From Arthrobacter terrae (lineage in GTDB: Bacteria > Actinomycetota > Actinomycetes > Actinomycetales > Micrococcaceae), in contig NZ_JADNYM010000009.1 in NCBI RefSeq assembly GCF_015708085.1, forward strand, positions 62,001 to 126,000: a stretch of 64,000 nucleotides of DNA, written 5' to 3'. Shown in pieces: positions 1-64,000 of the stretch. The notes beneath the pieces were generated by a model that ran no database searches, was not told the origin of the DNA, and saw only the letters and a program-made list of their open reading frames with translations. Each line of letters opens with the position of its first letter. The stretch's first letter is position 1. The translations under genes and the position numbers were made by a program.

Positions 1-233
1 GCCTCGACCAGCAGAAGCCACTCCTGTCCGACGTAGGAGACGGTTCCACTGAACCGCACGTAACCGTTCAGAACGACGCTGACCGGCGAATCGACTGCGC
101 CTCGGATCCGGTCAGCCAGCGATATCGCGGACTCCTCCATTCGAACCAGTTCCGCGACGTCTGTTTCCAGTTCCAGCAGCCGCGCGGCCGCCAGCTGATT
201 CTCCAGATCGTGAAAAAGTGAGTCCCATCGCAT
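1..233 (-). CDS. Hypothetical protein, N-terminal part (runs off window)
   Basis: The reading frame on the minus strand is open from an ATG at 233 to the window edge and begins MRWDSLFHDLENQLAA. The first ~45 residues are rich in Leu, Glu and Ala with heptad-like spacing (a likely coiled coil). They are followed by a beta-like stretch ending VSYVGQEWLLLVE. This layout resembles small cytoplasmic proteins often found upstream of the secA-linked LysM gene in Arthrobacter relatives, but I cannot assign a function. No Shine-Dalgarno is present. Instead a TTGACC/TAGGCT promoter sits exactly so that transcription would begin at the start codon. The C-terminus is not in the window. Confidence 0.7.
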   Translation of the reverse strand, partial: MRWDSLFHDLENQLAAARLLELETDVAELVRMEESAISLADRIRGAVDSPVSVVLNGYVRFSGTVSYVGQEWLLLVE

Positions 234-239
234 CCGGCC

Positions 240-268
240 AGCCTACGAGCGGCGGTGGGCGGGGTCAA
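240..268 (-). promoter_or_regulatory. Leaderless promoter of the first minus-strand gene
   Basis: Read on the minus strand, TTGACC (268-263), a 17-base spacer and TAGGCT (245-240) lie six bases before the ATG at 233. The spacing places the transcript start at the start codon itself, a common actinobacterial arrangement. Both boxes are seen directly; the activity is inferred. Confidence 0.6.
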
Positions 269-280
269 CGGCCCCACCAC

Positions 281-289
281 TTATCCACA
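281..289 (+). promoter_or_regulatory. Single DnaA-box-like nonamer
   Basis: TTATCCACA at 281-289 matches the classical DnaA box. It lies alone in the 243-base divergent spacer between the first gene and the LysM gene. A single box is not an origin; it could be a DnaA-controlled promoter element or chance. Confidence 0.35.
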
Positions 290-476
290 CATCAACTCCA
301 GCTCTGGACAAAAACGGTTGAAATGAATCAAAATGAATCTGGAAGTATCAAACACCGTCAAAACAGACCCTCCGATAGATTTCGGCATGAATCGTTTTCG
401 GCTCTGGCGAGGTCTGCTTTTTGTTTATCCGCTTGCTTGTCAGCTTTTTGTCAGGTTGTTGATTAGGGAGGACACA

Positions 477-1304
477 ATGCGCAAACAGTTGCGGGCCGAT
501 GCAGCAATGGCCGGCACAATTCTGCTCCTCGGAGCTGTGCTTGCCTTGACCGGGTCGGCGCTGCTGCAGCGCTGGTTCAGCGGCAGCGGATTCCTGCACC
601 CACCGCGCTTTGAGGAAGCAATCGGCGCCGTCTCGGCGGCAGTCGGATTCGCCGTCGTCATCTGGTGGCTCCTGTCCTTTGTCCTCGCGGTTCTCGCCGG
701 CGTCCTCCAGCGCACCGGCCATCGAGAGGCTGCTGATGCCATGGGGCGTTTGGCTCCGACATTTATGCGCCGGCTCGTTCTGCTTCTCCTCGGCGTTAAT
801 CTTCTCTGCACACCGCTTGCCCACGCTGCCGATGAACCGATAAACCCGCTGTGGCAGCCGTCGGTCTCTACTATCGTGCCGACACCAGCTCCCGCATCGG
901 CGCCGGTTTTCCGCCAGTCGGGCCGTACTTCATCGGAACCCAATCCCCTCGGCGAACCGGTCAGCCCGCTATGGCAGCCGCAGGCACCCATCATCACGCC
1001 GGGTCTGCTCGCCCCCGCTCCCAGCCGTTCGCCGTCGGGTTTCGCCCCGCTACTGGACCAGCAGGGAGCGGCTGCCGGCAGTCAGCCCGGTTCAGCACAG
1101 GTACCGGACGCAGCAGAAGATCACAAAGCGGTGGTCGTGAAGGCCGGCGACACTCTCTGGACTTTGGCAGCACAACAGCTTGGTCCGCTGGCAACCGACG
1201 CCGAGGTGGCCCGTCAATGGCCGGCCTGGTTCAGAATCAACCGCTCGATTATCGGCCCGGACCCGTCATTGATCCTTCCCGGCCAGATCCTGCGTGCCCC
1301 ATGA
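477..1304 (+). CDS. LysM peptidoglycan-binding domain protein
   Basis: A 275-residue membrane-linked protein. The start at 477 is preceded by GGGAGG eight bases upstream, so an earlier in-frame ATG at 333 is rejected. Two N-terminal hydrophobic segments lie near residues 12-32 and 48-76. A third, near 103-120, ends in a signal-peptidase-like AHA. A Pro/Ser-rich linker contains a duplicated NPLWQP/SPLWQP motif. The C-terminal ~60 residues are a LysM domain (VVVKAGDTLWTLAAQQLG ... LILPGQILRAP). This implies a cell-wall-bound protein with a membrane anchor. It is followed 42 bases later by the Rv3235-like gene on the same strand, so the two probably form an operon that converges on secA. Confidence 0.85.
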   Translation: MRKQLRADAAMAGTILLLGAVLALTGSALLQRWFSGSGFLHPPRFEEAIGAVSAAVGFAVVIWWLLSFVLAVLAGVLQRTGHREAADAMGRLAPTFMRRLVLLLLGVNLLCTPLAHAADEPINPLWQPSVSTIVPTPAPASAPVFRQSGRTSSEPNPLGEPVSPLWQPQAPIITPGLLAPAPSRSPSGFAPLLDQQGAAAGSQPGSAQVPDAAEDHKAVVVKAGDTLWTLAAQQLGPLATDAEVARQWPAWFRINRSIIGPDPSLILPGQILRAP

Positions 1305-1346
1305 GTGCCGATTTTCGCAACCGTAATTTCGAGCAAGGAGACAACC

Positions 1347-2147
1347 ATGAACACTCAAGCAGCTCGTGACAGTAGTGCCATAACCCACAGTGCTGCCTTA
1401 ACCGACAGTAGTGCCCTAACCGACAGTACTGCCCTAACCCCCAGTCCGTCCCTACCCCACGGTGGTGCGGCCGCCGGCGGGGCTGCTCCAGCATTGATCT
1501 CTGCCCCTGTGATACGGAGCCGTCCTGCACCAGTACAGGACGACTCCAGCGAGGATATCGCTCCCGTCATCCCGATGCCGCCCCGTCGTCGAAACAACCG
1601 TGTTCCAGCAGGCCCCTTAGCCCGGTCGGGCAACCCCGCAAACCGTGGCGCGCGAAGCTCAGCAGAGGCGCTGATGGCTCCAGTGGAGCTGGTAGGAGAG
1701 GGCAGTGCGCGCGCCGGCACCATCGAAGGATCTGTTACCGGGGCAGAAAAATTCCAGCTCGATCTTGCCAGGGCACAAGCCGGGGAGGCGGCGCTGGTGC
1801 GGTCCATGACCGCTAAGATCGGGCAGGCCGCTGTGGAAGTGCTTGCCGGCAGCCGCCCCGCGCACCAGCTCGCCCGCTGGTTGGATGCGCGCAGTTATGA
1901 GGCGCTGCAGATCCGCGCGGAGCTGACCAGATCGGTGCAGCGGAATCTGGAACACAGCGGCGTGCACAGCAACGTCCACGAATTACACCGCAACCCATCG
2001 GTTCGGTCCTTGCACTGCTGCGCCGTCAGACCCGGCGTTTACGAATCCTCACTCGTTATTGCCGAAAGCCAGCGAATTCGTGCCCTCGCCATGCGCTTGG
2101 AAGAGCGTAACGGTGTCTGGAAAGTTACCGCCCTCGAAATCGGGTAA
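1347..2147 (+). CDS. Rv3235-like (DUF6459-type) protein
   Basis: A 266-residue protein starting at 1347 after AAGGAG. The N-terminal ~35 residues are a low-complexity Ser/Ala/Thr/Leu stretch encoded by five 18-base repeats at 1368-1457. A basic Pro-rich segment follows. The last ~110 residues form the conserved domain found beside actinobacterial secA (LARWLDARSYEAL ... VRSLHCCAVRPGVYESS ... RNGVWKVTALEIG). Its function is not established; the conserved position next to SecA suggests a secretion-linked or envelope role, which is inference. It is convergent with secA, with only 93 bases between the stops. Confidence 0.75.
   Translation: MNTQAARDSSAITHSAALTDSSALTDSTALTPSPSLPHGGAAAGGAAPALISAPVIRSRPAPVQDDSSEDIAPVIPMPPRRRNNRVPAGPLARSGNPANRGARSSAEALMAPVELVGEGSARAGTIEGSVTGAEKFQLDLARAQAGEAALVRSMTAKIGQAAVEVLAGSRPAHQLARWLDARSYEALQIRAELTRSVQRNLEHSGVHSNVHELHRNPSVRSLHCCAVRPGVYESSLVIAESQRIRALAMRLEERNGVWKVTALEIG
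1368..1457 (+). repeat. Five 18-base in-frame tandem repeats
   Basis: Units of the type GACAGTAGTGCCCTAACC occur five times in a row with a few substitutions, each encoding six residues (DSSALT-like). The length is a multiple of three, so copy-number change would keep the frame of the Rv3235-like gene. Confidence 0.85.
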
Positions 2148-2240
2148 CGCGAACATGACTGGTACGCGCGACGCCCCCGGCGGCCACTGTCGACCACCGG
2201 TGGAGGCGTGCTCTTCGCGTGCTGCGCAGCGTTACCGGCG

Positions 2241-5078
2241 TTAGCGGCGTTTCTTCTTCTTGGTCTTCGCCGCAGCAGCCTTCGCCGCACCCGTCTTCTT
2301 CGCCGCGGGCGGCAGACCGGTTCCGCGTGAACTCCGCTCGGTATGTGTCTCTGCTTCGCCGGACACGTCCGGCGCGGTGAATTGCAAAGAGGCCGGCTGT
2401 TCAGGAGCCTGCAGGCCCGGGGCGTTGAACTTCACCGCGGCGTGTTCGTCCGCTGCCGTTGTGGGCGGGCCGTCCTGCCCTCCGCCCTGCGAATCGCCAT
2501 CGGACGCTGCGCCGGCGACGCGCTGAAGAAGCGACGCCGGCTGGTCAGCGACGACGCCAACCCGGGCAGCGGCGGGCTCCTCCACCTGGACCTCCAGGTT
2601 GAACAGCAGCCCTATGCTTTCCTCCCGGATGGCACCCATCATGGCTTGAAACATGGTGAAACCCTCGCGCTGATACTCAACGAGCGGATCGCGCTGCGCC
2701 ATCGCCCGCAGGCCGATGCCTTCCTTCAGGTAATCCATCTCGTAAAGGTGCTCCTGCCATTTACGCCCCACGACCGAGAGCACCACCCGGCGCTCCAGTT
2801 CCCGCATCGTTTCCGAGCCGAGCCTCTCCTCGCGATCCTGATACGCCAGCTTCGCATCCGAGAGCAACTCAGTTTTCAGCAACTCAGGGGTAATGCGATC
2901 TTCACCGCCAGCCTCTTCTTCGAGTTCTTCAGTGCTCACCGAGACCGGGTACAGCGTCTTCAGGCTGCCGAGCAGCCCCTGGAGATCCCAATCCACGCTA
3001 TGACCCTCGGCCGTAACAGCGTCAATGGACTCGGATACGGTGTCTTCCAGGAAGAATTGGACCTTTTCATGCAGATCGTCTCCCTCGAGGATCCGCCGAC
3101 GGTCACCGTAGATGGCTTCACGCTGGCGGTTAAGGACGTCGTCGTATTTGAGCACATTTTTGCGCTGTTCGGCGTTGCGGCCCTCCACCTGGCCCTGTGC
3201 GGAGGCGATCGCCTTGGACACCAACTTGGACTCCAGAGCCACGTCGTCAGGCATCACCGAGCGGGACATCAGACGTTCCGCCGCTCCGGAGTTGAAAAGA
3301 CGCATCAGGTCATCGGTGAGTGAGAGGTAGAACCGGGATTCGCCCGGATCGCCCTGGCGGCCGGAGCGGCCGCGCAACTGGTTGTCGATGCGGCGTGATT
3401 CGTGACGTTCGGTGCCGAGCACGTACAGCCCGCCCGCCTCGACGACGTCGTCATGTTCGGCCGACACCGCATTTTTGGCGTCCTCGAAAGCCTCGGTCCA
3501 CGCTGCCTCGTATTCCTCCGGCGTCTCTTCCGGATCCAGCCCGCGGGCCGCGAGCGCGGCGACGGCGTTGAATTCCGCGTTACCGCCCAGCATGATGTCC
3601 GTACCGCGGCCGGCCATGTTGGTCGCTACCGTGACGGCACCCTTGCGGCCGGCCTGTGCCACAATCGCGGCCTCCCGCGCATGGTTCTTCGCGTTGAGGA
3701 CCTCATGCTTGATGCCGCGCTTGGCTAACTGCTTGGAAAGATATTCACTCTTCTCCACGCTCGTCGTACCGACCAGAACGGGTTGCCCTGACGCATGCCG
3801 CTTCGCGATGTCCTCGACGACGGCGTCAAACTTCACCACTTCGTTTTTGTAGACGAGGTCCGATTGGTCGATCCGCCGCATCGGTTTGTTGGTCGGGATC
3901 GGCACCACGCCGAGGCTGTAGGTCCCCATGAACTCGGCGGCTTCCGTTTCGGCCGTTCCGGTCATGCCGGAAAGTTTCTTGTACAGCCGAAAGTAATTCT
4001 GCAGGGTAACGGTGGCCAGGGTCTGGTTTTCCGCCTTGATTTCCACGCCCTCTTTGGCTTCGATGGCCTGATGCATACCCTCGTTGTAGCGCCGGCCGGC
4101 CAGAATACGGCCGGTGTGCTCGTCGACGATGAGGACCTCGCCATCGAGGATAACGTAATCCTTGTCGCGCTTAAACAGTTCCTTGGCCTTAATGGCGTTG
4201 TTCAGGAACCCGATGAGTGGTGTATTTGCGGATTCGTAGAGATTGCTGACACCGAGGTAGTCCTCGATCTTTTCAATGCCGGGTTCCAGCACGCCTACCG
4301 TGCGCTTTTTCTCATCCACCTCGTAGTCGTCCTCATTGTTCAGACGCAGGACCATCTTGGCGAATTCCCCGTACCAGCGGTTTGCGTCCCCGGACGCCGG
4401 GCCGGAAATAATCAGCGGCGTCCGGGCCTCGTCGATCAGGATGGAGTCCACCTCGTCAACAACGGCGTAGTGGTGCCCGCGCTGGACCAGCTCTTCCGCG
4501 GACCACGCCATATTGTCACGCAGGTAGTCGAACCCGAACTCATTATTCGTGCCGTAGGTGATGTCCGCTTCGTACTGCTGGCGGCGGACGGACGGGTCCT
4601 GGTTGGACAGGATGCACCCGCTCGTCAGCCCCAGGAACCGGTAGACGCGCCCCATCAGATCGGACTGGTACTCCGCCAGGTAGTCATTGACCGTGACCAC
4701 GTGTACACCATTGCCGCCGAGGGCGTTCAAATACGCCGGGGCGGTCGCAACCAACGTCTTACCTTCACCGGTCTTCATCTCGGCGATATTGCCCAGGTGA
4801 AGCGCCGCGCCGCCCATCAGCTGGACGCGGAAGTGCCGCATGCCCAGGGTGCGTGAGGACGCCTCCCGGACCGCCGCGAAGGCCTCCGGCAGCAGATCAT
4901 CGAGCAGCTCGCCGTCGGCGTGGCGCGCCTTGAGCTTGTCCGTTTCCTCGCGGAGTTCGGCGTCGGTGAAGGTCTGGAACGGCTCCTCCAGCCTCTCGAT
5001 GGCATCCGCGTAGACATGAAGACGCTTCAGTGTCTTGCGGTCACCGGTACGGAGGACTCGCTCGAGAAGTGATGGCAC
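2241..5078 (-). CDS. secA: Preprotein translocase ATPase SecA
   Basis: SecA drives post-translational export through SecYEG by ATP hydrolysis. The 945-residue product starts at a GTG at 5078 behind GGGAG; the open frame upstream of it is low-complexity and not SecA-like. Walker A is MKTGEGKT (residues ~101-108) and the DEAD-like motif DEVDSILID is at ~208-216. The second nucleotide-binding domain has the RGTDI and [13 protein letters not shown] motifs. The preprotein-crosslinking, helical-wing and scaffold regions are intact. The C-terminus ends in a Lys/Ala-rich tail (KTKKKKRR) with no Cys-rich zinc motif. This is the housekeeping SecA1-type gene. Neighbours are the Rv3235-like gene (convergent) and a winged-helix gene upstream on the same strand. 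Confidence 0.98.
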
Positions 5079-5119
5079 GGATGTTGCTCCCAATCTGTGG
5101 CTGCCTAAAACTGGCCTTT

Positions 5120-6367
5120 TCAGTCTACGTGACCGGATGAACGGAGCGCTTCTTCTGTTCCCCCGCCGCCGGACCGGACAGCTGCTGCGAGTTCGGCCGC
5201 CAGTGTTCCAACCGGTTCGACGACGACGTCGGCAAGCGAGAGCCAACTGGCCATCAGCCGTAATTCAGCGGCAAGCTCGGTGGCCGTTCCGGCGGGTGCA
5301 TGCGCCTCGGCAAAAGCACCGCGGACCAGCAATACGCCATTGTTCCTATCGGCCTTGAGATCCACTCGTGCAACCAATCGCTCGCCGAGGAGGAATGGCA
5401 GCACGTAGTAGCCGTATCGGCGTTTGGCTGCCGGCGTATAAATCTCGATCCGGTAATGGAAGCCAAAGAGCTGATCCAGCCTGCGCCGCTCAAAAACCAG
5501 CGAATCGAAGGGACTTAGCAGCGCCCGCCCCATGGCCTGCCGCGGCAGTACCGCATCCACATGCCTGAAAAGCGCGGCATCCCAGCCACGCACGGTGACG
5601 GGCAGCAGAATTCCACTGTCCGCCAGCTCAGCCACGGCCCGCGCGGCCGGTTTTACCGGGAGCCGAAAATAGTCGGCAAAACACCGGATCGTACCGATTC
5701 CGTGCGCGGCCGCCGCTGCCTGGATGAGCCTGCGCAGCGAAGCGTCCGGATCGAGCTGACTGCCCGACGGCGGCAAAATAGCACCGGTCAGCGTGTACCT
5801 GCGCTCAAACTGAGGCGTGCGCGAAGCCACGCTGAGCGTTCCCTGCTCGAAAAGATCTTCCAGCACACGCTTTGCAGCACTCCAGTTCCAGCCCCAGCCA
5901 TCGGACACCTTTTCCTGCCGGTGGTCAATTGCCTTGGTGATTTCCCGTGCTGTTAGAGCATCCCCATCCGCCAGTAGAGCCAGAATCCGTGTTTCCAGTG
6001 ATCTGCGCAGATCCGGCTCCAGCCCCTGGGCACCGACCCATTGACGCTTTTGCCACTGCCGGAGATCCTCGAAATGTTCGGGACGGATGAAACTCGCCTC
6101 GTGGGCCCAATACTCCATCATGGCCCGAGGTCCGATCCCGGCGAGCCGATCCGGAATTTGCCGGTCATAGCTGCCCAGCCGCGAGAAGAACGGCAAATAA
6201 TGGCTCCGGGAGAGCACATTCACCGAATCGATTTGGACCAGCTGAATCCGGGCAAAGGTCCGGCCCACCGCCCGTGCGCTGACGGGTCCGGCGGGCCGTT
6301 CCTTTGCTAGTCCCTGTGCTCCCAAGGCAATCCGTCGGGCCTGCGCAAGGCTCAGGTCCGCTGCCAT
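5120..6367 (-). CDS. Winged-helix DNA-binding protein, YcaQ/AlkX-type glycosylase family
   Basis: A 415-residue member of the HTH_42 (YcaQ) family; the better-studied members are DNA glycosylases that unhook interstrand crosslinks. The family's signature near the N-terminus is present as [20 protein letters not shown]. The WAHEASFI segment and the C-terminal [13 protein letters not shown] region also fit. The start at 6367 is chosen because GGAGG lies seven bases upstream. It sits 13 bases downstream of the hpf stop codon, so it may be co-transcribed with hpf. Whether this protein has glycosylase activity cannot be read from the sequence. Confidence 0.85.
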
Positions 6368-6380
6368 CGAACCTCCAGTT

Positions 6381-7103
6381 CTAGGCGATGGATGCTTTAT
6401 CCGGCGAGCGATAGGCAGTGATCTCATCGGCAGGGACCGCGTCCATATCGGCGCAGTCCGCATCCAATGAAATCACACCATATGTCCATCCGCTCCGGCG
6501 ATACACCACCGATGGGGCTCCGGTAGCCGAGTCGACGAAGAGGTAGAAGTCGTGCCCCACCAGCTCCATATTGTCCACGGCGTCATCCAATGAGACGGCG
6601 GCTGCCGGAAAAACCTTACGCCGAATCAGCACTGGTGAATCACCAGCCGGAATGTCATTGTCAATCTCATACGGGGAGCGCTCTTCACGCCCAGCGGCGG
6701 CGTTTTCGTCAGTGGATTGGGCGTAGATCGGTTCGGTTGCGCTGACCGTGGGGAGTGCGGCCGTCGCCTCGTTCACTCCCACCGGCGCGTGCCGGCCGTG
6801 ATGAACCTTCTTCCGGTCTTTTGCGCGTCGGAGTCTTTCCAGAAGCTTGTTGTACGCAACATCGAAAGCCGCGAATTTGTCTCCTGCGGACGCTTCGGCG
6901 CGGATCACGGGGCCGCGGCCCTGGACCGTCAGTTCGACCGTGAGCTGGGCATCTGCCGCGCGCGCATTCGTCTCCTTCGACACCTTGGCATCGATGCGTT
7001 GAACCTTGTCGCCGAGCTGTTCAACTTTGGACATTTTTTCGCCGGCGTATTCGCGGAAACGATCCGAAACCGTGACGTTGCGGCCGGTGATCAAGAACTC
7101 CAT
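6381..7103 (-). CDS. hpf: Ribosome hibernation promoting factor, long form
   Basis: A 240-residue long-type HPF, which dimerises 70S ribosomes into inactive 100S particles in stationary phase or stress. The N-terminal HPF/RaiA domain (residues ~1-100) starts MEFLITGRNVTVSDRFREYA. A charged linker follows, then the C-terminal dimerisation domain (residues ~180-240), with the typical VRRKVF-like segment (LIRRKVFPAAAVSLDDAV) and the hallmark GHDFYLFVDSATG. The start at 7103 follows GGAGG. The 338-base spacer upstream leaves room for regulated promoters. The winged-helix gene follows 13 bases downstream. Confidence 0.96.
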   Translation of the reverse strand: MEFLITGRNVTVSDRFREYAGEKMSKVEQLGDKVQRIDAKVSKETNARAADAQLTVELTVQGRGPVIRAEASAGDKFAAFDVAYNKLLERLRRAKDRKKVHHGRHAPVGVNEATAALPTVSATEPIYAQSTDENAAAGREERSPYEIDNDIPAGDSPVLIRRKVFPAAAVSLDDAVDNMELVGHDFYLFVDSATGAPSVVYRRSGWTYGVISLDADCADMDAVPADEITAYRSPDKASIA

Positions 7104-7308
7104 GGTGCCCTCCAAATGACTTCGGTGACACGACGGTCCGCAATGCCGTTCAGCCATTGCTTGACCGCCGACGGGTGGTCAACCTCTACGAGGTACCCGT
7201 TTACCTACGCTAGTCCACTCATGCCTGATATTCATCTTCCGGCACGCTTTTTTTCGCTGCCGTTGGTCCGCCCGGCCGCGCCTGTCCGCCCTCGCACCGC
7301 TTACCGCG

Positions 7309-7346
7309 ATGCCTTAGGAAGGTGCCTTAGGAAGGTGCCTTAGGAA
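7309..7346. repeat. 13-base tandem repeats in the hpf upstream spacer
   Basis: The 338-base spacer 7104-7441 between hpf and the TIGR03086 gene has no convincing gene. Near its right end GGTGCCTTAGGAA occurs twice in full (7321-7346) after a partial copy (7311-7320). Each unit carries a CCTT...AAGG mini-palindrome. The array lies about 100 bases before the TIGR03086 start and could affect its expression; this is not shown. Confidence 0.75.
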
Positions 7347-7441
7347 GCAGGGAGCCTGCGGCGTCGGTTTAGATTGACAGCGCCTGTGGTGGGGTGCGAT
7401 GGTCGGCGCAGAGGTCATTCGCGGATCCAAGGGAGCAAACC

Positions 7442-8041
7442 ATGTCGCCTTCGCCCGTGGCACAGCTGGCCGGCTCGCTGGCAGACATTTCGGAGCTGGT
7501 GGACGGTATCCGGGACGAGCAATGGGACTTACCCACCCCGTGCACGCAATGGTCCGTCCACGAGCTGGTGAACCATCTCAGCACAGGTAATCAACTGTTT
7601 GCTCATGCCCTTGCCGGCGATTCGCCGTCGACCGCTTCTTTAGCCGCGCTGCTGCCGCCAGGTCGTCCGGCAGCAGCCCATCGGGACTCTGTCGCTGCCC
7701 TGCTCGCAGCCTTTGATTCCCCCGGCGTGCTGGAGAGGGTCGTCGTGGTGCCCTTCGGAGCGGTTCCAGGAGCCGTCGCGCTGCATCTGCGGATCGTTGA
7801 GGCCCTGGTACACGGATGGGATCTCGCTCATGCCGTTGGCCTCCCGCCGCGGTTCGACCAGGAACTTGCTGAGCAGGAATTAGCGTTCACCCGATTAAGG
7901 CTGGCCGATGTTCCACCCGAGCGCAGCCCGTTTGGACCGCAGCGGCCCGTCGCGCGGGACGCTCCGGCGCTGGACCGTCTCGCTGCCTGCCTGGGTCGGG
8001 ATGTCCCGGTCTCCGCAGCAGATGATCGGTACCGGCGTTAG
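7442..8041 (+). CDS. TIGR03086-type DinB/mycothiol-family protein
   Basis: A 199-residue single-domain protein of the maleylpyruvate-isomerase N-terminal (DinB-like) superfamily common in actinobacteria. Recognisable features are the N-terminal WDLPTPCTQWSVHELVNH segment, whose His is a usual metal ligand, and the signature EALVHGWDLAHAVGLPP near residues 120-136. Family members are metal-binding, and some use mycothiol; the substrate of this one is unknown. The start at 7442 is supported by AAGGGAG just upstream. It is transcribed alone toward the convergent ComF gene. Confidence 0.8.
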   Translation: MSPSPVAQLAGSLADISELVDGIRDEQWDLPTPCTQWSVHELVNHLSTGNQLFAHALAGDSPSTASLAALLPPGRPAAAHRDSVAALLAAFDSPGVLERVVVVPFGAVPGAVALHLRIVEALVHGWDLAHAVGLPPRFDQELAEQELAFTRLRLADVPPERSPFGPQRPVARDAPALDRLAACLGRDVPVSAADDRYRR

Positions 8042-8084
8042 GTTCTCAGACGAACGGCTCCGAAACGAAGATCGACGTGCGCTG

Positions 8085-9020
8085 TCAGCTTAGGCCTGTC
8101 CGCGGGGCTGCCGTCGCCGCGGGGATCAAGCCTCCGGCGGCGGCTATGACCACCGCTCCGCATACAATCGCGCCGGCGGCCCGGAGCGCGCGGGCGGCTT
8201 CTGCGAGCGTGGCTCCCGTGGTCAGCACGTCGTCGACGATCACCACCGTGCGCCCGGCCAGCTCCGCACTCCCGCGCACGTACATGGAATTTCGTACATT
8301 TGCGCGCCGGGCCATTCGCCCCAAAGTCTTCTGGCTGCGTTGCCGCCAGGGCAGCCGGGTTTTGAGCCTCAGCGCACGGCAGAGCCTGATACTCGGGGGC
8401 AAGGCTGAATACCGGCGTAAAGCCATCAGCAATCGCCATAGCGGATCGTAGCCACGCTTACGGTAGCCCCTGCCGCTGGTCGGGACCGGAATGAGGAGTA
8501 CTGCCCCGTCCTGCGGCGGCCAGTGCATCCACCGGTGCGGGGGCCAGTGCATCCACCGGTGCGGCGGCCTGCCCAGCGGCGGGTACGGTGAGGAGCCCGC
8601 GGCCAGCCCCAGCGCAGCTGACAGGGATCGACCAAGGGGTCCCGCCAACGATGCGGCCAGATCGGTACGCCCGTGATTTTTGAAGGCCAGCAGCACCAAT
8701 GCCAGCTCATCGCGATAGCTCCCCGCCGCGACCACCGGCAACAGCACAGTGCCGTCCACATCCATCAGCGCCGGAGCGCTCTCTTCGGCGCGGTACGGAC
8801 GCTCAGTGGCGAGCCGCAGCGCCTTGGCACAACCCGCACACAGGGAACAGTCCTCCGCACCGCAGACCACGCACTCGGCCGGCAGTATCAATGCGGTCAT
8901 TTCGCGCCAGGCAGATTCCAGCCACAGCCAGCACCGGACCCACCATTGGCTGGCCCTGCCTCGGTGCAGCCCCGGGAATGCAGCCGGAGACCCGGCGGCA
9001 GGTCCGGTCAGCTTGTTCAT
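8085..9020 (-). CDS. ComF-family phosphoribosyltransferase-like protein
   Basis: A protein of about 311 residues. An N-terminal zinc-finger-like cluster, CVVC...CSLCAGC (residues ~50-64), is followed by the ComF core with SYRDELALVLLAFKNHGR and VPTSGRGYRKRGYDP. The PRPP-binding loop VVIVDDVLTTGAT is at ~259-271. ComF proteins are associated with DNA uptake and nucleotide salvage, but activity in actinobacteria is unproven. An unusual insert repeats HRWMHWPP twice at ~154-169. The start is uncertain: the ATG at 9020 is preferred, while an ATG at 9059 and a TTG at 9080 are also in frame with no clear ribosome site. It lies downstream of lpqB on the same strand. Confidence 0.85.
   Translation of the reverse strand: MNKLTGPAAGSPAAFPGLHRGRASQWWVRCWLWLESAWREMTALILPAECVVCGAEDCSLCAGCAKALRLATERPYRAEESAPALMDVDGTVLLPVVAAGSYRDELALVLLAFKNHGRTDLAASLAGPLGRSLSAALGLAAGSSPYPPLGRPPHRWMHWPPHRWMHWPPQDGAVLLIPVPTSGRGYRKRGYDPLWRLLMALRRYSALPPSIRLCRALRLKTRLPWRQRSQKTLGRMARRANVRNSMYVRGSAELAGRTVVIVDDVLTTGATLAEAARALRAAGAIVCGAVVIAAAGGLIPAATAAPRTGLS
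8521..8568 (-). repeat. Two 24-base tandem repeats inside the ComF gene
   Basis: Positions 8521-8544 and 8545-8568 differ at a single base and encode the duplicated octapeptide HRWMHWPP. The frame is kept, which suggests a recent slippage duplication within the coding sequence. Confidence 0.9.
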
Positions 9021-9134
9021 CCATCCACGCTGGCCGGGTTTGCCGCGGCCAGCAAGCATGCGGGCGCAACGTGCGAACAATCAAGGCCCGGATCGGACCT
9101 GTGCAGGGAACAGTTGTGAGATAGACCGATCCGC

Positions 9135-10982
9135 CTAACCGGCGAAGGACGCGTCCGTGACGTCCTTGGCCTGTACCACCCAGCCGTTGCCCAGCCGTGA
9201 GTAGATGTCCTTATCGGTCTGCGCATACAGATCCAGCCAGCTATTGCCCGCACTGAGCCAACGCATCCCCTCCAGCGGCGCGAGCTGCTGCGGATCCGAT
9301 TTCAAATCCAGAATTTCCACCACTACCGGCCCGGTTGAGGACGGCCGCATAACGGCCATACTGGTCTCACTGATCCATACGCCCAGCCCAGGATTCACCG
9401 ACGACACCACGGTGATGGGAACCGTAAGGTCCTTGGGTACATCTCCGGTCCGTAAAATGCCAGCAAGCTGCACCGAACTGACGCCATTCAAAGTGGAAAT
9501 GATCAGCGCCCGGCTGCCATCCCGCGAGACCCTGAAATCAGTTACCGTCCGCCCCACCAGCCATTGGACAGAGAGAACGACGGCGGCAGGCGGCTGCCCT
9601 GGTTTGCTCACGTCCGGGTGGAAGGCAATGATCTGGCCGCCTCCATCGCCCGCGGCCGTCCAGATCCAGTCCTGCGGCGAAAACGACGGCGGAGTGAGAT
9701 TAACCCCGGTGGCTCCGGGAACCTCGGCCTGTCCCGGCGCCACACTGAAGGCCTGGCTGTGGTCTGCATTAAGGAACGCGTAAAGCGGTTTGGTGTAGGA
9801 CTGCGCCGGGTGCGAGGGCCCGTGCTTGGCCATGGAGGCGAGCCCGGCTATTGGCGATATCTGTCCGCTATCAAAATGCACCAGTTCATTTTTGGCGATA
9901 GCCACCTGGGTGTGCGGCACTTGGTTATTGACCACTAATGCCGGCTGCCCGGATTCCTGCGGTCCGAGGTCGATTTCGCGGGTATCCGCCCGCAGCGTGA
10001 CCGACGTGACGGTATTGAGGTTGCGCTGCAGAGTCAGTAGCAGCTGAGCCTGCATCTGCTGCCGCGCCTTCACCGTGGCGTCCAGCAGCGGTTGTGCGGT
10101 CAAATCCAGCTGGGCCACCCCATTGTTGATCGGTACCGAGTCGCGCACCAGCTTGATTCCATCCGGAAAAGCGCTGGCTACGGCGCCTTTGAGATACGGC
10201 GCGGGACCATTGAGCATCGCCCGGACAATGGATGTCGCCCGGGTAGTGGCCTTCCCTGCAAGCCAGCGAATGTCCGGCACGGCGTAGGCAAATGTCGGGT
10301 CATAAAAGTACAGCGAGTACGGGCTGTAGAGCGTGGCGAAGTTCGCGGACTGCAGCATGATCCCGTCCGGGACGCTGCTGATTCGCCATTCACCGTCTTC
10401 CTTGACCAGGGAGAACTTGACGGTCTGCACGGCACCGGGATCCGATGGTGTGAGAATGCCGTTTGCATCGACCAGCGATTGAAGGTCGAAGTCAATTTTG
10501 AAATCACTGCCGGCGCTACTCTTAGGACCATTGCCCGGGTCAATATCGCTGCCGATACTGACAACCTTGAAGCTGTCTTTGTAGACCAGTGTGCGGGCAT
10601 CGGCCTTCCAGGTCCCGGCGATCGTGTGGTCCAGGTATTGCCTCGCCACCTGGAAATCGTCCGAAACCCCGGTTCCGGCAGCGATGAACCCCTCAATAAT
10701 GCTCGTGGGGCTGGCACCCTGAACGGGGGCGTTCTGCCGGAAATCAATGTTGACCGGGTTATTGCGGCCGGCCACCGGATCGCTTTTGCCCACAACTCCG
10801 CTGCTGGGAATCACGGCGCACCCGGCGCTGCACAGCAGCATTACGACGACGACGGCCAGCAGGCGCAGCAGCGCCGCCGCGGGTGCTGCGCGCCGGGCAA
10901 CCGCACGACAGGTAGGTGAGCGGCGGATAGCTGGGCGACGGGTACGCGCGCAGCGGGCGTTCGGGTTATGACGGACGTTCAT
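9135..10982 (-). CDS. lpqB: Lipoprotein LpqB (GerMN domain)
   Basis: A 615-residue lipoprotein with a basic N-terminus, a hydrophobic segment (residues ~36-50) and a lipidation Cys at ~55 (LLCSAGC). Family knowledge: LpqB binds the sensor domain of MtrB and modulates MtrA phosphorylation and cell-wall homeostasis in actinobacteria. A GerMN domain lies in the middle (around YSPYSLYFYDP ... FPDGIKLV), followed by a beta-propeller-like C-terminal half. The ATG at 10982 overlaps the mtrB stop by one base (TGATG), so translation is probably coupled. This is the normal gene order. Confidence 0.95.
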   Translation of the reverse strand: MNVRHNPNARCARTRRPAIRRSPTCRAVARRAAPAAALLRLLAVVVVMLLCSAGCAVIPSSGVVGKSDPVAGRNNPVNIDFRQNAPVQGASPTSIIEGFIAAGTGVSDDFQVARQYLDHTIAGTWKADARTLVYKDSFKVVSIGSDIDPGNGPKSSAGSDFKIDFDLQSLVDANGILTPSDPGAVQTVKFSLVKEDGEWRISSVPDGIMLQSANFATLYSPYSLYFYDPTFAYAVPDIRWLAGKATTRATSIVRAMLNGPAPYLKGAVASAFPDGIKLVRDSVPINNGVAQLDLTAQPLLDATVKARQQMQAQLLLTLQRNLNTVTSVTLRADTREIDLGPQESGQPALVVNNQVPHTQVAIAKNELVHFDSGQISPIAGLASMAKHGPSHPAQSYTKPLYAFLNADHSQAFSVAPGQAEVPGATGVNLTPPSFSPQDWIWTAAGDGGGQIIAFHPDVSKPGQPPAAVVLSVQWLVGRTVTDFRVSRDGSRALIISTLNGVSSVQLAGILRTGDVPKDLTVPITVVSSVNPGLGVWISETSMAVMRPSSTGPVVVEILDLKSDPQQLAPLEGMRWLSAGNSWLDLYAQTDKDIYSRLGNGWVVQAKDVTDASFAG

Positions 10983-12859
10983 CAGAGAACCGTCCTTCCG
11001 GAAATCGGTTCGGCGCCGGTGATGTTGGATTCGAAGTCGACAGCGGGCACCAGCTCGCCCGTTAGATGCAGGTTCCCGGATGCGTCGTCGTCACCGCCGG
11101 GCGGAAGGCCCACCGGAGAAGGACCGGGCGCCGTACCGCTGCGGCGCGGCAGCGTGAGGCGGAAACAGGACCCTACGCCGGGTTTCCCCCACGCCTCGAG
11201 CAGTCCTCCATGCAGCCGGCTGTCTTCTGTGGCGATGGCCAGGCCCAGGCCGCTGCCTCCGGTAGTGCGGGCCCGCGCGGGGTCGGCCCGCCAGAAACGG
11301 TCAAAGGCCCGCGTCACCTCATCAGCGGACATGCCGATGCCGTGGTCCCGCACGGCCACGGCTATGGTATCCGCGTCCGATGCCACGAAAAGTTCCACCG
11401 GTTTCCCATCTCCGTGTTCCAGGGCATTGACCACTAGGTTCCGCAGAATTCTGTCAATGCGCCGCGGGTCCATGTCAACCACACTGCCGTATTTTTCGGT
11501 GCTCCCCGCGACTGTCAGGACAGAGCCGCATTGCTCAGCCAGAGGGTGAGCCCCCTCCATCACATTGTGGATGACGGCAAAAATGTCGCCCGGTTCCGCA
11601 TCAAGTACCGCTGCTCCCGCATCGAACCGGGAGATTTCCAGCAGATCCGCAAGCAGCGCCTGAAAACGCTCTACCTGGTGATAAAGCAGCTCAGCGGATC
11701 GCTTGTTCACCGGATCAAACGAATCCCTGGCATCGAAAAGAACCTCCGCAGCCATCCGGACCGTGGTCAGTGGAGTGCGCAGTTCATGGGAAACGTCGGA
11801 CACGAAGCTCTGCTGCATATGTGACAGCGTGGCCAGTTGCGTGATCTGTTCCTGCAGTGAATTGGCCATCCGGTTAAACGACGACGCCAGACGCGCCACC
11901 TCGTCTTCGCCCCGGACCACCATGCGTTCCTGCAGCTGGCCGGACGCAAGTTTCTCCGACACGGCGGCTGCCTGGCTGATCGGGAGGACAACATTGCGGG
12001 TCACATAAAGCGCGATGCCGCCAAACAACAGCAGCAAAATGCCGCCGCCAAGCCATAACACCGACTGGATATAGTTCAGCGTCACCTGCGCGTTGTTCAG
12101 GTCGTAGATCAGATACAGCTCATAATGAGTGCCGAGGAGATTAACATTACTGCCGACGGCGAGGGCGGGATGTTCCTCACTGCTGCCGGCACTCAAGGAA
12201 ATTGACTGCCAATACTGGCCCGAATGTCCCTGCACGGCCGTTCGCAGTTGATCGGGGATGATGGCCGGGGTGATTCCGCCGGAGCTCACGGTGGCGACGA
12301 ACAAGGAATTATTCTGTCCCGGCACCAAGACCATCAGGTACCTGCGTGTGTCGTCAGCGCCGCCGACCTCGAGGAGTTTAAGCGTGTCACGGACGTAGGT
12401 CGAGGCGGCCGGGACGTCGCTGAGCTGGGCGTTGTCGAAGCTTTCCTGGACTTGGGAGATGCCGCGGGACGATTCCTGTTTTGCCTGCTGCAGCCGTTCC
12501 TGGAAAAGTCCGTTGGCAATCTGGCTTGACAGGTAAGCGCCGACGCCCACTAGAGCGATAAACGCAATGAGCAGGGTGACCAGCACCGTGCGGAACTGCA
12601 GTGAGGTGCGCCAGCGACGGCGAAGCCCAAGCCGACGACGGTCCAGCCAGCGACCGGCCGGGCGCAGCACCCAGCGCAGCAGCAGGACCCAGGTCCTTCT
12701 CAGCCAACCCGGGATCCGTCGGAGGATCCCTCGCAGGCGCGCCTGCCTGGCTGCCCGGGCATCGGCCGCAGCGCCGGTCGTTAAATTGCCGCCCGCCGCA
12801 GGCATGGCTGGACTGGCCCCGCCACGGCCGCGCGGCTTGTGCTCTTGTAGCTTGGTCAT
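10982..12859 (-). CDS. mtrB: Two-component sensor histidine kinase MtrB
   Basis: A 625-residue sensor kinase for MtrA. After a basic Arg-rich N-terminus, TM1 is at ~89-112 and TM2 at ~266-287, with an extracytoplasmic domain between them. A HAMP domain follows. The H-box SFVSDVSHELRTPLTTVRMA has the phosphoacceptor His near 358. The N box (NLVVNALEHGDG) and the G boxes (DHGIGMS, GGSGLGLAI) are intact. The preferred start is the ATG at 12859, 22 bases after the mtrA stop; an in-frame GTG farther up overlaps mtrA. It forms an operon with mtrA and lpqB. Confidence 0.96.
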   Translation of the reverse strand: MTKLQEHKPRGRGGASPAMPAAGGNLTTGAAADARAARQARLRGILRRIPGWLRRTWVLLLRWVLRPAGRWLDRRRLGLRRRWRTSLQFRTVLVTLLIAFIALVGVGAYLSSQIANGLFQERLQQAKQESSRGISQVQESFDNAQLSDVPAASTYVRDTLKLLEVGGADDTRRYLMVLVPGQNNSLFVATVSSGGITPAIIPDQLRTAVQGHSGQYWQSISLSAGSSEEHPALAVGSNVNLLGTHYELYLIYDLNNAQVTLNYIQSVLWLGGGILLLLFGGIALYVTRNVVLPISQAAAVSEKLASGQLQERMVVRGEDEVARLASSFNRMANSLQEQITQLATLSHMQQSFVSDVSHELRTPLTTVRMAAEVLFDARDSFDPVNKRSAELLYHQVERFQALLADLLEISRFDAGAAVLDAEPGDIFAVIHNVMEGAHPLAEQCGSVLTVAGSTEKYGSVVDMDPRRIDRILRNLVVNALEHGDGKPVELFVASDADTIAVAVRDHGIGMSADEVTRAFDRFWRADPARARTTGGSGLGLAIATEDSRLHGGLLEAWGKPGVGSCFRLTLPRRSGTAPGPSPVGLPPGGDDDASGNLHLTGELVPAVDFESNITGAEPISGRTVL

Positions 12860-12881
12860 CCGTTCCCGCCGGCTCCGCGTT

Positions 12882-13556
12882 CTATTGCCCGGCCCGGTAG
12901 CCCACACCGCGCACGGTCAGCACCACCTCCGGCGCCTCCGGGTCCTGCTCGATCTTGGAGCGCAGCCGCTGGACGTGCACGTTGACCAGTCGGGTGTCCG
13001 CGGCATGCCGGTAGCCCCAGACCTGCTCCAGCAGCAACTCCCGGGTAAAAACCTGCCAGGGTTTGCGGGCCAGCGCGACGAGCAAATCGAATTCCAGCGG
13101 TGTCAGGGAAATCTTCTTTCCTGCCCGGTGCACGGTATGCCCGGCAACGTCGATCGTCACGTCCGCAATAGCCAGAGTCTCCGGCGCCTTTTGGTCACCC
13201 GGACGCAACCGGGCGCGGACCCGCGCCACCAGCTCCGCCGGCTTAAACGGTTTGGGAACATAGTCGTCGGCACCGGATTCGAGCCCGCGGACTACGTCGG
13301 AGGTATCCGATTTCGCCGTCAGCATCACAATCGCGACGTCGGACTCGGCACGGATCGCTCTGCAGACCTCGATTCCGTCCACACCCGGGAGCATCAGGTC
13401 CAGCAGGACCAGATCGGGTTTGGACGAGCGGAATGCTGCCAGCGCCTGCGCTCCATCCGCGCAAAAGAAGGGCTCAAACCCGTCATTGCGCAGCACAATA
13501 CCGATCATCTCCGCCAGTGCTTCATCATCATCAACTACCAGAATGCGTGCCTTCAT
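12882..13556 (-). CDS. mtrA: Response regulator MtrA (OmpR family)
   Basis: A 224-residue OmpR/PhoB-type regulator. The receiver domain starts MKARILVVDDDEALAEMIG, with the phosphoacceptor Asp near residue 53 (LVLLDLMLPG) and the K of the AKSD motif. The C-terminal winged helix ends VHVQRLRSKIEQDPE...VLTVRGVGYRAGQ. MtrA controls cell-wall hydrolase, division and replication-linked genes in actinobacteria. The start at 13556 begins the receiver fold directly and has no clear ribosome binding site. It is the first gene of mtrA-mtrB-lpqB. Confidence 0.97.
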   Translation of the reverse strand: MKARILVVDDDEALAEMIGIVLRNDGFEPFFCADGAQALAAFRSSKPDLVLLDLMLPGVDGIEVCRAIRAESDVAIVMLTAKSDTSDVVRGLESGADDYVPKPFKPAELVARVRARLRPGDQKAPETLAIADVTIDVAGHTVHRAGKKISLTPLEFDLLVALARKPWQVFTRELLLEQVWGYRHAADTRLVNVHVQRLRSKIEQDPEAPEVVLTVRGVGYRAGQ

Positions 13557-13725
13557 AGTTATATGTTCGCCTATCCCCCGGACAATGTCTTGTTGGCGGT
13601 CTTGTGCCCCGGGTCCGCGTCCGGTTCCGTTCAGCTGGCGGACTGCTGTAGCCGGCCCCAATAATGGCCGACGTCGTAGGGTGCCGCTAGGCTGAAGCCA
13701 GAGTCAGGACTGGGGCCGGCAGCCG

Positions 13726-13736
13726 TCGGTACAATC
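13726..13736 (+). promoter_or_regulatory. Probable promoter -10 region (TACAAT)
   Basis: TCGGTACAATC contains a good -10 hexamer, TACAAT, at 13730-13735, about 37 bases before the start of the five-gene operon. The same 11-mer precedes the J-domain gene at 35496-35506. No convincing -35 box is visible. Confidence 0.45.
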
Positions 13737-13772
13737 GCAGGATTGGCTGCCGTCAGCTATGGGGAGATACAC

Positions 13773-15053
13773 ATGACGCAGGAACCCGACCAGGCCCCGG
13801 CCCGACCCGCTGGCGAGCCGCGGCCGGGGCCAAACCAGCAGGGTGGCCAGGCACCCCCGTGGGGCCAGGCACCCCAGTGGGGCCAGGCACCCCAGTGGGG
13901 TCAGGCACCCCAGTGGGGCGAATATGCACCACCGCCTGGACCGGCTCAGTCCGGCGCGCCGCAAGGGCAATACGGCTGGCCGCAGCAGCAGTTCCCCGGC
14001 TACCAGCAATACGTGGCGCCGCCGAAACCCGGCGTCATCCCCCTCCGTCCTCTGGGACTGGGCGAGATCCTCGACGGGGCCTTTCAGGCGGCCCGCCGTA
14101 ACGGCAAGGCAATGTTCGGTTCCGCCCTGCTTGTCCAGGCCTTTTCGGCAGTGCTGACGGTCGTTCTGCTGACGGTATTCCTCAGCGGCGGCATTCCGAT
14201 TATGTCGATTGCGGAAGGGAACGTATCGACAAGCCAACTAGCATCCTTCGTCGTCCGGGCCGCAGCCACCCTGCTGATAGCGGCCTTGCTGCAGACCCTG
14301 ACGCAAATGACCCTGCAGGGTGTCCTGGTGGTTCCGGTATCCTGTGCAGTGCTGAACCGGACCACGACCTTCAAACAGATGTGGTACCTGGCCCGTCGCC
14401 GGATTGTTCCGCTGGTGGGGCTGTCGCTGCTGTACATGCTCAGCGTCGGTGTGGTGCTCGCCGTCGTCGTGCTTTTCGCTGTCCTGCTCATCGCGAATCT
14501 GCGCGTTGGTGGGGCCCTCCTCACACTGGCACTGGTGTTGGCCATGATCGCAGGATTCCTCTGGATCGCTGTGAAGCTGCTCATGGCACCGGCGGCAATG
14601 GTGGTGGAGAATCTGGGTATTTTCTCTGCCATCGCACGTTCCTGGCGCCTCACTGGGAACAATTGGTGGCGGACCTTCGGCATCTGGATAGTGACCAGCC
14701 TGATTGTTGGCGCCATCACCGGCGGGATATCCACCGCGGTGGGTTTTGTGGTCGGCATAGTGGGCGTACTGATAAATCCGAATCCGACGCCGGACCAGCA
14801 GATTCTGCAGGCAGTGCTGGGGCAGGGTGTCTCCCTCTTGATCACCAGTGTCATCGGGGCAGTGGCGCTGGCTTTCCAATCGGGAGTGCTCGCGCTGATC
14901 TACGTTGACCTGAGAATGCGCAAAGAGGGGTTCGACATCGTCCTCATGAAGGAACACGAGGGGGGTCCCGGCAGCGATCCGGACGGAATACCAGGCGGAT
15001 TGCCGCCCGACGGACAGCCCTTGAAGTGGCCCTGGAGCGCAGCTGAGACATGA
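13773..15053 (+). CDS. Glycerophosphoryl diester phosphodiesterase membrane-domain protein
   Basis: A 426-residue membrane protein. A cytoplasmic Pro/Gln/Gly-rich N-terminus contains four GQAP-type hexapeptide repeats (QAPQWG). The GPDPase_memb region follows (IPLRPLGLGEILDGAFQAAR), with about six hydrophobic segments. The catalytic phosphodiesterase domain is absent, so no lipid-hydrolysing activity is claimed. The start at 13773 lies behind GGGGAGA. The stop overlaps the next gene (ATGA), making this the first gene of an operon with DUF4129, DUF4350, MoxR and DUF58 proteins. That set is conserved in actinobacteria and thought to act at the envelope. Confidence 0.8.
   Translation: MTQEPDQAPARPAGEPRPGPNQQGGQAPPWGQAPQWGQAPQWGQAPQWGEYAPPPGPAQSGAPQGQYGWPQQQFPGYQQYVAPPKPGVIPLRPLGLGEILDGAFQAARRNGKAMFGSALLVQAFSAVLTVVLLTVFLSGGIPIMSIAEGNVSTSQLASFVVRAAATLLIAALLQTLTQMTLQGVLVVPVSCAVLNRTTTFKQMWYLARRRIVPLVGLSLLYMLSVGVVLAVVVLFAVLLIANLRVGGALLTLALVLAMIAGFLWIAVKLLMAPAAMVVENLGIFSAIARSWRLTGNNWWRTFGIWIVTSLIVGAITGGISTAVGFVVGIVGVLINPNPTPDQQILQAVLGQGVSLLITSVIGAVALAFQSGVLALIYVDLRMRKEGFDIVLMKEHEGGPGSDPDGIPGGLPPDGQPLKWPWSAAET
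13845..13916 (+). repeat. Four 18-base in-frame tandem repeats
   Basis: GGCCAGGCACCCCAGTGG and close variants occur four times (13845, 13863, 13881, 13899), encoding GQAPxW units in the N-terminus of the GPDPase-membrane protein. Confidence 0.92.
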
Positions 15054-15736
15054 TGGCAGCAGCCGGCTTCATCTTGACCTCCAGGAGCACGGACATTCCG
15101 GTCCTTCCCGGTGCCGATGAGGCCCGCCGATGGGCCCGGGACGAGCTTTCACGGAAAATCTATCAGGACGCTAAGCCGGGCCTGGCCGAGGAAATTCTGG
15201 CCCGAATCGTGAAATTCTTTACTGCTGCCTTCAATGGGCTCTCGGGGATCAACGGTAACCTCGGCTTTGTGCTGCTTGGGGTTGTGCTGCTGGCGCTGAT
15301 TGCCGTATCCCTCTGGCTGGTGCGTCCGCGGCTCAGTCGGCGGCAGATAAACCTCGAAGCAGAAGTTTTCGGCACCGAAGTGCTCCTGACGGCCGGCGAA
15401 CACCGCAAACTAGCACAACAAGCCGCGATGGTCGGCGATTATGGCGGCGCGGTTACCGCACAGTTCAGGGCCGTGGTCCGTACGGCGGAGGAGCGTGCCA
15501 TTCTTGACCCACAGCCCGGCAGGACTGTTGATGAAGCCACCGCGGGACTGATCCGCGCCTTCGGCGCTCAACGCCGGAACTTGCTGGCCGCGGCCGGCTG
15601 CTTCAATGGTGTGCGGTACGGCGATGTAGTTGCCGTACCGGCCGACTTTGCGCGGCTGAAGGAGCTGGACCACGTTCTGCTCGAGCAAAGGCCGCAATAC
15701 CACGACGGTCCCGGCGCCCTGGCGGCACCAGCGTGA
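15050..15736 (+). CDS. DUF4129 domain protein
   Basis: A 228-residue protein with one central membrane segment (LGFVLLGVVLLALIAVSLWL, ~residues 63-82). An N-terminal domain precedes it, and a C-terminal DUF4129 domain (residues ~125-215) follows, with GDYGGAVTAQFRAVVRTAEERA and the GRTVDEATA segment. DUF4129 proteins occur with MoxR/DUF58 genes; their biochemical role is unknown. The ATG overlaps the preceding stop by four bases. The stop overlaps the GTG start of the DUF4350 gene inside a tandem repeat. Confidence 0.82.
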   Translation: MMAAAGFILTSRSTDIPVLPGADEARRWARDELSRKIYQDAKPGLAEEILARIVKFFTAAFNGLSGINGNLGFVLLGVVLLALIAVSLWLVRPRLSRRQINLEAEVFGTEVLLTAGEHRKLAQQAAMVGDYGGAVTAQFRAVVRTAEERAILDPQPGRTVDEATAGLIRAFGAQRRNLLAAAGCFNGVRYGDVVAVPADFARLKELDHVLLEQRPQYHDGPGALAAPA

Positions 15737-15867
15737 GCGGCACCAGCGTGAGCAGCACCAGCGTGAGCGGCACCAGCGTGAGCAGCACCAGCGTGAGCGG
15801 CACCAGCGTGAGCGGCACCGGCGTGAGCAGCACCAGCGTGAGCGGCACCAGCGTGAGCGGCACCGGC
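15733..15867 (+). repeat. Nine 15-base repeats spanning the DUF4129 stop and DUF4350 start
   Basis: GTGAGCGGCACCAGC and near-identical units occur nine times without interruption. Every unit begins with an in-frame GTG for the DUF4350 gene and carries a TGA in the upstream gene's frame. The array encodes VSGTS/VSSTS pentapeptides. Confidence 0.95.
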
Positions 15868-17082
15868 ACTGTCCGGCAGCGGGCATGGAAACGGCTGCGG
15901 CGGCACCGTTTCTGGCTGATCGTCGGTACGGTGTCCGTGTTGGTCGCCGTGACCCTGTTCGCCCTCGGCAACCTGGGCCGGCACAGTACCGGCACCCTGG
16001 CTGTCGACAATCCGGCTCCGGACGGCGGTATGGCGGCGGCCACCATCCTGGCGCAGCACGGCGTCAAAGTTGCGGCGACGAATAGCCTCGCGGCAACGCT
16101 GGACCGGCTGCGGGATTCGGGTGCCTCCACAGCAACGGTGCTGCTCTTCGATCCGGCCGGAATTCTGGACCGCGGGCAGATCGAACGGCTGGCCGAAACC
16201 GACGCAACACTTGTGCTGGTGGAGCCGGGGCCGTTGACACTGCGCGGTGTAGCCGCAGCGTCCGGAACCACAGCCGGCAACGGTTCCGGCATCACTGCGG
16301 CCGGATCGGCAGTATTTCCTACTGACACCGCGGCGGCTGCCTGCACAAATGACGACGCCTCGGCGGCCGGGAGCATCAGCTCCGACGCCGGTACGGTGTA
16401 CCGCGGACCGGTGATGTGCTTTCCGGATGTGTACACTGCCAGCGGCGGAACGGCTCCCGGCAGTGCGGACGCGCCCGCTGGGCTGTATGCGGCGAGCGCG
16501 GACGGCCGGGTCGTGGTGATCGGCAACCACCGGATCCTCAGCAATGACAAACTGGCGGCGAGCGGCAACGCGGCCCTGACGCTGCGGATGCTGGGGAAGA
16601 ACGCGGAGCTGCTCTGGTATACGCCCTCGCTGCAGGACCTGCCGCAGGAGGCCGTACCCAAGGATCTCTCCTCACTCACTCCATCATGGCGGGTGCCGGT
16701 AGGGATCTGGCTGCTGATTGTCGCCGTTCTTGGCATGCTCTGGAAGGGCCGCCGGGATGGGCCGATTGTGCCGGAGCCGCTCCCGGTTACGGTGAAGGCG
16801 GCCGAGACGGCGGCCGGGCGTGCCCGGCTCTACGAAGATGCCGGCGCGAGTGAAACCGCCGCTGCTGTTCTGCGCGCGGGCGCGATGCTGCGCATGTCCC
16901 GGCATCTGCGGCTCGGGCGGGCGGCCTCCGAAGCGGACGTGCTTGCCGCCGTCGCACGCCACACCGGGTGTCCTGATCAACACGTCGCTGACCTGCTCCA
17001 CACCCGGCCGGCCACGGGACCTGCCCTGCTGCGCTGGGCCAGGGAACTGAACACGCTAGAGAAAGAAGTAACCTCCAGATGA
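15733..17082 (+). CDS. DUF4350 domain membrane protein
   Basis: Up to 449 residues. The first ~45 are nine pentapeptide repeats (VSGTS type). A basic stretch and TM1 (~residues 56-77) are followed by an extracytoplasmic DUF4350 domain (GGMAAATILAQHGVKVAATNS ... VVVIGNHRILSND). TM2 is near WLLIVAVLGMLW, and a cytoplasmic tail ends RWARELNTLEKE. The GTG at 15733 gives the four-base overlap usual in this operon, but any of the other eight repeat GTGs could also initiate, so the true N-terminus is uncertain. Its stop overlaps the MoxR start (ATGA). The function is unknown; the context is the MoxR envelope operon. Confidence 0.8.
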   Translation: MSGTSVSSTSVSGTSVSSTSVSGTSVSGTGVSSTSVSGTSVSGTGTVRQRAWKRLRRHRFWLIVGTVSVLVAVTLFALGNLGRHSTGTLAVDNPAPDGGMAAATILAQHGVKVAATNSLAATLDRLRDSGASTATVLLFDPAGILDRGQIERLAETDATLVLVEPGPLTLRGVAAASGTTAGNGSGITAAGSAVFPTDTAAAACTNDDASAAGSISSDAGTVYRGPVMCFPDVYTASGGTAPGSADAPAGLYAASADGRVVVIGNHRILSNDKLAASGNAALTLRMLGKNAELLWYTPSLQDLPQEAVPKDLSSLTPSWRVPVGIWLLIVAVLGMLWKGRRDGPIVPEPLPVTVKAAETAAGRARLYEDAGASETAAAVLRAGAMLRMSRHLRLGRAASEADVLAAVARHTGCPDQHVADLLHTRPATGPALLRWARELNTLEKEVTSR

Positions 17083-18137
17083 GCGAACCGTATCCCGACG
17101 CGGACGTCAGCGACAGCCGGCAGCCTGCTTGGTCTTCCACTGCCCTGCCCCCGGCGGGACCCCCCGCACAGGATCCGCCCGGAAGTCACGATCCGGTACG
17201 TCAGGCGCTGCTGGATGTGCGCACCGAAGTGGCGAAAGCCGTCGTGGGACAGGATGCAACCGTGACCGGCTTGCTGATCGCCCTGCTGGTGCGCGGTCAC
17301 GTACTTATCGAAGGAGTTCCCGGTGTGGCTAAGACTCTGCTGGTGCGAACGCTCTCCGCAGCGCTGAGCCTGGAAACCAAACGAGTCCAGTTCACCCCGG
17401 ACCTGATGCCCGGGGACGTAACCGGCTCGCTGATTTATGACACGCACAGCTCCGCATTTACCTTCCGGGAGGGCCCGGTCTTCACAAATATCCTGCTCGC
17501 GGATGAGATCAATCGGACGCCGCCGAAAACGCAGGCCGCGCTGCTGGAGGCAATGGAGGAGCATCAGGTGTCGGTGGACGGCGTTTCCCGAAAACTGCCG
17601 GCCCCGTTCATGGTGGCCGCGACGCAAAATCCGGTGGAATATGAGGGAACGTATCCGCTCCCGGAGGCGCAGCTGGACAGGTTTCTGCTCAAAATGACGA
17701 TGCCGCTGCCGGAACGCGACGACGAAATAGAGGTGGTGCGCCGGCACAGCACCGGGTTTGATCCGCGGGATTTGGCCGCCGCCGGTGTCCGCCCGGTGGC
17801 CGGTGCACTGGAGCTTGAGCGAGCCCGGAAAGCGGTCAATCAGGTCAGCATTTCCCCCGAGGTGCTGGCCTACATCGTGGATCTGGTCCGCGCCACTCGT
17901 GCCGCGCCGTCCTTCCAGCTCGGCGTCTCACCCCGCGGTGCCACGGCACTGCTGAACACGTCGCGGGCCTGGGCCTGGCTGTCCGGACGTCGTTTTGTCA
18001 CGCCCGACGACGTCAAGGCGCTGACGCTGCCCGCGCTGCGCCACCGTGTCGGACTGCGGCCCGAAGCCCAGATGGACGGAGTCAGCGTCGATAATGTGCT
18101 GGGCAGCATTTTGGCCACCGTTCCCGTGCCGCGCTGA
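17079..18137 (+). CDS. MoxR-family AAA+ ATPase
   Basis: A 352-residue AAA+ protein. A Pro-rich N-terminal ~35 residues precede the ATPase core. Walker A is GVPGVAKT (~79-86), Walker B/sensor is NILLADEINRTPPKTQAALL (~137-156), and the sensor-1 ATQNP motif is intact. MoxR ATPases are chaperone-like factors acting with adjacent DUF58 or von Willebrand-type proteins. It overlaps the DUF4350 gene by four bases and the DUF58 gene follows 12 bases later. Confidence 0.94.
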   Translation: MSEPYPDADVSDSRQPAWSSTALPPAGPPAQDPPGSHDPVRQALLDVRTEVAKAVVGQDATVTGLLIALLVRGHVLIEGVPGVAKTLLVRTLSAALSLETKRVQFTPDLMPGDVTGSLIYDTHSSAFTFREGPVFTNILLADEINRTPPKTQAALLEAMEEHQVSVDGVSRKLPAPFMVAATQNPVEYEGTYPLPEAQLDRFLLKMTMPLPERDDEIEVVRRHSTGFDPRDLAAAGVRPVAGALELERARKAVNQVSISPEVLAYIVDLVRATRAAPSFQLGVSPRGATALLNTSRAWAWLSGRRFVTPDDVKALTLPALRHRVGLRPEAQMDGVSVDNVLGSILATVPVPR

Positions 18138-18149
18138 GCGGGATGTCCG

Positions 18150-19442
18150 ATGGCCATTACCGGAAGGTTCGTGTTGCTGGCACTCGCCGGGCTGATACCC
18201 ATCCTGCTCTTCCCCACCGGAGGGACCATCATCGCCTGGCTCGCCCTGCTGACGGTGGTGCTGATCGCGGACCTGGCTTTGGCGGCATCGGCACGGACGG
18301 TTCTCCTGCACCGTTCCCTTCCGGAAAACGTCCGGCTCACCGAAGGTACTCAGGCACACCTGACGCTGGTCAACGGTTCACGCAGGACGCTGCGGGCACA
18401 GGTACGCGAAGCCTGGCAGCCTTCCGCCGGCGCCGTGAATCCACGCCAGCAGGTCCTCGTCCGCGCCGGTGAACGGGTCCGGATCACGGTGGCGCTGCTG
18501 CCGACGCGGCGTGGGGATCTACACATTGCACACACCACGATCCGTTCCTACGGCCCGCTGCGCATGGCCGCGCGCCAGCGGACTATGGCAACCCCCGGTC
18601 GGTTACGCGTGCTGCCCGAGTTCCGTTCCAAACGGCAGCTGCCCGCCAAGCTCAGGAAGCTGCGTGAACTCGATGGCCGGGCGGCTGTACAGATCCGTGG
18701 CGCCGGGACGGAGTTTGATTCGCTGCGCGATTATGTCCGCGGCGACGATGTGCGCTCCATCGACTGGCGCGCAACCGCGCGGCGCCGCGACGTCGTCGTC
18801 CGCACGTGGCGCCCTGAGCGGGACCGGCGGCTGGTAATCCTGCTGGACACTTCACGGACGTCCGCTGCACGGATTGAGGACGAGCCGAGCTTAGACACCG
18901 GGATCGAGGCGGCACTGCTGCTGGCGGTGCTGGCTGAGCGCGGCGGTGACCGGGTGGATTTCCTGGCCTTCGACCGACGGGTCCGCGCACGGGTGAGTTC
19001 GGCCAGCAGGGGAAATCTGCTCGGCGCGCTGGTCCAGGCGATGGCACCATTGCGTTCTGAACTCATTGAAATGGACTGGCAGCAGATCCCCGGCCAGGTC
19101 CGGTCGGTATCCGCGCACCGGTCGCTGCTGGTGCTGTTGACGTCGCTGGATTCCGGCGCGCCCGAGGAAGGGCTGATTCCGATGCTGGGCCAGCTGGCGC
19201 TCAGACATCTGGTGGTGGTTGCCTCGGTGCGCGATCCCCTGCTGGGCCGGTTGCGGCTGGAACGGGCGACGGCGTCAGATATCTACCGCGCGTCAGCAGC
19301 CGAACGCGCGCTGCTGGACCGCGAAACTCTGGCCGCGCTGCTGCGCCGCCACGGCGTGGAGGTGGTGGACGCCGAACCGCACGAACTACCCTCGCAACTA
19401 GCCGACCTGTACATCCGCCTTAAAGTCACCGGCCGGCTTTGA
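18150..19442 (+). CDS. DUF58 domain protein
   Basis: A 430-residue protein with two adjacent N-terminal membrane segments (~residues 5-50). The DUF58 core follows, with the hallmark FDSLRDYVRGDDVRSIDWRA (~190-209) and a von Willebrand-A-like fold with LVILLDTSRTS. It is the usual partner of MoxR. The start at 18150 is the first ATG after the MoxR stop; the ribosome site is weak. Just past its stop an imperfect ~24-base unit (GGCTTCTGC...GATCCG) is duplicated at 19443-19491. Confidence 0.9.
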   Translation: MAITGRFVLLALAGLIPILLFPTGGTIIAWLALLTVVLIADLALAASARTVLLHRSLPENVRLTEGTQAHLTLVNGSRRTLRAQVREAWQPSAGAVNPRQQVLVRAGERVRITVALLPTRRGDLHIAHTTIRSYGPLRMAARQRTMATPGRLRVLPEFRSKRQLPAKLRKLRELDGRAAVQIRGAGTEFDSLRDYVRGDDVRSIDWRATARRRDVVVRTWRPERDRRLVILLDTSRTSAARIEDEPSLDTGIEAALLLAVLAERGGDRVDFLAFDRRVRARVSSASRGNLLGALVQAMAPLRSELIEMDWQQIPGQVRSVSAHRSLLVLLTSLDSGAPEEGLIPMLGQLALRHLVVVASVRDPLLGRLRLERATASDIYRASAAERALLDRETLAALLRRHGVEVVDAEPHELPSQLADLYIRLKVTGRL

Positions 19443-19523
19443 GGCGGCTTCTGCCCGGCGGATCCGGGCCGGCTTCTGCAAGACAGATCCGCACCAATCG
19501 GGTTACGGGACCTTCATGCGCAG

Positions 19524-19529
19524 TAGGGT
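19524..19529 (+). promoter_or_regulatory. Leaderless -10 box (TAGGGT) of the DUF4166 gene
   Basis: TAGGGT is followed by exactly six bases and then the ATG at 19536. No Shine-Dalgarno is present and no good -35 box is seen. Confidence 0.45.
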
Positions 19530-19535
19530 TGTGGC

Positions 19536-20249
19536 ATGAGCGGCATCTACGAACAAGCCATGGGCAAGGATTTTCACCGCCTCCAGCCTCAGGTCCAAGA
19601 GTACTTTTCGTTGGAGCCCGGTTCGGGAAGCTACGGCGTCGGCAAGGGGACCTTTGACGTCGTCGGCTGCCCGCAACCGTGGCTGCGTCCGCTGCTGAGG
19701 CTGAGCACGGGAGAAGAAGCGTTCTTCCCCGAATACGGAACCCGGGTTCCCTTCAGAATTGAAAACCACGCCCACCTTGATCCCTTTGGCCGGTCCAGCC
19801 TCACCGCCCGCCGGGAAATCAGCTTCCCCCACATCACCCGGCTGTTCCAGGACACCACCAGTCTGCAGACGGACGATGGCCGCAACCGGCTGCTGGACTA
19901 TGTGGGTAAGTACCGCCGGCTGGTCACTGATCTCAACGCCAGTGCAACCGATGATGGCATGCTACGCGGCGTCTCGCAGGCCTCCCGGCTGCTCGCCGGG
20001 AGGATCCGGCTCCCGCTGCCAGGCCAGCTGGATGCCCGGGCTTACGCGCAGCAGTGGTGGGATCAGGCTGCGCAGCGTCATCGGATCCAGGTTAAGGTGA
20101 TTCAACCGCAGCTGGGCCTGCTGCTGGTCTACGCGGGCAGCTTCGACTACGAACTGGTGCAGTACCCGGCGCACGAAGCCGCCGCGCACGGTGTACTCGG
20201 TTCCCTGCCGACCTACGCCCAGCCGATGCAGTGGGAGGCGAGGGTATGA
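19536..20249 (+). CDS. DUF4166 domain protein
   Basis: A 237-residue single-domain protein that fits DUF4166. It begins MSGIYEQAMGKDFHRLQP and contains SYGVGKGTFDVVGCPQPWLR, the variable central RIENHAHLDPFGR segment and ARRE. There is no signal peptide or membrane segment. The function of the domain is unknown; in other bacteria it can be joined to short-chain dehydrogenases. It appears to be transcribed alone from a leaderless promoter, downstream of the MoxR operon and convergent with the MetE-like gene. Confidence 0.75.
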   Translation: MSGIYEQAMGKDFHRLQPQVQEYFSLEPGSGSYGVGKGTFDVVGCPQPWLRPLLRLSTGEEAFFPEYGTRVPFRIENHAHLDPFGRSSLTARREISFPHITRLFQDTTSLQTDDGRNRLLDYVGKYRRLVTDLNASATDDGMLRGVSQASRLLAGRIRLPLPGQLDARAYAQQWWDQAAQRHRIQVKVIQPQLGLLLVYAGSFDYELVQYPAHEAAAHGVLGSLPTYAQPMQWEARV

Positions 20250-20283
20250 GCGCCAAAAGCCCGGTGTGAGCCGAGGCTGGAGG

Positions 20284-21321
20284 TCACTGAGTCCGCACGT
20301 CGTTCAGCGCCCGGGCAGTGTCCGTCAGCCGGTTCAGAACGGCGCGCGCGGTGACGGGCGGGTAGCCGGCCAACCCGCCGTCGGGCGTCAGCCGCAGTGC
20401 GTCGAGCGCCCGCGATGGCAGGCCCACCGAACGCCACGGCCGCATGACGGTCTGCACCAGCCGGGACACCTGCGGGAGCCCGCCGCCGAGGTGGTCATTA
20501 CCGATAATTCCTGCCCACACCTTTTTGCCGTCTTCCACAGCGGCCGCCAATTGCTCCCAGTCCTGCATCTGTTGGTCCCGCAGCGCAACGGCAATGCCGT
20601 CCGCGCCGGCAGCCAGCGCGAGCCGCACCGGTGCCTGAAGCCCGGGCAGGCAAAGAATCACCTGCGCGGCACCGGCAGCCTTCGCAGCAGCCAGGACCAG
20701 GTCCCAGCCCCAGGAAACCTCCTGCTCCCCGATGGAGCGCAGCGTACGGTAGCCGCTGGAAGTGGGGATGGTTCCGGCCAGGACCCTGGATATTTCCGGT
20801 TCATCGAGCTGCAGCGTCAGCTGTGCCCCCGGCGCGGCCGCTGCGACCCGGGCAAGGTGCCCGGAAATTCCGGCCGCCAAAGATTCGGTGATGTCGCGCC
20901 GTGCTCCCTGATCCAGGAGCGCACGCTCCCCATAATGCATGTAAAGGGACGCGGCCATGGTCCAGGGCCCGCAAAGCTGGACCTTCAGTTCGGCTCCCGA
21001 CTGCTCCTGTGCACCGATGACATCCGCCAAAACGTTAATGTCCGTTGACAGCGCGGACACTGCCCTGCGCTGATCCGCGCCGGCCCGGTCCACCAGGCGC
21101 CAGCCAAAGGTTTGCACGTCAACGGGAAGCTCGACGAGCACGGCAGCTGTCCGGCCAACGGCGTCGGAACCGATTCCACGGTCCGGGAGCTGGACCAGAT
21201 ACGGCAGCTGCGGATCGCCCAATTCGCCGTGCGTGATCCGGGCAGCCTCCACCGGGTCGGTGCCGGGCCAGCTGCCCAGCGCCGTCGCAGTCACCTCGGT
21301 GGGGATCAGGACGTCCGTCAC
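20284..21321 (-). CDS. MetE C-terminal-like (cobalamin-independent methionine synthase family) protein
   Basis: About 345 residues of the single-domain, archaeal-type MetE family (Rv3015c-like in gene neighbourhood). It begins with TATALGSWPGTDPVEAAR. The barrel segments VQLCGPWTMAASLY and LTLQLDEPEISRVL are recognisable. The usual zinc ligands look altered: the PDCGL motif reads PDGGL (TPDGGLAGYP) and the HxC motif reads VILCLPG. Classical methionine synthesis is therefore doubtful. The GTG at 21321 overlaps the chorismate mutase stop by four bases; a GTG at 21327 is the alternative. Confidence 0.75.
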   Translation of the reverse strand: MTDVLIPTEVTATALGSWPGTDPVEAARITHGELGDPQLPYLVQLPDRGIGSDAVGRTAAVLVELPVDVQTFGWRLVDRAGADQRRAVSALSTDINVLADVIGAQEQSGAELKVQLCGPWTMAASLYMHYGERALLDQGARRDITESLAAGISGHLARVAAAAPGAQLTLQLDEPEISRVLAGTIPTSSGYRTLRSIGEQEVSWGWDLVLAAAKAAGAAQVILCLPGLQAPVRLALAAGADGIAVALRDQQMQDWEQLAAAVEDGKKVWAGIIGNDHLGGGLPQVSRLVQTVMRPWRSVGLPSRALDALRLTPDGGLAGYPPVTARAVLNRLTDTARALNDVRTQ

Positions 21322-21773
21322 CGCCACTGTGAGCCGCCGCCGTCGAGCGTTGAATCGGCCAGGGGCGCGCTCTTCACCACCGGCGTAGCGCCGGTACGCA
21401 GCGCTTCGGTATGGCTGTCAGAGATGGCCTGATGATGGCGGATCACCTCGCTGATGATGAAGTTCAGGAACTTTTCCGCAAACGCCGGGTCCAGATGGGC
21501 CGACTCGGCCAGTGCCCGCAACCGGGCAATCTGCGCAGCTTCCCGACCCGGATCGCCCGGTGGGAGCTGATGCTGGGCCTTGAGGAAGCCAACCCGCTGG
21601 GTGGCTTTGAATCGTTCCGCGAGCAGGTACACCAAGGTGGCATCGATATTGTCGATACTGGAGCGCATCGCAAGCAATTCCGCCATCACGGCAGGGTCGA
21701 TGTGGCCGGCCAGTGAGCTGGCCGTGGGGTCGAAATCGGCTTCGGCCTCGTGGCTGGGGGTCGGTTCAGTCAT
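21318..21773 (-). CDS. Chorismate mutase (AroQ type)
   Basis: A 151-residue actinobacterial AroQ-type mutase converting chorismate to prephenate for Phe/Tyr synthesis. After a ~25-residue acidic tail, the helical core begins MRSSIDNIDATLVYLLAERF. It continues with TQRVGFLKAQHQLPPGDPGR, then ARLRALAESAHLDPAFAEKF and IISEVIRHHQ. Conserved Arg, Lys and Glu positions are present. There is no signal peptide, so it is cytoplasmic. It is probably transcribed leaderless and translationally coupled to the MetE-like gene. Confidence 0.92.
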   Translation of the reverse strand: MTEPTPSHEAEADFDPTASSLAGHIDPAVMAELLAMRSSIDNIDATLVYLLAERFKATQRVGFLKAQHQLPPGDPGREAAQIARLRALAESAHLDPAFAEKFLNFIISEVIRHHQAISDSHTEALRTGATPVVKSAPLADSTLDGGGSQWR

Positions 21774-21779
21774 GTTTTT

Positions 21780-21806
21780 AGTCTAAGTGGTGCAGCCCAA
21801 GTGCAA
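21780..21806 (-). promoter_or_regulatory. Leaderless promoter of chorismate mutase
   Basis: On the minus strand TTGCAC (21806-21801), 15 bases, TAGACT (21785-21780) and then six bases precede the ATG at 21773. No ribosome site lies between. The -35 spacing is shorter than ideal. Confidence 0.55.
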
Positions 21807-21886
21807 CCCCTAACCGGCCGGCAGCTGTGGCGCGAATGAACGCTTGGTTCAGCCACAGCTGCCGACCAATTCAACTGATGCGCCGG

Positions 21887-23584
21887 TTAGCCGGGGAGCA
21901 GCGCCCGGTGTGCCTGCCGCCGCTTGGCCTGCTCAGCGGGATCGGGCACCGGGAGCGAGGCAATGAGCCGCTTGGTGTAATCATCCTGCGGATTACCCAT
22001 CACCTGGCTGCCGATCCCCTGCTCCACCATCTTGCCCTTGTAGAGCACACCCACCCAATGCGAGAGGATGTCCACTACCGCAAGGTCATGGCTGATAAAC
22101 AGGGCCGCGAAACCAAACTCTGCCTGGATTTCCTTGAACAGCTCCAGCACCTTCGCCTGCACCGAAACATCCAAGGCGGACGTCGGCTCATCGGCGATCA
22201 GCAGCTTCGGATTCAGCGCCAGCGCCCGGGCCAGGGATGCCCGCTGACGCTGGCCGCCGGAGAGCTCGTGCGGGAACCTGCTGGCGTAGATCCTGGGCAG
22301 CTGCACCGCTTCGAGTAATTCCCCGACCCGCTTTTCCACCTCCTGCGGGGAACGCTTCTCATGGATCAGGATCGGCTCGGCAACGCATTCACCAATGCTC
22401 AATTGTGGGTTGAAGGACGCTGCCGGGTCCTGGAAAACGAAGCCGATGTCCTTGCGCAGCGGCCGGAAGGTGCGCTCGCGGAAGGTGCGCATTTCGTAAC
22501 CCAGGACTTTCAGCGAACCGCCGGTCGTCTTGTTCAGCCCCGCGATCGCCCGACCAATGGTGGTCTTGCCGGAGCCCGACTCCCCCACCAGTCCAAAGAC
22601 CTCGCCGGCGGAAATGCTGAAGTTCACCTCATCCACGGCACGGAAGGCCGGTGTGCCCAAGCGGCCCGGATATTCAATCACCAGGCCCTTCGCCTGGACC
22701 AGGACCTCGGATTCCTGGTGCGCCCGTTCCGTCAGCCCGGCCGAAGCGGAGTTACGTCCCAGATGGGGCACCGCCGCCAGCAGCTTCTTGGTGTAATCCT
22801 GCTTGGGAGACGCGAAGAGCGTGGTGGCGTCCGCTTCCTCGACCACGTCCCCCTGGTACATCACCACCACGCGGTCCGCCAGATCCGCCACTACACCCAT
22901 ATTGTGCGTGATCAGGACGATGGACGTGCCGTAGACGTCCCGGCAGTCGCGCAGCAGCTCAAGAATCTCCGCCTGGACCGTCACATCCAGGGCGGTGGTG
23001 GGCTCATCCGCGACGATCAGACCCGGATTCAGGGCCAGCGCTGCGGCAATCACCACGCGCTGCTTCTGCCCGCCGGAGAACTGGTGCGGATAATAGTCCA
23101 CTCGCTTTTCCGGCTCCGGAATCCCCACCTTGCCGAGGGCCTCGATGGCGCGGGCACGGGCTTCCTTCTTCCCCACCTTGCCGTGCGCCCGCAGGCCCTC
23201 GGCAATCTGCCAGCCGACGGTGAACACCGGGTTCAGGGCGGTCGAGGGCTCCTGGAAGACCATTGCAACTTCCAGCCCGCGGATCTGGCGCAGATGTCGT
23301 GGTGTCACACTGATGACATTGTTTCCGCTGATCAGCACGGCTCCGGAACTGATGGCCGTCTCCGGCAGCAGACCCAAAATGGTCTTTGCGGTGACGGTTT
23401 TACCGGATCCGGATTCACCGACGATGGCCACAATCTCCGCCGCAGCCACGGTGAGGGATACGTCGTCGACGGCTTTCACGTCACCGCTGTCGGTGGCGAA
23501 AGTGACCTTTAGATGCTCGATGTTCAGTACCGGGCCGTCCGTTTCCGAACGGATGTTCTTCGGTCGTTCTGCTGCGTGGCTCAT
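21887..23584 (-). CDS. Oligopeptide ABC importer, fused double ATPase (DppD-DppF type)
   Basis: A 565-residue protein with two complete ABC domains in tandem. The first has Walker A GESGSGKT (residues ~56-63), signature FSGGQKQR and Walker [14 protein letters not shown]. The second has GESGSGKT (~335-342), signature LSGGQRQR and [13 protein letters not shown]. Each is followed by an oligopeptide-transporter C-terminal segment. It energises uptake through the adjacent permeases. The ATG overlaps the DppC-type stop by four bases (ATGA). It is the last gene of the SBP-permease-permease-ATPase operon. Confidence 0.95.
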
Positions 23585-24579
23585 ACCGTTACCCCATTTC
23601 CAGCTATTTCGGTTCCCGGCGCGTTAAGAGCGTTGGTGCCCGGTGTCTGCGGCGCCGCCGGCTGTTTCCGGCCGGCACGCCGCCGGCCGCGCAACCGCGG
23701 ATCGTTCAGATCGTTCATGCTCTCGCCGACCAAGGTCAGACCCAGCACGGTAAGCACAATGGCCGCACCGGGAAAGACACCCGTCCACCAAATGCCGGCG
23801 GTGGTGTCCGAGAGCGCCTTATTCAAGTCGTAGCCCCATTCGGCCGCGGAGGAGGGCTCGATCCCGAACCCCAGGAAGCCAAGTCCAGCCAGGGTCAAGA
23901 TAGCTTCGGAGGCATTGAGCGTGAAGATCAGCGGAAGGGTCCGGGTGGCATTTTTGTAGATGTGCCGGGCCATAATCCGCACGGACGAAGCGCCGACCAC
24001 CATAGCGGATTCCACAAAGGGTTCCGCCTTGAGCCTGATGGTCTCGGCGCGGATCACCCGGAAATACTGCGGGATGAACACCACCGTGATGGAAATGGCT
24101 GCGGCAAAAATTCCGCCCAGCATGCTGGACCGGCCATGGCTGATGGCAATGGACATCACGATGGCCAGCAGCAGCGTGGGGAAGGCATAGATGGCATCGG
24201 CAATCACCACCAGGATGCGGTCCAGCCAGCCGCCGATGTAACCGGAGACCAGGCCGAGAGCGACGCCGAGGAAGATGGAAAGTATCACAGCCACCACAAT
24301 GACGATCACGGCGGTCTGCGTACCCCAGACAACCCGGGAGAGCACGTCATAACCGCCCGACGTCGTCCCCCACAGGTGCTTGCCCGAGGGCGCAAGCTGC
24401 GAATCGAAGTGCTGGGCAAATCCATAGGGAGCGATCAGCGGTGCAAAGGCTGCCGTCAGCAGGAACAGGGCGGTGATTACCAGACCGGTAACCAGCATGC
24501 CGCGCTGCAGCCCTACGCTTTTACCCAGATGGGAGATCACCGGGAGGCGCTGGAACAAGGATCCTTCTTTTCTGCTCAT
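23581..24579 (-). CDS. Oligopeptide ABC importer permease (DppC type)
   Basis: A 332-residue permease with six predicted membrane segments. It has the N-terminal OppC-type region and the EAA loop (residues ~225-245, VESAMVVGASSVRIMARHI). The start at 24579 lies two bases after the upstream permease stop, and the coding frame above it is not permease-like. The long C-terminal tail is basic (LRGRRRAGRKQ). It forms the membrane channel together with the DppB-type protein. Confidence 0.93.
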   Translation of the reverse strand: MSRKEGSLFQRLPVISHLGKSVGLQRGMLVTGLVITALFLLTAAFAPLIAPYGFAQHFDSQLAPSGKHLWGTTSGGYDVLSRVVWGTQTAVIVIVVAVILSIFLGVALGLVSGYIGGWLDRILVVIADAIYAFPTLLLAIVMSIAISHGRSSMLGGIFAAAISITVVFIPQYFRVIRAETIRLKAEPFVESAMVVGASSVRIMARHIYKNATRTLPLIFTLNASEAILTLAGLGFLGFGIEPSSAAEWGYDLNKALSDTTAGIWWTGVFPGAAIVLTVLGLTLVGESMNDLNDPRLRGRRRAGRKQPAAPQTPGTNALNAPGTEIAGNGVTV

Positions 24580-24581
24580 GG

Positions 24582-25673
24582 TCAGTACCTCACTCGCGGG
24601 TCGATCAGCGCAGCGACAACGTCCACGATGAAGTTGGTGAGCGCAACAATCACGGCCAGCAGCACCACGATGCCCTGGACCGCCACGAAGTCGCGCGCGG
24701 TGAGGTACTGGGCCAGCTGGAAGCCCAGGCCCTTCCACTCAAATGTCGTCTCGGTCAGCACGGCGCCGCCGAGCAGCAAAGCAATCTGCAGACCCATCAC
24801 GGTGATAATGGGAATCAGCGCGGGTTTGTAGGCGTGCTTGGTCACCAGACGGAATTCGCGGATCCCGCGGGAACGGCCCGCTTCCACATAGTCACGGCTC
24901 AGCGTGCCGATCACGTTCGTTCGCACCAGCCGCAGGAACACGCCGCCGGTCAGCAGACCGAGCGCTATCGCCGGCAGCACGGCATGTGCCATGACGTCAC
25001 CGAGGGCAGCCAGATTGCCGCTGCGGATGGCGTCCAGCCAATAAATTCCGGTCGGATTTGCCAATGCTGTCAGCGCGATCTCGTTACCCGATTTCGCCCG
25101 CCCGGCCACCGGCAGCCAGCCAAGTCCGACGGCGAAAACCAGTTTGAGCAGCAGGCCGGCGAAGAACACCGGGGTTGCGTAGGAGAGGATGGCAAAGATG
25201 CGCAGGACTGCGTCCGGCCATTTGTCCCGGTATTTCGCTGCCACCATTCCCAGTGGAATTCCAATGATCAGCGCCACGACCAGCGAATTAATGGCCAGCT
25301 CCAAGGTCGCCGTGCCGTAGGTGGCGAGCATGTCGGTGACCTTGAGGTTGTCCGAGATGGTGCGGCCGAAGTTCCCGGTGGCGATCTGCCCCAGATACTC
25401 GAAATACTGCACCCAAATGGGCCTGTCGTATCCCGCTGCGTGGATCCGGGCCTGCAGCGCATCCGGTGGCAGGCGACCGCCCAAGGCTGCGGTGATCGGG
25501 TCTCCGGTGATCCGCATCAGGAAGAAGACCAGAGTGATCAGGATAAAGATCGTCGGAAAGATCAGCAAGAACCTGACGACCAAGTACTTGCCAAGGCCGC
25601 CGCCGGTTTTGGTTTTTTTGCTCGGAAGAAGCCCGTCGGCTTCCTGCGGTGGTGCGTCGATCAACGTTGTCAT
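24582..25673 (-). CDS. Oligopeptide ABC importer permease (DppB type)
   Basis: A 363-residue permease. The cytoplasmic N-terminal ~30 residues are charged and are followed by TM1 (FLLIFPTIFILITLVFFLM). The family's GDP, GRTI and EAA-loop (VEAGRSRGIREFRLVTKHAY) motifs are present, and the C-terminus ends IDPRVRY. The ATG at 25673 follows AGGTAG. A strong stem-loop separates this gene from the upstream binding-protein gene. Confidence 0.94.
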   Translation of the reverse strand: MTTLIDAPPQEADGLLPSKKTKTGGGLGKYLVVRFLLIFPTIFILITLVFFLMRITGDPITAALGGRLPPDALQARIHAAGYDRPIWVQYFEYLGQIATGNFGRTISDNLKVTDMLATYGTATLELAINSLVVALIIGIPLGMVAAKYRDKWPDAVLRIFAILSYATPVFFAGLLLKLVFAVGLGWLPVAGRAKSGNEIALTALANPTGIYWLDAIRSGNLAALGDVMAHAVLPAIALGLLTGGVFLRLVRTNVIGTLSRDYVEAGRSRGIREFRLVTKHAYKPALIPIITVMGLQIALLLGGAVLTETTFEWKGLGFQLAQYLTARDFVAVQGIVVLLAVIVALTNFIVDVVAALIDPRVRY

Positions 25674-25755
25674 TGCTACCTAAGTTCTCTTATACCCGCC
25701 GCTGCCCGCAGCCCCCCGTGCAGCACCGCTGCGGCCCAGCGCCGGTACTGCACGC

Positions 25756-25801
25756 GGGAGGCGGGGCGCCCGGTAGGCCGCCCCGCCTCCCCCCCCCCCC
25801 C
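25756..25801 (-). promoter_or_regulatory. Intercistronic stem-loop with 13-C tract
   Basis: GGGAGGCGGGG (25756-25766) pairs perfectly with CCCCGCCTCCC (25781-25791) around a 14-base loop. The right arm runs into an uninterrupted 13-base C tract (25789-25801). There is no U-run in the transcribed sense, so it is more likely a partial terminator or mRNA stabiliser that favours the binding protein over the permeases. Confidence 0.65.
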
Positions 25802-25846
25802 AACGGGCAGTCAGTAATTATTTCTGTGTGTTTCCTGCGCCTGCGG

Positions 25847-27490
25847 TTACTTGGAAAGAACTCCCAGGCGGAACTTGAAGGACGCGTCAAGAGTATCCTT
25901 CACGCCCTTGACGTCCTTGCCGGAGACTGCCACCTGGGCACCCTGCAGAAGCGGCAGCGTGGACAGATCCTTGGCCACATCGGTCTGGATCTGCTCGATC
26001 ATCTTCTGCCGAGCGGCCTTGTCCACGGTGGTGACCTGCTCCGAAATCAGGTTGGCGACCGTTGGGTTTGAATAGTGGTTCTTCAGGAAGCTGGAGGCAT
26101 CTCCGCCGAAGAACGGGGTCAGGTAGTTATCTGCATCCGAGTAGTCCGGGAACCAGCCCAGCTGGTAGAGCGGGTAAGCATCCTTGACGCGGTCCTTGCT
26201 GTAGGTGACCCACTCGGTGGACTGCAGGTTCACCTTGAACAGACCGGTCTTTTCCAGCTGGTCCTTCACCGCAGCGTACTCATCCCCGGAGGAGGTTCCG
26301 TAGTGGTCCGGGTTGTACTGCAGATTCAGCGTCACGGGCGTGCTCACACCGGCATCGGCGAGGGCCTTCTTGGCCTTATCCGCGCTGGGCTTACCGGTTC
26401 CATCCCCGTACATTTCCTTCAGCGGCTCAATGGCGCCCGCAAAGCCCTGCGGGACGTAGGAGTAGACCGGCAGATATGTGCCCTTGTAGACCTGTTCCGC
26501 AATGGCCCCGCGATCGACGGAATCCGCGACTGCCTGACGGACAGCCAGTGACTTGGCCGGGTCGGCCTCCGGCGTGGTGGCGCCGAATGGCATGGTGTTG
26601 AAGTTGAAGACTATGTAGCGCAGCTCGCCGCCGGGGCCCACATCCACGTTTACCTTATTGGAGCTTTTCAGATTCTCAATGTCCGTGGCCGTCAGGCTGC
26701 GGGAGGCAACGTCGACGTTGCCCTGCTGCACGTCGAGCTTGAGATTATTGGAGTCAGCATAGTACTTGACGTTGACGGTGTCCGTCTTCGGTTTGCCCAG
26801 CAGGCCCTTGTAGTCCGGGTAGGACTTAAAGCTGATCAGCTCGTTCTTCTTGTACGACTCAATGGTGTACTGGCCGGCAAATGCCTTGGCCGCGATAATG
26901 TCCTCATCGTTCATGATCTTGTCCGCCGGGAATACCTTGTGGTCCACGATGGGGCCGGCAGGGCTGCTGAGGACCTGCGCGAAGGTCTGGTCATTGCCCT
27001 TCTTGAGATTGAAGACCACGGTGGTGGCGTCCGGTGCGTCCACTGTGGCCAGGTTCCCCAGCAGTGACGACGGACCGTTGGCATCATTGATCTTCAGCTG
27101 TCGGTCAAAACTGAACTTCACATCGGTGGAATCAAGGGTGTCGCCGTTCGCAAACTTGAGCCCGGATTTCAGCTTTACCGTGTAGGCGGTGGGTGTGGTG
27201 AACGACGCCGACTCCGCAAGGTCAGGCTGCGGGTCCGCACCTCCTGGTTTGGAGTTCAGGACGAACGGGTAGATCTGGTTCATCACCATAAAAGAGCCGT
27301 TGTCGTAGGATCCTGCGGGATCCAGGAACGTCACCTTGTCTGTGGTGCCGAAAGTGATGGGTGCTCCGGAAGAACCGGCCGTGTTGGTCTGTGATGTACC
27401 GGCGGTGGGCCCGGTGCATGCTGTCAGTGCCAATGCCGAGACACCGGCGAAGGCCACGAGGTAGCGCAACCCTGTCTTTTTCTTAGCCAT
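25847..27490 (-). CDS. Oligopeptide ABC importer substrate-binding lipoprotein
   Basis: A 547-residue family-5 extracellular binding protein. Its signal peptide ends in the lipobox LALTAC (Cys near residue 25), followed by a Thr/Gly/Ser linker. The family-5 body contains YTVKLKSGLKFANGDTLDSTDV, LAVRQAVADSVDRGAIAEQV and LGWFPDYSDADNYLTPFF. The start at 27490 is chosen because the signal peptide begins there (MAKKKTGLRY). It is the first gene of the importer operon. The substrate is presumably peptides, but specificity cannot be read. Confidence 0.94.
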   Translation of the reverse strand: MAKKKTGLRYLVAFAGVSALALTACTGPTAGTSQTNTAGSSGAPITFGTTDKVTFLDPAGSYDNGSFMVMNQIYPFVLNSKPGGADPQPDLAESASFTTPTAYTVKLKSGLKFANGDTLDSTDVKFSFDRQLKINDANGPSSLLGNLATVDAPDATTVVFNLKKGNDQTFAQVLSSPAGPIVDHKVFPADKIMNDEDIIAAKAFAGQYTIESYKKNELISFKSYPDYKGLLGKPKTDTVNVKYYADSNNLKLDVQQGNVDVASRSLTATDIENLKSSNKVNVDVGPGGELRYIVFNFNTMPFGATTPEADPAKSLAVRQAVADSVDRGAIAEQVYKGTYLPVYSYVPQGFAGAIEPLKEMYGDGTGKPSADKAKKALADAGVSTPVTLNLQYNPDHYGTSSGDEYAAVKDQLEKTGLFKVNLQSTEWVTYSKDRVKDAYPLYQLGWFPDYSDADNYLTPFFGGDASSFLKNHYSNPTVANLISEQVTTVDKAARQKMIEQIQTDVAKDLSTLPLLQGAQVAVSGKDVKGVKDTLDASFKFRLGVLSK

Positions 27491-27711
27491 CTGGAAACTT
27501 TCTTGTCGGAAGTGCGATCGTACCCGCGGACACGTCTTTGTGAGCGAAGGCACATTCGTTATCCCTTGTTTCTACCAGATCCGGGGAAAGTTTTTCGCAC
27601 AACAACAAAAGTTGCAACCAGATGGTTACCGCAGCCGGCCCGTTCCGCGCTCTAGGGGCACAGGCGATAGGATCGCAGAACAACCGAGGGCTGGAGGAAC
27701 CGATCAGGAAA

Positions 27712-28251
27712 ATGCAGATCTTTACCGTTGGCCATTCGACACATCCGCTGGAGGAATTTGTCTCCTTACTCAAGGCCCATCAGGTTCAAGCCGTTGTCGA
27801 TGTCCGTACGGTTCCCAAATCGCGGCACAATCCGCAGTTCATGACCGACGCCATGGCCGAATCCTTGCCCGGGCATGGGATCTCTTACCGGAGGCTGGAG
27901 GCCCTTGGCGGGCTGCGGCACGCAAAGAAAGACAGCGCCACCGGGATTAACGGTGCCTGGCGCAACGCCTCGTTCCGGGGATATGCGGATTACATGCAGA
28001 CACCGGAATTCGCCGCCGGCATTAAGGAACTGATGGAGATCGCGGACACCACGCCGACGGCGATCATGTGTGCCGAAGCGGTGCCGTGGCGCTGCCATCG
28101 GTCGCTGATTGGCGATGCACTGCTGGTCCGTGGCGTTGAAGTGCTGGACATTATGACCGAAAAGTCCGCCAAGCCCCATACACTCACGTCCTTCGCCAAG
28201 GCCTCAGGAACCACCGTCACTTACCCACCCGACGAGGCTCAGGACCACTAG
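27712..28251 (+). CDS. DUF488 domain protein
   Basis: A 179-residue DUF488 protein. It starts MQIFTVGHSTHPLEEFVSLL and contains VVDVRTVPKSRHNPQF, YRRLEALGG and AIMCAEAVPWRCHRSLIGDA; the paired Cys lie in CAEAVPWRC. The family is widespread and its function is unknown; the conserved Cys suggest redox or metal chemistry. The start at 27712 has AGGAA five bases upstream. It is divergent from the peptide importer and convergent with mnmA. Confidence 0.9.
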   Translation: MQIFTVGHSTHPLEEFVSLLKAHQVQAVVDVRTVPKSRHNPQFMTDAMAESLPGHGISYRRLEALGGLRHAKKDSATGINGAWRNASFRGYADYMQTPEFAAGIKELMEIADTTPTAIMCAEAVPWRCHRSLIGDALLVRGVEVLDIMTEKSAKPHTLTSFAKASGTTVTYPPDEAQDH

Positions 28252-28288
28252 CGCGCCGGAAATCCGGGCGGCAATAAGGCTTGGTTCG

Positions 28289-29464
28289 TCAGAGGGCCGG
28301 GCGGGCCAGCGAACGGGCGGTATCAATCGTTGCCTGTCCGAGCACGCGCGTACCTTGATAGAGCACCACCGTCTGGCCCGGCGACACCCCACGGAGCGGT
28401 TCGATCAGCGTTACCAGCAGCTCCGCCCGAAGGCTGCCGCCGCCGTCGTCCGTCATTTCGACCCGTGCCCGTGCCGGAACGGGATCGCCGTGGGCGCGGA
28501 CCTGCGCGTGACAATCAAAGGTTTCCGACATCGCGGGTTCCGCCAGACCAGCCGCGGGAATGCCCGCAAGAGCCTGTGGGATCGGCTCGCCGGCCCAGGA
28601 CAGCTTGATGCCGCGGATCTCATCGATCGCCAACAGCGCCTGCGGTCCCACCACCACCTTGTTTTCCTTGGGCCGGATCTCCAGCACGAAGCGCGGCTTT
28701 CCGTCCGCTGCCGGGGTACCCAGCTTAAGCCCGCGGCGCTGACCGACGGTGAACGCATTGGCGCCCGGATGCTCCCCGACCTTGGCACCGGACTCATCGA
28801 CGATGTCTCCGGTGCTCATTTGGATCTTCTCCGCCAGCCAACCTGCTGTGTCGCCGTCGGGAATGAAGCAGATGTCATGGCTGTCAGGCTTTTTGGCCAC
28901 GGACAGGCCGCGGCGCTCGGCCTCGGCACGGACCTCTGCCTTGGACGGAGTGTCCGCCAGCGGGAACATTGAATGCCTGAGCTGCTCATGGGTCAGCACA
29001 CCCAGGACATAGCTCTGGTCCTTGGCCCAGTCGGCCGCACGGTGCAGTTCCATATTGCCGTTGCCATCCTGAACCACCTTGGCGTAGTGCCCGGTGCAGA
29101 CGGCATCGAAGCCTAGTGCAATGGCCTTTTCCAGCAGCGCCGCGAACTTGATCCGCTCATTACAGCGCATGCACGGATTGGGCGTGCGGCCGGCGGCGTA
29201 TTCGTCAATGAAATCCTGGACTACGTCTTCTTTGAAGCGCTCGGAGAAGTCCCAGACATAATAGGGAATACCGAGTTTGTCGCAGGCCCGCCAGGCGTCA
29301 TTGGAATCCTCCACGGTGCAGCAGCCGCGGCTGCCGGTCCGCAGCGTCCCGGGCATACGCGAAAGCGCGAGGTGAACGCCGACGACGTCATGCCCGGCGT
29401 CCACGGCGCGCGCTGCGGCGACGGCCGAGTCCACTCCCCCGCTCATGGCGGCTAATACTCGCAT
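28289..29464 (-). CDS. mnmA: tRNA-specific 2-thiouridylase MnmA
   Basis: A 391-residue enzyme that thiolates U34 of Lys, Glu and Gln tRNAs. The PP-loop [15 protein letters not shown] is at the N-terminus. The first catalytic Cys is in [14 protein letters not shown] and the second in [11 protein letters not shown]. The C-terminal barrel domain is intact. The start at 29464 follows AGGAGAGG. It lies 51 bases downstream of a cysteine desulfurase on the same strand, the obvious sulfur donor. The neighbouring MetE-like gene is also typical of this locus in actinobacteria. Confidence 0.97.
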
Positions 29465-29515
29465 TACTTACCTCTCCTGATGTGCTTCGGCGGCGAAAGA
29501 GCCGCGCCGGTCCAG

Positions 29516-30751
29516 CTATTGGTTGCTGGTGTCATGTTTAGTGCTGGCCGTCTGGATGGTGGAGACGTGGGAAGCCATGCCCGCGTGTTTCGCCCGCGCA
29601 TACGCCTCCGGCAGGGCGGCCACGAGTTTCTCAACGTCCGCCGGCCCGGATGTATGCCCCAGGCTAAAGCGCTGGGCACCGCGGGCGGCCTCTTCCGTCA
29701 GCCCCATGGCCAGCAGAACGTGGGAGGGGCGGGGAACGCCGGCGGTGCAGGCGGAGCCTGTGGAGGATTCGATGCCCATCATATCGAGCAAGAACAGTAG
29801 CGAATCCCCCTCACAGCCCGGGAAGGTGAAGTGCGCATTGCCGGGCAGTCGCTGCTCGGGCGCATCGAAAGGATCCCGACCGCGAAGTACTGCATCGGGG
29901 ACAGCCGAGCGAACTCCGGCAATCAACGCGTCGCGCAAACCAGCAATTCTCGCACCTTCGGCGGGTTGATGTTCGACGACGTCCTGGGCCGCCGCCGCGA
30001 AGGCAGCGATCGAGGCGGTGGCCAAGGTGCCGGAACGCACGTCACGCTCCTGGCCACCACCGTGCTGGACCGGAACGAGTTTGACCGCGCGGCCCAACAG
30101 CAAAGCGCCGACTCCTACCGGGCCGCCCATTTTATGCCCGCTGACGGACATTGCGGCCAGACCGGAGGCGGCGAAGCTGACCGGGATGGAGCCAAAGGCC
30201 TGCACCGCATCCGAATGCACCGGAATACCGTGCACGGCCGCGAGCGCCGTCACCTCCGCAATCGGCTGGACGGTGCCGACTTCATTGTTGGCCCACATCA
30301 CGGTGACCAGCGCGACGGAGTCCGCGCCGCCGTCGAGCTCTGCCTTCAGCGCATCCAGGCGGAGCATCCCGTCGGCGTCCACCGGCAGCCAGACAACCTC
30401 CGCGCCCTCATGCTTCTCCAGCCAGGCGACCGTGTCCTGTACCGCAGCGTGTTCCACCGAGGAGACCAGGATGCGATTCCGGGCCGGATCCGCGGCATTG
30501 CGCGCCCAGAAGAGTCCTTTGACGGCCAAGTTGTCCGCCTCGGTTCCACCGGACGTAAAAATGACCTCGGACGAATGGGCGCCAGCGACCGCAGCGAGGA
30601 TTTCGCGGGCCTGCTCCACCACCGCACGGGCACGTCGGCCGGAGCCGTGCAGCGAGGAGGGGTTGCCGCTACGGCTGAGTTCACTGGTCAATGCGGCCAA
30701 CGCGGGCCCTGAAAGAGGCGTAGTTGCCGCATGGTCGAGGTACACGGGCAT
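29516..30751 (-). CDS. Cysteine desulfurase (IscS/NifS family)
   Basis: A 411-residue PLP enzyme that removes sulfur from cysteine for tRNA thiolation and Fe-S assembly. It begins MPVYLDHAATTPLSG. It carries FTSGGTEADNLAV, the PLP-Lys motif SVSGHKMGGPVGVGAL and the catalytic Cys in SSTGSACTAGVPRPSH. The sequence is full length for the family, with a short extra C-terminal tail. Transcription is probably leaderless from TAGAAT. The pairing with mnmA suggests it feeds that enzyme. Confidence 0.95.
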   Translation of the reverse strand: MPVYLDHAATTPLSGPALAALTSELSRSGNPSSLHGSGRRARAVVEQAREILAAVAGAHSSEVIFTSGGTEADNLAVKGLFWARNAADPARNRILVSSVEHAAVQDTVAWLEKHEGAEVVWLPVDADGMLRLDALKAELDGGADSVALVTVMWANNEVGTVQPIAEVTALAAVHGIPVHSDAVQAFGSIPVSFAASGLAAMSVSGHKMGGPVGVGALLLGRAVKLVPVQHGGGQERDVRSGTLATASIAAFAAAAQDVVEHQPAEGARIAGLRDALIAGVRSAVPDAVLRGRDPFDAPEQRLPGNAHFTFPGCEGDSLLFLLDMMGIESSTGSACTAGVPRPSHVLLAMGLTEEAARGAQRFSLGHTSGPADVEKLVAALPEAYARAKHAGMASHVSTIQTASTKHDTSNQ

Positions 30752-30757
30752 CGGTCA

Positions 30758-30763
30758 ATTCTA
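30758..30763 (-). promoter_or_regulatory. Leaderless -10 box (TAGAAT) of the cysteine desulfurase
   Basis: TAGAAT on the minus strand is followed by six bases (TGACCG) and the ATG at 30751. There is no ribosome site. The -35 region is weak. Confidence 0.5.
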
Positions 30764-30831
30764 CCGCGCCGGCCGACCGCGGCCCATTCGCCCTTGATGT
30801 GCGGGCGATCTGCCCACCGTGACGGCGCCAG

Positions 30832-31533
30832 TCAGGACTGGGGCCGCGGCGCAGCAGGCACACCCGCGGTCGGGCTGCAGGTGATCCTGGCGCAGCAATA
30901 GGGGCCATCAGGATCGGGCAGCACCTGATGGATTTCGTCGGCGCAGCCGCTCAATGCACCGGTAAGAAGGGCCGCGTTCAGCCCGCAGACAACGTCCCGG
31001 TGTCGGTGGGCCAACCGATGAAAGGGGCAGTTTCCGAGCAGATACCCGCCCTGCCCATCGGGTTCCGGGGAGTACCCGGTCTGCGTCAGCATCCCGTCGA
31101 TCGTCCCGGCCGCGGAGCCAAGTTCGTTGCCCGCCTCAAACGCGACCTGTGCCAACACATCGCGGACGGGTGATCCGTCGGCACTGGATTTCTCAATCGC
31201 CGCGGCCATCAGCCGGGCCGCGAGATCGTAGGAGCGTTCGGGCACGGAAACCGCGACTTCGGGGCGGACCGTGCGGTACAGCTTCGCCGGGCGCCCGGAT
31301 CCGGGGCCGCTGCGGCCGCCCCGTTTCCGATTCTCGGTGCTGAGCAGTCCACTGGCCACGAGCCGCTCCAGCTGGACGGCGGCCGTGCTGCGCGGAATGC
31401 CGGCGGATCCGGCCAATTGGTCCCGGCTCATCGCCTCGGGGCTGCGCCGCAACAGCTCGTAGAGAGTGCGCCGGACGGGATCGCCGAGCGCGGCGACAGC
31501 CATCAGCCGGGCTTCCTGATCCGGTTCCTGCAT
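30832..31533 (-). CDS. Cys-rich winged-helix regulator (SufR-like, COG2345 type)
   Basis: A 233-residue regulator. The N-terminal winged helix (residues ~10-75) reads LGDPVRRTLYELLRR ... GIPRSTAAVQLERLVASGLL. The C-terminal sensor region holds cysteines at 169, 183, 197, 213 and 214, in the pattern C-X13-C-X13-C-X15-CC, starting NCPFHRLAHRHRDVVCGLN. SufR Fe-S repressors use a very similar C-X12-C-X13-C-X14-C arrangement, so an Fe-S or metal ligand is plausible (inference). GGAAG precedes the ATG. It diverges from the folE operon and probably controls it through the inverted repeat at 31577-31607. Confidence 0.85.
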   Translation of the reverse strand: MQEPDQEARLMAVAALGDPVRRTLYELLRRSPEAMSRDQLAGSAGIPRSTAAVQLERLVASGLLSTENRKRGGRSGPGSGRPAKLYRTVRPEVAVSVPERSYDLAARLMAAAIEKSSADGSPVRDVLAQVAFEAGNELGSAAGTIDGMLTQTGYSPEPDGQGGYLLGNCPFHRLAHRHRDVVCGLNAALLTGALSGCADEIHQVLPDPDGPYCCARITCSPTAGVPAAPRPQS

Positions 31534-31557
31534 GGCTTCCCTTCCGAGTTAACATCC

Positions 31558-31586
31558 TTGACATTTCGAGTGTGCGCTTCTAAAGT
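31558..31586 (+). promoter_or_regulatory. Near-consensus promoter of the folE operon
   Basis: TTGACA (31558-31563), a 17-base spacer and TAAAGT (31581-31586) form one of the best sigma-70-type promoters in the window. The leader to the folE ATG is about 98 bases. Confidence 0.75.
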
Positions 31587-31607
31587 CAGAAACACAAGAT
31601 TTAGAAG
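31577..31607. promoter_or_regulatory. Inverted-repeat operator overlapping the folE promoter
   Basis: CTTCTAAA (31577-31584) and TTTAGAAG (31600-31607) form a perfect 8-base inverted repeat with 15 bases between the arms. The left arm covers the -10 box and the right arm lies around +10. A repressor bound here would block transcription of the folE operon. The divergent Cys-rich regulator is the obvious candidate. Confidence 0.65.
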
Positions 31608-31690
31608 ACGCCCGGGTCAATTATTATGCGGAGTTGGCAGGCGCCGTGAGACGAATACACCGGTTGCAAGGTCCAGGAGGGCACCACAAA

Positions 31691-32320
31691 ATGTTGACGC
31701 AAATGCAGGCACCCACCGCACTGCTCGAAAGCCATCGCGGGCCCGGTCCCGATTTAAGCACCCATGATGCCGACCCTACCGGCGTCATCAATCTGCCGGC
31801 GGCCGAGCACGCCATCGCTGATTTTCTGCGTGCGCTGGGACGCGATGTGAACGCCCCGGACCTTGCCCAGACGCCCCGACGTGTCGCCGGCGCTTTTTCC
31901 GAAATGCTCACGCCGCGGCAGACATCCTGGACCACCTTCCCCAACGATGCCGGCTACAGCGAGCTGGTCCTGGTCAAGAACATCCCGTTCCACTCACTGT
32001 GCGAACATCATTTGCTTCCGTTCCGCGGAGTCGCCCACATTGGCTATCTGCCCGGCGATCGGTTATTGGGCCTGTCAAAGCTGGCACGTGCCCTTGAGCT
32101 TTTTGCCCGGAATCTGCAGGTTCAGGAGCGACTGACAATCCAGGTGGCGGACTGGCTGATGGAGACGCTCAACCCTCGCGGTGCCGGTGTGGTCCTGGAG
32201 GCAGAGCACCTGTGCATGTCCCTGCGGGGAGTTCAGAGCAGCGGAACCACAACGCGCACCTCGATGTTCTACGGTGAACTCGGGGTACCGGGACCCCTTC
32301 GGGACCAGTTCCCGAACTGA
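31691..32320 (+). CDS. folE: GTP cyclohydrolase I
   Basis: A 209-residue enzyme converting GTP to dihydroneopterin triphosphate, the entry to folates and pterins. Zinc ligands are Cys104 and His107 in FHSLCEHHLLPF and Cys175 in EHLCMSLRG. SKLARALELFARNLQVQERL and the C-terminal RTSMFYGEL are intact. The start at 31691 lies behind AGGAGG. Actinobacteria normally carry folE beside ftsH, so this is probably an additional, regulated copy (inference). It is the first gene of the four-gene operon. Just after the stop a 16-base segment is repeated. Confidence 0.95.
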   Translation: MLTQMQAPTALLESHRGPGPDLSTHDADPTGVINLPAAEHAIADFLRALGRDVNAPDLAQTPRRVAGAFSEMLTPRQTSWTTFPNDAGYSELVLVKNIPFHSLCEHHLLPFRGVAHIGYLPGDRLLGLSKLARALELFARNLQVQERLTIQVADWLMETLNPRGAGVVLEAEHLCMSLRGVQSSGTTTRTSMFYGELGVPGPLRDQFPN

Positions 32321-32344
32321 TTCCTCCCTTCCCGAACTGATTCC
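32309..32344 (+). repeat. 16-base repeat across the folE stop
   Basis: TTCCCGAACTGATTCC occurs at 32309-32324, containing the folE TGA, and again at 32329-32344. The 20-base offset is not in frame. The 119-base gap to the next gene holds nothing else recognised. Confidence 0.85.
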
Positions 32345-32439
32345 ACCCCGCCCGCAGCTAAAGCCCCGCCCCCAGCTGCCGTTCCACCCGTATTCCCGGA
32401 ACAACCCGTCGTCCTCGCAACCTTGGAAATGAGCACACC

Positions 32440-33714
32440 ATGACCGGAACAGCCGCCGCCAGTCCACAGCTTCCTGATTCCGGGGCGCAACCGAACGCCA
32501 TGGTGATCATTGGAGCCGGGCTTGCCGGCGCCACGGCTGCAGCCACGCTTCGTGCCGAAGGTTTTGCCGGTCCCGTGGTCCTGATCGGCGGCGAGGATGC
32601 GATCCCGTATCTGCGCCCGCCGCTGTCCAAGGGCTTCCTCGCCGGCACCGAAACTGCCGATTCCCTGCCGGTCTATCCACACACCTGGTATGCGGAGCAC
32701 CATGTCGAGCTCATCATCTCCGACGCAGCCATCTCCTTTGATGCCACGGCCCACACGGTGACGCTGGCCAGCGGCCGAGTCGTCACTTACGCGAAGCTCC
32801 TACTGGCCACGGGGGCCACCGTGCGGCGGCTGTCCGTGCCGGGTTCGGAGTTGGCGGGCGTGCAGTATTTCCGAACTCGTGCAGACGCCGAGGCGCTGCG
32901 CGCCGAGCTGGCCGGCGGCGGGCGACGGCTGGTGCTGATAGGTTCCGGCTGGATTGGCATGGAAATAGCCGCGTCTGCACGAACGCTGGGCAACGACGTG
33001 ACGCTGCTGGGACTTGAAGATGTTCCCTTGAGTAACGCCATTGGATCCGAGCTGGGCCGCGTCTTTATGGCCAGGCATGAGCAGGCCGGCGTTCAGTTCC
33101 GCCTGCCGGCCTCCGCTGCGGCGATTAAGGGCGACGACGACGGCAGAGTCACCAGCGTCGTAACCAGTGCCGGGGAAACCCTGCCGGCGGATCTGGTCGT
33201 GATCGCGGTCGGCGTCCTGCCGAACACCGCCTTGGCCGAAACCGCCGGGCTGAGCATCACCAACGGCATCCGTACAGACTCGGGCTTGCACACGAGCACT
33301 GCGGACGTCTTCGCGGCCGGGGATGTTGCCAATGCGATGCATCCGGTGACTGGTGAATTCGCCCGAAGCGAGCACTGGGCCAATGCCATAGCCGGTGGAA
33401 AGACCGCAGCCCGATCCATGCTGGGCCAGGACGCTGCGCTGGCGGATATCCCGTACTTTTACACGGACCAGTTTGACCTCGGGATGGAATACTCCGGCTA
33501 CGCCGCGCTGGCGAAGTCGGCAGAACTGGTGATCCGGGGTAGTTTGGAAAACCACGAGTTCATTGCCTTCTGGGTTCTCGACCGCAAGGTGGTCGCGGGA
33601 ATGAACGTCAATGTCTGGGACGTCCAGGATGCGATCAAGGCACTGATTGGCAGCGGGCGTCAGGTGGACACACAGCGGTTGGCTGATCCGAAAATTGCCT
33701 TGGATACCCTTTGA
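32440..33714 (+). CDS. NAD(P)/FAD-dependent ferredoxin-reductase-like oxidoreductase
   Basis: A 424-residue flavoprotein of the rubredoxin/ferredoxin reductase group used by dioxygenase and P450 systems. The FAD Rossmann motif is MVIIGAGLAGATAAATLRAE (GAGLAG at ~25-30). The NAD(P) motif is LVLIGSGWIGMEIAAS (GSGWIG at ~169-174). The second FAD motif is STADVFAAGDVAN, and a reductase C-terminal domain follows. No ferredoxin gene is adjacent, so the electron acceptor is unknown; Fe-S proteins are the usual partners. Its stop overlaps the next start by one base (TGATG). Confidence 0.88.
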   Translation: MTGTAAASPQLPDSGAQPNAMVIIGAGLAGATAAATLRAEGFAGPVVLIGGEDAIPYLRPPLSKGFLAGTETADSLPVYPHTWYAEHHVELIISDAAISFDATAHTVTLASGRVVTYAKLLLATGATVRRLSVPGSELAGVQYFRTRADAEALRAELAGGGRRLVLIGSGWIGMEIAASARTLGNDVTLLGLEDVPLSNAIGSELGRVFMARHEQAGVQFRLPASAAAIKGDDDGRVTSVVTSAGETLPADLVVIAVGVLPNTALAETAGLSITNGIRTDSGLHTSTADVFAAGDVANAMHPVTGEFARSEHWANAIAGGKTAARSMLGQDAALADIPYFYTDQFDLGMEYSGYAALAKSAELVIRGSLENHEFIAFWVLDRKVVAGMNVNVWDVQDAIKALIGSGRQVDTQRLADPKIALDTL

Positions 33715-34676
33715 TGAAAGGTATGACCGCTCTTTCGGGGGTCGCTGAGCGAACGCCAAGCCAGTTCAGTTATCAACCTCCACTCCTGCACCCGGTCCAC
33801 GATTTCGGCGGCCGGTCCTTCGATTTCAGCCGGCGTGTGGCCATTATGGCGATCATCAATCGCACACCTGATTCGTTTTACGACGGCGGCCGGACGTTTG
33901 CGCTGCAGGCTGCGGTGGCCGCCGCACATCAGGCCGTCGAGGACGGGGCGGATTGGCTGGACATCGGCGGTGTTCCTTTCTCTCCGGGTCCGGCCCTCAG
34001 CGCCAAGGAGGAAGCCGAACGGGTGGTCCCGGTCATCGAGGCGGTGGCTGCCCGCAGCGACGTGATCATCTCCGTCGATACGTATTTGCCGGAGGTGGCC
34101 GAGCTAAGCATCGCCGCCGGAGCCCACGTGATCAATGACACCACCGGACTGCAGAATCCGGAGTTGGCCGCCGTTGTCGCCGCCAGCGGTGCGCACCTGG
34201 TGATTACCCACAGCCTGGCCCGACCCCGGACGGTCTTTCCGCGCCCGGCGTATGGTGATGTGGTCGCTGAGGTGGCTGATTTCCTCCGCCGAAAGGCGGA
34301 CTATGCCGTGGAATTAGGCATCAACGCGGATAAGATCCTCATTGACCCGGGCCATGATCTAAACAAAAATACGCTGCATTCGTTGGAAATTACCCGACGG
34401 TTCAATGAGATTGCCGCCATCGGTTTTCCCGCTCTCGCGGCCGTCTCGAACAAAGACTTCATTGGCGAGACACTTAACCAGGAGAAAGCGGACCGCACGG
34501 AGGGGTCCTTGGCCGCCGCCGTGATCTGCATTCTCGGTGGCGCCCGGGTAGTACGGATGCACAATGTGGCCGCCGCACACTCTGCCGTCAGATTCACCGA
34601 GTCAGTGCTGGGCTGGCGCCCACCGGCGTACCTGCTGCATAACATGGGCGAGCGCAATGAACCGGCCGCCCGATGA
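33714..34676 (+). CDS. Dihydropteroate-synthase-like protein with altered motifs
   Basis: A 320-residue TIM-barrel of the DHPS family. Family landmarks are recognisable but changed. MGILNVTPDSFSDGG reads MAIINRTPDSFYDGG. The pterin-site GGESTRPG loop reads GGVPFSPG. The DPGIGFGKT loop reads DPGHDLNKNT. The SRKSF motif reads SNKDF. These resemble the FolP2 group of actinobacteria rather than canonical FolP, so p-aminobenzoate condensation is uncertain. The ATG at 33714 overlaps the reductase stop; a TTG at 33711 is the alternative. The stop overlaps the RibD-like gene by four bases. Confidence 0.85.
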   Translation: MKGMTALSGVAERTPSQFSYQPPLLHPVHDFGGRSFDFSRRVAIMAIINRTPDSFYDGGRTFALQAAVAAAHQAVEDGADWLDIGGVPFSPGPALSAKEEAERVVPVIEAVAARSDVIISVDTYLPEVAELSIAAGAHVINDTTGLQNPELAAVVAASGAHLVITHSLARPRTVFPRPAYGDVVAEVADFLRRKADYAVELGINADKILIDPGHDLNKNTLHSLEITRRFNEIAAIGFPALAAVSNKDFIGETLNQEKADRTEGSLAAAVICILGGARVVRMHNVAAAHSAVRFTESVLGWRPPAYLLHNMGERNEPAAR

Positions 34677-35458
34677 TCCAGCCGATCAACCGCATTTTCC
34701 CCGAACCGTCCGCCGCCGCCACGGATGAGCAGTTGCTGCAGTGGTACGCCGCGCCGGACGCGGGCAGAACAAGTCCCGCCGAAGCTCGGGTCAGTTTCAA
34801 TTTCATCGCCAGTCTGGACGGTGCGGCCACCGTCGAAGGACGATCAGGGGGCCTGGGTAGTGCCGCCGATCAGCGCATTTTCAAACTGTTGCGTCGCCAC
34901 GCGGATGTAGTGCTGCTCGGCGCTGCGACCGTCCGGGCCGAAGGATACGAAGGTGACCTGCTCGACAGCGAGGCGCAGCGCTGGCGGGTACGCCATGGTA
35001 AGGCCGCACACCCAACGGTGGCCATTGTCTCCGGCTCGCTGCGTCTTGACCCGGAAAGCGATTTTTTCACCCGTGCACCCGTTCGGCCGCTGATTTTCAC
35101 CACCGGAACGGCCCCGGCACGGCAGCGGAAGGCCCTTGAACGAGTCGCCGATATTGTCAGCGCCGGAACGCGAGAGCTCGACATTGACGCCGTCGTTGCG
35201 GAGCTGACGTCCCGCGGGCTGAACGGCATTCACTCCGAAGGCGGCCCACACCTGTTCGGCTCATTCGAGGACGCCGGTCGGGTGGACGAGCTGTGCTTGT
35301 CCCTTTCCCCATTGCTCGTCGGTGGCGAGGGACCGCGAATCAGCAACGCCCTCTCCCAAGGCAACCCGGCTACGGCTCCCCAAGGGATGCGGCTGGCACA
35401 TGTACTGCACAGCGGGGAAATGCTGTTTCTACGTTACTTGCGTGACCCACGCCTGTAA
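34673..35458 (+). CDS. RibD C-terminal/DHFR-fold pyrimidine reductase family protein
   Basis: A 261-residue protein of the RibD_C family, which shares the dihydrofolate-reductase fold. FNFIASLDGAATVEGRSGGL, LLRRHADVVLLGAATVRAEG and the NADPH-side GIHSEGGPHLFGSF are clear, as is ELCLSLSPLLVGG. It has no deaminase domain. Family members reduce riboflavin intermediates. The M. tuberculosis homologue Rv2671 has been reported to act on dihydrofolate, which fits a pterin role in this operon (inference). It overlaps the DHPS-like gene by four bases and closes the operon. Confidence 0.87.
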   Translation: MIQPINRIFPEPSAAATDEQLLQWYAAPDAGRTSPAEARVSFNFIASLDGAATVEGRSGGLGSAADQRIFKLLRRHADVVLLGAATVRAEGYEGDLLDSEAQRWRVRHGKAAHPTVAIVSGSLRLDPESDFFTRAPVRPLIFTTGTAPARQRKALERVADIVSAGTRELDIDAVVAELTSRGLNGIHSEGGPHLFGSFEDAGRVDELCLSLSPLLVGGEGPRISNALSQGNPATAPQGMRLAHVLHSGEMLFLRYLRDPRL

Positions 35459-35495
35459 CGCAGCCAGGCCCTCCGTCGGGGCCGTAGAGCTGTCA

Positions 35496-35506
35496 TCGGT
35501 ACAATC
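35496..35506 (+). promoter_or_regulatory. Probable promoter -10 region (TACAAT) upstream of the J-domain gene
   Basis: TCGGTACAATC is identical to the 11-mer before the GPDPase-membrane gene. The -10 hexamer TACAAT is at 35500-35505, leaving a leader of roughly 70-75 bases. Confidence 0.4.
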
Positions 35507-35585
35507 AACGGAACACGCGCAGCGGCCCCGGCATCCTGCCGAGGGCTGCAGCAAAGACAGATAAAAGACATGGGAAGGGCCTTGG

Positions 35586-36566
35586 GTGAGCGAGAACCTC
35601 CTCACGCACTATCAGGTGCTCGGCATTGCGGCGACAGCGACGGAACGCGATATTAAGACCGCTTACCGCAAAGCTGCGCGGCTGGCGCACCCGGACCATG
35701 GTGGCGACGCGGCCGCATTCCTGCTGGTTACAGCCGCGTACGAGACGCTGATCAATCCACAACGCCGTGCCGCCTATGACCGTTCGTACGGGGCAGGTTC
35801 ACAGCGTCGGCCAGGCTGGTATCGGCACTCTTCGCCGGCCGGCGCCGGCCCGGCCGCCCCCGGCCCGACTGCCCCCGGGTCCTCAACGTCCTTCGCCATG
35901 GGCCGTTCGCAGCGGGTGCCGAAGGTTTCCGCCAGCGATCCGGCGGTCTATGTTCCCGCCTTTACCGATTTAGCGGCGGGAACGGCGCCGCTGCTGCCGC
36001 TGGCCCGGGCGGCTCAACAGGTCCACGGGGCGCCGCGTAAGCGCGGGGTGTTCGGTGCGCAGGCGCGCCTGGCGCGGGAGGCTAGAACCATTCAGCTCAC
36101 GATGGCACAGATTCTGCCGCAGATCCCGTCGGCGCGACTCGTCAACGGGCTTCTCTCCCCGGCGGACAAGGGCTATATCGACCATGTCCTGCTCGCCGGT
36201 TACCGCATGGTACTGATCGGCTCCATGTTGCTGCCGGAGGGCGCATACCGTTTCAACGGGAGTTCACTGTTGCACGGTGGCAAGGTCATCGAACCTCCCA
36301 GAATGCTTCCAGCCGTTCGGACAATGCAGCAGTTGTTTCCCGAATGCAATGTCACGGGCTGGATCTGCGTCCACAGTCCCGATGGCAGTCTGTACCAACC
36401 GGTGATCGACTACGCGCCGGGCGCAGAGCCGGACGGTGCCAACCTGGTTAACGCCGTCAATGGGTCGCGGCTGGTCCGCGAGGTCAAACATTTTCTCGCG
36501 GCCGGCCCGGCGCCGAACGTGGTGGATCTAGCCGTGCTTAGCCGGCTGCTTGGCGGCATGTACTAA
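35586..36566 (+). CDS. J-domain protein with NERD-like C-terminus
   Basis: A 326-residue protein starting at a GTG behind AAGGG. Residues ~6-66 are a J domain with the HPD motif at 35-37 (LAHPDHGG), expected to stimulate DnaK ATPase. A Pro/Gly/Ala-rich linker follows. The C-terminal ~190 residues (AQARLAREARTIQ ... SPADKGYIDHVLLAG) show the order of a nuclease-related (NERD) fold, but typical catalytic signatures are not obvious. Classical DnaJ zinc and substrate domains are absent. It is transcribed alone and convergent with the baeRF gene. The last codons plus stop are repeated in frame 18 bases later. Confidence 0.82.
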   Translation: MSENLLTHYQVLGIAATATERDIKTAYRKAARLAHPDHGGDAAAFLLVTAAYETLINPQRRAAYDRSYGAGSQRRPGWYRHSSPAGAGPAAPGPTAPGSSTSFAMGRSQRVPKVSASDPAVYVPAFTDLAAGTAPLLPLARAAQQVHGAPRKRGVFGAQARLAREARTIQLTMAQILPQIPSARLVNGLLSPADKGYIDHVLLAGYRMVLIGSMLLPEGAYRFNGSSLLHGGKVIEPPRMLPAVRTMQQLFPECNVTGWICVHSPDGSLYQPVIDYAPGAEPDGANLVNAVNGSRLVREVKHFLAAGPAPNVVDLAVLSRLLGGMY

Positions 36567-36584
36567 AGAAGCGGCATGTATTAA
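36553..36584 (+). repeat. 14-base repeat duplicating the J-domain gene stop
   Basis: GCGGCATGTACTAA (36553-36566) and GCGGCATGTATTAA (36571-36584) differ at one base. The 18-base offset places a second in-frame TAA after the first. Confidence 0.85.
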
Positions 36585-36588
36585 CAGG

Positions 36589-37734
36589 TTAGTAGCGGAA
36601 AACCGCAGCAATTTGGCTCCCGCCCGGAAGGTCGGCGTCCTCGACCGTATGGACCTGACCGCCACCTGCCAGAGTGCCGACTGCGGCGAGGTCCAGCTGC
36701 TCGCACGAGAGGTACTCAGCTGCCTGCCCGAGCTCGATGATGGCGGGGCTGTCAGCCGCCGCTCGTCCCCAGCAATGCGGATCCACGAAGAGTGTTTCCA
36801 CTCGTCCCGTGGCCGCTGCCGCGCCGATCTCCTCCGCGTCCGTCGAGGCGCGGCCGGTGCCCTGCAGCTGCGCGAGCCCTTCAATGGCGCGCCGCTTGAC
36901 CGTACTCAGATGCTCCGCAATGACAGGCCAGGCGGCCGCGTGGAGTTTCTCATCGGAGAGCTGGTCGGGATTTTGCCGTACGTCCCCGACGACATGCGGG
37001 TAGGTCCGCACCTCACGGTAGATGCCCAGCATCTTGTCCAGCCCGACAACGACCATGGGCAGATCCAGCTCGGCGAGAATGTCATGCAGGCCCTTTCCCA
37101 CCAGCTGCAGGAAGCGCCGGACCTCATCGGTTTTGAAATCATCATCGGTCCCGCCGTGGCCAAAGAATACGGCCGCGCCGGAGGGTCCCCCGGAGAGTGA
37201 GCGGGTCATCGTCTCCGCCCGTGGTTCGCGGGGCGCAGAAACATCGCGCAGGCTCACGGGAATTTCGCCGAGGTCCATGTTCGTCACCCGGTCGCGGGTC
37301 CCGTCCAGCAAGCGGATCTGCCGTTGACTGATGGTCAGCAAAAGGAATCCGCCGTCCCCGGAAATCACCGGCAGCAGCGGGCTGATGACAAAATGGTCGC
37401 CCACGGCCGCCAGCTCCGGCAGGCCGACAGGGACGCGGAATTCGCGGTGCCAGCCGGGCCGCAGAAAGACCGCCAGCCCCTCGCTCATGTACTGCCAGGC
37501 CCTGCCGTCCTCGTGCAGCGCCCAGGCCGGGGCGAGCAGCTCATCAATCTCAGCTTTGCGCAGACCCTTGTCCGTCAGCGCCGTGGCCACCCCAACGAGC
37601 AGGTTTTTCCACGCCAGCGGGTCCGCTTCCGTGCCGCTGCCGGAGCGGTGCGTAGGCATGAACAGCGACACATGAATGCCGCCCGTATCCTGCGCTCCGA
37701 GCTCCTCGAGTTGGGTTTTAGTCAAATGATCCAT
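36589..37734 (-). CDS. baeRF-family (archaeo-eukaryotic release factor-like) protein
   Basis: A 381-residue protein fitting the bacterial baeRF families related to eRF1 domain 2 and Dom34/Pelota. It has HVSLFMPTHRSG near the N-terminus, GLAVFLRPGWHREFRVPV, then FLLLTISQRQIRLLDG and LPMVVVGLDKMLGIYREVR. The C-terminus reads RVETLFVDPHCWGR ... GGQVHTVEDADLPGGSQIAA. Such proteins are proposed to act on stalled or hibernating ribosomes; the biochemistry is unproven. The start at 37734 follows GGAGG. The hpf gene elsewhere in the window is a thematic relative. Confidence 0.8.
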   Translation of the reverse strand: MDHLTKTQLEELGAQDTGGIHVSLFMPTHRSGSGTEADPLAWKNLLVGVATALTDKGLRKAEIDELLAPAWALHEDGRAWQYMSEGLAVFLRPGWHREFRVPVGLPELAAVGDHFVISPLLPVISGDGGFLLLTISQRQIRLLDGTRDRVTNMDLGEIPVSLRDVSAPREPRAETMTRSLSGGPSGAAVFFGHGGTDDDFKTDEVRRFLQLVGKGLHDILAELDLPMVVVGLDKMLGIYREVRTYPHVVGDVRQNPDQLSDEKLHAAAWPVIAEHLSTVKRRAIEGLAQLQGTGRASTDAEEIGAAAATGRVETLFVDPHCWGRAAADSPAIIELGQAAEYLSCEQLDLAAVGTLAGGGQVHTVEDADLPGGSQIAAVFRY

Positions 37735-37882
37735 GGTGTCCTCCGCATCGTTACTGCCCGGGACTGAACTCAACTAACGTCCCATGCTTTCGACCCTAGC
37801 GACGTCGCCCCGGCAAGTACAGAGTATGCCGCCTGACCGGTTGATGGTCCGCTGCCCAACCTCTCTTTCAGCCACGGGCCAC

Positions 37883-37888
37883 TAGGAT
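37883..37888 (+). promoter_or_regulatory. Possible leaderless -10 box (TAGGAT) of trmL
   Basis: TAGGAT, then six bases (GGAGGC), then the GTG at 37895. The six bases also look like a Shine-Dalgarno, so the leaderless reading is less certain here. Confidence 0.35.
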
Positions 37889-37894
37889 GGAGGC

Positions 37895-38362
37895 GTGTTT
37901 CGCATCCTTTTCTATACTCCTGAGATCCCCGGTAATACCGGCAACGCGATCCGGCTTGCCGCCATCACCGGCGCCGAGCTGCATCTGGTGGAACCACTGG
38001 GGTTTGATCTCGACGATTCAAAACTCCGCCGGGCAGGTCTGGATTATCACGATCTGGCCGTTCTCCATGTGCACCAAACCTTGCAGGACGCCTGGCAGGC
38101 ACTGGCGCCGGAACGTGTGTTCGCCTTTACCTCCGACGGCGAGAGCTCCTACGCACAGATCGAATACCGCAAAGGCGACGTGCTGATGTTCGGCCCGGAA
38201 TCCGTCGGGCTGCCCGAATCCGTCAAACACGACGTTCACGTCACGGCCAGGGTCAGGCTGCCCATGTTACCGAGTCTGCGGTCACTGAACCTCGCCAATT
38301 CGGCCTCCATCGCCGTCTATGAGGCATGGCGACAGCTCGATTTCGCCGGCGCGCAGCTTTGA
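37895..38362 (+). CDS. trmL: tRNA (cytidine(34)-2'-O)-methyltransferase TrmL
   Basis: A 155-residue SPOUT methyltransferase that 2'-O-methylates the wobble base of leucine tRNAs. The N-terminal FYTPEIPGNTGNAIRLAAIT and the SAM-binding trefoil-knot motifs LMFGPESVGLP and LRSLNLANSASIAVYEAWRQ are complete. It initiates at a GTG. It is followed 27 bases later by a class I methyltransferase gene on the same strand. Confidence 0.95.
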   Translation: MFRILFYTPEIPGNTGNAIRLAAITGAELHLVEPLGFDLDDSKLRRAGLDYHDLAVLHVHQTLQDAWQALAPERVFAFTSDGESSYAQIEYRKGDVLMFGPESVGLPESVKHDVHVTARVRLPMLPSLRSLNLANSASIAVYEAWRQLDFAGAQL

Positions 38363-38389
38363 AACCCGCCCCACTTTCGAGAGGTACTC

Positions 38390-39190
38390 ATGTCCGCACG
38401 TGATCCTGGTCTGGCCTTCACCGATGGCGCCCTGCAGTTCGAAACGTGGTCCGACCGGCTGTGGGACCCAATGGGGCTTGCGCTCGTGGATGCCGCTGCG
38501 CTGCAGTCCGGTGAGCGGGTCCTGGATGCCTGTTGCGGTACCGGTGCCGCCACGCTTCCCGCTGCGGCCGCCGTCGGCCCGGACGGCAGCGTTGACGCCG
38601 TCGACCTATCCACCGGTCTGCTGCGCCTGGCGGCAGCACGGGTGGGTGCGGCTAAACTCCTCAACACCACTCTCACCGAAGCGGACGTCACGCAATGGCG
38701 CGGACACCGGACCTTCGACGCCGTGCTGTGTTCCTACAGCATGTTCTTCTTCTCCGATATGGAAGACGGCGTGGAACACCTTGCGTCGATGCTTCGCCCC
38801 GGCGGCAGGTTCGTCACCAGCACGTGGCTCGCCGGCGCGCTGGAACCCTTCGCCGGACGGATCCTTGACGCCGCGGTCACCGAACGTCCGCGCCTGGCTG
38901 GGGTCCTTCCGCGTCCGAACCGAAACATGAACAAGGTTTCTTCCGCTGCCGCTCTGAGAGCGTGGCTGCAGGACCGTGGCCTCATGAATGTCACTGTGGC
39001 GGAACGCGAACTGTCCCTGACGGTGGATGACGAAATGGCGTGGACCCTGGTCATGGGCAGCGGCTGGCGGACGTACCTGCCCCGGGACCCCGAAGCCATA
39101 GAACGGGTACGGAAACTATTTGTCCGGTCGGTAGGTCCGCAGGTGGAGATGAATTCCGACTCGCTCGTGGGCGTGGGCTATCGCGCATAG
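38390..39190 (+). CDS. Class I SAM-dependent methyltransferase
   Basis: A 266-residue methyltransferase with the SAM-binding motif VLDACCGTGAATLPAA (motif I, residues ~45-60), VDAVDLSTGLL (motif II) and FDAVLCSYSMFFFSDMEDGV (motif IV/post). The fold suggests a ubiquinone/menaquinone-biosynthesis-like small-molecule enzyme, but the substrate cannot be identified. GAGAGG precedes the ATG. It may be co-transcribed with trmL. Confidence 0.85.
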   Translation: MSARDPGLAFTDGALQFETWSDRLWDPMGLALVDAAALQSGERVLDACCGTGAATLPAAAAVGPDGSVDAVDLSTGLLRLAAARVGAAKLLNTTLTEADVTQWRGHRTFDAVLCSYSMFFFSDMEDGVEHLASMLRPGGRFVTSTWLAGALEPFAGRILDAAVTERPRLAGVLPRPNRNMNKVSSAAALRAWLQDRGLMNVTVAERELSLTVDDEMAWTLVMGSGWRTYLPRDPEAIERVRKLFVRSVGPQVEMNSDSLVGVGYRA

Positions 39191-39417
39191 GGCGCTCCAG
39201 TCCAGCTGGCCCACCCATCCGTCCTGGCCCTGGCTCCGAATAGATAGTGGAACCACCAACCCGGGAAACCGGTCTACAGCGGAATAGAGGCGGGCAGATG
39301 TCGGCAGACCTTCGATGGCCCGCAGCACCGGCGCTGGCGGTAGGGCGCGGACACAGACCACGCAGGACCACCGGTTATCCAACGTCCCGGTACGTGGGGC
39401 CGTTATGCTTGGGCGTA

Positions 39418-40038
39418 ATGGATACCCCACAGACCGCACGACTGCCAGAGCCGCCCCGGCAGCTGCACGCATCCGGCGAGGCCGGTGATTCCGAGCGGGA
39501 CAACCTTGTCCGGCTGATTTCACTCACGGCCTCCGGTGATCAGAGCGCGTTTTCCCAGCTGTACCACCTCACCGCCAAGCGTGTTTACGGCATGGCCAGG
39601 CGCGTACTGATCGATCAGAATCTGGCCGAGGATACAACGCAGGAGGTCTACCTTCAGCTCTGGCAATCCGCGGCGAAATATGATCCGGCCGCCGGTAGCC
39701 CGCTGGGCTGGCTGATGACAATCGCCCATCGCCGCGCCGTCGACAAGGTGCGCTCCACGCAGAGTGCTACAGACCGTGAGGCCCGTTACGGCGCGACGAG
39801 CCAGGTGATTGAGCACGACGACGTTGTCGATACCGTCAGCGAGCGGCTCGACGCCGAAGCGGTGGTGAAGTGCCTGGCTACGCTCACCCCGACGCAACGG
39901 GAATCGGTGAATCTGGCCTATTACGGCGGCCTGACTTATCGGGAGGTCGCGGAGAAGCTGGGCGCCGCCGTACCGACCATCAAGTCCCGGATCCGGGATG
40001 GATTACTACGGTTGAAGAACTGTCTGGGAGTCAGCTGA
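39418..40038 (+). CDS. sigK: ECF sigma factor, SigK family
   Basis: A 206-residue ECF sigma factor with region 2 (SAFSQLYHLTAKRVYGMARRVL ... DTTQEVYLQLW) and region 4 (LTPTQRESVNLAYYGGLTYR ... VPTIKSRIRDGLLRLK). The preferred start is the ATG at 39418. TATGCT lies eight bases before it, a possible promoter element. SigK in actinobacteria directs redox- and envelope-related genes and is held inactive by RskA. The next gene, one base after the stop, is its anti-sigma factor. Confidence 0.9.
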   Translation: MDTPQTARLPEPPRQLHASGEAGDSERDNLVRLISLTASGDQSAFSQLYHLTAKRVYGMARRVLIDQNLAEDTTQEVYLQLWQSAAKYDPAAGSPLGWLMTIAHRRAVDKVRSTQSATDREARYGATSQVIEHDDVVDTVSERLDAEAVVKCLATLTPTQRESVNLAYYGGLTYREVAEKLGAAVPTIKSRIRDGLLRLKNCLGVS

Positions 40039-40039
40039 G

Positions 40040-40876
40040 GTGAATACCAAAGATATGCCGAGCAACCAGTTTGCAGATAACATCGCCCTTGATCTGGCTC
40101 AGGGCCGGCTCCTGGAGTTATCCGAGATCTACGCCGTGGATGCCCTCACCGACGCCGAGCGCACCGAAATCGACGCGTTCGTTGCGACCGGGCCGCCGGA
40201 GCAGCGGACAAGGTTCGAACAGCGTGTCCGGCAGACCCAGGAAACCCTCGCGAGTGCGTTCGCCATGGAGCAGGCCGATCCTCCCGCCTCCTTGTGGGAG
40301 AATATCCTGGCACAGCTTCCCAAGGTGTCGGACACTTCCAGCGCAGTGGCCCCTGTTGCGGTCGCCGCAGAAGCAGCGGATCCCGCCGATGAGTTATCGG
40401 TCCGGCGCGCACGTAAAGCGGGCCGGCCCGGGCTTTCAACGGGTCGCCGCTGGCTTATCGGAGCTGCTGCCGCGGCGGCAGTTATTGTTGGCGGCGTCGG
40501 CGTCGGCGCGAATATCATCAGTAGTCAGGACCCCGGGCACCAGATCCTCAACGCCGCTGATGTGCAGACCAAATCGGTTGACTTCCCGGGAGGCGGCAGC
40601 GCCACACTTGCCATCTCCGGATCGAAGGACGGCGCCGTTGTCACCATGGACGGGGTTTCTGCTCCGCCCCCGGGCAAGGTGTACCAAATGTGGCTGATCC
40701 CCAAGAACGGCTCGGCGCCGATCTCACAGGGAACCATGGATGCCGCGGCCCTGTCCAAATCTGCCACGATCACGGGGGTCGACGCCGCATCGGCCTTTGC
40801 TGTCACTGTTGAACCGGACGGCGGATCCCAAAAGCCCACGCTGCCTCCCCTGGCCGCGCTGCCGCTGAGCACTTAG
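40040..40876 (+). CDS. rskA: Anti-sigma-K factor RskA
   Basis: A 278-residue single-pass protein. The N-terminal cytoplasmic anti-sigma domain (residues ~15-90: LSEIYAVDALTDAERTEIDA ... PPASLWENILAQLP) is followed by a TM segment (LIGAAAAAAVIVGGVGVGAN, ~140-159). The extracytoplasmic RskA domain has KVYQMWLIPKNGSAPISQG. Release of SigK normally needs regulated proteolysis of RskA. The GTG start lies one base after the sigK stop, so the two are co-expressed. A convergent terminator hairpin follows. Confidence 0.92.
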   Translation: MNTKDMPSNQFADNIALDLAQGRLLELSEIYAVDALTDAERTEIDAFVATGPPEQRTRFEQRVRQTQETLASAFAMEQADPPASLWENILAQLPKVSDTSSAVAPVAVAAEAADPADELSVRRARKAGRPGLSTGRRWLIGAAAAAAVIVGGVGVGANIISSQDPGHQILNAADVQTKSVDFPGGGSATLAISGSKDGAVVTMDGVSAPPPGKVYQMWLIPKNGSAPISQGTMDAAALSKSATITGVDAASAFAVTVEPDGGSQKPTLPPLAALPLST

Positions 40877-40916
40877 GTCATCGGCCCAAACGTTGAACTC
40901 TGAACGGGCCCGAAGC

Positions 40917-40941
40917 ACGGGGACCAGTATGCGGTCCCCGT
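40917..40941. terminator. Hairpin between rskA and etfA
   Basis: ACGGGGACC (40917-40925) pairs with GGTCCCCGT (40933-40941) around a 7-base loop, in the 66-base gap between convergent genes. There is no clear U-tract. Confidence 0.6.
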
Positions 40942-40942
40942 C

Positions 40943-41908
40943 TCAGCCCCTGCGGCGTTTAATTTCCGCGGTAGCCTGCGGCAGCACGGTGAACAGGTCT
41001 CCGATGACACCGAAGTCCGCGATCTCAAAAATGGGAGATTCACCGTCGCGGTTCACCGCCACGATTACCTTGGACGTTTGCATTCCGGCCTTCTGCTGGA
41101 TGGCTCCGGATATCCCCGCTGAAATGTACAGCTGCGGCGATACCGTTTTGCCCGTCTGTCCGACCTGCGCCGAGTGCTCAATCCAGCCCGCATCCGTAGC
41201 AGCCCGGGATGCCCCCACGGCAGCACCGAGTGCGTCCGCCAGCTCCTCAACCGGACCAAAGTTTCCGTCCACGCCACGGCCCCCGGCTACGACGATGCGA
41301 GCCTCGCCCAGTTCCGGACGTCCGCTGGCGGGCTTGGCGCTGCGCTCGGTGATCTTCGCCGTCAGGCTCGCCGCACCGAAGCTCACACTCACGGCCTCCA
41401 CTACCGGTTCTGCAGGGTCCGCTGCTGTTTCGGCATGGACGCTGTTGGACTTCACTGTGATGATGGAAATCGCGGTCGTAGCCCGGCAGGTGACGGTGTA
41501 GGAACCCGCCAGCACGGATTTTTGTGCGCCCAGCCCGGCGTCCAGCCCCACGGCGTCACAGATCACGCCGGCGGACAACGCAATACCCAGGCGTGCGGCA
41601 ATTTCCTTGCCCTCAGCACTATTCTCCAACAGCACAGCGGCAGGTTGATGTTTTCCGGACACCTGCGCCAGGAAATCCGCCTTCGGCGCTGCGAGATAGT
41701 CAAACAGCTCGTGCTGCTCACTCTGGTAAATGCGTCCCACGCCAGCTGCGCCAAAGCCAGTCCGGGCAGCCGGAAAAAGCGGTCCGGCAAGGGCGACGAC
41801 GGGCTCCCCCACCGTCCTGGCCAGCGTCAGCAACTCCTGCGTGCGCGCGGAAAGCCCGGCGTCAGCGGCAGCGCCATGCCGGTCGACAAAAACGAGAACT
41901 GCGGACAT
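40943..41908 (-). CDS. etfA: Electron transfer flavoprotein alpha subunit
   Basis: A 321-residue ETF alpha subunit. The C-terminal FAD-binding signature is intact: RIVVAGGRGVDGNFGPVEEL and VGQTGKTVSPQLYISAGISG...QQKAGM. ETF passes electrons from acyl-CoA and other dehydrogenases to the quinone pool. The start at 41908 follows GGAAGGA. It lies 17 bases downstream of etfB. Confidence 0.96.
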   Translation of the reverse strand: MSAVLVFVDRHGAAADAGLSARTQELLTLARTVGEPVVALAGPLFPAARTGFGAAGVGRIYQSEQHELFDYLAAPKADFLAQVSGKHQPAAVLLENSAEGKEIAARLGIALSAGVICDAVGLDAGLGAQKSVLAGSYTVTCRATTAISIITVKSNSVHAETAADPAEPVVEAVSVSFGAASLTAKITERSAKPASGRPELGEARIVVAGGRGVDGNFGPVEELADALGAAVGASRAATDAGWIEHSAQVGQTGKTVSPQLYISAGISGAIQQKAGMQTSKVIVAVNRDGESPIFEIADFGVIGDLFTVLPQATAEIKRRRG

Positions 41909-41925
41909 ATTCTGGTCCTTCCGGC

Positions 41926-42771
41926 TTAGAGCAGTTTCTGGGCGGCAAGGAAGTCAACCAGCAGAACGCCGGCATTTCCTTCGTCCGCGATGATGGTGCC
42001 CGCGGTCCGCGCCGGCTGGGCCTGCGCGGAGTCGATGGCAGTCCAGGATCCGGCGCTTCCCACATGGGCCGGGTCCACGCCGATGTCGGCCAGGCTTAGC
42101 GTCGTCACCGTCTTCTTCTTCGCGGCCATAATTCCCTTGAAGTTCGGGTAGCGGGGCGAATTGATCTGGTCTGTCACGGAGACAACCGCGGGCAGCACAG
42201 CCTCGATGACCTCAGCCTCCGTATCGCCGTCCCGGCGGATGACCGCCTTCCGCGTGCCACCGCCGGCTTCCGAGTCCTCGGACGTGACCTCCAGGGAGGC
42301 GGCGAAGGTCAGCTGCGGCAGTTCCAGCCGTGCGGCAAGCTGGGCAGGGATCAGCGAGGTCTCCCCATCCGTGGAAGCCATCCCGGTGATAATCAGATCC
42401 ACCGGGCGCTCCGCCGGAGACAGGTGGCGTACCAGCGCCGCGAGCGCCAGGGATGTGGCCGCGGCATCGGATCCGGCCAACGCGTCGTCGCAGAGGTGAA
42501 CACCCTCGAACGCCCCGATCTGCAGGGCTTTCCTGACCGCCGCCACTGCACCGGCGGGGCCCATCGTGAGCGCGGTGACACTGTTGCCTGCCGCCGCTCC
42601 GCCACGTTCCTCCACCAGCGTCAAAGCTGCTTCAATGGCGTATTCGTCCAGTTCGGAGAGGATACTGTCCGTGCGTACGACCGTATTATCATTGGCACTC
42701 AATTGCCGATTCAGCTGCGCATCCGGTACATGTTTGACCAGGACCACTATGTTCAGCGTCGAAGTTTCCAC
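41926..42771 (-). CDS. etfB: Electron transfer flavoprotein beta subunit
   Basis: A 281-residue ETF beta subunit starting at a GTG (42771) after GAAGGGC. Features are the N-terminal VVLVKHVPDAQLNRQL, ELDEYAIEAALTLVEERGG and the AMP/loop region SLIPAQLAARLELPQLTF. The C-terminal part KGIMAAKKKTVTTLSLADIG is the family signature that contacts partner dehydrogenases. It forms an operon with etfA. Confidence 0.96.
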   Translation of the reverse strand: METSTLNIVVLVKHVPDAQLNRQLSANDNTVVRTDSILSELDEYAIEAALTLVEERGGAAAGNSVTALTMGPAGAVAAVRKALQIGAFEGVHLCDDALAGSDAAATSLALAALVRHLSPAERPVDLIITGMASTDGETSLIPAQLAARLELPQLTFAASLEVTSEDSEAGGGTRKAVIRRDGDTEAEVIEAVLPAVVSVTDQINSPRYPNFKGIMAAKKKTVTTLSLADIGVDPAHVGSAGSWTAIDSAQAQPARTAGTIIADEGNAGVLLVDFLAAQKLL

Positions 42772-42934
42772 TGCTGCCCTTCATCCTGCCGGTGTTATAG
42801 ATTCCTCCCCGAGCTTAGTGCGTCCACGCCGACGGCCGGTATTTTCCGCCTCCGTACACCGGCTGACCCGGCTCCGGAGATGAGGGCTTGGCCGCAGTCT
42901 TCGGCCGCGGCCGGCGGCATGGCGATCCGCTTAC

Positions 42935-43118
42935 GAGGAGGCCGGATACCCGGCTCTAACTGCGCTGCATATCGTTGCCGGCATGGTGATGCCCGACGAC
43001 GGCACCTGAGGTTTTGCGGGCCCCACCGGTGACGTGCTGGTCAACACCCTCTTTGAGACCGGACGTGCCGGGCTGCTGTGCGCGGCATACGCGTCGTCTT
43101 CCATTAGAGGGCGCTGAT
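42935..43118 (+). pseudogene. Possible gene remnant, perhaps of an ABC ATPase
   Basis: The 429-base gap 42772-43200 has no intact gene. One plus-strand frame reads TALHIVAGMVMPDDGT, a TGA at 43007, then GFAGPTGDVLVNTLFETGR. The first part resembles the segment after Walker A in ABC ATPases, but Walker A itself is not recognisable. No start or ribosome site is seen. This is tentative. Confidence 0.3.
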
Positions 43119-43131
43119 TATTCCCGGACAG

Positions 43132-43165
43132 AGGGACCGGGTCCGCTGCTGCGGTCCCGGTCCCT
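43132..43165. terminator. Strong GC hairpin downstream of htrA
   Basis: AGGGACCGGG (43132-43141) pairs perfectly with CCCGGTCCCT (43156-43165), and the inner CCGC/GCGG extends the stem past one T-T mismatch. It lies 36 bases after the htrA stop on the minus strand. No U-run is visible. Confidence 0.65.
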
Positions 43166-43200
43166 GCTCTCGTGCCCTCTGGCTCTGGTTCTGCCGGCCG

Positions 43201-44994
43201 CTAGCTTGCCGAGTCCAGAGTCACGTCCACGGACTGCTGCTTACCGTCACGCAGGAACGTCGCTTTGACCGTCGCTCCGGCTGCCTGCTCACGAACCGCC
43301 GCGGTCAGAGCGGAAGCATCGTCAATGGAGCGGGTGCCGAAGTTAGTGATAATGTCACCGGCCTTGAAGCCAGCCTTATCCGCTGCGGAACCGGAGACCA
43401 CTGAGGCAACAACGGCACCGTTGGAGAAGGTGCCGTTACCGGACTGACCGGCCGCGCTGCCCTTTACCGAGACGCCCAACTGTCCGTGAGTGGCAGTGCC
43501 ATTGTCAATGATCTCCTGGGAGATGCGCTTGGCGGTATTGATCGGGATGGAGAAACCAACCCCGATATTACCGGATTGGCCGCTCGAACCGGAGGAGGCG
43601 CCGGCGGAGGCGATCGCCACGTTAACCCCGATGATTTCTCCCTTGGAGTTTGTCAGCGCACCGCCGGAGTTCCCCGGATTAATGGCCGCATCGGTCTGAA
43701 TCACGTTAAGGTTAACGGTTCCGGTGGCGGCAGCGTTGGAACCGTTGGAGCCGTCCGGCGGCGCAAAATTGAAGCCGTTTCCACCGTTGCTGTCCCCGTT
43801 GCCTGAGGAAGAATCGCTCTGTGACTTCGGCACGGCCGACGATGCCACCTGAATAGTCCGGTTAAGTGTGGAGATGATGCCATCCGTGACGGTGCCACTG
43901 AGGCCCAGGGGGGCACCGATGGCAATCACGGTCTCGCCGACATTAATTTTGGACGAATCTCCCAGCGCAGCCGGCACCAGCCCGGGTGCGTCGATCTTAA
44001 TGACCGCCAGGTCAGAGAGCGGATCCGTACCCACCACCTTGCCCGAATAAACCTTGCCGTCATTGGTGCGGACCTCCAGCGTTGCACTGGCCGCAGCTCC
44101 ATCCAACGTCACCACGTGGGTGTTGGTCAGAATATGTCCATCCGTATCCAAAATAATGCCCGACCCTGTTCCCCCGGAGTTACCGGAAACGGCGGAGATG
44201 GTCACGACGCTGGGCGAGGCCTTCTGCGCGGCAGCCGTTACGGCATTGACGTCATTTGTATTGTTGACGATCAGCGGGACATTCGGAGCGGCCTGGCTGC
44301 TGCTGCCCGTTGGAGTCTGGCTACCCAGCAGAGCCGACGTTCCTGCGGCCGTTCCGCCGCCGACAAGTGCCGCTGCGACCATCCCGGCAACGAAGATCCC
44401 GGCGCCTACTTTTCTCTTTTCCCGGCGCCGGACGGGGGCCTGTCCGGCACCACCGTATACCGCGGAGCCGCTCTGTGGCTGGCTCGAGGGATACGGGGTC
44501 GCGCCGTAAGTGGTTTCCGCAGGTGTCGCAGGGTACTGCTGGGAGGGGTACTGCCGGGTTGGATATTGCTGAGTTGGATATTGCTGAGTTGAATATTGCT
44601 GAGTTGGGTAGTTCTGGAAGGGGTAGTCCTGGGTGTCCTCGGCCGATGACTGGGCAGGTCGCGGGGACGACGGCGATCCTGCCGGGTAGGTAGGCGGCGT
44701 TCCGGGAGGAACCGGGGCGTCAAAGGATGCCTGAGCATGCTGGCCGAAGCCCGGCTGACCCGACTCGTGCTGGCCGTAGCCTGCCTGCCCCTCTGAGCGA
44801 CGGACGTCGGGTCCGGCGTCAGCACCGGCACCACCATCAGGTGTGCCATCAGGTGTGCGATGTGCAGCAGCGCTGCCTTCAGCGGCGGCGGTCGGTGCCG
44901 CGTGGGTTTGAGCTGCGTCGTTCTCGGGCGTGCGGGCGTCGTTAGGGACGGCATCGCTGCCAAAGCCGGACTCGCCGCCATTGTGCTCGGTCAT
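43201..44994 (-). CDS. HtrA/DegP-type membrane serine protease with PDZ domain
   Basis: A 597-residue protease. A long cytoplasmic disordered N-terminus (residues 1-190) carries about six QQYP-type repeats (~130-155). One TM segment lies at ~198-218. The trypsin-like domain has the triad His293 (GHILTNTHVV), Asp328 (PLSDLAVIKID) and Ser443 (INPGNSGGALTN). A C-terminal PDZ domain (~500-595) contains VVSGSAADKAGFKAGDIITN. It would degrade or refold misfolded envelope proteins. The start at 44994 is supported by AGGAAGGAA. A flexible Gly/Ser/Asn insert (~394-424) lies inside the protease domain. Confidence 0.93.
   Translation of the reverse strand: MTEHNGGESGFGSDAVPNDARTPENDAAQTHAAPTAAAEGSAAAHRTPDGTPDGGAGADAGPDVRRSEGQAGYGQHESGQPGFGQHAQASFDAPVPPGTPPTYPAGSPSSPRPAQSSAEDTQDYPFQNYPTQQYSTQQYPTQQYPTRQYPSQQYPATPAETTYGATPYPSSQPQSGSAVYGGAGQAPVRRREKRKVGAGIFVAGMVAAALVGGGTAAGTSALLGSQTPTGSSSQAAPNVPLIVNNTNDVNAVTAAAQKASPSVVTISAVSGNSGGTGSGIILDTDGHILTNTHVVTLDGAAASATLEVRTNDGKVYSGKVVGTDPLSDLAVIKIDAPGLVPAALGDSSKINVGETVIAIGAPLGLSGTVTDGIISTLNRTIQVASSAVPKSQSDSSSGNGDSNGGNGFNFAPPDGSNGSNAAATGTVNLNVIQTDAAINPGNSGGALTNSKGEIIGVNVAIASAGASSGSSGQSGNIGVGFSIPINTAKRISQEIIDNGTATHGQLGVSVKGSAAGQSGNGTFSNGAVVASVVSGSAADKAGFKAGDIITNFGTRSIDDASALTAAVREQAAGATVKATFLRDGKQQSVDVTLDSAS
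44561..44605 (-). repeat. Three 15-base tandem repeats in the htrA N-terminus
   Basis: GGATATTGCTGAGTT occurs at 44561 and 44576 and, with one change, at 44591. More diverged copies flank them. They encode QQYPT-type pentapeptides. Confidence 0.85.
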
Positions 44995-45337
44995 TGGAGT
45001 TCCTTCCTCGTCGGTAGTCCAACTATGAACTGTGGAACTGGACCCTTCGCGAACGTTCACTGGGAGGTTCCTGTGAGCGCATAAGCGAGTCCACCTCCAG
45101 TATCCCGCCGCCGGGTCCTTCTTGTCCGCCCACTTGGCTGGGTGGATTTGCAGTACCTGCCGCGCGGGTACCCGCCGCCGCGGTGTGGACGGGCTTCTCC
45201 TGCCACCATAGACTCAATGCAACTCACCACGGCTGCGCCTCTGCCTTCCACGGCTGGCAGTTGTGGGATCCGCCCGGAGTGCGCCTATCACCGGCCTTCC
45301 ACTGACGGGTTCGCAGGTACGCTCCGAAGGGATATAG
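44995..45337. other. Intergenic spacer between htrA and TPM genes
   Basis: A 343-base divergent spacer. No gene, RNA or convincing promoter pair was recognised. It must hold the promoters of both the protease and the TPM/PspA pair, which would allow joint envelope-stress control. Confidence 0.4.
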
Positions 45338-47377
45338 ATGCGGTCCGGTTTCAGTTTCTTTACACGCCTTCTTGCCGCCGCGGGACTGGCCGCACTTCTG
45401 TTGGGCGCACTGCTGCTTGTACCTGGCGCAGCCGCCAACGCCGAGCCTCCGGTCTCAATTCCGGCCGGTCAGCATGTGGTGGACAATGCCGGCGTGCTCG
45501 GCAGCCGGGCCGGCGATGTCAACGACGCCATCACCAAACTGGCCAAGGATCACGGCTATACCCTATTCGTCGTCTATGTGAAGTCCTTCGATTCCATGGA
45601 CCCGCAGTCATGGGCCCAACAAGTGGTCGACAGTAAGAACATGGGCAGCCATGATGCCCTGCTCGCCGTCGCCACACAGGACAGTCAGTTCGCCTTCCTC
45701 GGCGGCAAAAACACCGCACTGTCCGCCAAACAGGGTGAAAGCATCATCGGCAAGGCGATCAAGCCTCAGCTCAGTGCCCACAACTGGGCACAGGCCGCTA
45801 TTAACGCCGCGGCCGCGCTGGGCGACGCGGCCAGCGGCGGCAGCGGGACCGTCCCTGACCCCACCGGTGGCTACGTCGCCCTCGGAATTGGCGGCGTCGT
45901 CGTCCTTGGCGGTGCCGGTACCGCGCTCGCCATCCGCAGTAAACGCCGGAAGGCGGCCCAAGTGGCTACTGAATCTGGTTACGGGCCCGAGGGCGAAAAA
46001 CTGGATCCGATGGCGGGAACCAGCATTCCGGAGCTGCGCCAAAGCGCCGGGTCCTTGCTTATCGCAGCCGACGACGCGATAAAGTCCAGCGAACAAGAGA
46101 TCGGTTTCGCCCAGGCGGCCTACGGGGATGACGCAGTCAAGCCATTCCAGCAGGCCCTACTGGAGGCGAAAGGGCATCTGCAGGAGTCATTTAAACTGCA
46201 GCAGCAGCTTGACGACGCCATTGTGGACACAATCGAGGAGCAGCGCGCCTGGTACGGAGACATCATCAGGCGTTGTGAAGCCGTCAACGCGTCCCTGGAA
46301 GCGCAGAAAGCTGAATTTGATTCGCTGCGCGAACTGGAAAAGAACGCTCCGCAGGCCCTGGCCGATGTTGCGGAAGGCCGTGAAAAAGCCGAATCGTCTA
46401 TTGCCCAGGCGAGGACTGCTTTGACCGAGATGCAGCACCGGTACGCGGAATCGGCGCTGAGCACCATCGCGGATAATGTCGAACAAGCTCAAGATCGCCT
46501 CGAATTTGTCCAGACCGCTTCGCAGACCGCACAGGAGAAGATTGCTTCCTCGGATGTCAGCGGTGCCGCCGTCGCGGTTCGGGCCGCCGAGGAAAGCCTA
46601 CATCAGGCCAAACTCCTGCTCGACGCTGTGGGGAAGGTCGCCGCGGATCTAGACCAGGCCATGGCTGCACTTCAGGAGTCCGTCGCCGACACTGCCTCCG
46701 ACCTCACACAGGCAAAGGCTCTGGTCTCCGGCCGCACGGACGCACAGTTCTCCGCTCAGCTCGCGGCCGCGGAGGCCGCGCTGGACCAGGCACGTAAGCA
46801 GCTCACCACCGGATTGCCGGATCCGATTAACGTGCTTGCCCGCTTGGAGAAGGCCCATGCTGATCTGGACGTGATGCTCACTGGAATCCGGGACCAGCAG
46901 CAACAGAGGACCCGGGCCTTGGCATCGCTGGCGCAGAACATCCGGGCGGCGCAGGCGCAGATCTCCTCCGCGCAGGACTACATCGCTGCCCGCCGCGGCG
47001 GGGTTCGGTCCGAGGCAAGGACCCGCATTGCCGAAGCTCAACGCAACCTTGACTACGCGCTGTCAATTCAGCGTACCGATCCCGTGTCGGCCCTGACATA
47101 TGCTCAACAGGCCGGCGCGCTCGCCCAACAGGCCGTCACACTGGCCCAATCGGATGTCTCCGGTTTTGGCGGCGGTGGTTACGGCGGTTACGGCTCAGGC
47201 CGCGGCATGGGCGGCGGGTTTGGCGGCGCCATCCTTGGCGGGATCCTGGGCGGCATGCTCTCCGGTGGAGGACGCGGCGGCGGAAGCTGGGGCGGCGGCG
47301 GTTTTGGCGGTTTTGGCGGTGGTGGTGGCGGCTTCGGCGGCGGCGGCGGCTTTGGCGGTGGCGGCGGTAATTTCTAG
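45338..47377 (+). CDS. TPM-domain protein with long coiled coil and Gly-rich tail
   Basis: A 679-residue exported/membrane protein. The signal segment (~residues 10-35, ending AAANAEPP) is followed by a TPM domain (~45-165: HVVDNAGVLGSRAGDVNDAI). A TM segment comes next (GIGGVVVLGGAGTALAI), then a basic stop-transfer region. A ~380-residue Ala/Glu/Gln-rich coiled coil follows, and the Gly-rich tail (~615-679) has GGFGGGG runs. The TPM family is linked to photosystem repair in plants and has phosphatase-like folds; its role in actinobacteria is unknown. GAAGGG precedes the ATG. The PspA gene lies 106 bases downstream. Confidence 0.85.
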   Translation: MRSGFSFFTRLLAAAGLAALLLGALLLVPGAAANAEPPVSIPAGQHVVDNAGVLGSRAGDVNDAITKLAKDHGYTLFVVYVKSFDSMDPQSWAQQVVDSKNMGSHDALLAVATQDSQFAFLGGKNTALSAKQGESIIGKAIKPQLSAHNWAQAAINAAAALGDAASGGSGTVPDPTGGYVALGIGGVVVLGGAGTALAIRSKRRKAAQVATESGYGPEGEKLDPMAGTSIPELRQSAGSLLIAADDAIKSSEQEIGFAQAAYGDDAVKPFQQALLEAKGHLQESFKLQQQLDDAIVDTIEEQRAWYGDIIRRCEAVNASLEAQKAEFDSLRELEKNAPQALADVAEGREKAESSIAQARTALTEMQHRYAESALSTIADNVEQAQDRLEFVQTASQTAQEKIASSDVSGAAVAVRAAEESLHQAKLLLDAVGKVAADLDQAMAALQESVADTASDLTQAKALVSGRTDAQFSAQLAAAEAALDQARKQLTTGLPDPINVLARLEKAHADLDVMLTGIRDQQQQRTRALASLAQNIRAAQAQISSAQDYIAARRGGVRSEARTRIAEAQRNLDYALSIQRTDPVSALTYAQQAGALAQQAVTLAQSDVSGFGGGGYGGYGSGRGMGGGFGGAILGGILGGMLSGGGRGGGSWGGGGFGGFGGGGGGFGGGGGFGGGGGNF

Positions 47378-47483
47378 CAGGCCCTGCCGGTAGCCAGCCG
47401 CGAGGTTTTTTGACACGCTTGCTTCAGCTCGACACATTCGTTCTTCAGAGGAACTCAACAAGAGCACGACGGAAGGTAAGACG

Positions 47484-48290
47484 ATGGTAAAGCAGTCCAT
47501 TTTCGGCCGCATCTCACAGTTGGCCAAGGCCAATATCAACTCACTGCTGGATCAGGCGGAGGATCCACAGAAGATGTTGGATCAGATGGTCAGGGACTAC
47601 ACCAACAACATCGCGGAGGCCGAGTCCGCCGTGGCGCAGACTATCGGAAATCTGCGCATGCTCCAGGATGACTATCAGCAGGACATAAAGGCCTCGCAGG
47701 ACTGGGGCACTAAAGCCCTCGCGGCCAGCCGCAAAGCGGATGAATACCGCGGCGGCGGAAACGATCCCGACGCGCAGAAGTTCGACAATCTTGCCAAGAT
47801 CGCTCTGCAGCGCCAGATGAGCTCGGAAAACGAAGCCCGGTCCGCCGAGCCCAGCATCTCCTCGCAGTCAGAGGTGGTGGAAAAACTCAAGACCGGCCTG
47901 AACCAGATGAAGTCCAAGCTGGGCGAGCTCTCCGCTAAGCGCAATGAACTGATTGCCCGTTCGAAGACGGTCGAGGCGCAGACCCAGGTCCACGATGCGC
48001 TCAAAAGCATTGACATTATGGATCCGACCAGCGAAGTCAGCCGCTTCGAGGACAAGATCCGCCGCGAAGAGGCGAAAGTCCGGGGCCAGGCCGAGCTGCA
48101 GGCCTCCAGCCTTGACGCCCAGTTCAACAGTCTGGAGGATCTGGGCGAGCAGGCCGAAATTGAAGCCCGCCTCGCCGCGCTGAAGTCCGGTTCGGGCACG
48201 CCGCCGGCCGCCCTCCGGTCAGGTGCAGACTTGACCAAAAATGCCGCAGCTGGGAGCCAGTTGGACGAGGCGGAATTCGAGAACCTCTAG
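47484..48290 (+). CDS. PspA/IM30-family protein
   Basis: A 268-residue, almost entirely helical ESCRT-III-like protein. It begins MVKQSIFGRISQLAKANINS and continues DQAEDPQKMLDQMVRDYTNN, both family hallmarks. PspA proteins bind stressed membranes and preserve the proton motive force. GGAAGG precedes the ATG. Its position after a TPM protein that has its own coiled coil suggests a membrane-protection unit. A long hairpin follows the stop. Confidence 0.94.
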   Translation: MVKQSIFGRISQLAKANINSLLDQAEDPQKMLDQMVRDYTNNIAEAESAVAQTIGNLRMLQDDYQQDIKASQDWGTKALAASRKADEYRGGGNDPDAQKFDNLAKIALQRQMSSENEARSAEPSISSQSEVVEKLKTGLNQMKSKLGELSAKRNELIARSKTVEAQTQVHDALKSIDIMDPTSEVSRFEDKIRREEAKVRGQAELQASSLDAQFNSLEDLGEQAEIEARLAALKSGSGTPPAALRSGADLTKNAAAGSQLDEAEFENL

Positions 48291-48304
48291 GGCAGCTGGA
48301 ATTC

Positions 48305-48343
48305 AGGTGTGGTTCCCGGGGCGCTCCCCTGGGAACCACACCT
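48305..48343 (+). terminator. Long perfect hairpin after the pspA-like gene
   Basis: AGGTGTGGTTCCC (48305-48317) pairs perfectly with GGGAACCACACCT (48331-48343), with an inner GGGG/CCCC. It lies 15 bases after the stop. There is no U-run. Confidence 0.7.
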
Positions 48344-48394
48344 GCGATGCGTCGGTTGTAATAGGGAGGACGATAATGTAGGGTCGAGGATACG

Positions 48395-48490
48395 TAGGGG
48401 AGTATCCGTTACGCTGCATACGTCAACACGTGGGGCAATGGCGCTCTGCCGGGTGCAGCGGTCAGCATTGAGCTGATTGGAGAGACTTAT
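48395..48490 (+). ncRNA. yybP-ykoY-type (manganese) riboswitch
   Basis: The leader of the TerC gene shows the landmarks of this class in order: GGGGAGTA (48397-48404), CGTCAACACG, TGCCGGGTGCA and a final GAGAGACTT (48480-48488). This class binds Mn(II) and controls TerC/Alx-type and other metal exporters. The aptamer ends about 40 bases before the ATG, which suits translational or terminator control. Confidence 0.82.
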
Positions 48491-48532
48491 GGTGATCACA
48501 CCTGTCCTCACCACCCTACGAAAGCAGCCATC

Positions 48533-49720
48533 ATGACTGTATCCCCCCTTATCTGGGGCTTGACCATCGTCCTCATTCTGGGACTTCTGGCCTTCGATTA
48601 TTTCTTTCACATCCGCAAAGCGCATGTACCCAAACTCAAAGAAGCGGCTCTTTGGTCCGGCATCTACGTCGGCTTGGCGCTGTTGTTTGGCGTGGCCCTG
48701 TGGATTTACGGCGGGGCCGAGATGGGTACTGAGTACTTTGCCGGTTACGTCACCGAAAAAGCCCTCTCTGTTGACAACCTCTTCGTTTTCCTGATCCTGA
48801 TAGCGAGCTTCCGCGTTCCGCGTGAAGACCAGCAGAAGGTCCTGCTCTTCGGAATTGTCTTCTCCTTGATCGCCCGGACCGGATTTATCTTCCTCGGTGC
48901 GGCACTGATTAATTCCTTCGCCTGGGTCTTCTACATCTTCGGCCTGATCCTGCTGGTCACCGCCGGCAACCTGCTCAAGCCCGAGAAGGAGGACGAGGGT
49001 ACTGCGGACAATTTCATCATCAAGCTGGCTCGCCGTTTCTTCCACACCTCGGAGAACTACGACGGGGACAAGCTCTTCACGCACGAAAATGGCAAGCGCG
49101 TCCTGACGCCGATGCTGCTGGTGATGGTGGCGATCGGCGGGACGGACCTGCTTTTCGCACTGGATTCCATCCCCGCCATCTTCGGACTGACACAGAACGT
49201 TTACATTGTCTTCACGGCAACGGCCTTCTCATTGATGGGGTTGCGCCAACTGTACTTTTTGATTGATGGACTGCTGGACCGCCTGATTTACCTCTCCTTC
49301 GGCCTGGCCGCCATCCTTGCCTTCATCGGCGTCAAGCTGGTGCTGCACGCGCTGCATGAGAACAACCTTTTCTTTATCAACGGCGGCGACCCTGTGCCGG
49401 TTTTCGAAATCAGCACCGGCCTGTCCCTGGCCGTCATAGTCGGCGTGCTGGCCGTCACGGTGGCTGCCTCGCTGCTGAGCCCGGCGGGCAAAGCTCAGGC
49501 AGCAGTGTCCGGAATCCGGCACCATGCTACGGAGTATCTGGATCTGACGTACACGGCAGATCACTCAGAGCGCGAGCGGGTTTATGCGTTGATGACGGCC
49601 GCTGAGGAAGAAATCCGTAAAATGCCCCTCAAACACCGGGACCAGGCCAAGGATGTGGAGGAGATTCGCGGCCTAGTGAGCCGGGCGCATGACGAGCATG
49701 CAAAGTTCCCTGCCGCCTAA
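48533..49720 (+). CDS. TerC/Alx-family integral membrane transporter
   Basis: A 395-residue membrane protein with about nine TM segments. Conserved acidic TerC motifs are FDYFFHIRKAH near the N-terminus, EKALSVDNLFVFLILI and VAIGGTDLLFALDSIPAIFG. The C-terminal ~70 residues are a soluble charged extension. Bacterial TerC/Alx members export manganese or metallate secreted enzymes. The riboswitch upstream supports a manganese role here. A canonical terminator follows. Confidence 0.93.
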   Translation: MTVSPLIWGLTIVLILGLLAFDYFFHIRKAHVPKLKEAALWSGIYVGLALLFGVALWIYGGAEMGTEYFAGYVTEKALSVDNLFVFLILIASFRVPREDQQKVLLFGIVFSLIARTGFIFLGAALINSFAWVFYIFGLILLVTAGNLLKPEKEDEGTADNFIIKLARRFFHTSENYDGDKLFTHENGKRVLTPMLLVMVAIGGTDLLFALDSIPAIFGLTQNVYIVFTATAFSLMGLRQLYFLIDGLLDRLIYLSFGLAAILAFIGVKLVLHALHENNLFFINGGDPVPVFEISTGLSLAVIVGVLAVTVAASLLSPAGKAQAAVSGIRHHATEYLDLTYTADHSERERVYALMTAAEEEIRKMPLKHRDQAKDVEEIRGLVSRAHDEHAKFPAA

Positions 49721-49735
49721 CTCCACGGCCGCCGG

Positions 49736-49780
49736 AAGGCTGGTCCGGGCCCTGCCGCACAGGGTCCGGACCAGCCTTTT
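49736..49780 (+). terminator. Rho-independent terminator after the TerC gene
   Basis: AAGGCTGGTCCGG (49736-49748) pairs with CCGGACCAGCCTT (49766-49778) and is followed by TTTT. It lies between convergent genes and could serve both. Confidence 0.88.
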
Positions 49781-49823
49781 CCGGGCACGAATTGCTGGTG
49801 GCCGGTTACGCGCCCGCGACGGT

Positions 49824-50669
49824 CTACATCTGGGTGAATGCCGCCGTCGCCGGATCGGCGCCAATTCGCTGCCCCGATTCAAGCGAGCCGACGGCGGCGA
49901 GCTCCTCGGCGGAAAGTGCCACGGAAACTGCGGCCAGGTTTTCGCGCATTCGCTTCGAGTCCGCGGACTTCGGAATAACGATGTTTCCCGAGCCCAGGTG
50001 CCACGCCAGCACAATCTGCGCCGGCGTTGCACCGTGTTTGTCTGCCAAGCGGCCTACCGTGTCAGCCGCGAGGTCGCTGCCTTGGCCCAGCGGGCTGTAC
50101 GCCTCGACCGTAATGCCGTGGGACCTGCTCTTCGCTGCTACCTCAGCCTGCTGGAACGTGGGGTGCAGCTCAATCTGATTGACCGCCGGCGTCGTATTCC
50201 CGGCGGCCAGCAGCTTATCCAAGTCTCCGGCCAGAAAATTAGAGACTCCGATAGCGCGGATCTCGCCCTTGGCATAGAGCTTCTCCATGGCGGTCCAGGC
50301 CTCAACGAATTGGTTCTGGGACGGGACCGGCCAATGGATCAGGTAGAGATCCACAAAATCCAGACCCAGCGCCTTCCGGCTGTTCTCGAACGCGGCCGCG
50401 GCATTCCCCTGTTCTCCATTCCGCAGCTTGGTGGTAATGAAAAGCTCTTCACGCGGGATTCCGGACGCGGCAATTGCTGCGCCCACGCCCGCCTCGTTCC
50501 CGTACGCGGCGGCCGTGTCGATGTGGCGGTATCCGGCTTCCAGCGCGTCCTCGACAATTTTTCGGGTGTCCTCCGGCGGGACCTGGAAAACTCCGAACCC
50601 CAGTTGCGGAATGGTCACGCCGTTATTGAGGGTCAGCTCGGGGACGTTTGCATTTGGCTCATTAGACAT
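49824..50669 (-). CDS. Aldo/keto reductase (2,5-diketogluconate reductase type)
   Basis: A 281-residue AKR. It begins with LTLNNGVTIPQLGFGVFQVP; GYRHIDTAAAYGNEAGVGAA holds the catalytic Asp and Tyr. The catalytic Lys (FITTKLRN) and His (LYLIHWPVP) are intact, as is the NADPH site VIPKSADSKRMRENL. The start at 50669 follows GGAGAGG. The substrate is unknown. It is divergent from a second, distantly related AKR. Confidence 0.93.
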   Translation of the reverse strand: MSNEPNANVPELTLNNGVTIPQLGFGVFQVPPEDTRKIVEDALEAGYRHIDTAAAYGNEAGVGAAIAASGIPREELFITTKLRNGEQGNAAAAFENSRKALGLDFVDLYLIHWPVPSQNQFVEAWTAMEKLYAKGEIRAIGVSNFLAGDLDKLLAAGNTTPAVNQIELHPTFQQAEVAAKSRSHGITVEAYSPLGQGSDLAADTVGRLADKHGATPAQIVLAWHLGSGNIVIPKSADSKRMRENLAAVSVALSAEELAAVGSLESGQRIGADPATAAFTQM

Positions 50670-50756
50670 AGGTTGCCTCTCCAGACTCGTGTCCCGGCAG
50701 CGGTATGTTCCGCCGTCCTCTTCCCAGCCTAGACTCGTTGGGAGCAGACTGGAGCC

Positions 50757-51728
50757 ATGAAATTTACTCAGTTGGGCCGAACGGGTCTGAAAGTTTCCCG
50801 CCTCTGCCTTGGCACCATGAACTTCGGGCCGCATACGGAAGAAGCCGCCGCGCATGCCATTATGAATTCCGCCCAAGCTTGTGGGATCAACTATTTTGAT
50901 ACGGCCAATGTGTACGGCGGCGGGCAGCACCGCGGCTGGACGGAAGAAATTCTTGGCCGCTGGTTCTCCCAAGGCGGCGAGCGCCGCGAACACACGGTGT
51001 TGTGCACCAAGCTTTACGGCACCATGACTAATTTCCCCAATGAGTCCAAATTGTCAGCGTTGAACATTCGTCGCGCCCTGGATGCCAGCCTGAAACGTCT
51101 GCAGACGGATTACATCGACGTCTATCAGTTCCACCACGTGGATCGGAACACGCCCTGGGAGGAGATCTGGCAGGCCATTGACGTCGCCGTCCAGCAAGGG
51201 AAGATCCTGTATTCGGGCAGCAGTAACTTTGCCGGCTGGCACATTGCACAGGCTCAGGAGGCCGCTGCCCGGAGACACTCCAACGGGCTGGTCAGCGAGC
51301 AGTCCATCTATAACCTCCTCACCCGGGACGTGGAGCTTGAGGTCATACCGGCCGCGCAACACTACGGCCTGGGGCTTATTCCATGGTCCCCGCTGCACGG
51401 CGGCCTGCTGGGGGGTGTGCTGAAAAAGGAGCGCGACGGCGTCAGGCGCACCGAGGGGCGCGCGAAGGAAACCCTAAAAAAACATCAAGACCAGATCCGG
51501 CAATACGAGGATTTCTGTGCTGAGCTCGGTGTGGAGCCCGGCAACGTTGCGCTGGCGTGGCTGCTGCATCAACCCGTTGTCACGGCGCCGATCGTGGGAC
51601 CGCGCACCCAGGAGCAATTGGACTCTGCCGTCCAGGCGCTGGATGTCACCCTGGACGACGCCGCACTGAACCGACTGGATGCTATCTTCCCCGGCCACCG
51701 GACCGCCCCGGAAGATTACGCCTGGTGA
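50757..51728 (+). CDS. Aldo/keto reductase (Kv-beta/Tas-like)
   Basis: A 323-residue AKR starting MKFTQLGRTGLKVSRLCLGT after GGAG. The catalytic Asp/Tyr lie in INYFDTANVYGGGQHRGWTE, Lys in TVLCTKLYG and His in VYQFHHVDRN. The NADP site is PIVGPRTQEQLDSAV. Its stop overlaps the GTG start of the SDR gene by four bases, so the two enzymes are co-produced. Confidence 0.92.
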   Translation: MKFTQLGRTGLKVSRLCLGTMNFGPHTEEAAAHAIMNSAQACGINYFDTANVYGGGQHRGWTEEILGRWFSQGGERREHTVLCTKLYGTMTNFPNESKLSALNIRRALDASLKRLQTDYIDVYQFHHVDRNTPWEEIWQAIDVAVQQGKILYSGSSNFAGWHIAQAQEAAARRHSNGLVSEQSIYNLLTRDVELEVIPAAQHYGLGLIPWSPLHGGLLGGVLKKERDGVRRTEGRAKETLKKHQDQIRQYEDFCAELGVEPGNVALAWLLHQPVVTAPIVGPRTQEQLDSAVQALDVTLDDAALNRLDAIFPGHRTAPEDYAW

Positions 51729-52747
51729 ACGGCTCCGGCTTACGTCTGTTATTCCTCGGCGGTACCGGTGTGATCAGCGCAGCGGCTGTGGAACGCGCCG
51801 CCGGGTTGGGCCACCGCGTCACGGTGCTCAACCGCGGTGCCTCTTACCTGCGTCCGGTTCCCGACGGGGTCGAAGTATTACACGCGGATGTCCGCGACGA
51901 AGCCGCGCTCGGGGCGACCCTGGGCAATCGGGAATTTGACGCCGTCGCCGATTTTCTCTCCTTTACTCCCGAGCATGCCGCTGCGGCGGTTTCGCGCTTT
52001 GCGGGACGGACCGGCCAATACGTCTTCATTAGCTCCGCCTCCGCCTATCAAAAACCGCCGGCGCGGCTTCCTATTTTGGAATCCACGCCACTGCGGAACC
52101 CGTTTTGGCGGTACTCCCGGGACAAGATTGGCTGCGAAGATCTGCTCGTAGATGCGTACCGGACGGACGGCTTCCCGGTGACAATCGTGCGCCCCTCGCA
52201 TACATATGACCGCACCTCCATGCCCTTACTGGGTGGCTGGACGGACATTCACCGGCTCCGGTCCGGGCTGCCGGTACTGGTGCATGGCGACGGCACCTCG
52301 CTGTGGACGCTGACACACAGCAGCGACTTCGCCTTCGCCTTCACCGGTCTATTGGGCCGCCCGCAGTCCGTGGGTGAAAGCTACACCATCACCTCGGACG
52401 AATTCCTGCCCTGGGATCAGGTTTACCGCCTGCTCGCCGCGGCAGCGGGCGTCCCGGAGCCGGAACTGGTGCATGTGTCCTCGGCGACAATCGCGGCGTA
52501 CGCACCGTCGCTGGGTCCTGGATTGCTGGGCGACAAGGCGCACTCGGTGATTTTCTCCAATGCCAAAATCAAGTCCCTGGTGCCCGGATACCGTGCGGAC
52601 ATCCCGTTCTCCACCGGCGCACGGGAAATCATCGGCTGGCACGACGCGCACCCCGGGACACAGACCGTGGACCCGGACTTCATGGCCGTCTCCGACGAGT
52701 TGGTCGCCTGGGCACGTGGGGCCCCGGGCTCCGCCAGCGGATCGTGA
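51725..52747 (+). CDS. NAD-dependent epimerase/SDR-like protein
   Basis: A 340-residue extended SDR. The Rossmann motif is LLFLGGTGVISAAAVERAAG (residues ~8-27) and the active region reads FISSASAYQKPP ... YSRDKIGCEDLL. The GTG at 51725 overlaps the AKR stop. It resembles isoflavone-reductase/mRNA-binding-like epimerases of actinobacteria; the substrate is unknown. Its last codons and stop lie inside the ABC-F-derived fragment described at 52734-52841, so the C-terminal SASGS residues may be an acquired end. Confidence 0.85.
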   Translation: MNGSGLRLLFLGGTGVISAAAVERAAGLGHRVTVLNRGASYLRPVPDGVEVLHADVRDEAALGATLGNREFDAVADFLSFTPEHAAAAVSRFAGRTGQYVFISSASAYQKPPARLPILESTPLRNPFWRYSRDKIGCEDLLVDAYRTDGFPVTIVRPSHTYDRTSMPLLGGWTDIHRLRSGLPVLVHGDGTSLWTLTHSSDFAFAFTGLLGRPQSVGESYTITSDEFLPWDQVYRLLAAAAGVPEPELVHVSSATIAAYAPSLGPGLLGDKAHSVIFSNAKIKSLVPGYRADIPFSTGAREIIGWHDAHPGTQTVDPDFMAVSDELVAWARGAPGSASGS

Positions 52748-52841
52748 GCTGACCGTCCCTGACGTCCCGGCGGGTATCCAACCGGACCTTCGCCGGCAAG
52801 GTATGGACCTCGGCGCTGCTGCGTTGCGGGGGCAGCCAGGC
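52734..52841 (-). pseudogene. Decayed 3' fragment of an ABC-F gene
   Basis: On the minus strand this stretch reads LPPQRSSAEVHTLPAK then VRLDTRRDVRDGQLTIR. It matches two separated parts of the ABC-F protein encoded at 55022-56659 (LPELNSAEVRTLLAK and VRLDTRWDVKDGQVAIR). The parts between them (76 codons) are missing, and the joint falls in a 12-base repeat TTCGCCAGCAGG that occurs twice in the intact gene. By eye 52734-52800 aligns with 55022-55088 with about nine mismatches in 67. The fragment begins within ~10 bases of the GH3 stop. Confidence 0.8.
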
Positions 52842-52846
52842 CCCGG

Positions 52847-54865
52847 CTACATATAGATGACTGTGGTGGTATTACTGGCACTGTCCCAGACGATGGAGCC
52901 GTGCTGGAAGTCGCTGCGCCGGCCGCCGGTGACATCATATTCGTCGGTAACGGGGTACCCCAGCGCACTGCGCTCCCACCCCAGTGCACCCCACCGCGCT
53001 CTAATCGCCCCGAGCACGTCATGCGCTCCGGTCAAGGGGGTCCAGTAGATGGAAGAACTCCCGTTAAGGCCGCTGAAGTTGTTGTACCGTCCCACGCCGT
53101 CGGGAGAACCGGTCTCGTCGCTCACCGGATATCCCATCAGCCCGCGTTCCCAGCCCAACGCCCCCCAGTGCGCGCGGATCGAGCCCTGTATCGACCAGGC
53201 GCCGGTAGCGGGCGTCCAGTAGATCGAGCCCCCGATACCGCCGTCGAAGTTGTTGTACCGTCCCACACCGTCGGGGGAACCGGTCTCGTCACTCACCGGA
53301 TATCCTATCGGGCCGCGTTCCCAGCCCAGCGCGCCCCAGTGCGCGAGGATCCCGCCGTGCACCGACCACGCGCCGGTGGCGGGCGTCCAGTAAATCGTCC
53401 CGCCCGCGCCGCCGTCGAAGTTGTTGTGGCGGCCCACCCCGTCAGGGGTTCCGGTCTCGTCCGTCACCGGAAAACCGAGGAAACCGGCCGGACCGCCCAG
53501 CGCCCAGTAGTGGGCGCCGATGGCTCCGTGGACCTCGTATGCGCCGGTGCGGGCCGACCATAGGATCGAGCCGCTCTGATAGTCGCGTCCTCGACCGCCC
53601 GCCACCGGATATTCGGCCCCGATCGGCAGGCCGAGCACCGAGGCGGCACCGCCGAGCGCCGCATAGTGCTGCGCTATCGGGCCGGAAGCGTCCGGGCAGG
53701 AGACCAAGCCGGCCTGGTACTTTGTTTCCAGCACAGTCTTCGCGTCGGCCTGCACTTGTGCGGCAAAACCCGGGTCCTGACTGGTCTGCACCAGCACAGC
53801 GTCTACCATCAACCCGATGTCGGCCGACGAGCCGTCCAGCACCACCGTGCCGCCTGCGGCAAGGAACTTTATGGCGCGCTGGGCCGGGGTAAGGTCGCTG
53901 ACGGCGGCGGCGTTCATGCTGTCGGACATGATCACACCGGAGAAACCAAGGTCGCCGCGCAACATCGTCTGCATCACCGTCTCAGAGAACACCGCGCGCA
54001 GACCGTCGATCCGGGTGTAGCGGGCCTCCGAAATCATTACCACCGGCAGTCCCTGCGCTACCGCAGCGGCAAACGGCTGCAGGTAGGGGTCTCCGCGAGT
54101 GGTCACGTCGTCGGCGACCCCGAAGGTGGTGTCGGTGTTGTCGATGACCCGGCCCAGCCCGGGGAAGTGCTTGCCGGTGGTCTGTACCCGGGCATCAGTC
54201 ATGCCGGCCGCGAACGCGGTGCCGTGCGCGGTTACCGCGCCGGGGACATAGCCGTACTCGCGGTCGTAATAACCGATGGGGATATTTCCGGTGCCCAAGC
54301 TGGCCGGTACGGTATCCAGCACCGGCGCGAGGTTGAGGTTTACACCAGCCGAGAGCAGTTGCGCGCCCCAGGTGGCGGCCGCAGAGCGCAGATCCGCCGG
54401 CGCCATGCCGCCCTGCGAGAGCGCGGTCGGTATAGCGGAAACACCAGGACCGTTCAGCACCTGCACGTAGCCGCCCTCCTGGTCCGCCGATACCCACAGC
54501 GCGACGCCGGCGGTGCTGGTAGCCTGCGCCTGCAGGGCGTTGGTTACCTGCCGGGTAGGGTCCACCCCGGCCGCCGTATGGCCCATCAGCACCACGCCGC
54601 CAAGATGCTGCGCGGTGATGGAATCCAGCTGGGCCTGCGTCGGCCCGGTGCTGCTGACCCCCATAACGAACAACTGGCCGACCTGCTGTTCGGGCGTCAT
54701 CTGCGAGAGCACCGCCGAGACGCACATTTGGGCATCCGTGGCAGGCGCTGACACGGCAGGCGCGGTTGCCTGCGCAGGCACAACCACTGCGGCCGTCGTC
54801 AGTGTTGCGGCGGCCATCGCCGCCGTCCAAAACACTACCCATCGGACAAATACGCCAGAGATCAT
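52847..54865 (-). CDS. Secreted GH3 protein with five LGFP repeats
   Basis: A 672-residue exported protein. The start at 54865 is chosen because GGAGGAGG ends nine bases upstream. The signal peptide ends near residue 35. The GH3 domain (~45-380, NagZ-like) shows LGGVVLMGHTA, ALWVSADQEGGYVQ, KHFPGLGRVIDNTD and the nucleophile motif GVIMSDSMNAAAV. The His usual after KHFPGxG...D(S/T)H is not present. Five LGFP repeats follow (e.g. HWGALGWERGPIGYPVSDE), which bind the cell wall. It probably trims or recycles wall polysaccharide. The nearby ABC-F fragment suggests it was inserted here. Confidence 0.9.
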   Translation of the reverse strand: MISGVFVRWVVFWTAAMAAATLTTAAVVVPAQATAPAVSAPATDAQMCVSAVLSQMTPEQQVGQLFVMGVSSTGPTQAQLDSITAQHLGGVVLMGHTAAGVDPTRQVTNALQAQATSTAGVALWVSADQEGGYVQVLNGPGVSAIPTALSQGGMAPADLRSAAATWGAQLLSAGVNLNLAPVLDTVPASLGTGNIPIGYYDREYGYVPGAVTAHGTAFAAGMTDARVQTTGKHFPGLGRVIDNTDTTFGVADDVTTRGDPYLQPFAAAVAQGLPVVMISEARYTRIDGLRAVFSETVMQTMLRGDLGFSGVIMSDSMNAAAVSDLTPAQRAIKFLAAGGTVVLDGSSADIGLMVDAVLVQTSQDPGFAAQVQADAKTVLETKYQAGLVSCPDASGPIAQHYAALGGAASVLGLPIGAEYPVAGGRGRDYQSGSILWSARTGAYEVHGAIGAHYWALGGPAGFLGFPVTDETGTPDGVGRHNNFDGGAGGTIYWTPATGAWSVHGGILAHWGALGWERGPIGYPVSDETGSPDGVGRYNNFDGGIGGSIYWTPATGAWSIQGSIRAHWGALGWERGLMGYPVSDETGSPDGVGRYNNFSGLNGSSSIYWTPLTGAHDVLGAIRARWGALGWERSALGYPVTDEYDVTGGRRSDFQHGSIVWDSASNTTTVIYM

Positions 54866-55021
54866 CACAACCTCCTCCATCTCGCGTACTCACGGTACTG
54901 CTGGACGCGCACCGACCACAATGGCAGTCACAGCTTCAGCCAAACCGTGGCCCTGATCCGGGCCCTCTTCCGCCGTCAAAATCCGGAGATGGCGTGGACG
55001 TTAGCCATGGACCGTTGCCCG

Positions 55022-56659
55022 TCAGCGGATCGCGACCTGACCGTCCTTGACGTCCCAGCGGGTATCCAATCGGACCTTCGCCAGCAGGCGGCGGTCGTGC
55101 GAAACCAGCAGCAGCGCCCCGTCGTAACTTTCCAGCGCCTCCTCGAGCTGCTCAATAGCCGGCAGGTCCAGGTGGTTGGTGGGCTCATCCAGAACAAGTA
55201 GGTTCACGCCCTTGGCCTGCAGGAGAGCCAACGCGGCACGCGTGCGCTCTCCCGGTGAAAGACTGCCGACTGCTGCCCTTGCCTGATCCGCTTTGAGCCC
55301 GAACTTCGCCAGCAGGGTGCGGACCTCGGCGCTGTTGAGTTCCGGAAGCCGGGCTTCGCAGGCAGCCCCCAGTGTGTCCGTCCCCGCCAGTTGCCCGCGG
55401 ACCTGGTCAATCTCGCCGACGGCGACGTTCGCACCCAAGACGGCCGTGCCGCCGTCGGGCGCAATATGTCCGAGCAGGAGCCGCAGCAGCGTCGATTTCC
55501 CGGCTCCGTTGGGACCGGTGATCCCGATCCGCTCCCCCGCGTTCACCTGCAGTGACACCGGGCCTAGAGTGAATGCGCCATGCCGGACCGTGGCCTGGTT
55601 CAGCGTTGCCACCACCGAGCTCGAGCGCGGGGCAGCCCCAATGCTGAACTGAAGCTGCCACTCCTTGCGAGGCTCGGCCACCTCATCCAGGCGCGCAATC
55701 CGGGACTCCATCTGGCGGACCTTTTGCGCCTGCTTTTCCGAAGACTCGGTACTGGCCCGGCGCCTGATTTTGTCATTATCGGGGGCCTTCTTCATCGCAT
55801 TGCGCACACCCTGCGAGCTCCATTCGCGCTGCGTCCGGGCACGAGCCACCAGATCGGACTTCTTGTCCGCAAACTCGTCATAGGCCTCGCGGGCGTGCCT
55901 GCGCGCCGTGGCGCGCTCCTGCAGATAGGCGTCGTAGCCGCCGTCGTAAACAACGACGTGGTTCTGCGCCAGGTCCAGCTCCACAACGGAGGAAATGCAG
56001 CGGGCCAGAAATTCGCGGTCGTGCGAAACCAGGACGACCCCGCCGCGCAGGCCCTGGACAAAGGATTCCAGCCGCTGCAGACCAGCCAGGTCCAGATCAT
56101 TGGTTGGTTCATCCAGGAGTACGATGTCGAAACGGCTCAGCAGCAGCGCTGCCATTGCAGCCCGGGCGGCCTGTCCACCGGAGAGCGACGCCATTGGCGC
56201 CGCCGCCCCGGTGCCAAGCTCCAGTTCGGCCAGCATCGCTGGGATTCTTTCCTCCAGATCAGCCGCCCCGCACGCCAGCCAATGATCCAGCGCGGCGCCA
56301 TAATCGTCGTCGGCCGCCTTGGTCCCGGACGCCAGTGCCTCCGCGGCGGCCTCCATCCGGGCAGTGGCTTCGGCGGCGCCGGTGCGGCGGGCAATGTAGC
56401 CGGCCACCGTCTCACCCGCAAGGCGCTCGTGTTCCTGCGGCAGCCAGCCAATGAAGGCATCCGACGGCGCACGGCTGACCGTCCCTGCCAGCGGTTCCTG
56501 CACGCCGGCGAGCAGGCGCAGCAGTGTCGATTTGCCGGCGCCGTTAGCACCCACGACTCCCACCACATCCCCAGGCGCGACGGTCAGATTGAGATCGGAG
56601 AACAGCGTCCGGTGGGCGTGGCCGCCGGAAAGGTCCTTGGCCACGAGCGTTGCAGTCAT
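55022..56659 (-). CDS. ABC-F family ATPase
   Basis: A 545-residue soluble protein with two ABC domains and no membrane segment. Domain 1 has VVGANGAGKSTLLRLLAG (Walker A), SLSGGQAARAAMAALLLS and LLDEPTNDLDLAGL. The charged inter-domain linker (RREAYDEFADKK-like, residues ~250-320) is the ABC-F hallmark. Domain 2 has ITGPNGAGKSTLLRLLLG, SLSPGERTRAALALL and LVLDEPTNHLDLPAIEQLEE. ABC-F proteins act on ribosomes, and some protect against antibiotics; which role applies here is unknown. TAAGCT lies six bases before the ATG, with no ribosome site. Confidence 0.94.
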   Translation of the reverse strand: MTATLVAKDLSGGHAHRTLFSDLNLTVAPGDVVGVVGANGAGKSTLLRLLAGVQEPLAGTVSRAPSDAFIGWLPQEHERLAGETVAGYIARRTGAAEATARMEAAAEALASGTKAADDDYGAALDHWLACGAADLEERIPAMLAELELGTGAAAPMASLSGGQAARAAMAALLLSRFDIVLLDEPTNDLDLAGLQRLESFVQGLRGGVVLVSHDREFLARCISSVVELDLAQNHVVVYDGGYDAYLQERATARRHAREAYDEFADKKSDLVARARTQREWSSQGVRNAMKKAPDNDKIRRRASTESSEKQAQKVRQMESRIARLDEVAEPRKEWQLQFSIGAAPRSSSVVATLNQATVRHGAFTLGPVSLQVNAGERIGITGPNGAGKSTLLRLLLGHIAPDGGTAVLGANVAVGEIDQVRGQLAGTDTLGAACEARLPELNSAEVRTLLAKFGLKADQARAAVGSLSPGERTRAALALLQAKGVNLLVLDEPTNHLDLPAIEQLEEALESYDGALLLVSHDRRLLAKVRLDTRWDVKDGQVAIR

Positions 56660-56665
56660 TGGACC

Positions 56666-56671
56666 AGCTTA
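56666..56671 (-). promoter_or_regulatory. Leaderless -10 box (TAAGCT) of the ABC-F gene
   Basis: TAAGCT, six bases (GGTCCA) and then the ATG at 56659 on the minus strand. No ribosome site and no good -35 box are visible. Confidence 0.4.
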
Positions 56672-56800
56672 TGCAATCCCAACGGCGTTGCCTGGCCCGG
56701 TGCCGCCATCTGCGCGCGGGTGGAGCAGGGCGGCGACCGGAAAGCGCAGTCAGGCGACTAATATCACTGGTACGGATTCGACACGGCCAGGAAGAAGCAG

Positions 56801-57778
56801 ATGAAATACGTCAAACTTGGAAATACCGGCACGGAGATCTCTGCTTTGGCTCTGGGATGCATGAGTTACGGGGAGCCGAAGCGCGGCAATCACGGCTGGA
56901 CCCTGACGGAAGACGAATCCCGGCCGTTCTTCCGTCGGGCGATCGAACTCGGTATCAATTTCTTTGACACCGCGAATGTATACTCGGACGGCTCCAGCGA
57001 GGAAATCACCGGACGTGCACTGGCGGATTTTGGCCGCCGCGAAGAACTCGTCATTGCCACCAAGGTCCACGGCAGAATGGGCGAAGGGCCGAACGGGTCC
57101 GGCCTGTCCCGCAAGCACATTCTGTGGCAGATCGATGAGAGCCTGCGCCGGCTCGGAACCGACTACATCGACCTGTACCAAATTCACCGCTGGGACCCGC
57201 TGACCCCGCTGGAGGAGACCCTGGAAGCCCTGGACGACGTCGTCCGCGCCGGCAAGGTCCGCTACCTTGGTGCATCGTCGATGTACGCTTGGCAGTTTTC
57301 CAAGGCACTGCACGCCCAGCGGGCCAATGGCTGGGCCCGTTTCGTCAGCATGCAGGATCACTATAATCTCATCAACCGGGAGGAAGAGCGCGAAATGTAT
57401 CCGCTCTGCCGGGAAGAGAAAATCGGTGTGTTGCCATGGAGCCCGCTGGCCCGCGGCAAGCTGACCCGGGACTGGGACCAAGCGACAACGCGGGCAGACC
57501 TGGACAAGTTCGGTCAGACCCTCTACCGGCAGGCCGAAGACGCTGACCGGAAGATCTCCACGGCCGTGGCTGCTGTGGCCCAGGCCCGCGACGTTCCCCG
57601 CGCGCAGGTGGCGTTGGCCTGGGTTTGCGCCAATCCGTCGGTCAGCGCGCCGATTGTCGGGGCGACAAAGCTGGGCCATCTGGACGACGCGGTCGCTTCC
57701 TTGGACATCAGTCTCACCGCCGAGGAGCTCTCCGCATTGGAAGAGCACTACATTCCACACGCCCTCGCGGGCTTTTAG
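56801..57778 (+). CDS. Aldo/keto reductase (YajO/Kv-beta-like)
   Basis: A 325-residue AKR beginning MKYVKLGNTGTEISALALGC behind AGGAAG. The catalytic Asp and Tyr lie in INFFDTANVYSDGSSEEITG, Lys in LVIATKVHGRM and His in DLYQIHRWDPLTP. The cofactor site is PIVGATKLGHLDDAVA. It is distinct from the AKR at 50757. It is transcribed alone and divergent from the ABC-F gene. The substrate is unknown. Confidence 0.93.
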   Translation: MKYVKLGNTGTEISALALGCMSYGEPKRGNHGWTLTEDESRPFFRRAIELGINFFDTANVYSDGSSEEITGRALADFGRREELVIATKVHGRMGEGPNGSGLSRKHILWQIDESLRRLGTDYIDLYQIHRWDPLTPLEETLEALDDVVRAGKVRYLGASSMYAWQFSKALHAQRANGWARFVSMQDHYNLINREEEREMYPLCREEKIGVLPWSPLARGKLTRDWDQATTRADLDKFGQTLYRQAEDADRKISTAVAAVAQARDVPRAQVALAWVCANPSVSAPIVGATKLGHLDDAVASLDISLTAEELSALEEHYIPHALAGF

Positions 57779-58077
57779 ACCGCTGGAGAAGTTGTCCGCC
57801 GACCTCTGGTGGACGCCGTCGGCAGATCCACCGATGGCGCGGTGAGTGCGCCAAGAGTAGGATCCCAGCGTGTCCACTGGCGCCCCTGAATTTTGCCGTA
57901 CTTCCGCACCCGTTCCCGCCCAACAGAGGGCCGTCCGGATCGGTACGCGCCGCAAGGGATACCGAAGTCTGCAGGTCCGAATAGTCCAGCCGCCAGCCTT
58001 CAGTGCAGGACTCCTCCGCTTCCACTTCGCGGCCGTCGCACCGACCATCAAGCTTGCGGTCCTACAGGGAGAAAATC

Positions 58078-58698
58078 ATGTCGCGTCCAGGAAACCGAAC
58101 TGCTGTCGCTGCTTTTGTCGTGGGAGTCGCCTTGAGCGGCTGCACGCCCACACCAGCCCCCACGACCACCCCGGCGCCTTCCGCCACGCCGAGTGCGCCC
58201 GCAACCACCGGCGCGGCGCCTACTCCCACACCTGGCCCCGAGGCCTGGTCGACCGCCGATGCCAGCCTGCCGTCAACCGGTGCTGCTAACACAGGCTCAT
58301 ACCTGACGAACATCAGAGTTGCCGGCCATCCCGAAGGCAACTTCGACCGAATGGCCCTCGACTTCGACGGTCATGGCCCGGAACTGCGGGCTCATTATGT
58401 CCCGGAGGTTTTCCACGATGCCTCCGGTTACAAGGTTGAACTTGACGGGGGAGCTTACCTGCATCTGTCGTTTGGGGCCGCCGCTCATGACGGGGAAGGC
58501 CAGCCGACGATTCCCGACAGGCCAAATCTCCCGGTTTCAACCGGACTTCCAGGCTTACTCTCCTACGCCGAGACCGGTGACTGGGAAGGCGTCTTATCGA
58601 TCTCCTTGGGGCAAGCCACCAAAGCCGGCTTCAAGGTCGGGCAAATAATGCGCTCCGGTGATACTACTACCATTTACGTTGATGTTCGCCGGCCCTAG
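58078..58698 (+). CDS. AMIN-like domain lipoprotein
   Basis: A 206-residue lipoprotein starting at 58078 behind GGGAG. The signal peptide ends in the lipobox VALSGC (Cys near residue 22), followed by a ~35-residue Pro/Thr/Ala linker. The AMIN-like domain (~75-205) contains NFDRMALDFDGHGPELRAHY, LDGGAYLHLSFGAAA and TTIYVDVRRP. Such domains are thought to bind wall glycans; no catalytic residues are seen. A 15-base direct repeat (CGTCCGGATCGGTAC) flanks the gene at 57932-57946 and 58752-58766. The spacer before it (57779-58077) holds nothing else recognised. Confidence 0.85.
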   Translation: MSRPGNRTAVAAFVVGVALSGCTPTPAPTTTPAPSATPSAPATTGAAPTPTPGPEAWSTADASLPSTGAANTGSYLTNIRVAGHPEGNFDRMALDFDGHGPELRAHYVPEVFHDASGYKVELDGGAYLHLSFGAAAHDGEGQPTIPDRPNLPVSTGLPGLLSYAETGDWEGVLSISLGQATKAGFKVGQIMRSGDTTTIYVDVRRP

Positions 58699-58807
58699 CG
58701 AGCTCTGAGGTCGACTACTCCATTCGTGCCGCTCCCATGGGCAGGAATGGTCGTCCGGATCGGTACCCCGGGATCAACGCTGGGTGGCCAAAACGGCTGC
58801 CAAATGC

Positions 58808-58850
58808 AAGAGGTCCTGACCGGCGTTTCCGCTGATCAGGACCTCTTTTT
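58808..58850 (+). terminator. Terminator shared by the AMIN-like gene and the first tRNA
   Basis: AAGAGGTCCTGA (58808-58819) pairs with TCAGGACCTCTT (58836-58847), followed by more T's on the plus strand (58846-58850). The same hairpin lies directly downstream of the minus-strand tRNA. Confidence 0.85.
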
Positions 58851-58926
58851 GGTTGCGGGGACAGGATTTGAACCTGTGACCTCTGGGTTATGAGCCCAGC
58901 GAGCTACCGAACTGCTCCACCCCGCG
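58850..58926 (-). tRNA. Initiator tRNA-fMet (CAT), CCA encoded
   Basis: A 77-base minus-strand cloverleaf. The acceptor 5' CGCGGGG faces 3' CCCCGCA, giving the C1-A72 mismatch of initiators. The anticodon stem-loop CTGGGCTCATAACCCAG has the three G-C pairs typical of initiators. The T arm is ACAGGTTCAAATCCTGT. The 3' CCA is encoded. Confidence 0.96.
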
Positions 58927-59020
58927 TCGCCTGTTCAACTATACCCGCTTTCCGCCGGCCCGCAGACCGCTCCATCAGTCAGGCCGGTTCCGACGCTCAG
59001 AGAATTGGACCTTAAGAAAA

Positions 59021-59056
59021 GGGACCCCGACCGGTGTTTTCACCGGTCGGGGTCCC
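59021..59056 (-). terminator. Terminator after the second initiator tRNA
   Basis: GGGACCCCGACCGGTG (59021-59036) pairs perfectly with CACCGGTCGGGGTCCC (59041-59056) around TTTT. On the minus strand the stem is followed by TTTTCTT. Confidence 0.9.
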
Positions 59057-59063
59057 TTTGTAG

Positions 59064-59137
59064 TTGCGGGGACAGGATTTGAACCTGTGACCTCTGGGTT
59101 ATGAGCCCAGCGAGCTACCGAACTGCTCCACCCCGCG
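59064..59137 (-). tRNA. Initiator tRNA-fMet (CAT), CCA not encoded
   Basis: The 74-base body is identical to the tRNA at 58853-58926, including C1-A72 and the three anticodon-stem G-C pairs. The next bases are CTA rather than CCA, so the end must be added by the CCA enzyme. Confidence 0.96.
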
Positions 59138-59268
59138 TCGCGATATTGACTCTACCTTAGGTCCTGCCGTGCGACCTAATCAGAGACCGCATCAGCGGAC
59201 GTGAGCTGCGTCCTGCAGCCCGACGTCCGGGGCGCATTCCCAGCGGAACCGCCCCGGATCCTATCGGT

Positions 59269-62200
59269 CTACTTCGTCGGCGTCGCTGACGAGGATGGTG
59301 ACGCCGTCGAGGTGCCGGCGGCCGGCGCCCCCGCTCCGGTACCCGTCATCTGCCCCTCCGCTGCCAGAGCGGCAGCAATGGCAGCACTGAGCTTGGTCTG
59401 CGCTGTCCCGTAGGCGCTGAAGTCGCCCTTGGCCAAGGCGGCCTGCCCGTCCTGGATGGCCTGATTCGCATCCTGCAACGCCTGGTTCAGCTGCGCTTGC
59501 GCGGTGGCGTCCGGGGCTGCGTTGGCACCACCGGTGCCGCCTGTCCCGGACGTTCCCGGCGTCGTCGCCCCGCCTGGTTTTTGCGAATCTCCGGCTAGTG
59601 CACCTGAGCTGCCACCAAAGAGCTGGTCAAGGGCCTCATTCAGCGTTGCCGCATAGCCGATCTTATTGCCGAAAGCCACGAGAACGCGCTGCAACGTCGG
59701 ATAGGACGTTTCACCGGTGGATCTAACGTAGACCGGCTGGACGTAGAGCAGCCCACCACCCACCGGGAGGGTAAGCAGGTTGCCATTGAGGACGCTTGAC
59801 TGGCCCTGTTTAAGCAGGTTCAGCTGTGTGGATACGGTGGGGTCGGAGTTGAATGTGTTCTGCACCTGCCCCGGACCGGGCACCTGCGTATCCACTGGAA
59901 GCTCCAGCAGCCTGAGTTTGCCGTAGCCGGGCGCCTTCACGCCCTTCTGGTTTCCCGCGTCGGCGTCGGCTGCCATGAAGCCGTACAGCACGTTCCGTGA
60001 ATCCGTCCCCTTCACCGACTGCGGAATGAACGACGTCGTCAGGGAGAATGCGGTCTTTTCCTGTCCCGGCATCTGCAGGGAGAGGTAGTACGGGGGCTGC
60101 TTGACGTCGGCGGAGGCCGTCGGATCGTTCGGGATGCTCCAGGCCTGAGTGTTTTTGTAGAACTCACCCGGGTCCGTCACGTGATAACGGTTCAGCAGCT
60201 CGCGCTGAACCTTAAAAAGGTCCTCCGGGTAGCGCACGTGACTCATCAGGTCACCGGACATTTCGGAGTACGGCTTGATCGTCGTCGGGAAGGCTTTCTG
60301 CCATGCCTTCAGGATCGGATCCTCAGCATCCCAGGCGTACAACGAAACCGATCCATCATAGGCATCCACGGTTGCTTTGACGGAGTTGCGGATGTAGTTG
60401 ATGGAGCTATTAGGCAGCGCGCCGGTCCCGGTCTTGGAAGTCAGCGAGTCCGTGGTGGCGGATTCGAGCTGCTGCTGCTGCGAATAGGGGTAGGCGGCAC
60501 TGGTTGTGTAGCCGTCCACGATCCACTTAACCCGGCCATCGATGAGCGCCGGATACGGGTTGCCGTCGATGGTCAGGTACGGTGCCACCTTGGCGACCCT
60601 TTCCTCCGGCGAGCGGTCGTAAAGGATCTGCGACTTGTCATTGACGCCGTTGGTCAGCAGTAGATCGGAGGATTGGAACTTAATGGCGTAAGCGAGCCTA
60701 TTGAACCAGTTCCCGACGTTCGGGCCGGCGTTTCCGGAGAAAGTGGTCGACGCTTCACCACTGGTACCCGATCCCTGCGGTCGGTCCAGTTCCACCTGCG
60801 GCGCGCCCTCCGGCGCTCCCACGACGGAGTATTCCGGCGAGAACTGCCCAAAGTAGATGCGCGGCTGGTAGCTCGTGTCAGTGCCCAGCTTGCCGACGGA
60901 CGGCACACCGGACTGAATGAACACAGGTTTTCCATCCGCGGTGACCGTATTTCCATACGCTGCCACAATGCCGTAACCGTGGGTGTAGACCAAGTGGGTG
61001 TTGTACCAGGTCTGCTGATCCGGACTGATCCCGTTGGGGTTCAGCTCGCGGACGGCAATGACCGTATCCTGAACCTTGCCGTCGATGGTGTACCGGTCCA
61101 CATTTAAGGTGCTGGGGAACTTATAGTACGGACGGTACTGTTCCAGCTGTCCAAAGGTAGCGGAGACCAGGTTTGGGTCCAGCAGCCTGATGTTTGCCGC
61201 GGTCGCCGCGTCCTGCCGCAGCGCGCCCGGGGTGGCGTCAGTCGTCGCGTTGTACGGCGTGACCTCAACGTTGTCGAGCCCGTAGGCGGACCTCGTCGAA
61301 TTAATGTTTTTCTCAATGTACGGGCTCTCCAGCGCTGCCTCCGAAGGCTTGACCTGGAATTGCTGCACCGCCCACGGGTAAATACCGCCGGCCAGAATGC
61401 CGGTAATGATCAGCATGGCCGTACCGATGACCGGCAGGCGCCAGCGGCCGATCACGGCTGTGACGATGAACAGCACGGCAACAATTACCGCAGCCAGGGC
61501 AAGAATTGTCTTGGTAGGAATAACGGCGTTGACGTCCGTGTACAGGGCGCCTGAGCGCAGACCGCTGTTGTCCTGCAGCGTCGAGAACCGATCCAGCCAG
61601 AAGTTAATGGCCAGCAGAATCAAAAAGGCCGCGGCCAGCACGGCGAGCTGGATCTGGGCAGCACGGCTGGTGAAAAGGCCGCGTTCCTGCAGCCGGATGG
61701 CGCCGTAGAGGTAGTGCGTCAGGATTCCGGCGATCGCCGAGATGATCACCACGCTGATCAGGAAGCCGACGACAAATCCGAGGAACGGCAGCGTGTTGAT
61801 GAAAAAGCTCAGATCAAGTCCGAACTGGGGATCTTTTTGGCCAAAGGGAACCTGGTAAACGAAAAGCATGACCTTTTGCCATTGCGCTGCGGCCGCAGTA
61901 CCGGCAAACAGGCCGAAGACTGCGGGCACGCCGATCATTACCAGCCGACGGACCGGTTCCAGCTGTGCCTGATAGTGGTTCAGAGTGTCCTGGGTCTGGT
62001 TGTCGGGTGCGTAAACGGGACGTGCCCGGTACGCGACGCGGACCGAGGCGTAGATTCCACCGCCCATGATCAGGAATGCGGCCAGGAAGATCAGTACCCT
62101 AGAGGCGTTCTCACGCCAAAAGACCTCCAAAAACCCCAGCTGTTTGTACCAGAGGACATCCGTGTAGACGTTGACGAAGAAGACGAAGGCAATGACCAAT

Positions 62201-62289
62201 ACGGCCACGGTAATAAGTGTTGGCAACAGCGGCCCTCGCCGGCGTCGGGAGTTAGTGGGTCTGTTGGGACTGGCAGGACGGGAAGTCAC
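59269..62289 (-). CDS. UPF0182-family membrane protein
   Basis: A 1006-residue protein of the actinobacterial UPF0182 (COG1615) family. There are seven TM segments in the N-terminal ~310 residues (first ~20-42). A large extracytoplasmic domain follows, with [19 protein letters not shown] and [20 protein letters not shown]. The C-terminus is Gly/Ala/Gln/Thr-rich and disordered (~890-1006). Its function is unknown; mutants of relatives affect the envelope. The GTG start at 62289 lies behind AGAGGT. The PDZ-Lon gene upstream is its usual neighbour. Confidence 0.93.
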
Positions 62290-62362
62290 TCTTACCTCTG
62301 CTTAGCTGGTGATGGGAGTGCTGATGTCAGTGTGGAATAAAAATTCGAAGTCATGGCCGCTC

Positions 62363-63514
62363 TCACCCGGCCTGACAGGTCGGGAGTGCGGAGCTGTCCT
62401 TGCCGGCGGCGATTTGTGCGACCGCGTCATAAGCCTGCTGCAGCGTTTGCACCTTCACCACCTGCAGACCGTCCGGGACATGGCCGGCCACCTCATTGCA
62501 GTTAGCGGCCGGGGCCAGAAAGACGGTGGCACCGCTGTGCCGTGCGCCGATCATTTTCTGCGCGATCCCGCCTATCGCCCCGACCGTGCCGCCCGGTTCG
62601 ATGGTTCCTGTCCCGGCAAAGTGTTTCCCACCGGTCAAATCCCCCGGCGTCAGGGTATCGATAATCCCCAGCGCGAACATCATTCCGGCACTGGGGCCGC
62701 CGACATTGCTGAGCGCAATATTGACGTCGAAGGGGAAGTTAAACTTGTACTGCAGGGCAATACCGAGCAGGTATTTGCCGCCGTCGCCTTTTTGCGGGGT
62801 TATGCTCTTGGTCAACATGTCGGAGCCGCGCTGCACCTGAACACTGACAGCCTCGCCGTTGCTGGCAGCTAATGCATCCTGAATGACCTTCAGGGTCGTA
62901 ACGGGTGCTCCGTTGACTGACACCAGGACATCGCCGGGTTCCAGCTGGCCTGCAGAAGCGGACTGCTGAGGAATCGCTGCAACCGCCAGTCTGGTCTGGT
63001 ACGAAATCTTTAATTGGGTCAAAGCAGCAGCAGTTGCATCCTCCTGCGACGTTGTCATGGCGACGGCGTTCTGGCTGTTTACCTCCTGTTGGCTTGTCCC
63101 AGGTGCGTACACCAGTTCCTCGGGAATCACCGATCGGCTGCTGTCCAGCCAAGCCCGATAGGCCTGAACGATATTGACGCTGCTGGTAGGGCCGCCGCTG
63201 ACGTAAACAGTCACCAGGTCCAGCTGCCCGGCGGCCGGATATGTTGAATGTCCGCTGACCTGAATAACAGGGTTGGAGCCGTCTTTGCCCAATGTGTTGA
63301 AAGTGGGTCCCGGGGATTCGATCACGTACGGCACGGGAAGCGTCAGCGCCACTATGCATAATGCCGCAGCCAGTACACCCGAGACGATCATGGTGAAGAA
63401 GCGTCCGTCGCGGGGCCGCTGGGGTGCGAGCGGCTTCGTCCAGGAAGCCCAAGCGGAGGCGCGGCCACCAACGGGCGGCCCCTCCCTGGGTCCCCCGGTA
63501 TTCGGATCGCTCAC
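62363..63514 (-). CDS. Membrane PDZ/Lon-like serine protease (YlbL type)
   Basis: A 383-residue single-pass protein starting at a GTG. The TM segment is at ~44-66. A PDZ domain (~175-255: LEPGDVLVSVNGAPVTTL) precedes a Lon-type S16 protease domain with the catalytic Ser in NVGGPSAGMMFALG and Lys in GIAQKMIGARH. It would act outside the membrane on envelope proteins. It lies directly upstream of the UPF0182 gene (73-base gap) and is divergent from the zinc metalloprotease gene, the arrangement usual in actinobacteria. Confidence 0.92.
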   Translation of the reverse strand: MSDPNTGGPREGPPVGGRASAWASWTKPLAPQRPRDGRFFTMIVSGVLAAALCIVALTLPVPYVIESPGPTFNTLGKDGSNPVIQVSGHSTYPAAGQLDLVTVYVSGGPTSSVNIVQAYRAWLDSSRSVIPEELVYAPGTSQQEVNSQNAVAMTTSQEDATAAALTQLKISYQTRLAVAAIPQQSASAGQLEPGDVLVSVNGAPVTTLKVIQDALAASNGEAVSVQVQRGSDMLTKSITPQKGDGGKYLLGIALQYKFNFPFDVNIALSNVGGPSAGMMFALGIIDTLTPGDLTGGKHFAGTGTIEPGGTVGAIGGIAQKMIGARHSGATVFLAPAANCNEVAGHVPDGLQVVKVQTLQQAYDAVAQIAAGKDSSALPTCQAG

Positions 63515-63615
63515 AACCTGTACCTCTTCTGCGCAAGATGCCGCCCGTAACTGTTACCCATACCTGCTGTCCACACCTGTTTCATTCTCAAGCGACGTAC
63601 GCGTCTCTCTCTGCC

Positions 63616-63664
63616 TGACCACGTTGTCTGCTGACCACGTTGTCTTCGGACCACATTGTCTTCG
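63616..63664. repeat. Three ~16-base tandem repeats in a divergent spacer
   Basis: TGACCACGTTGTCT-type units repeat at 63616, 63632 and 63649 in the 406-base spacer 63515-63920. The same spacer carries TAGCGAACG twice (63787-63795 and 63831-63839). No gene is visible in it; it must contain both divergent promoters. Confidence 0.75.
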
Positions 63665-63920
63665 GACCGTTCCACCAACACCAGCGACGCTGAACCCACG
63701 CACGGGTCCAAACCCCTAGCCTACGTGCTCCGGCAGAGGATCGCCGGTAACGGTTTGGCCGCCATTAGCATGTACCGCTATGCCGGTAGCGAACGATGAA
63801 CTGGTTTGTCGGTATTGCCCGGTTGGCCGTTAGCGAACGGTACCCCGCCGGGCAGACAAGGAAGCGCAGGCGGCGGTAACGTGAAGTTAAGAAGTTAGCC
63901 CTCCTAGGAACGGCCCCCAT

Positions 63921-64000
63921 ATGACATCGACCCCAGCAAACAACGATGATGAAACTCCCAAGGATCCGCTGTCGGAAATGCTGGCCAATCTGATGGGCGG
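63921..64000 (+). CDS. Probable zinc-dependent metalloprotease, N-terminal fragment
   Basis: An open frame begins at an ATG (63921) behind AGGAA and runs off the window. It encodes MTSTPANNDDETPKDPLSEM followed by LANLMG. The pattern matches the short disordered start of actinobacterial DUF2342/TIGR03624 metalloproteases, which stand next to the PDZ-Lon gene in many genomes. The assignment relies mainly on this gene order, because no catalytic motif is in view. Confidence 0.5.
   Translation, partial: MTSTPANNDDETPKDPLSEMLANLMG

Follow-up and report, generated by a model that had tools for sequence, protein, structure and literature searches.

A decayed duplicate of an ABC-F gene end beside a GH3-LGFP gene at a convergent gene junction in Arthrobacter terrae

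The window analysed here is a stretch of 64,000 nucleotides from Arthrobacter terrae (contig NZ_JADNYM010000009.1, positions 62,001 to 126,000), in which a gene for a glycoside hydrolase family 3 (GH3) protein is flanked on both sides by sequence of one ABC-F gene. From left to right, the forward strand carries an intact aldo/keto reductase gene (AKR2, PF00248; 50757-51728) and an SDR/epimerase gene (SDR; 51725-52747; PF01370, 66.9 bits against a cut-off of 20.9), whose stop codon lies inside a remnant of the ABC-F 3' end. The remnant, on the reverse strand, consists of two parts (52731-52798 and 52799-52829) and is followed by a stretch of 17 nt (52830-52846), the GH3-LGFP gene (52847-54880, reverse strand), its upstream region (54881-55021), the intact ABC-F gene (55022-56659, reverse strand) and a further aldo/keto reductase gene, AKR3 (56801-57778, forward strand). 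The locus was compared between the window's own genome (G000), Arthrobacter sp. H14-L1 (G001) and three other genomes of the genus (G002 to G004).

The GH3-LGFP product combines a beta-N-acetylhexosaminidase-like GH3 domain (PF00933, 125.7 bits, cut-off 27), for which a hydrolase role is predicted, with five C-terminal LGFP repeats (PF08310, 286.2 bits over five stretches, cut-off 22). The former aligns with the GH3 beta-N-acetylhexosaminidase of PDB entry 5bu9 over residues 61-387 (E 1.3e-81) and the latter with Protein PS1 (6sx4, E 6.2e-39; 6swz, E 2.5e-39). Unlike in those proteins, the two parts are fused here, and among the matches listed from 99 genomes only the window's genome and H14-L1 (88% identity) have the full-length fusion; the GH3 loci of other genomes from that search (28 of 28) had no LGFP within about 1.5 kb of GH3. 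A literature search for LGFP together with "glycoside hydrolase family 3" found nothing. No donor of the gene was found among the matches listed from the 99 genomes, the plasmid records and the viral contigs. A plasmid origin is not supported, given that the 285 matching plasmid records are all below 60% identity and none covers 80% of the query, nor is a phage origin, as none of seven pattern matches in viral contigs, from a scan that detects close relatives only, is a relative. The gene has a GC content of 0.669 and a GC3 of 0.802, against 0.572-0.666 and 0.735-0.771 in its six neighbours; the excess is slight, and base composition does not clearly mark a foreign origin. A promoter and terminator scan gave no promoters and one terminator-like site within GH3, the same as in shuffles. 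The upstream region, which is joined to ABC-F about 3 nt from its stop, is partly conserved in H14-L1; remnants of SDR, AKR2 or ABC-F were sought there and rejected, as scores stayed within the shuffle range.

The intact ABC-F gene encodes 545 amino acids and is matched at 96% in H14-L1 and 88% in G003; its product narrowly misses the model for ribosomal protection-like ABC-F proteins (NF000355, 379.3 bits against a cut-off of 380). A single close ABC-F gene (78-100% identity) was found in every one of the five genus genomes, that of G002 being broken into two frames; within the window's own genome, identity drops to 38% for the next ABC-F. A separate close paralogue in this genome or in the genus was thus rejected, and the lost ABC-F paralogue put forward in the original prediction finds no positive support. 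To see whether its 3' end is foreign, identity was followed along the intact gene in a sliding comparison; it runs at 0.86-0.94 against H14-L1 and 0.74-0.86 against G003, with no step and hence no sign of foreign sequence at the 3' end.

To the left of GH3, 52731-52798 matches 55019-55086 at 90% over 68 nt and corresponds to about the last 20 ABC-F codons, the stop codon and 3 nt, running on from SDR. The local alignment score of 101 is far above chance, since 500 Markov-shuffled versions of the target gave at most 38. A second piece follows at once (52799-52829, matching 55315-55345); aligned alone, 52796-52829 against 55312-55345 scores 38, which none of 1000 shuffles reaches (best 30). Both pairs were given independently by a direct-repeat search, the second as 52782-52829 and 55298-55345 (48 nt, 81%), and no other direct copies of ABC-F 3' sequence were found within 52600-55400. 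The insert is therefore flanked by direct copies of the target-gene end, one of them intact, and the two-piece, diverged duplicate that had been predicted from the letters alone is confirmed. It had also been held that the fragment ends at the GH3 stop, but the recognisable ABC-F match stops at about 52829 and the GH3 stop codon occupies 52847-52849; the 17 nt in between gave no confident match, and identity with the GH3 block of H14-L1 begins at 52842. Chance similarity, or a repeat unconnected with ABC-F, has a negligible probability, being ruled out by the shuffle scores and by the collinearity of the fragment with the true ABC-F end of relatives.

Between its two pieces the remnant lacks 228 bases, which in the intact gene are bounded by two copies of a 13-mer, CTTCGCCAGCAGG, at 55076-55088 and 55304-55316. 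This refines the earlier description, in which the skip between repeats was correct and its boundary had been read as a 12-mer. Within 55022-55420 no other exact direct repeat with copies at least 20 nt apart reaches 9 nt, and none of 65,890 breakpoint pairs sampled in the ABC-F gene, at distances of 20-400 in steps of 7 that pass over 228 itself, carries a repeat of at least 12 nt. A single copy of CTTCGCCAGCAGG, with two substitutions, remains at the joint (52788-52800). At seven of 96 aligned sites the left copy alone differs, and six of the seven are first or second codon positions (with changes such as W to R and L to P); as the stop codon is also lost (TGA to TGG), the left copy is decaying. 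The numbers of differences over the 96 sites (13 between left and right copies, 16 between the left copy and H14-L1, 13 between the right copy and H14-L1) suggest that the remnant is about as old as the split between the two species.

The relatives without GH3 reveal the site in its empty form. In both G003 and G004, SDR leads straight into ABC-F, with no GH3 between them and no second close ABC-F gene. Within G003 (locus L032), SDR (5336-6364, forward) and ABC-F (6353-7990, reverse) overlap by 12 nt, the SDR stop lying inside the ABC-F 3' end much as it does in the window, and in G004, for which, as for G002, the sequence compared spans part of the region, the two gene ends are 30 nt apart. 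Window positions 49826-52798 align as a single block to 3439-6417 of L032, through SDR and into the ABC-F end, and the remnant extends SDR exactly as the ABC-F gene does in G003 and G004; the fragment therefore occupies the ancestral SDR/ABC-F junction. That it supplies the last SDR codons, as had been noted, is true but inherited, since G003 already has this arrangement in the absence of GH3. What the GH3-less relatives carry of 52734-52841 is the equivalent of 52731-52798, only as the end of their sole close ABC-F gene and with the 228 bases still in place; this accounts for the fragment and is no argument against it. On the right-hand side, G002 places AKR3 (11623-12597, forward) and ABC-F (201-1834, reverse) on the same contig (C50), about 10 kb apart and in the same relative orientation as in the window. 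A 35-aa reading-frame end without Pfam or NCBIfam match lies next to ABC-F in G002; its DNA is 72-79% identical to plasmid records (six rows listed), four of the six annotated as IS30 family transposase, and the other end of this junction (L039 side) is repeated in the genome. In this third relative, too, the SDR/ABC-F junction has very probably taken an insertion, here of an element of IS30 type.

In H14-L1, GH3 is found at the same place and on the same strand, so the insertion is common to the two species. SDR is gone there, AKR2 is reduced to three scraps (L031 6841-7017) that are only 77-81% identical to the window's AKR2, and the entire stretch from these scraps to GH3 is deleted; a full AKR2 adjoins SDR in 11 other-genus loci. 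Synonymous divergence (dS) between the window's genome and H14-L1 is 0.38-0.40 for GH3, 0.41 for ABC-F and 0.41 for AKR3, as expected if GH3 predates the split, the regional median being 0.42. This median was taken over those of 111 aligned ORFs for which the comparison covered more than 100 codons; the ORF set retains antisense frames, whose dS is artificially low, and a few mispaired ORFs (dS 2.3-9.9). On the left flank, dS is raised in TerC (0.75) and AKR1 (0.72-0.74), and the rise ends at or near the remnant joint.

These observations are probably best explained, in our judgement, by insertion of GH3, in an ancestor shared by both species, at the point where SDR and ABC-F converge; the joining would have produced a partial ABC-F duplicate that later shrank. 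The ancestral order would have been AKR1, AKR2 and SDR, then ABC-F, with SDR and ABC-F convergent and their ends a few bases apart, and AKR3 further to the right. When GH3-LGFP inserted at this junction in the ancestor of A. terrae and H14-L1, ABC-F sequence would have come to lie on either side of it: to the right the intact gene, to the left, joined to SDR, a duplicate of no less than 324 bp of the 3' end. This duplicate, functionless and free of selection, would then have decayed: it lost its stop codon, accumulated amino-acid-changing substitutions and underwent the 228-bp deletion between the 13-mer copies, most simply by replication slippage. The sister species would have gone further, deleting SDR together with the remnant and cutting AKR2 to scraps; given that the left copy is absent from H14-L1, its presence in the common ancestor is something that we only infer. 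The joining step may have been a one-sided recombination, homologous plus illegitimate, anchored in ABC-F; alternatively, a molecule with GH3 and the ABC-F end may have entered by a single cross-over. What the data show is the empty site, the insertion common to both species, a duplicate sitting where SDR and ABC-F once met, its deletion between repeats and its decay; that the duplicate dates from the insertion, that the sister species lost it, and how the ends were joined are deduced. Homologues of Ku (NHEJ) and ComEC are encoded in the window's genome. Of the two origins offered in the original prediction, it is thus the duplication at the time of the wall-hydrolase insertion that is supported, by the single close ABC-F gene of the GH3-less G003 and G004 and by the way in which the fragment continues SDR as theirs does. 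Counted against it are the lack of a GH3 donor and the raised dS of TerC and AKR1, which a later import would explain directly.

Such an import, in which a GH3-bearing chromosome later received TerC-AKR1-AKR2-SDR and an ABC-F 3' end from a GH3-less relative by homologous recombination, the tract being ended by an illegitimate join beside GH3 and the fragment being the donor's ABC-F tail, is unlikely, although it accounts for the contrast between the left flank and the values of 0.38-0.41 from GH3 onwards, for the low identity of the AKR2 scraps, and for third-position distances of 0.347 in TerC and 0.359 in AKR1 against 0.215-0.295 in 15 other genes. The extent of the tract is however unsure, because for the two genes lying further to the left (45338-48290) dS is raised (0.55 and 0.62) but third-position distance is not (0.291 and 0.261); genes with similarly high dS also occur at other places on the contig (-19783 to -16148 and 29516-30751 in window coordinates), so that the edge at the joint may be a coincidence, and either of the two lineages could have been the recipient. 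Maximum likelihood placement over the 96 sites also favours left and right copies together over a clade of the right copy and H14-L1 that excludes the left one, albeit by a non-significant difference of 1.5, and none of four tested placements was rejected (p-AU 0.14-0.82). In a more specific and still less probable form, the GH3-bearing ancestor would have lost or damaged AKR2-SDR, a state that H14-L1 would still display, and the window's lineage would have regained both from a GH3-less relative, an illegitimate join beside GH3 leaving the donor's ABC-F tail; the fragment would then fix, to the nucleotide, where a recombination that restored lost genes came to an end.

A whole-gene duplication, with two complete ABC-F genes around GH3 and the left one almost wholly lost, has about the same low probability as the import. 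The left copy before the deletion measured at least 324 bp with no upper limit, and in H14-L1 the 47 nt between an AKR2 scrap and GH3 contain the one possible trace of the copy in that species, a 14-nt exact ABC-F match (window 55593-55606) that would, if real, raise this to at least 585 bp; the match is weak, shuffles reaching it in 0 of 300 cases against the window's ABC-F but in 5 of 300 against that of H14-L1 and in 5 of 60 when the entire window was searched. Two close ABC-F genes occur in none of the five genus genomes, no further direct 3' copy turned up in 52600-55400, and no ABC-F piece in 54881-55021. Integration into gene 3' ends is known to leave cargo flanked by a gene-end duplicate while the gene end is kept intact, and the locus resembles this outcome; a site-specific element that used the ABC-F 3' end as attachment site and left GH3 behind is nevertheless very improbable. 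GH3 fills most of the insert and has no close relative in the viral contigs, and attachment cores are far shorter than the 324 bp or more duplicated here. An integrase or other named gene beside GH3 was rejected, since seven other ORFs of at least 80 aa overlapping 52830-55021 (SDR-side ones left out), all of which overlap GH3 or the ABC-F end, gave no Pfam match at E 0.01.

The remnant is a clear but ordinary genomic scar. Its value lies in being a well-bounded case in which a convergent junction takes up a new gene without disrupting the open frames of its two neighbours, and in which the empty site, the duplicate and the decay of that duplicate can all be read. If the import were true, the locus would record recombination undoing a gene loss; otherwise it represents routine genome plasticity.

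Deletion between short direct repeats is a known route of decay in gene copies, and the loss of 228 bp between 13-mer copies, one of which is left, shows nothing unusual in this respect; 228 is divisible by 3, yet the copy has neither a stop codon nor its 5' part. For the joining step, one close likeness is homology-facilitated illegitimate recombination (HFIR), in which one end of incoming linear DNA is joined by homology and the other illegitimately, as described for experimental transfers in PMC3240628; here only the end state is visible. In our view, HFIR could leave partial target copies next to an insert. Merodiploid formation, or insertion-duplication by a single cross-over, likewise places direct target copies on both sides of a novel joint. 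In the merodiploids of PMC3784515, however, the duplications extend over about 100 to 900 kb, and the case described there is bordered by incomplete IS861 copies, whereas the A. terrae insert measures about 2.2 kb and is flanked by the end of a single gene.

The ABC-F 3' end occurs in two copies, an intact one at 55022 (gene 55022-56659, minus strand) and a diverged one at 52731-52798, which resumes past a gap of 228 bases and continues up to about 52829. The 13-mer CTTCGCCAGCAGG, found at 55076-55088 and 55304-55316 of the intact gene, coincides with this gap and is the sole exact direct repeat of at least 9 nt within 55022-55420; among 65,890 breakpoint pairs sampled in the ABC-F gene, none carried a repeat of at least 12 nt. 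The diverged copy bears a repeat-bounded internal deletion. The original prediction placed the two copies correctly to within a few bases; it slightly overstated the fragment in extending it to the GH3 stop, as 52830-52846 gave no confident match.

The left side of the locus comprises the aldo/keto reductase genes AKR1 (-) and AKR2 (+) and an SDR/epimerase gene (51725-52747, +), and the right side ABC-F (-) followed by the divergent AKR3 (+). Between SDR and ABC-F lies GH3-LGFP (52847-54880, -), on the same strand as ABC-F and downstream of it. Within a genus comparison of five genomes, including the window's own, two relatives (G003 and G004) present an empty site: AKR1, AKR2 and SDR are followed directly by the convergent ABC-F, and GH3 is absent between the latter two. 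G003 aligns to window 49826-52798 as a single continuous block that spans SDR and ends inside the fragment; for ABC-F, the alignment resumes at 55024. Thus, the fragment sits at the ancestral SDR/ABC-F junction, and the reading of SDR into it is inherited, given that the two gene ends overlap by 12 nt in G003 and lie 30 nt apart in G004. The right side is also ancestral, as ABC-F and AKR3 share one contig, about 10 kb apart, in a further relative (G002). SDR matches (E 1e-60) were found in 57 of 295 genomes searched. Of 30 SDR loci examined, 26 came from other genera; a full AKR2 adjoins SDR in 11 of these and ABC-F is in the 1.5-kb flanks of none, so this neighbourhood has been seen in Arthrobacter only.

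GH3-LGFP encodes a GH3 N-terminal domain and five LGFP repeats (Pfam), its closest solved sequences being 5bu9, a beta-N-acetylhexosaminidase, and the LGFP region of PS1. LGFP repeats at 53055-53567 retain 86% and 64% DNA identity to the first repeat, with a 171-nt period, a pattern that reads as internal repeat expansion. Some match occurs in 74 of 99 genomes, and full-length matches, among those listed, only in the window's genome and its sister species Arthrobacter sp. H14-L1 (G001). At all 28 other-genome GH3 loci examined from this search, the flanks of about 1.5 kb contained no LGFP stretch. A scan of genome contigs yielded six loci, full length in H14-L1 only.

The insertion is shared with H14-L1, where GH3 (88% identity) occupies the same place, ABC-F and AKR3 are 96% and 94% identical to those of the window, and AKR1 and TerC are also present. 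Its genome holds no SDR orthologue (best match 32%), and internal deletions have reduced AKR2 to three scraps (locus L031, 6841-7017), with AKR1 intact. No window-like ABC-F fragment is left there. The 47 nt between the AKR2 scrap and GH3 contain a 14-nt exact ABC-F match in the right orientation, a length reached by 0/300, 5/300 and 5/60 shuffles in three comparisons; as a trace of the left copy it is suggestive only. Elsewhere in L031, overlapping matches of about 454-836 to window 58803-59156 suggest a local repeat in H14-L1 between a lipoprotein-like gene and the large gene after it (window 59269-62289). A search of window 58500-59300 for tandem arrays gave none.

Over 96 aligned sites, the left and right copies differ at 13, left and G001 at 16, and right and G001 at 13, which dates the left copy to roughly the time when the two species separated. 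By likelihood, the fragment groups with the intact ABC-F of the window, with none of four trees being rejected. Of seven changes unique to the fragment, six affect first or second codon positions, and its copy of the stop codon has become TGG, so that the fragment shows no sign of constraint.

The main rival explanation is that the fragment represents the trailing end of an imported flank. Between the window's genome and G001, dS has a regional median of 0.42 and is 0.38-0.41 for GH3, ABC-F and AKR3, versus 0.75 for TerC and 0.72-0.74 for AKR1, just left of the insert; third-position distances are likewise raised (0.347 and 0.359 versus 0.215-0.295 in 15 other genes compared). On both measures, the TerC-AKR1 flank was probably imported by recombination from another relative into one of the two lineages. 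The raised divergence covers 48533-50993 (against G001 contig C11, loci L137 and L138), possibly from 45338, although for the next two genes leftward (dS 0.55 and 0.62) the third-position distances do not agree. The tract stops at or near the GH3 joint. This coincidence may be accidental, since similarly high dS recurs on the contig, with 0.79 at 29516-30751 and 0.75-1.04 at -19783 to -16148, outside the window on its left; if it is not, the fragment may be what the import left at its end.

The same junction was very probably struck in G002 too, where SDR and ABC-F each lie at the end of a separate contig. The end sequences beside them (1-150 of loci L039 and L034, the latter on the ABC-F side) have 10 and 11 copies in the genome, all 12 copies examined lie at most 5 bases from a contig end, and the one next to ABC-F gives a match to IS30 transposase DNA, pointing to an IS30-type element. 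Counting GH3, the junction has then very probably taken at least two insertions within Arthrobacter. The ABC-F gene of G002 (L034, 177-1834) lies in two frames, broken at about codon 214, through a frameshift or a sequencing error.

For duplication accompanying GH3 insertion, a step we infer, a homology anchor in ABC-F may have been combined with an illegitimate join on the opposite side, or a single cross-over may have been made by a molecule carrying GH3 and an ABC-F end; either would yield SDR - partial ABC-F - GH3 - ABC-F. The window's genome encodes Ku and ComEC homologues, whose presence makes end-joining and DNA uptake possible without demonstrating either. PMC3784515 describes merodiploid formation, and PMC3240628 homology-facilitated illegitimate recombination. 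The ABC-F fragment is a real and well-explained genomic scar, an instance of an already known type.
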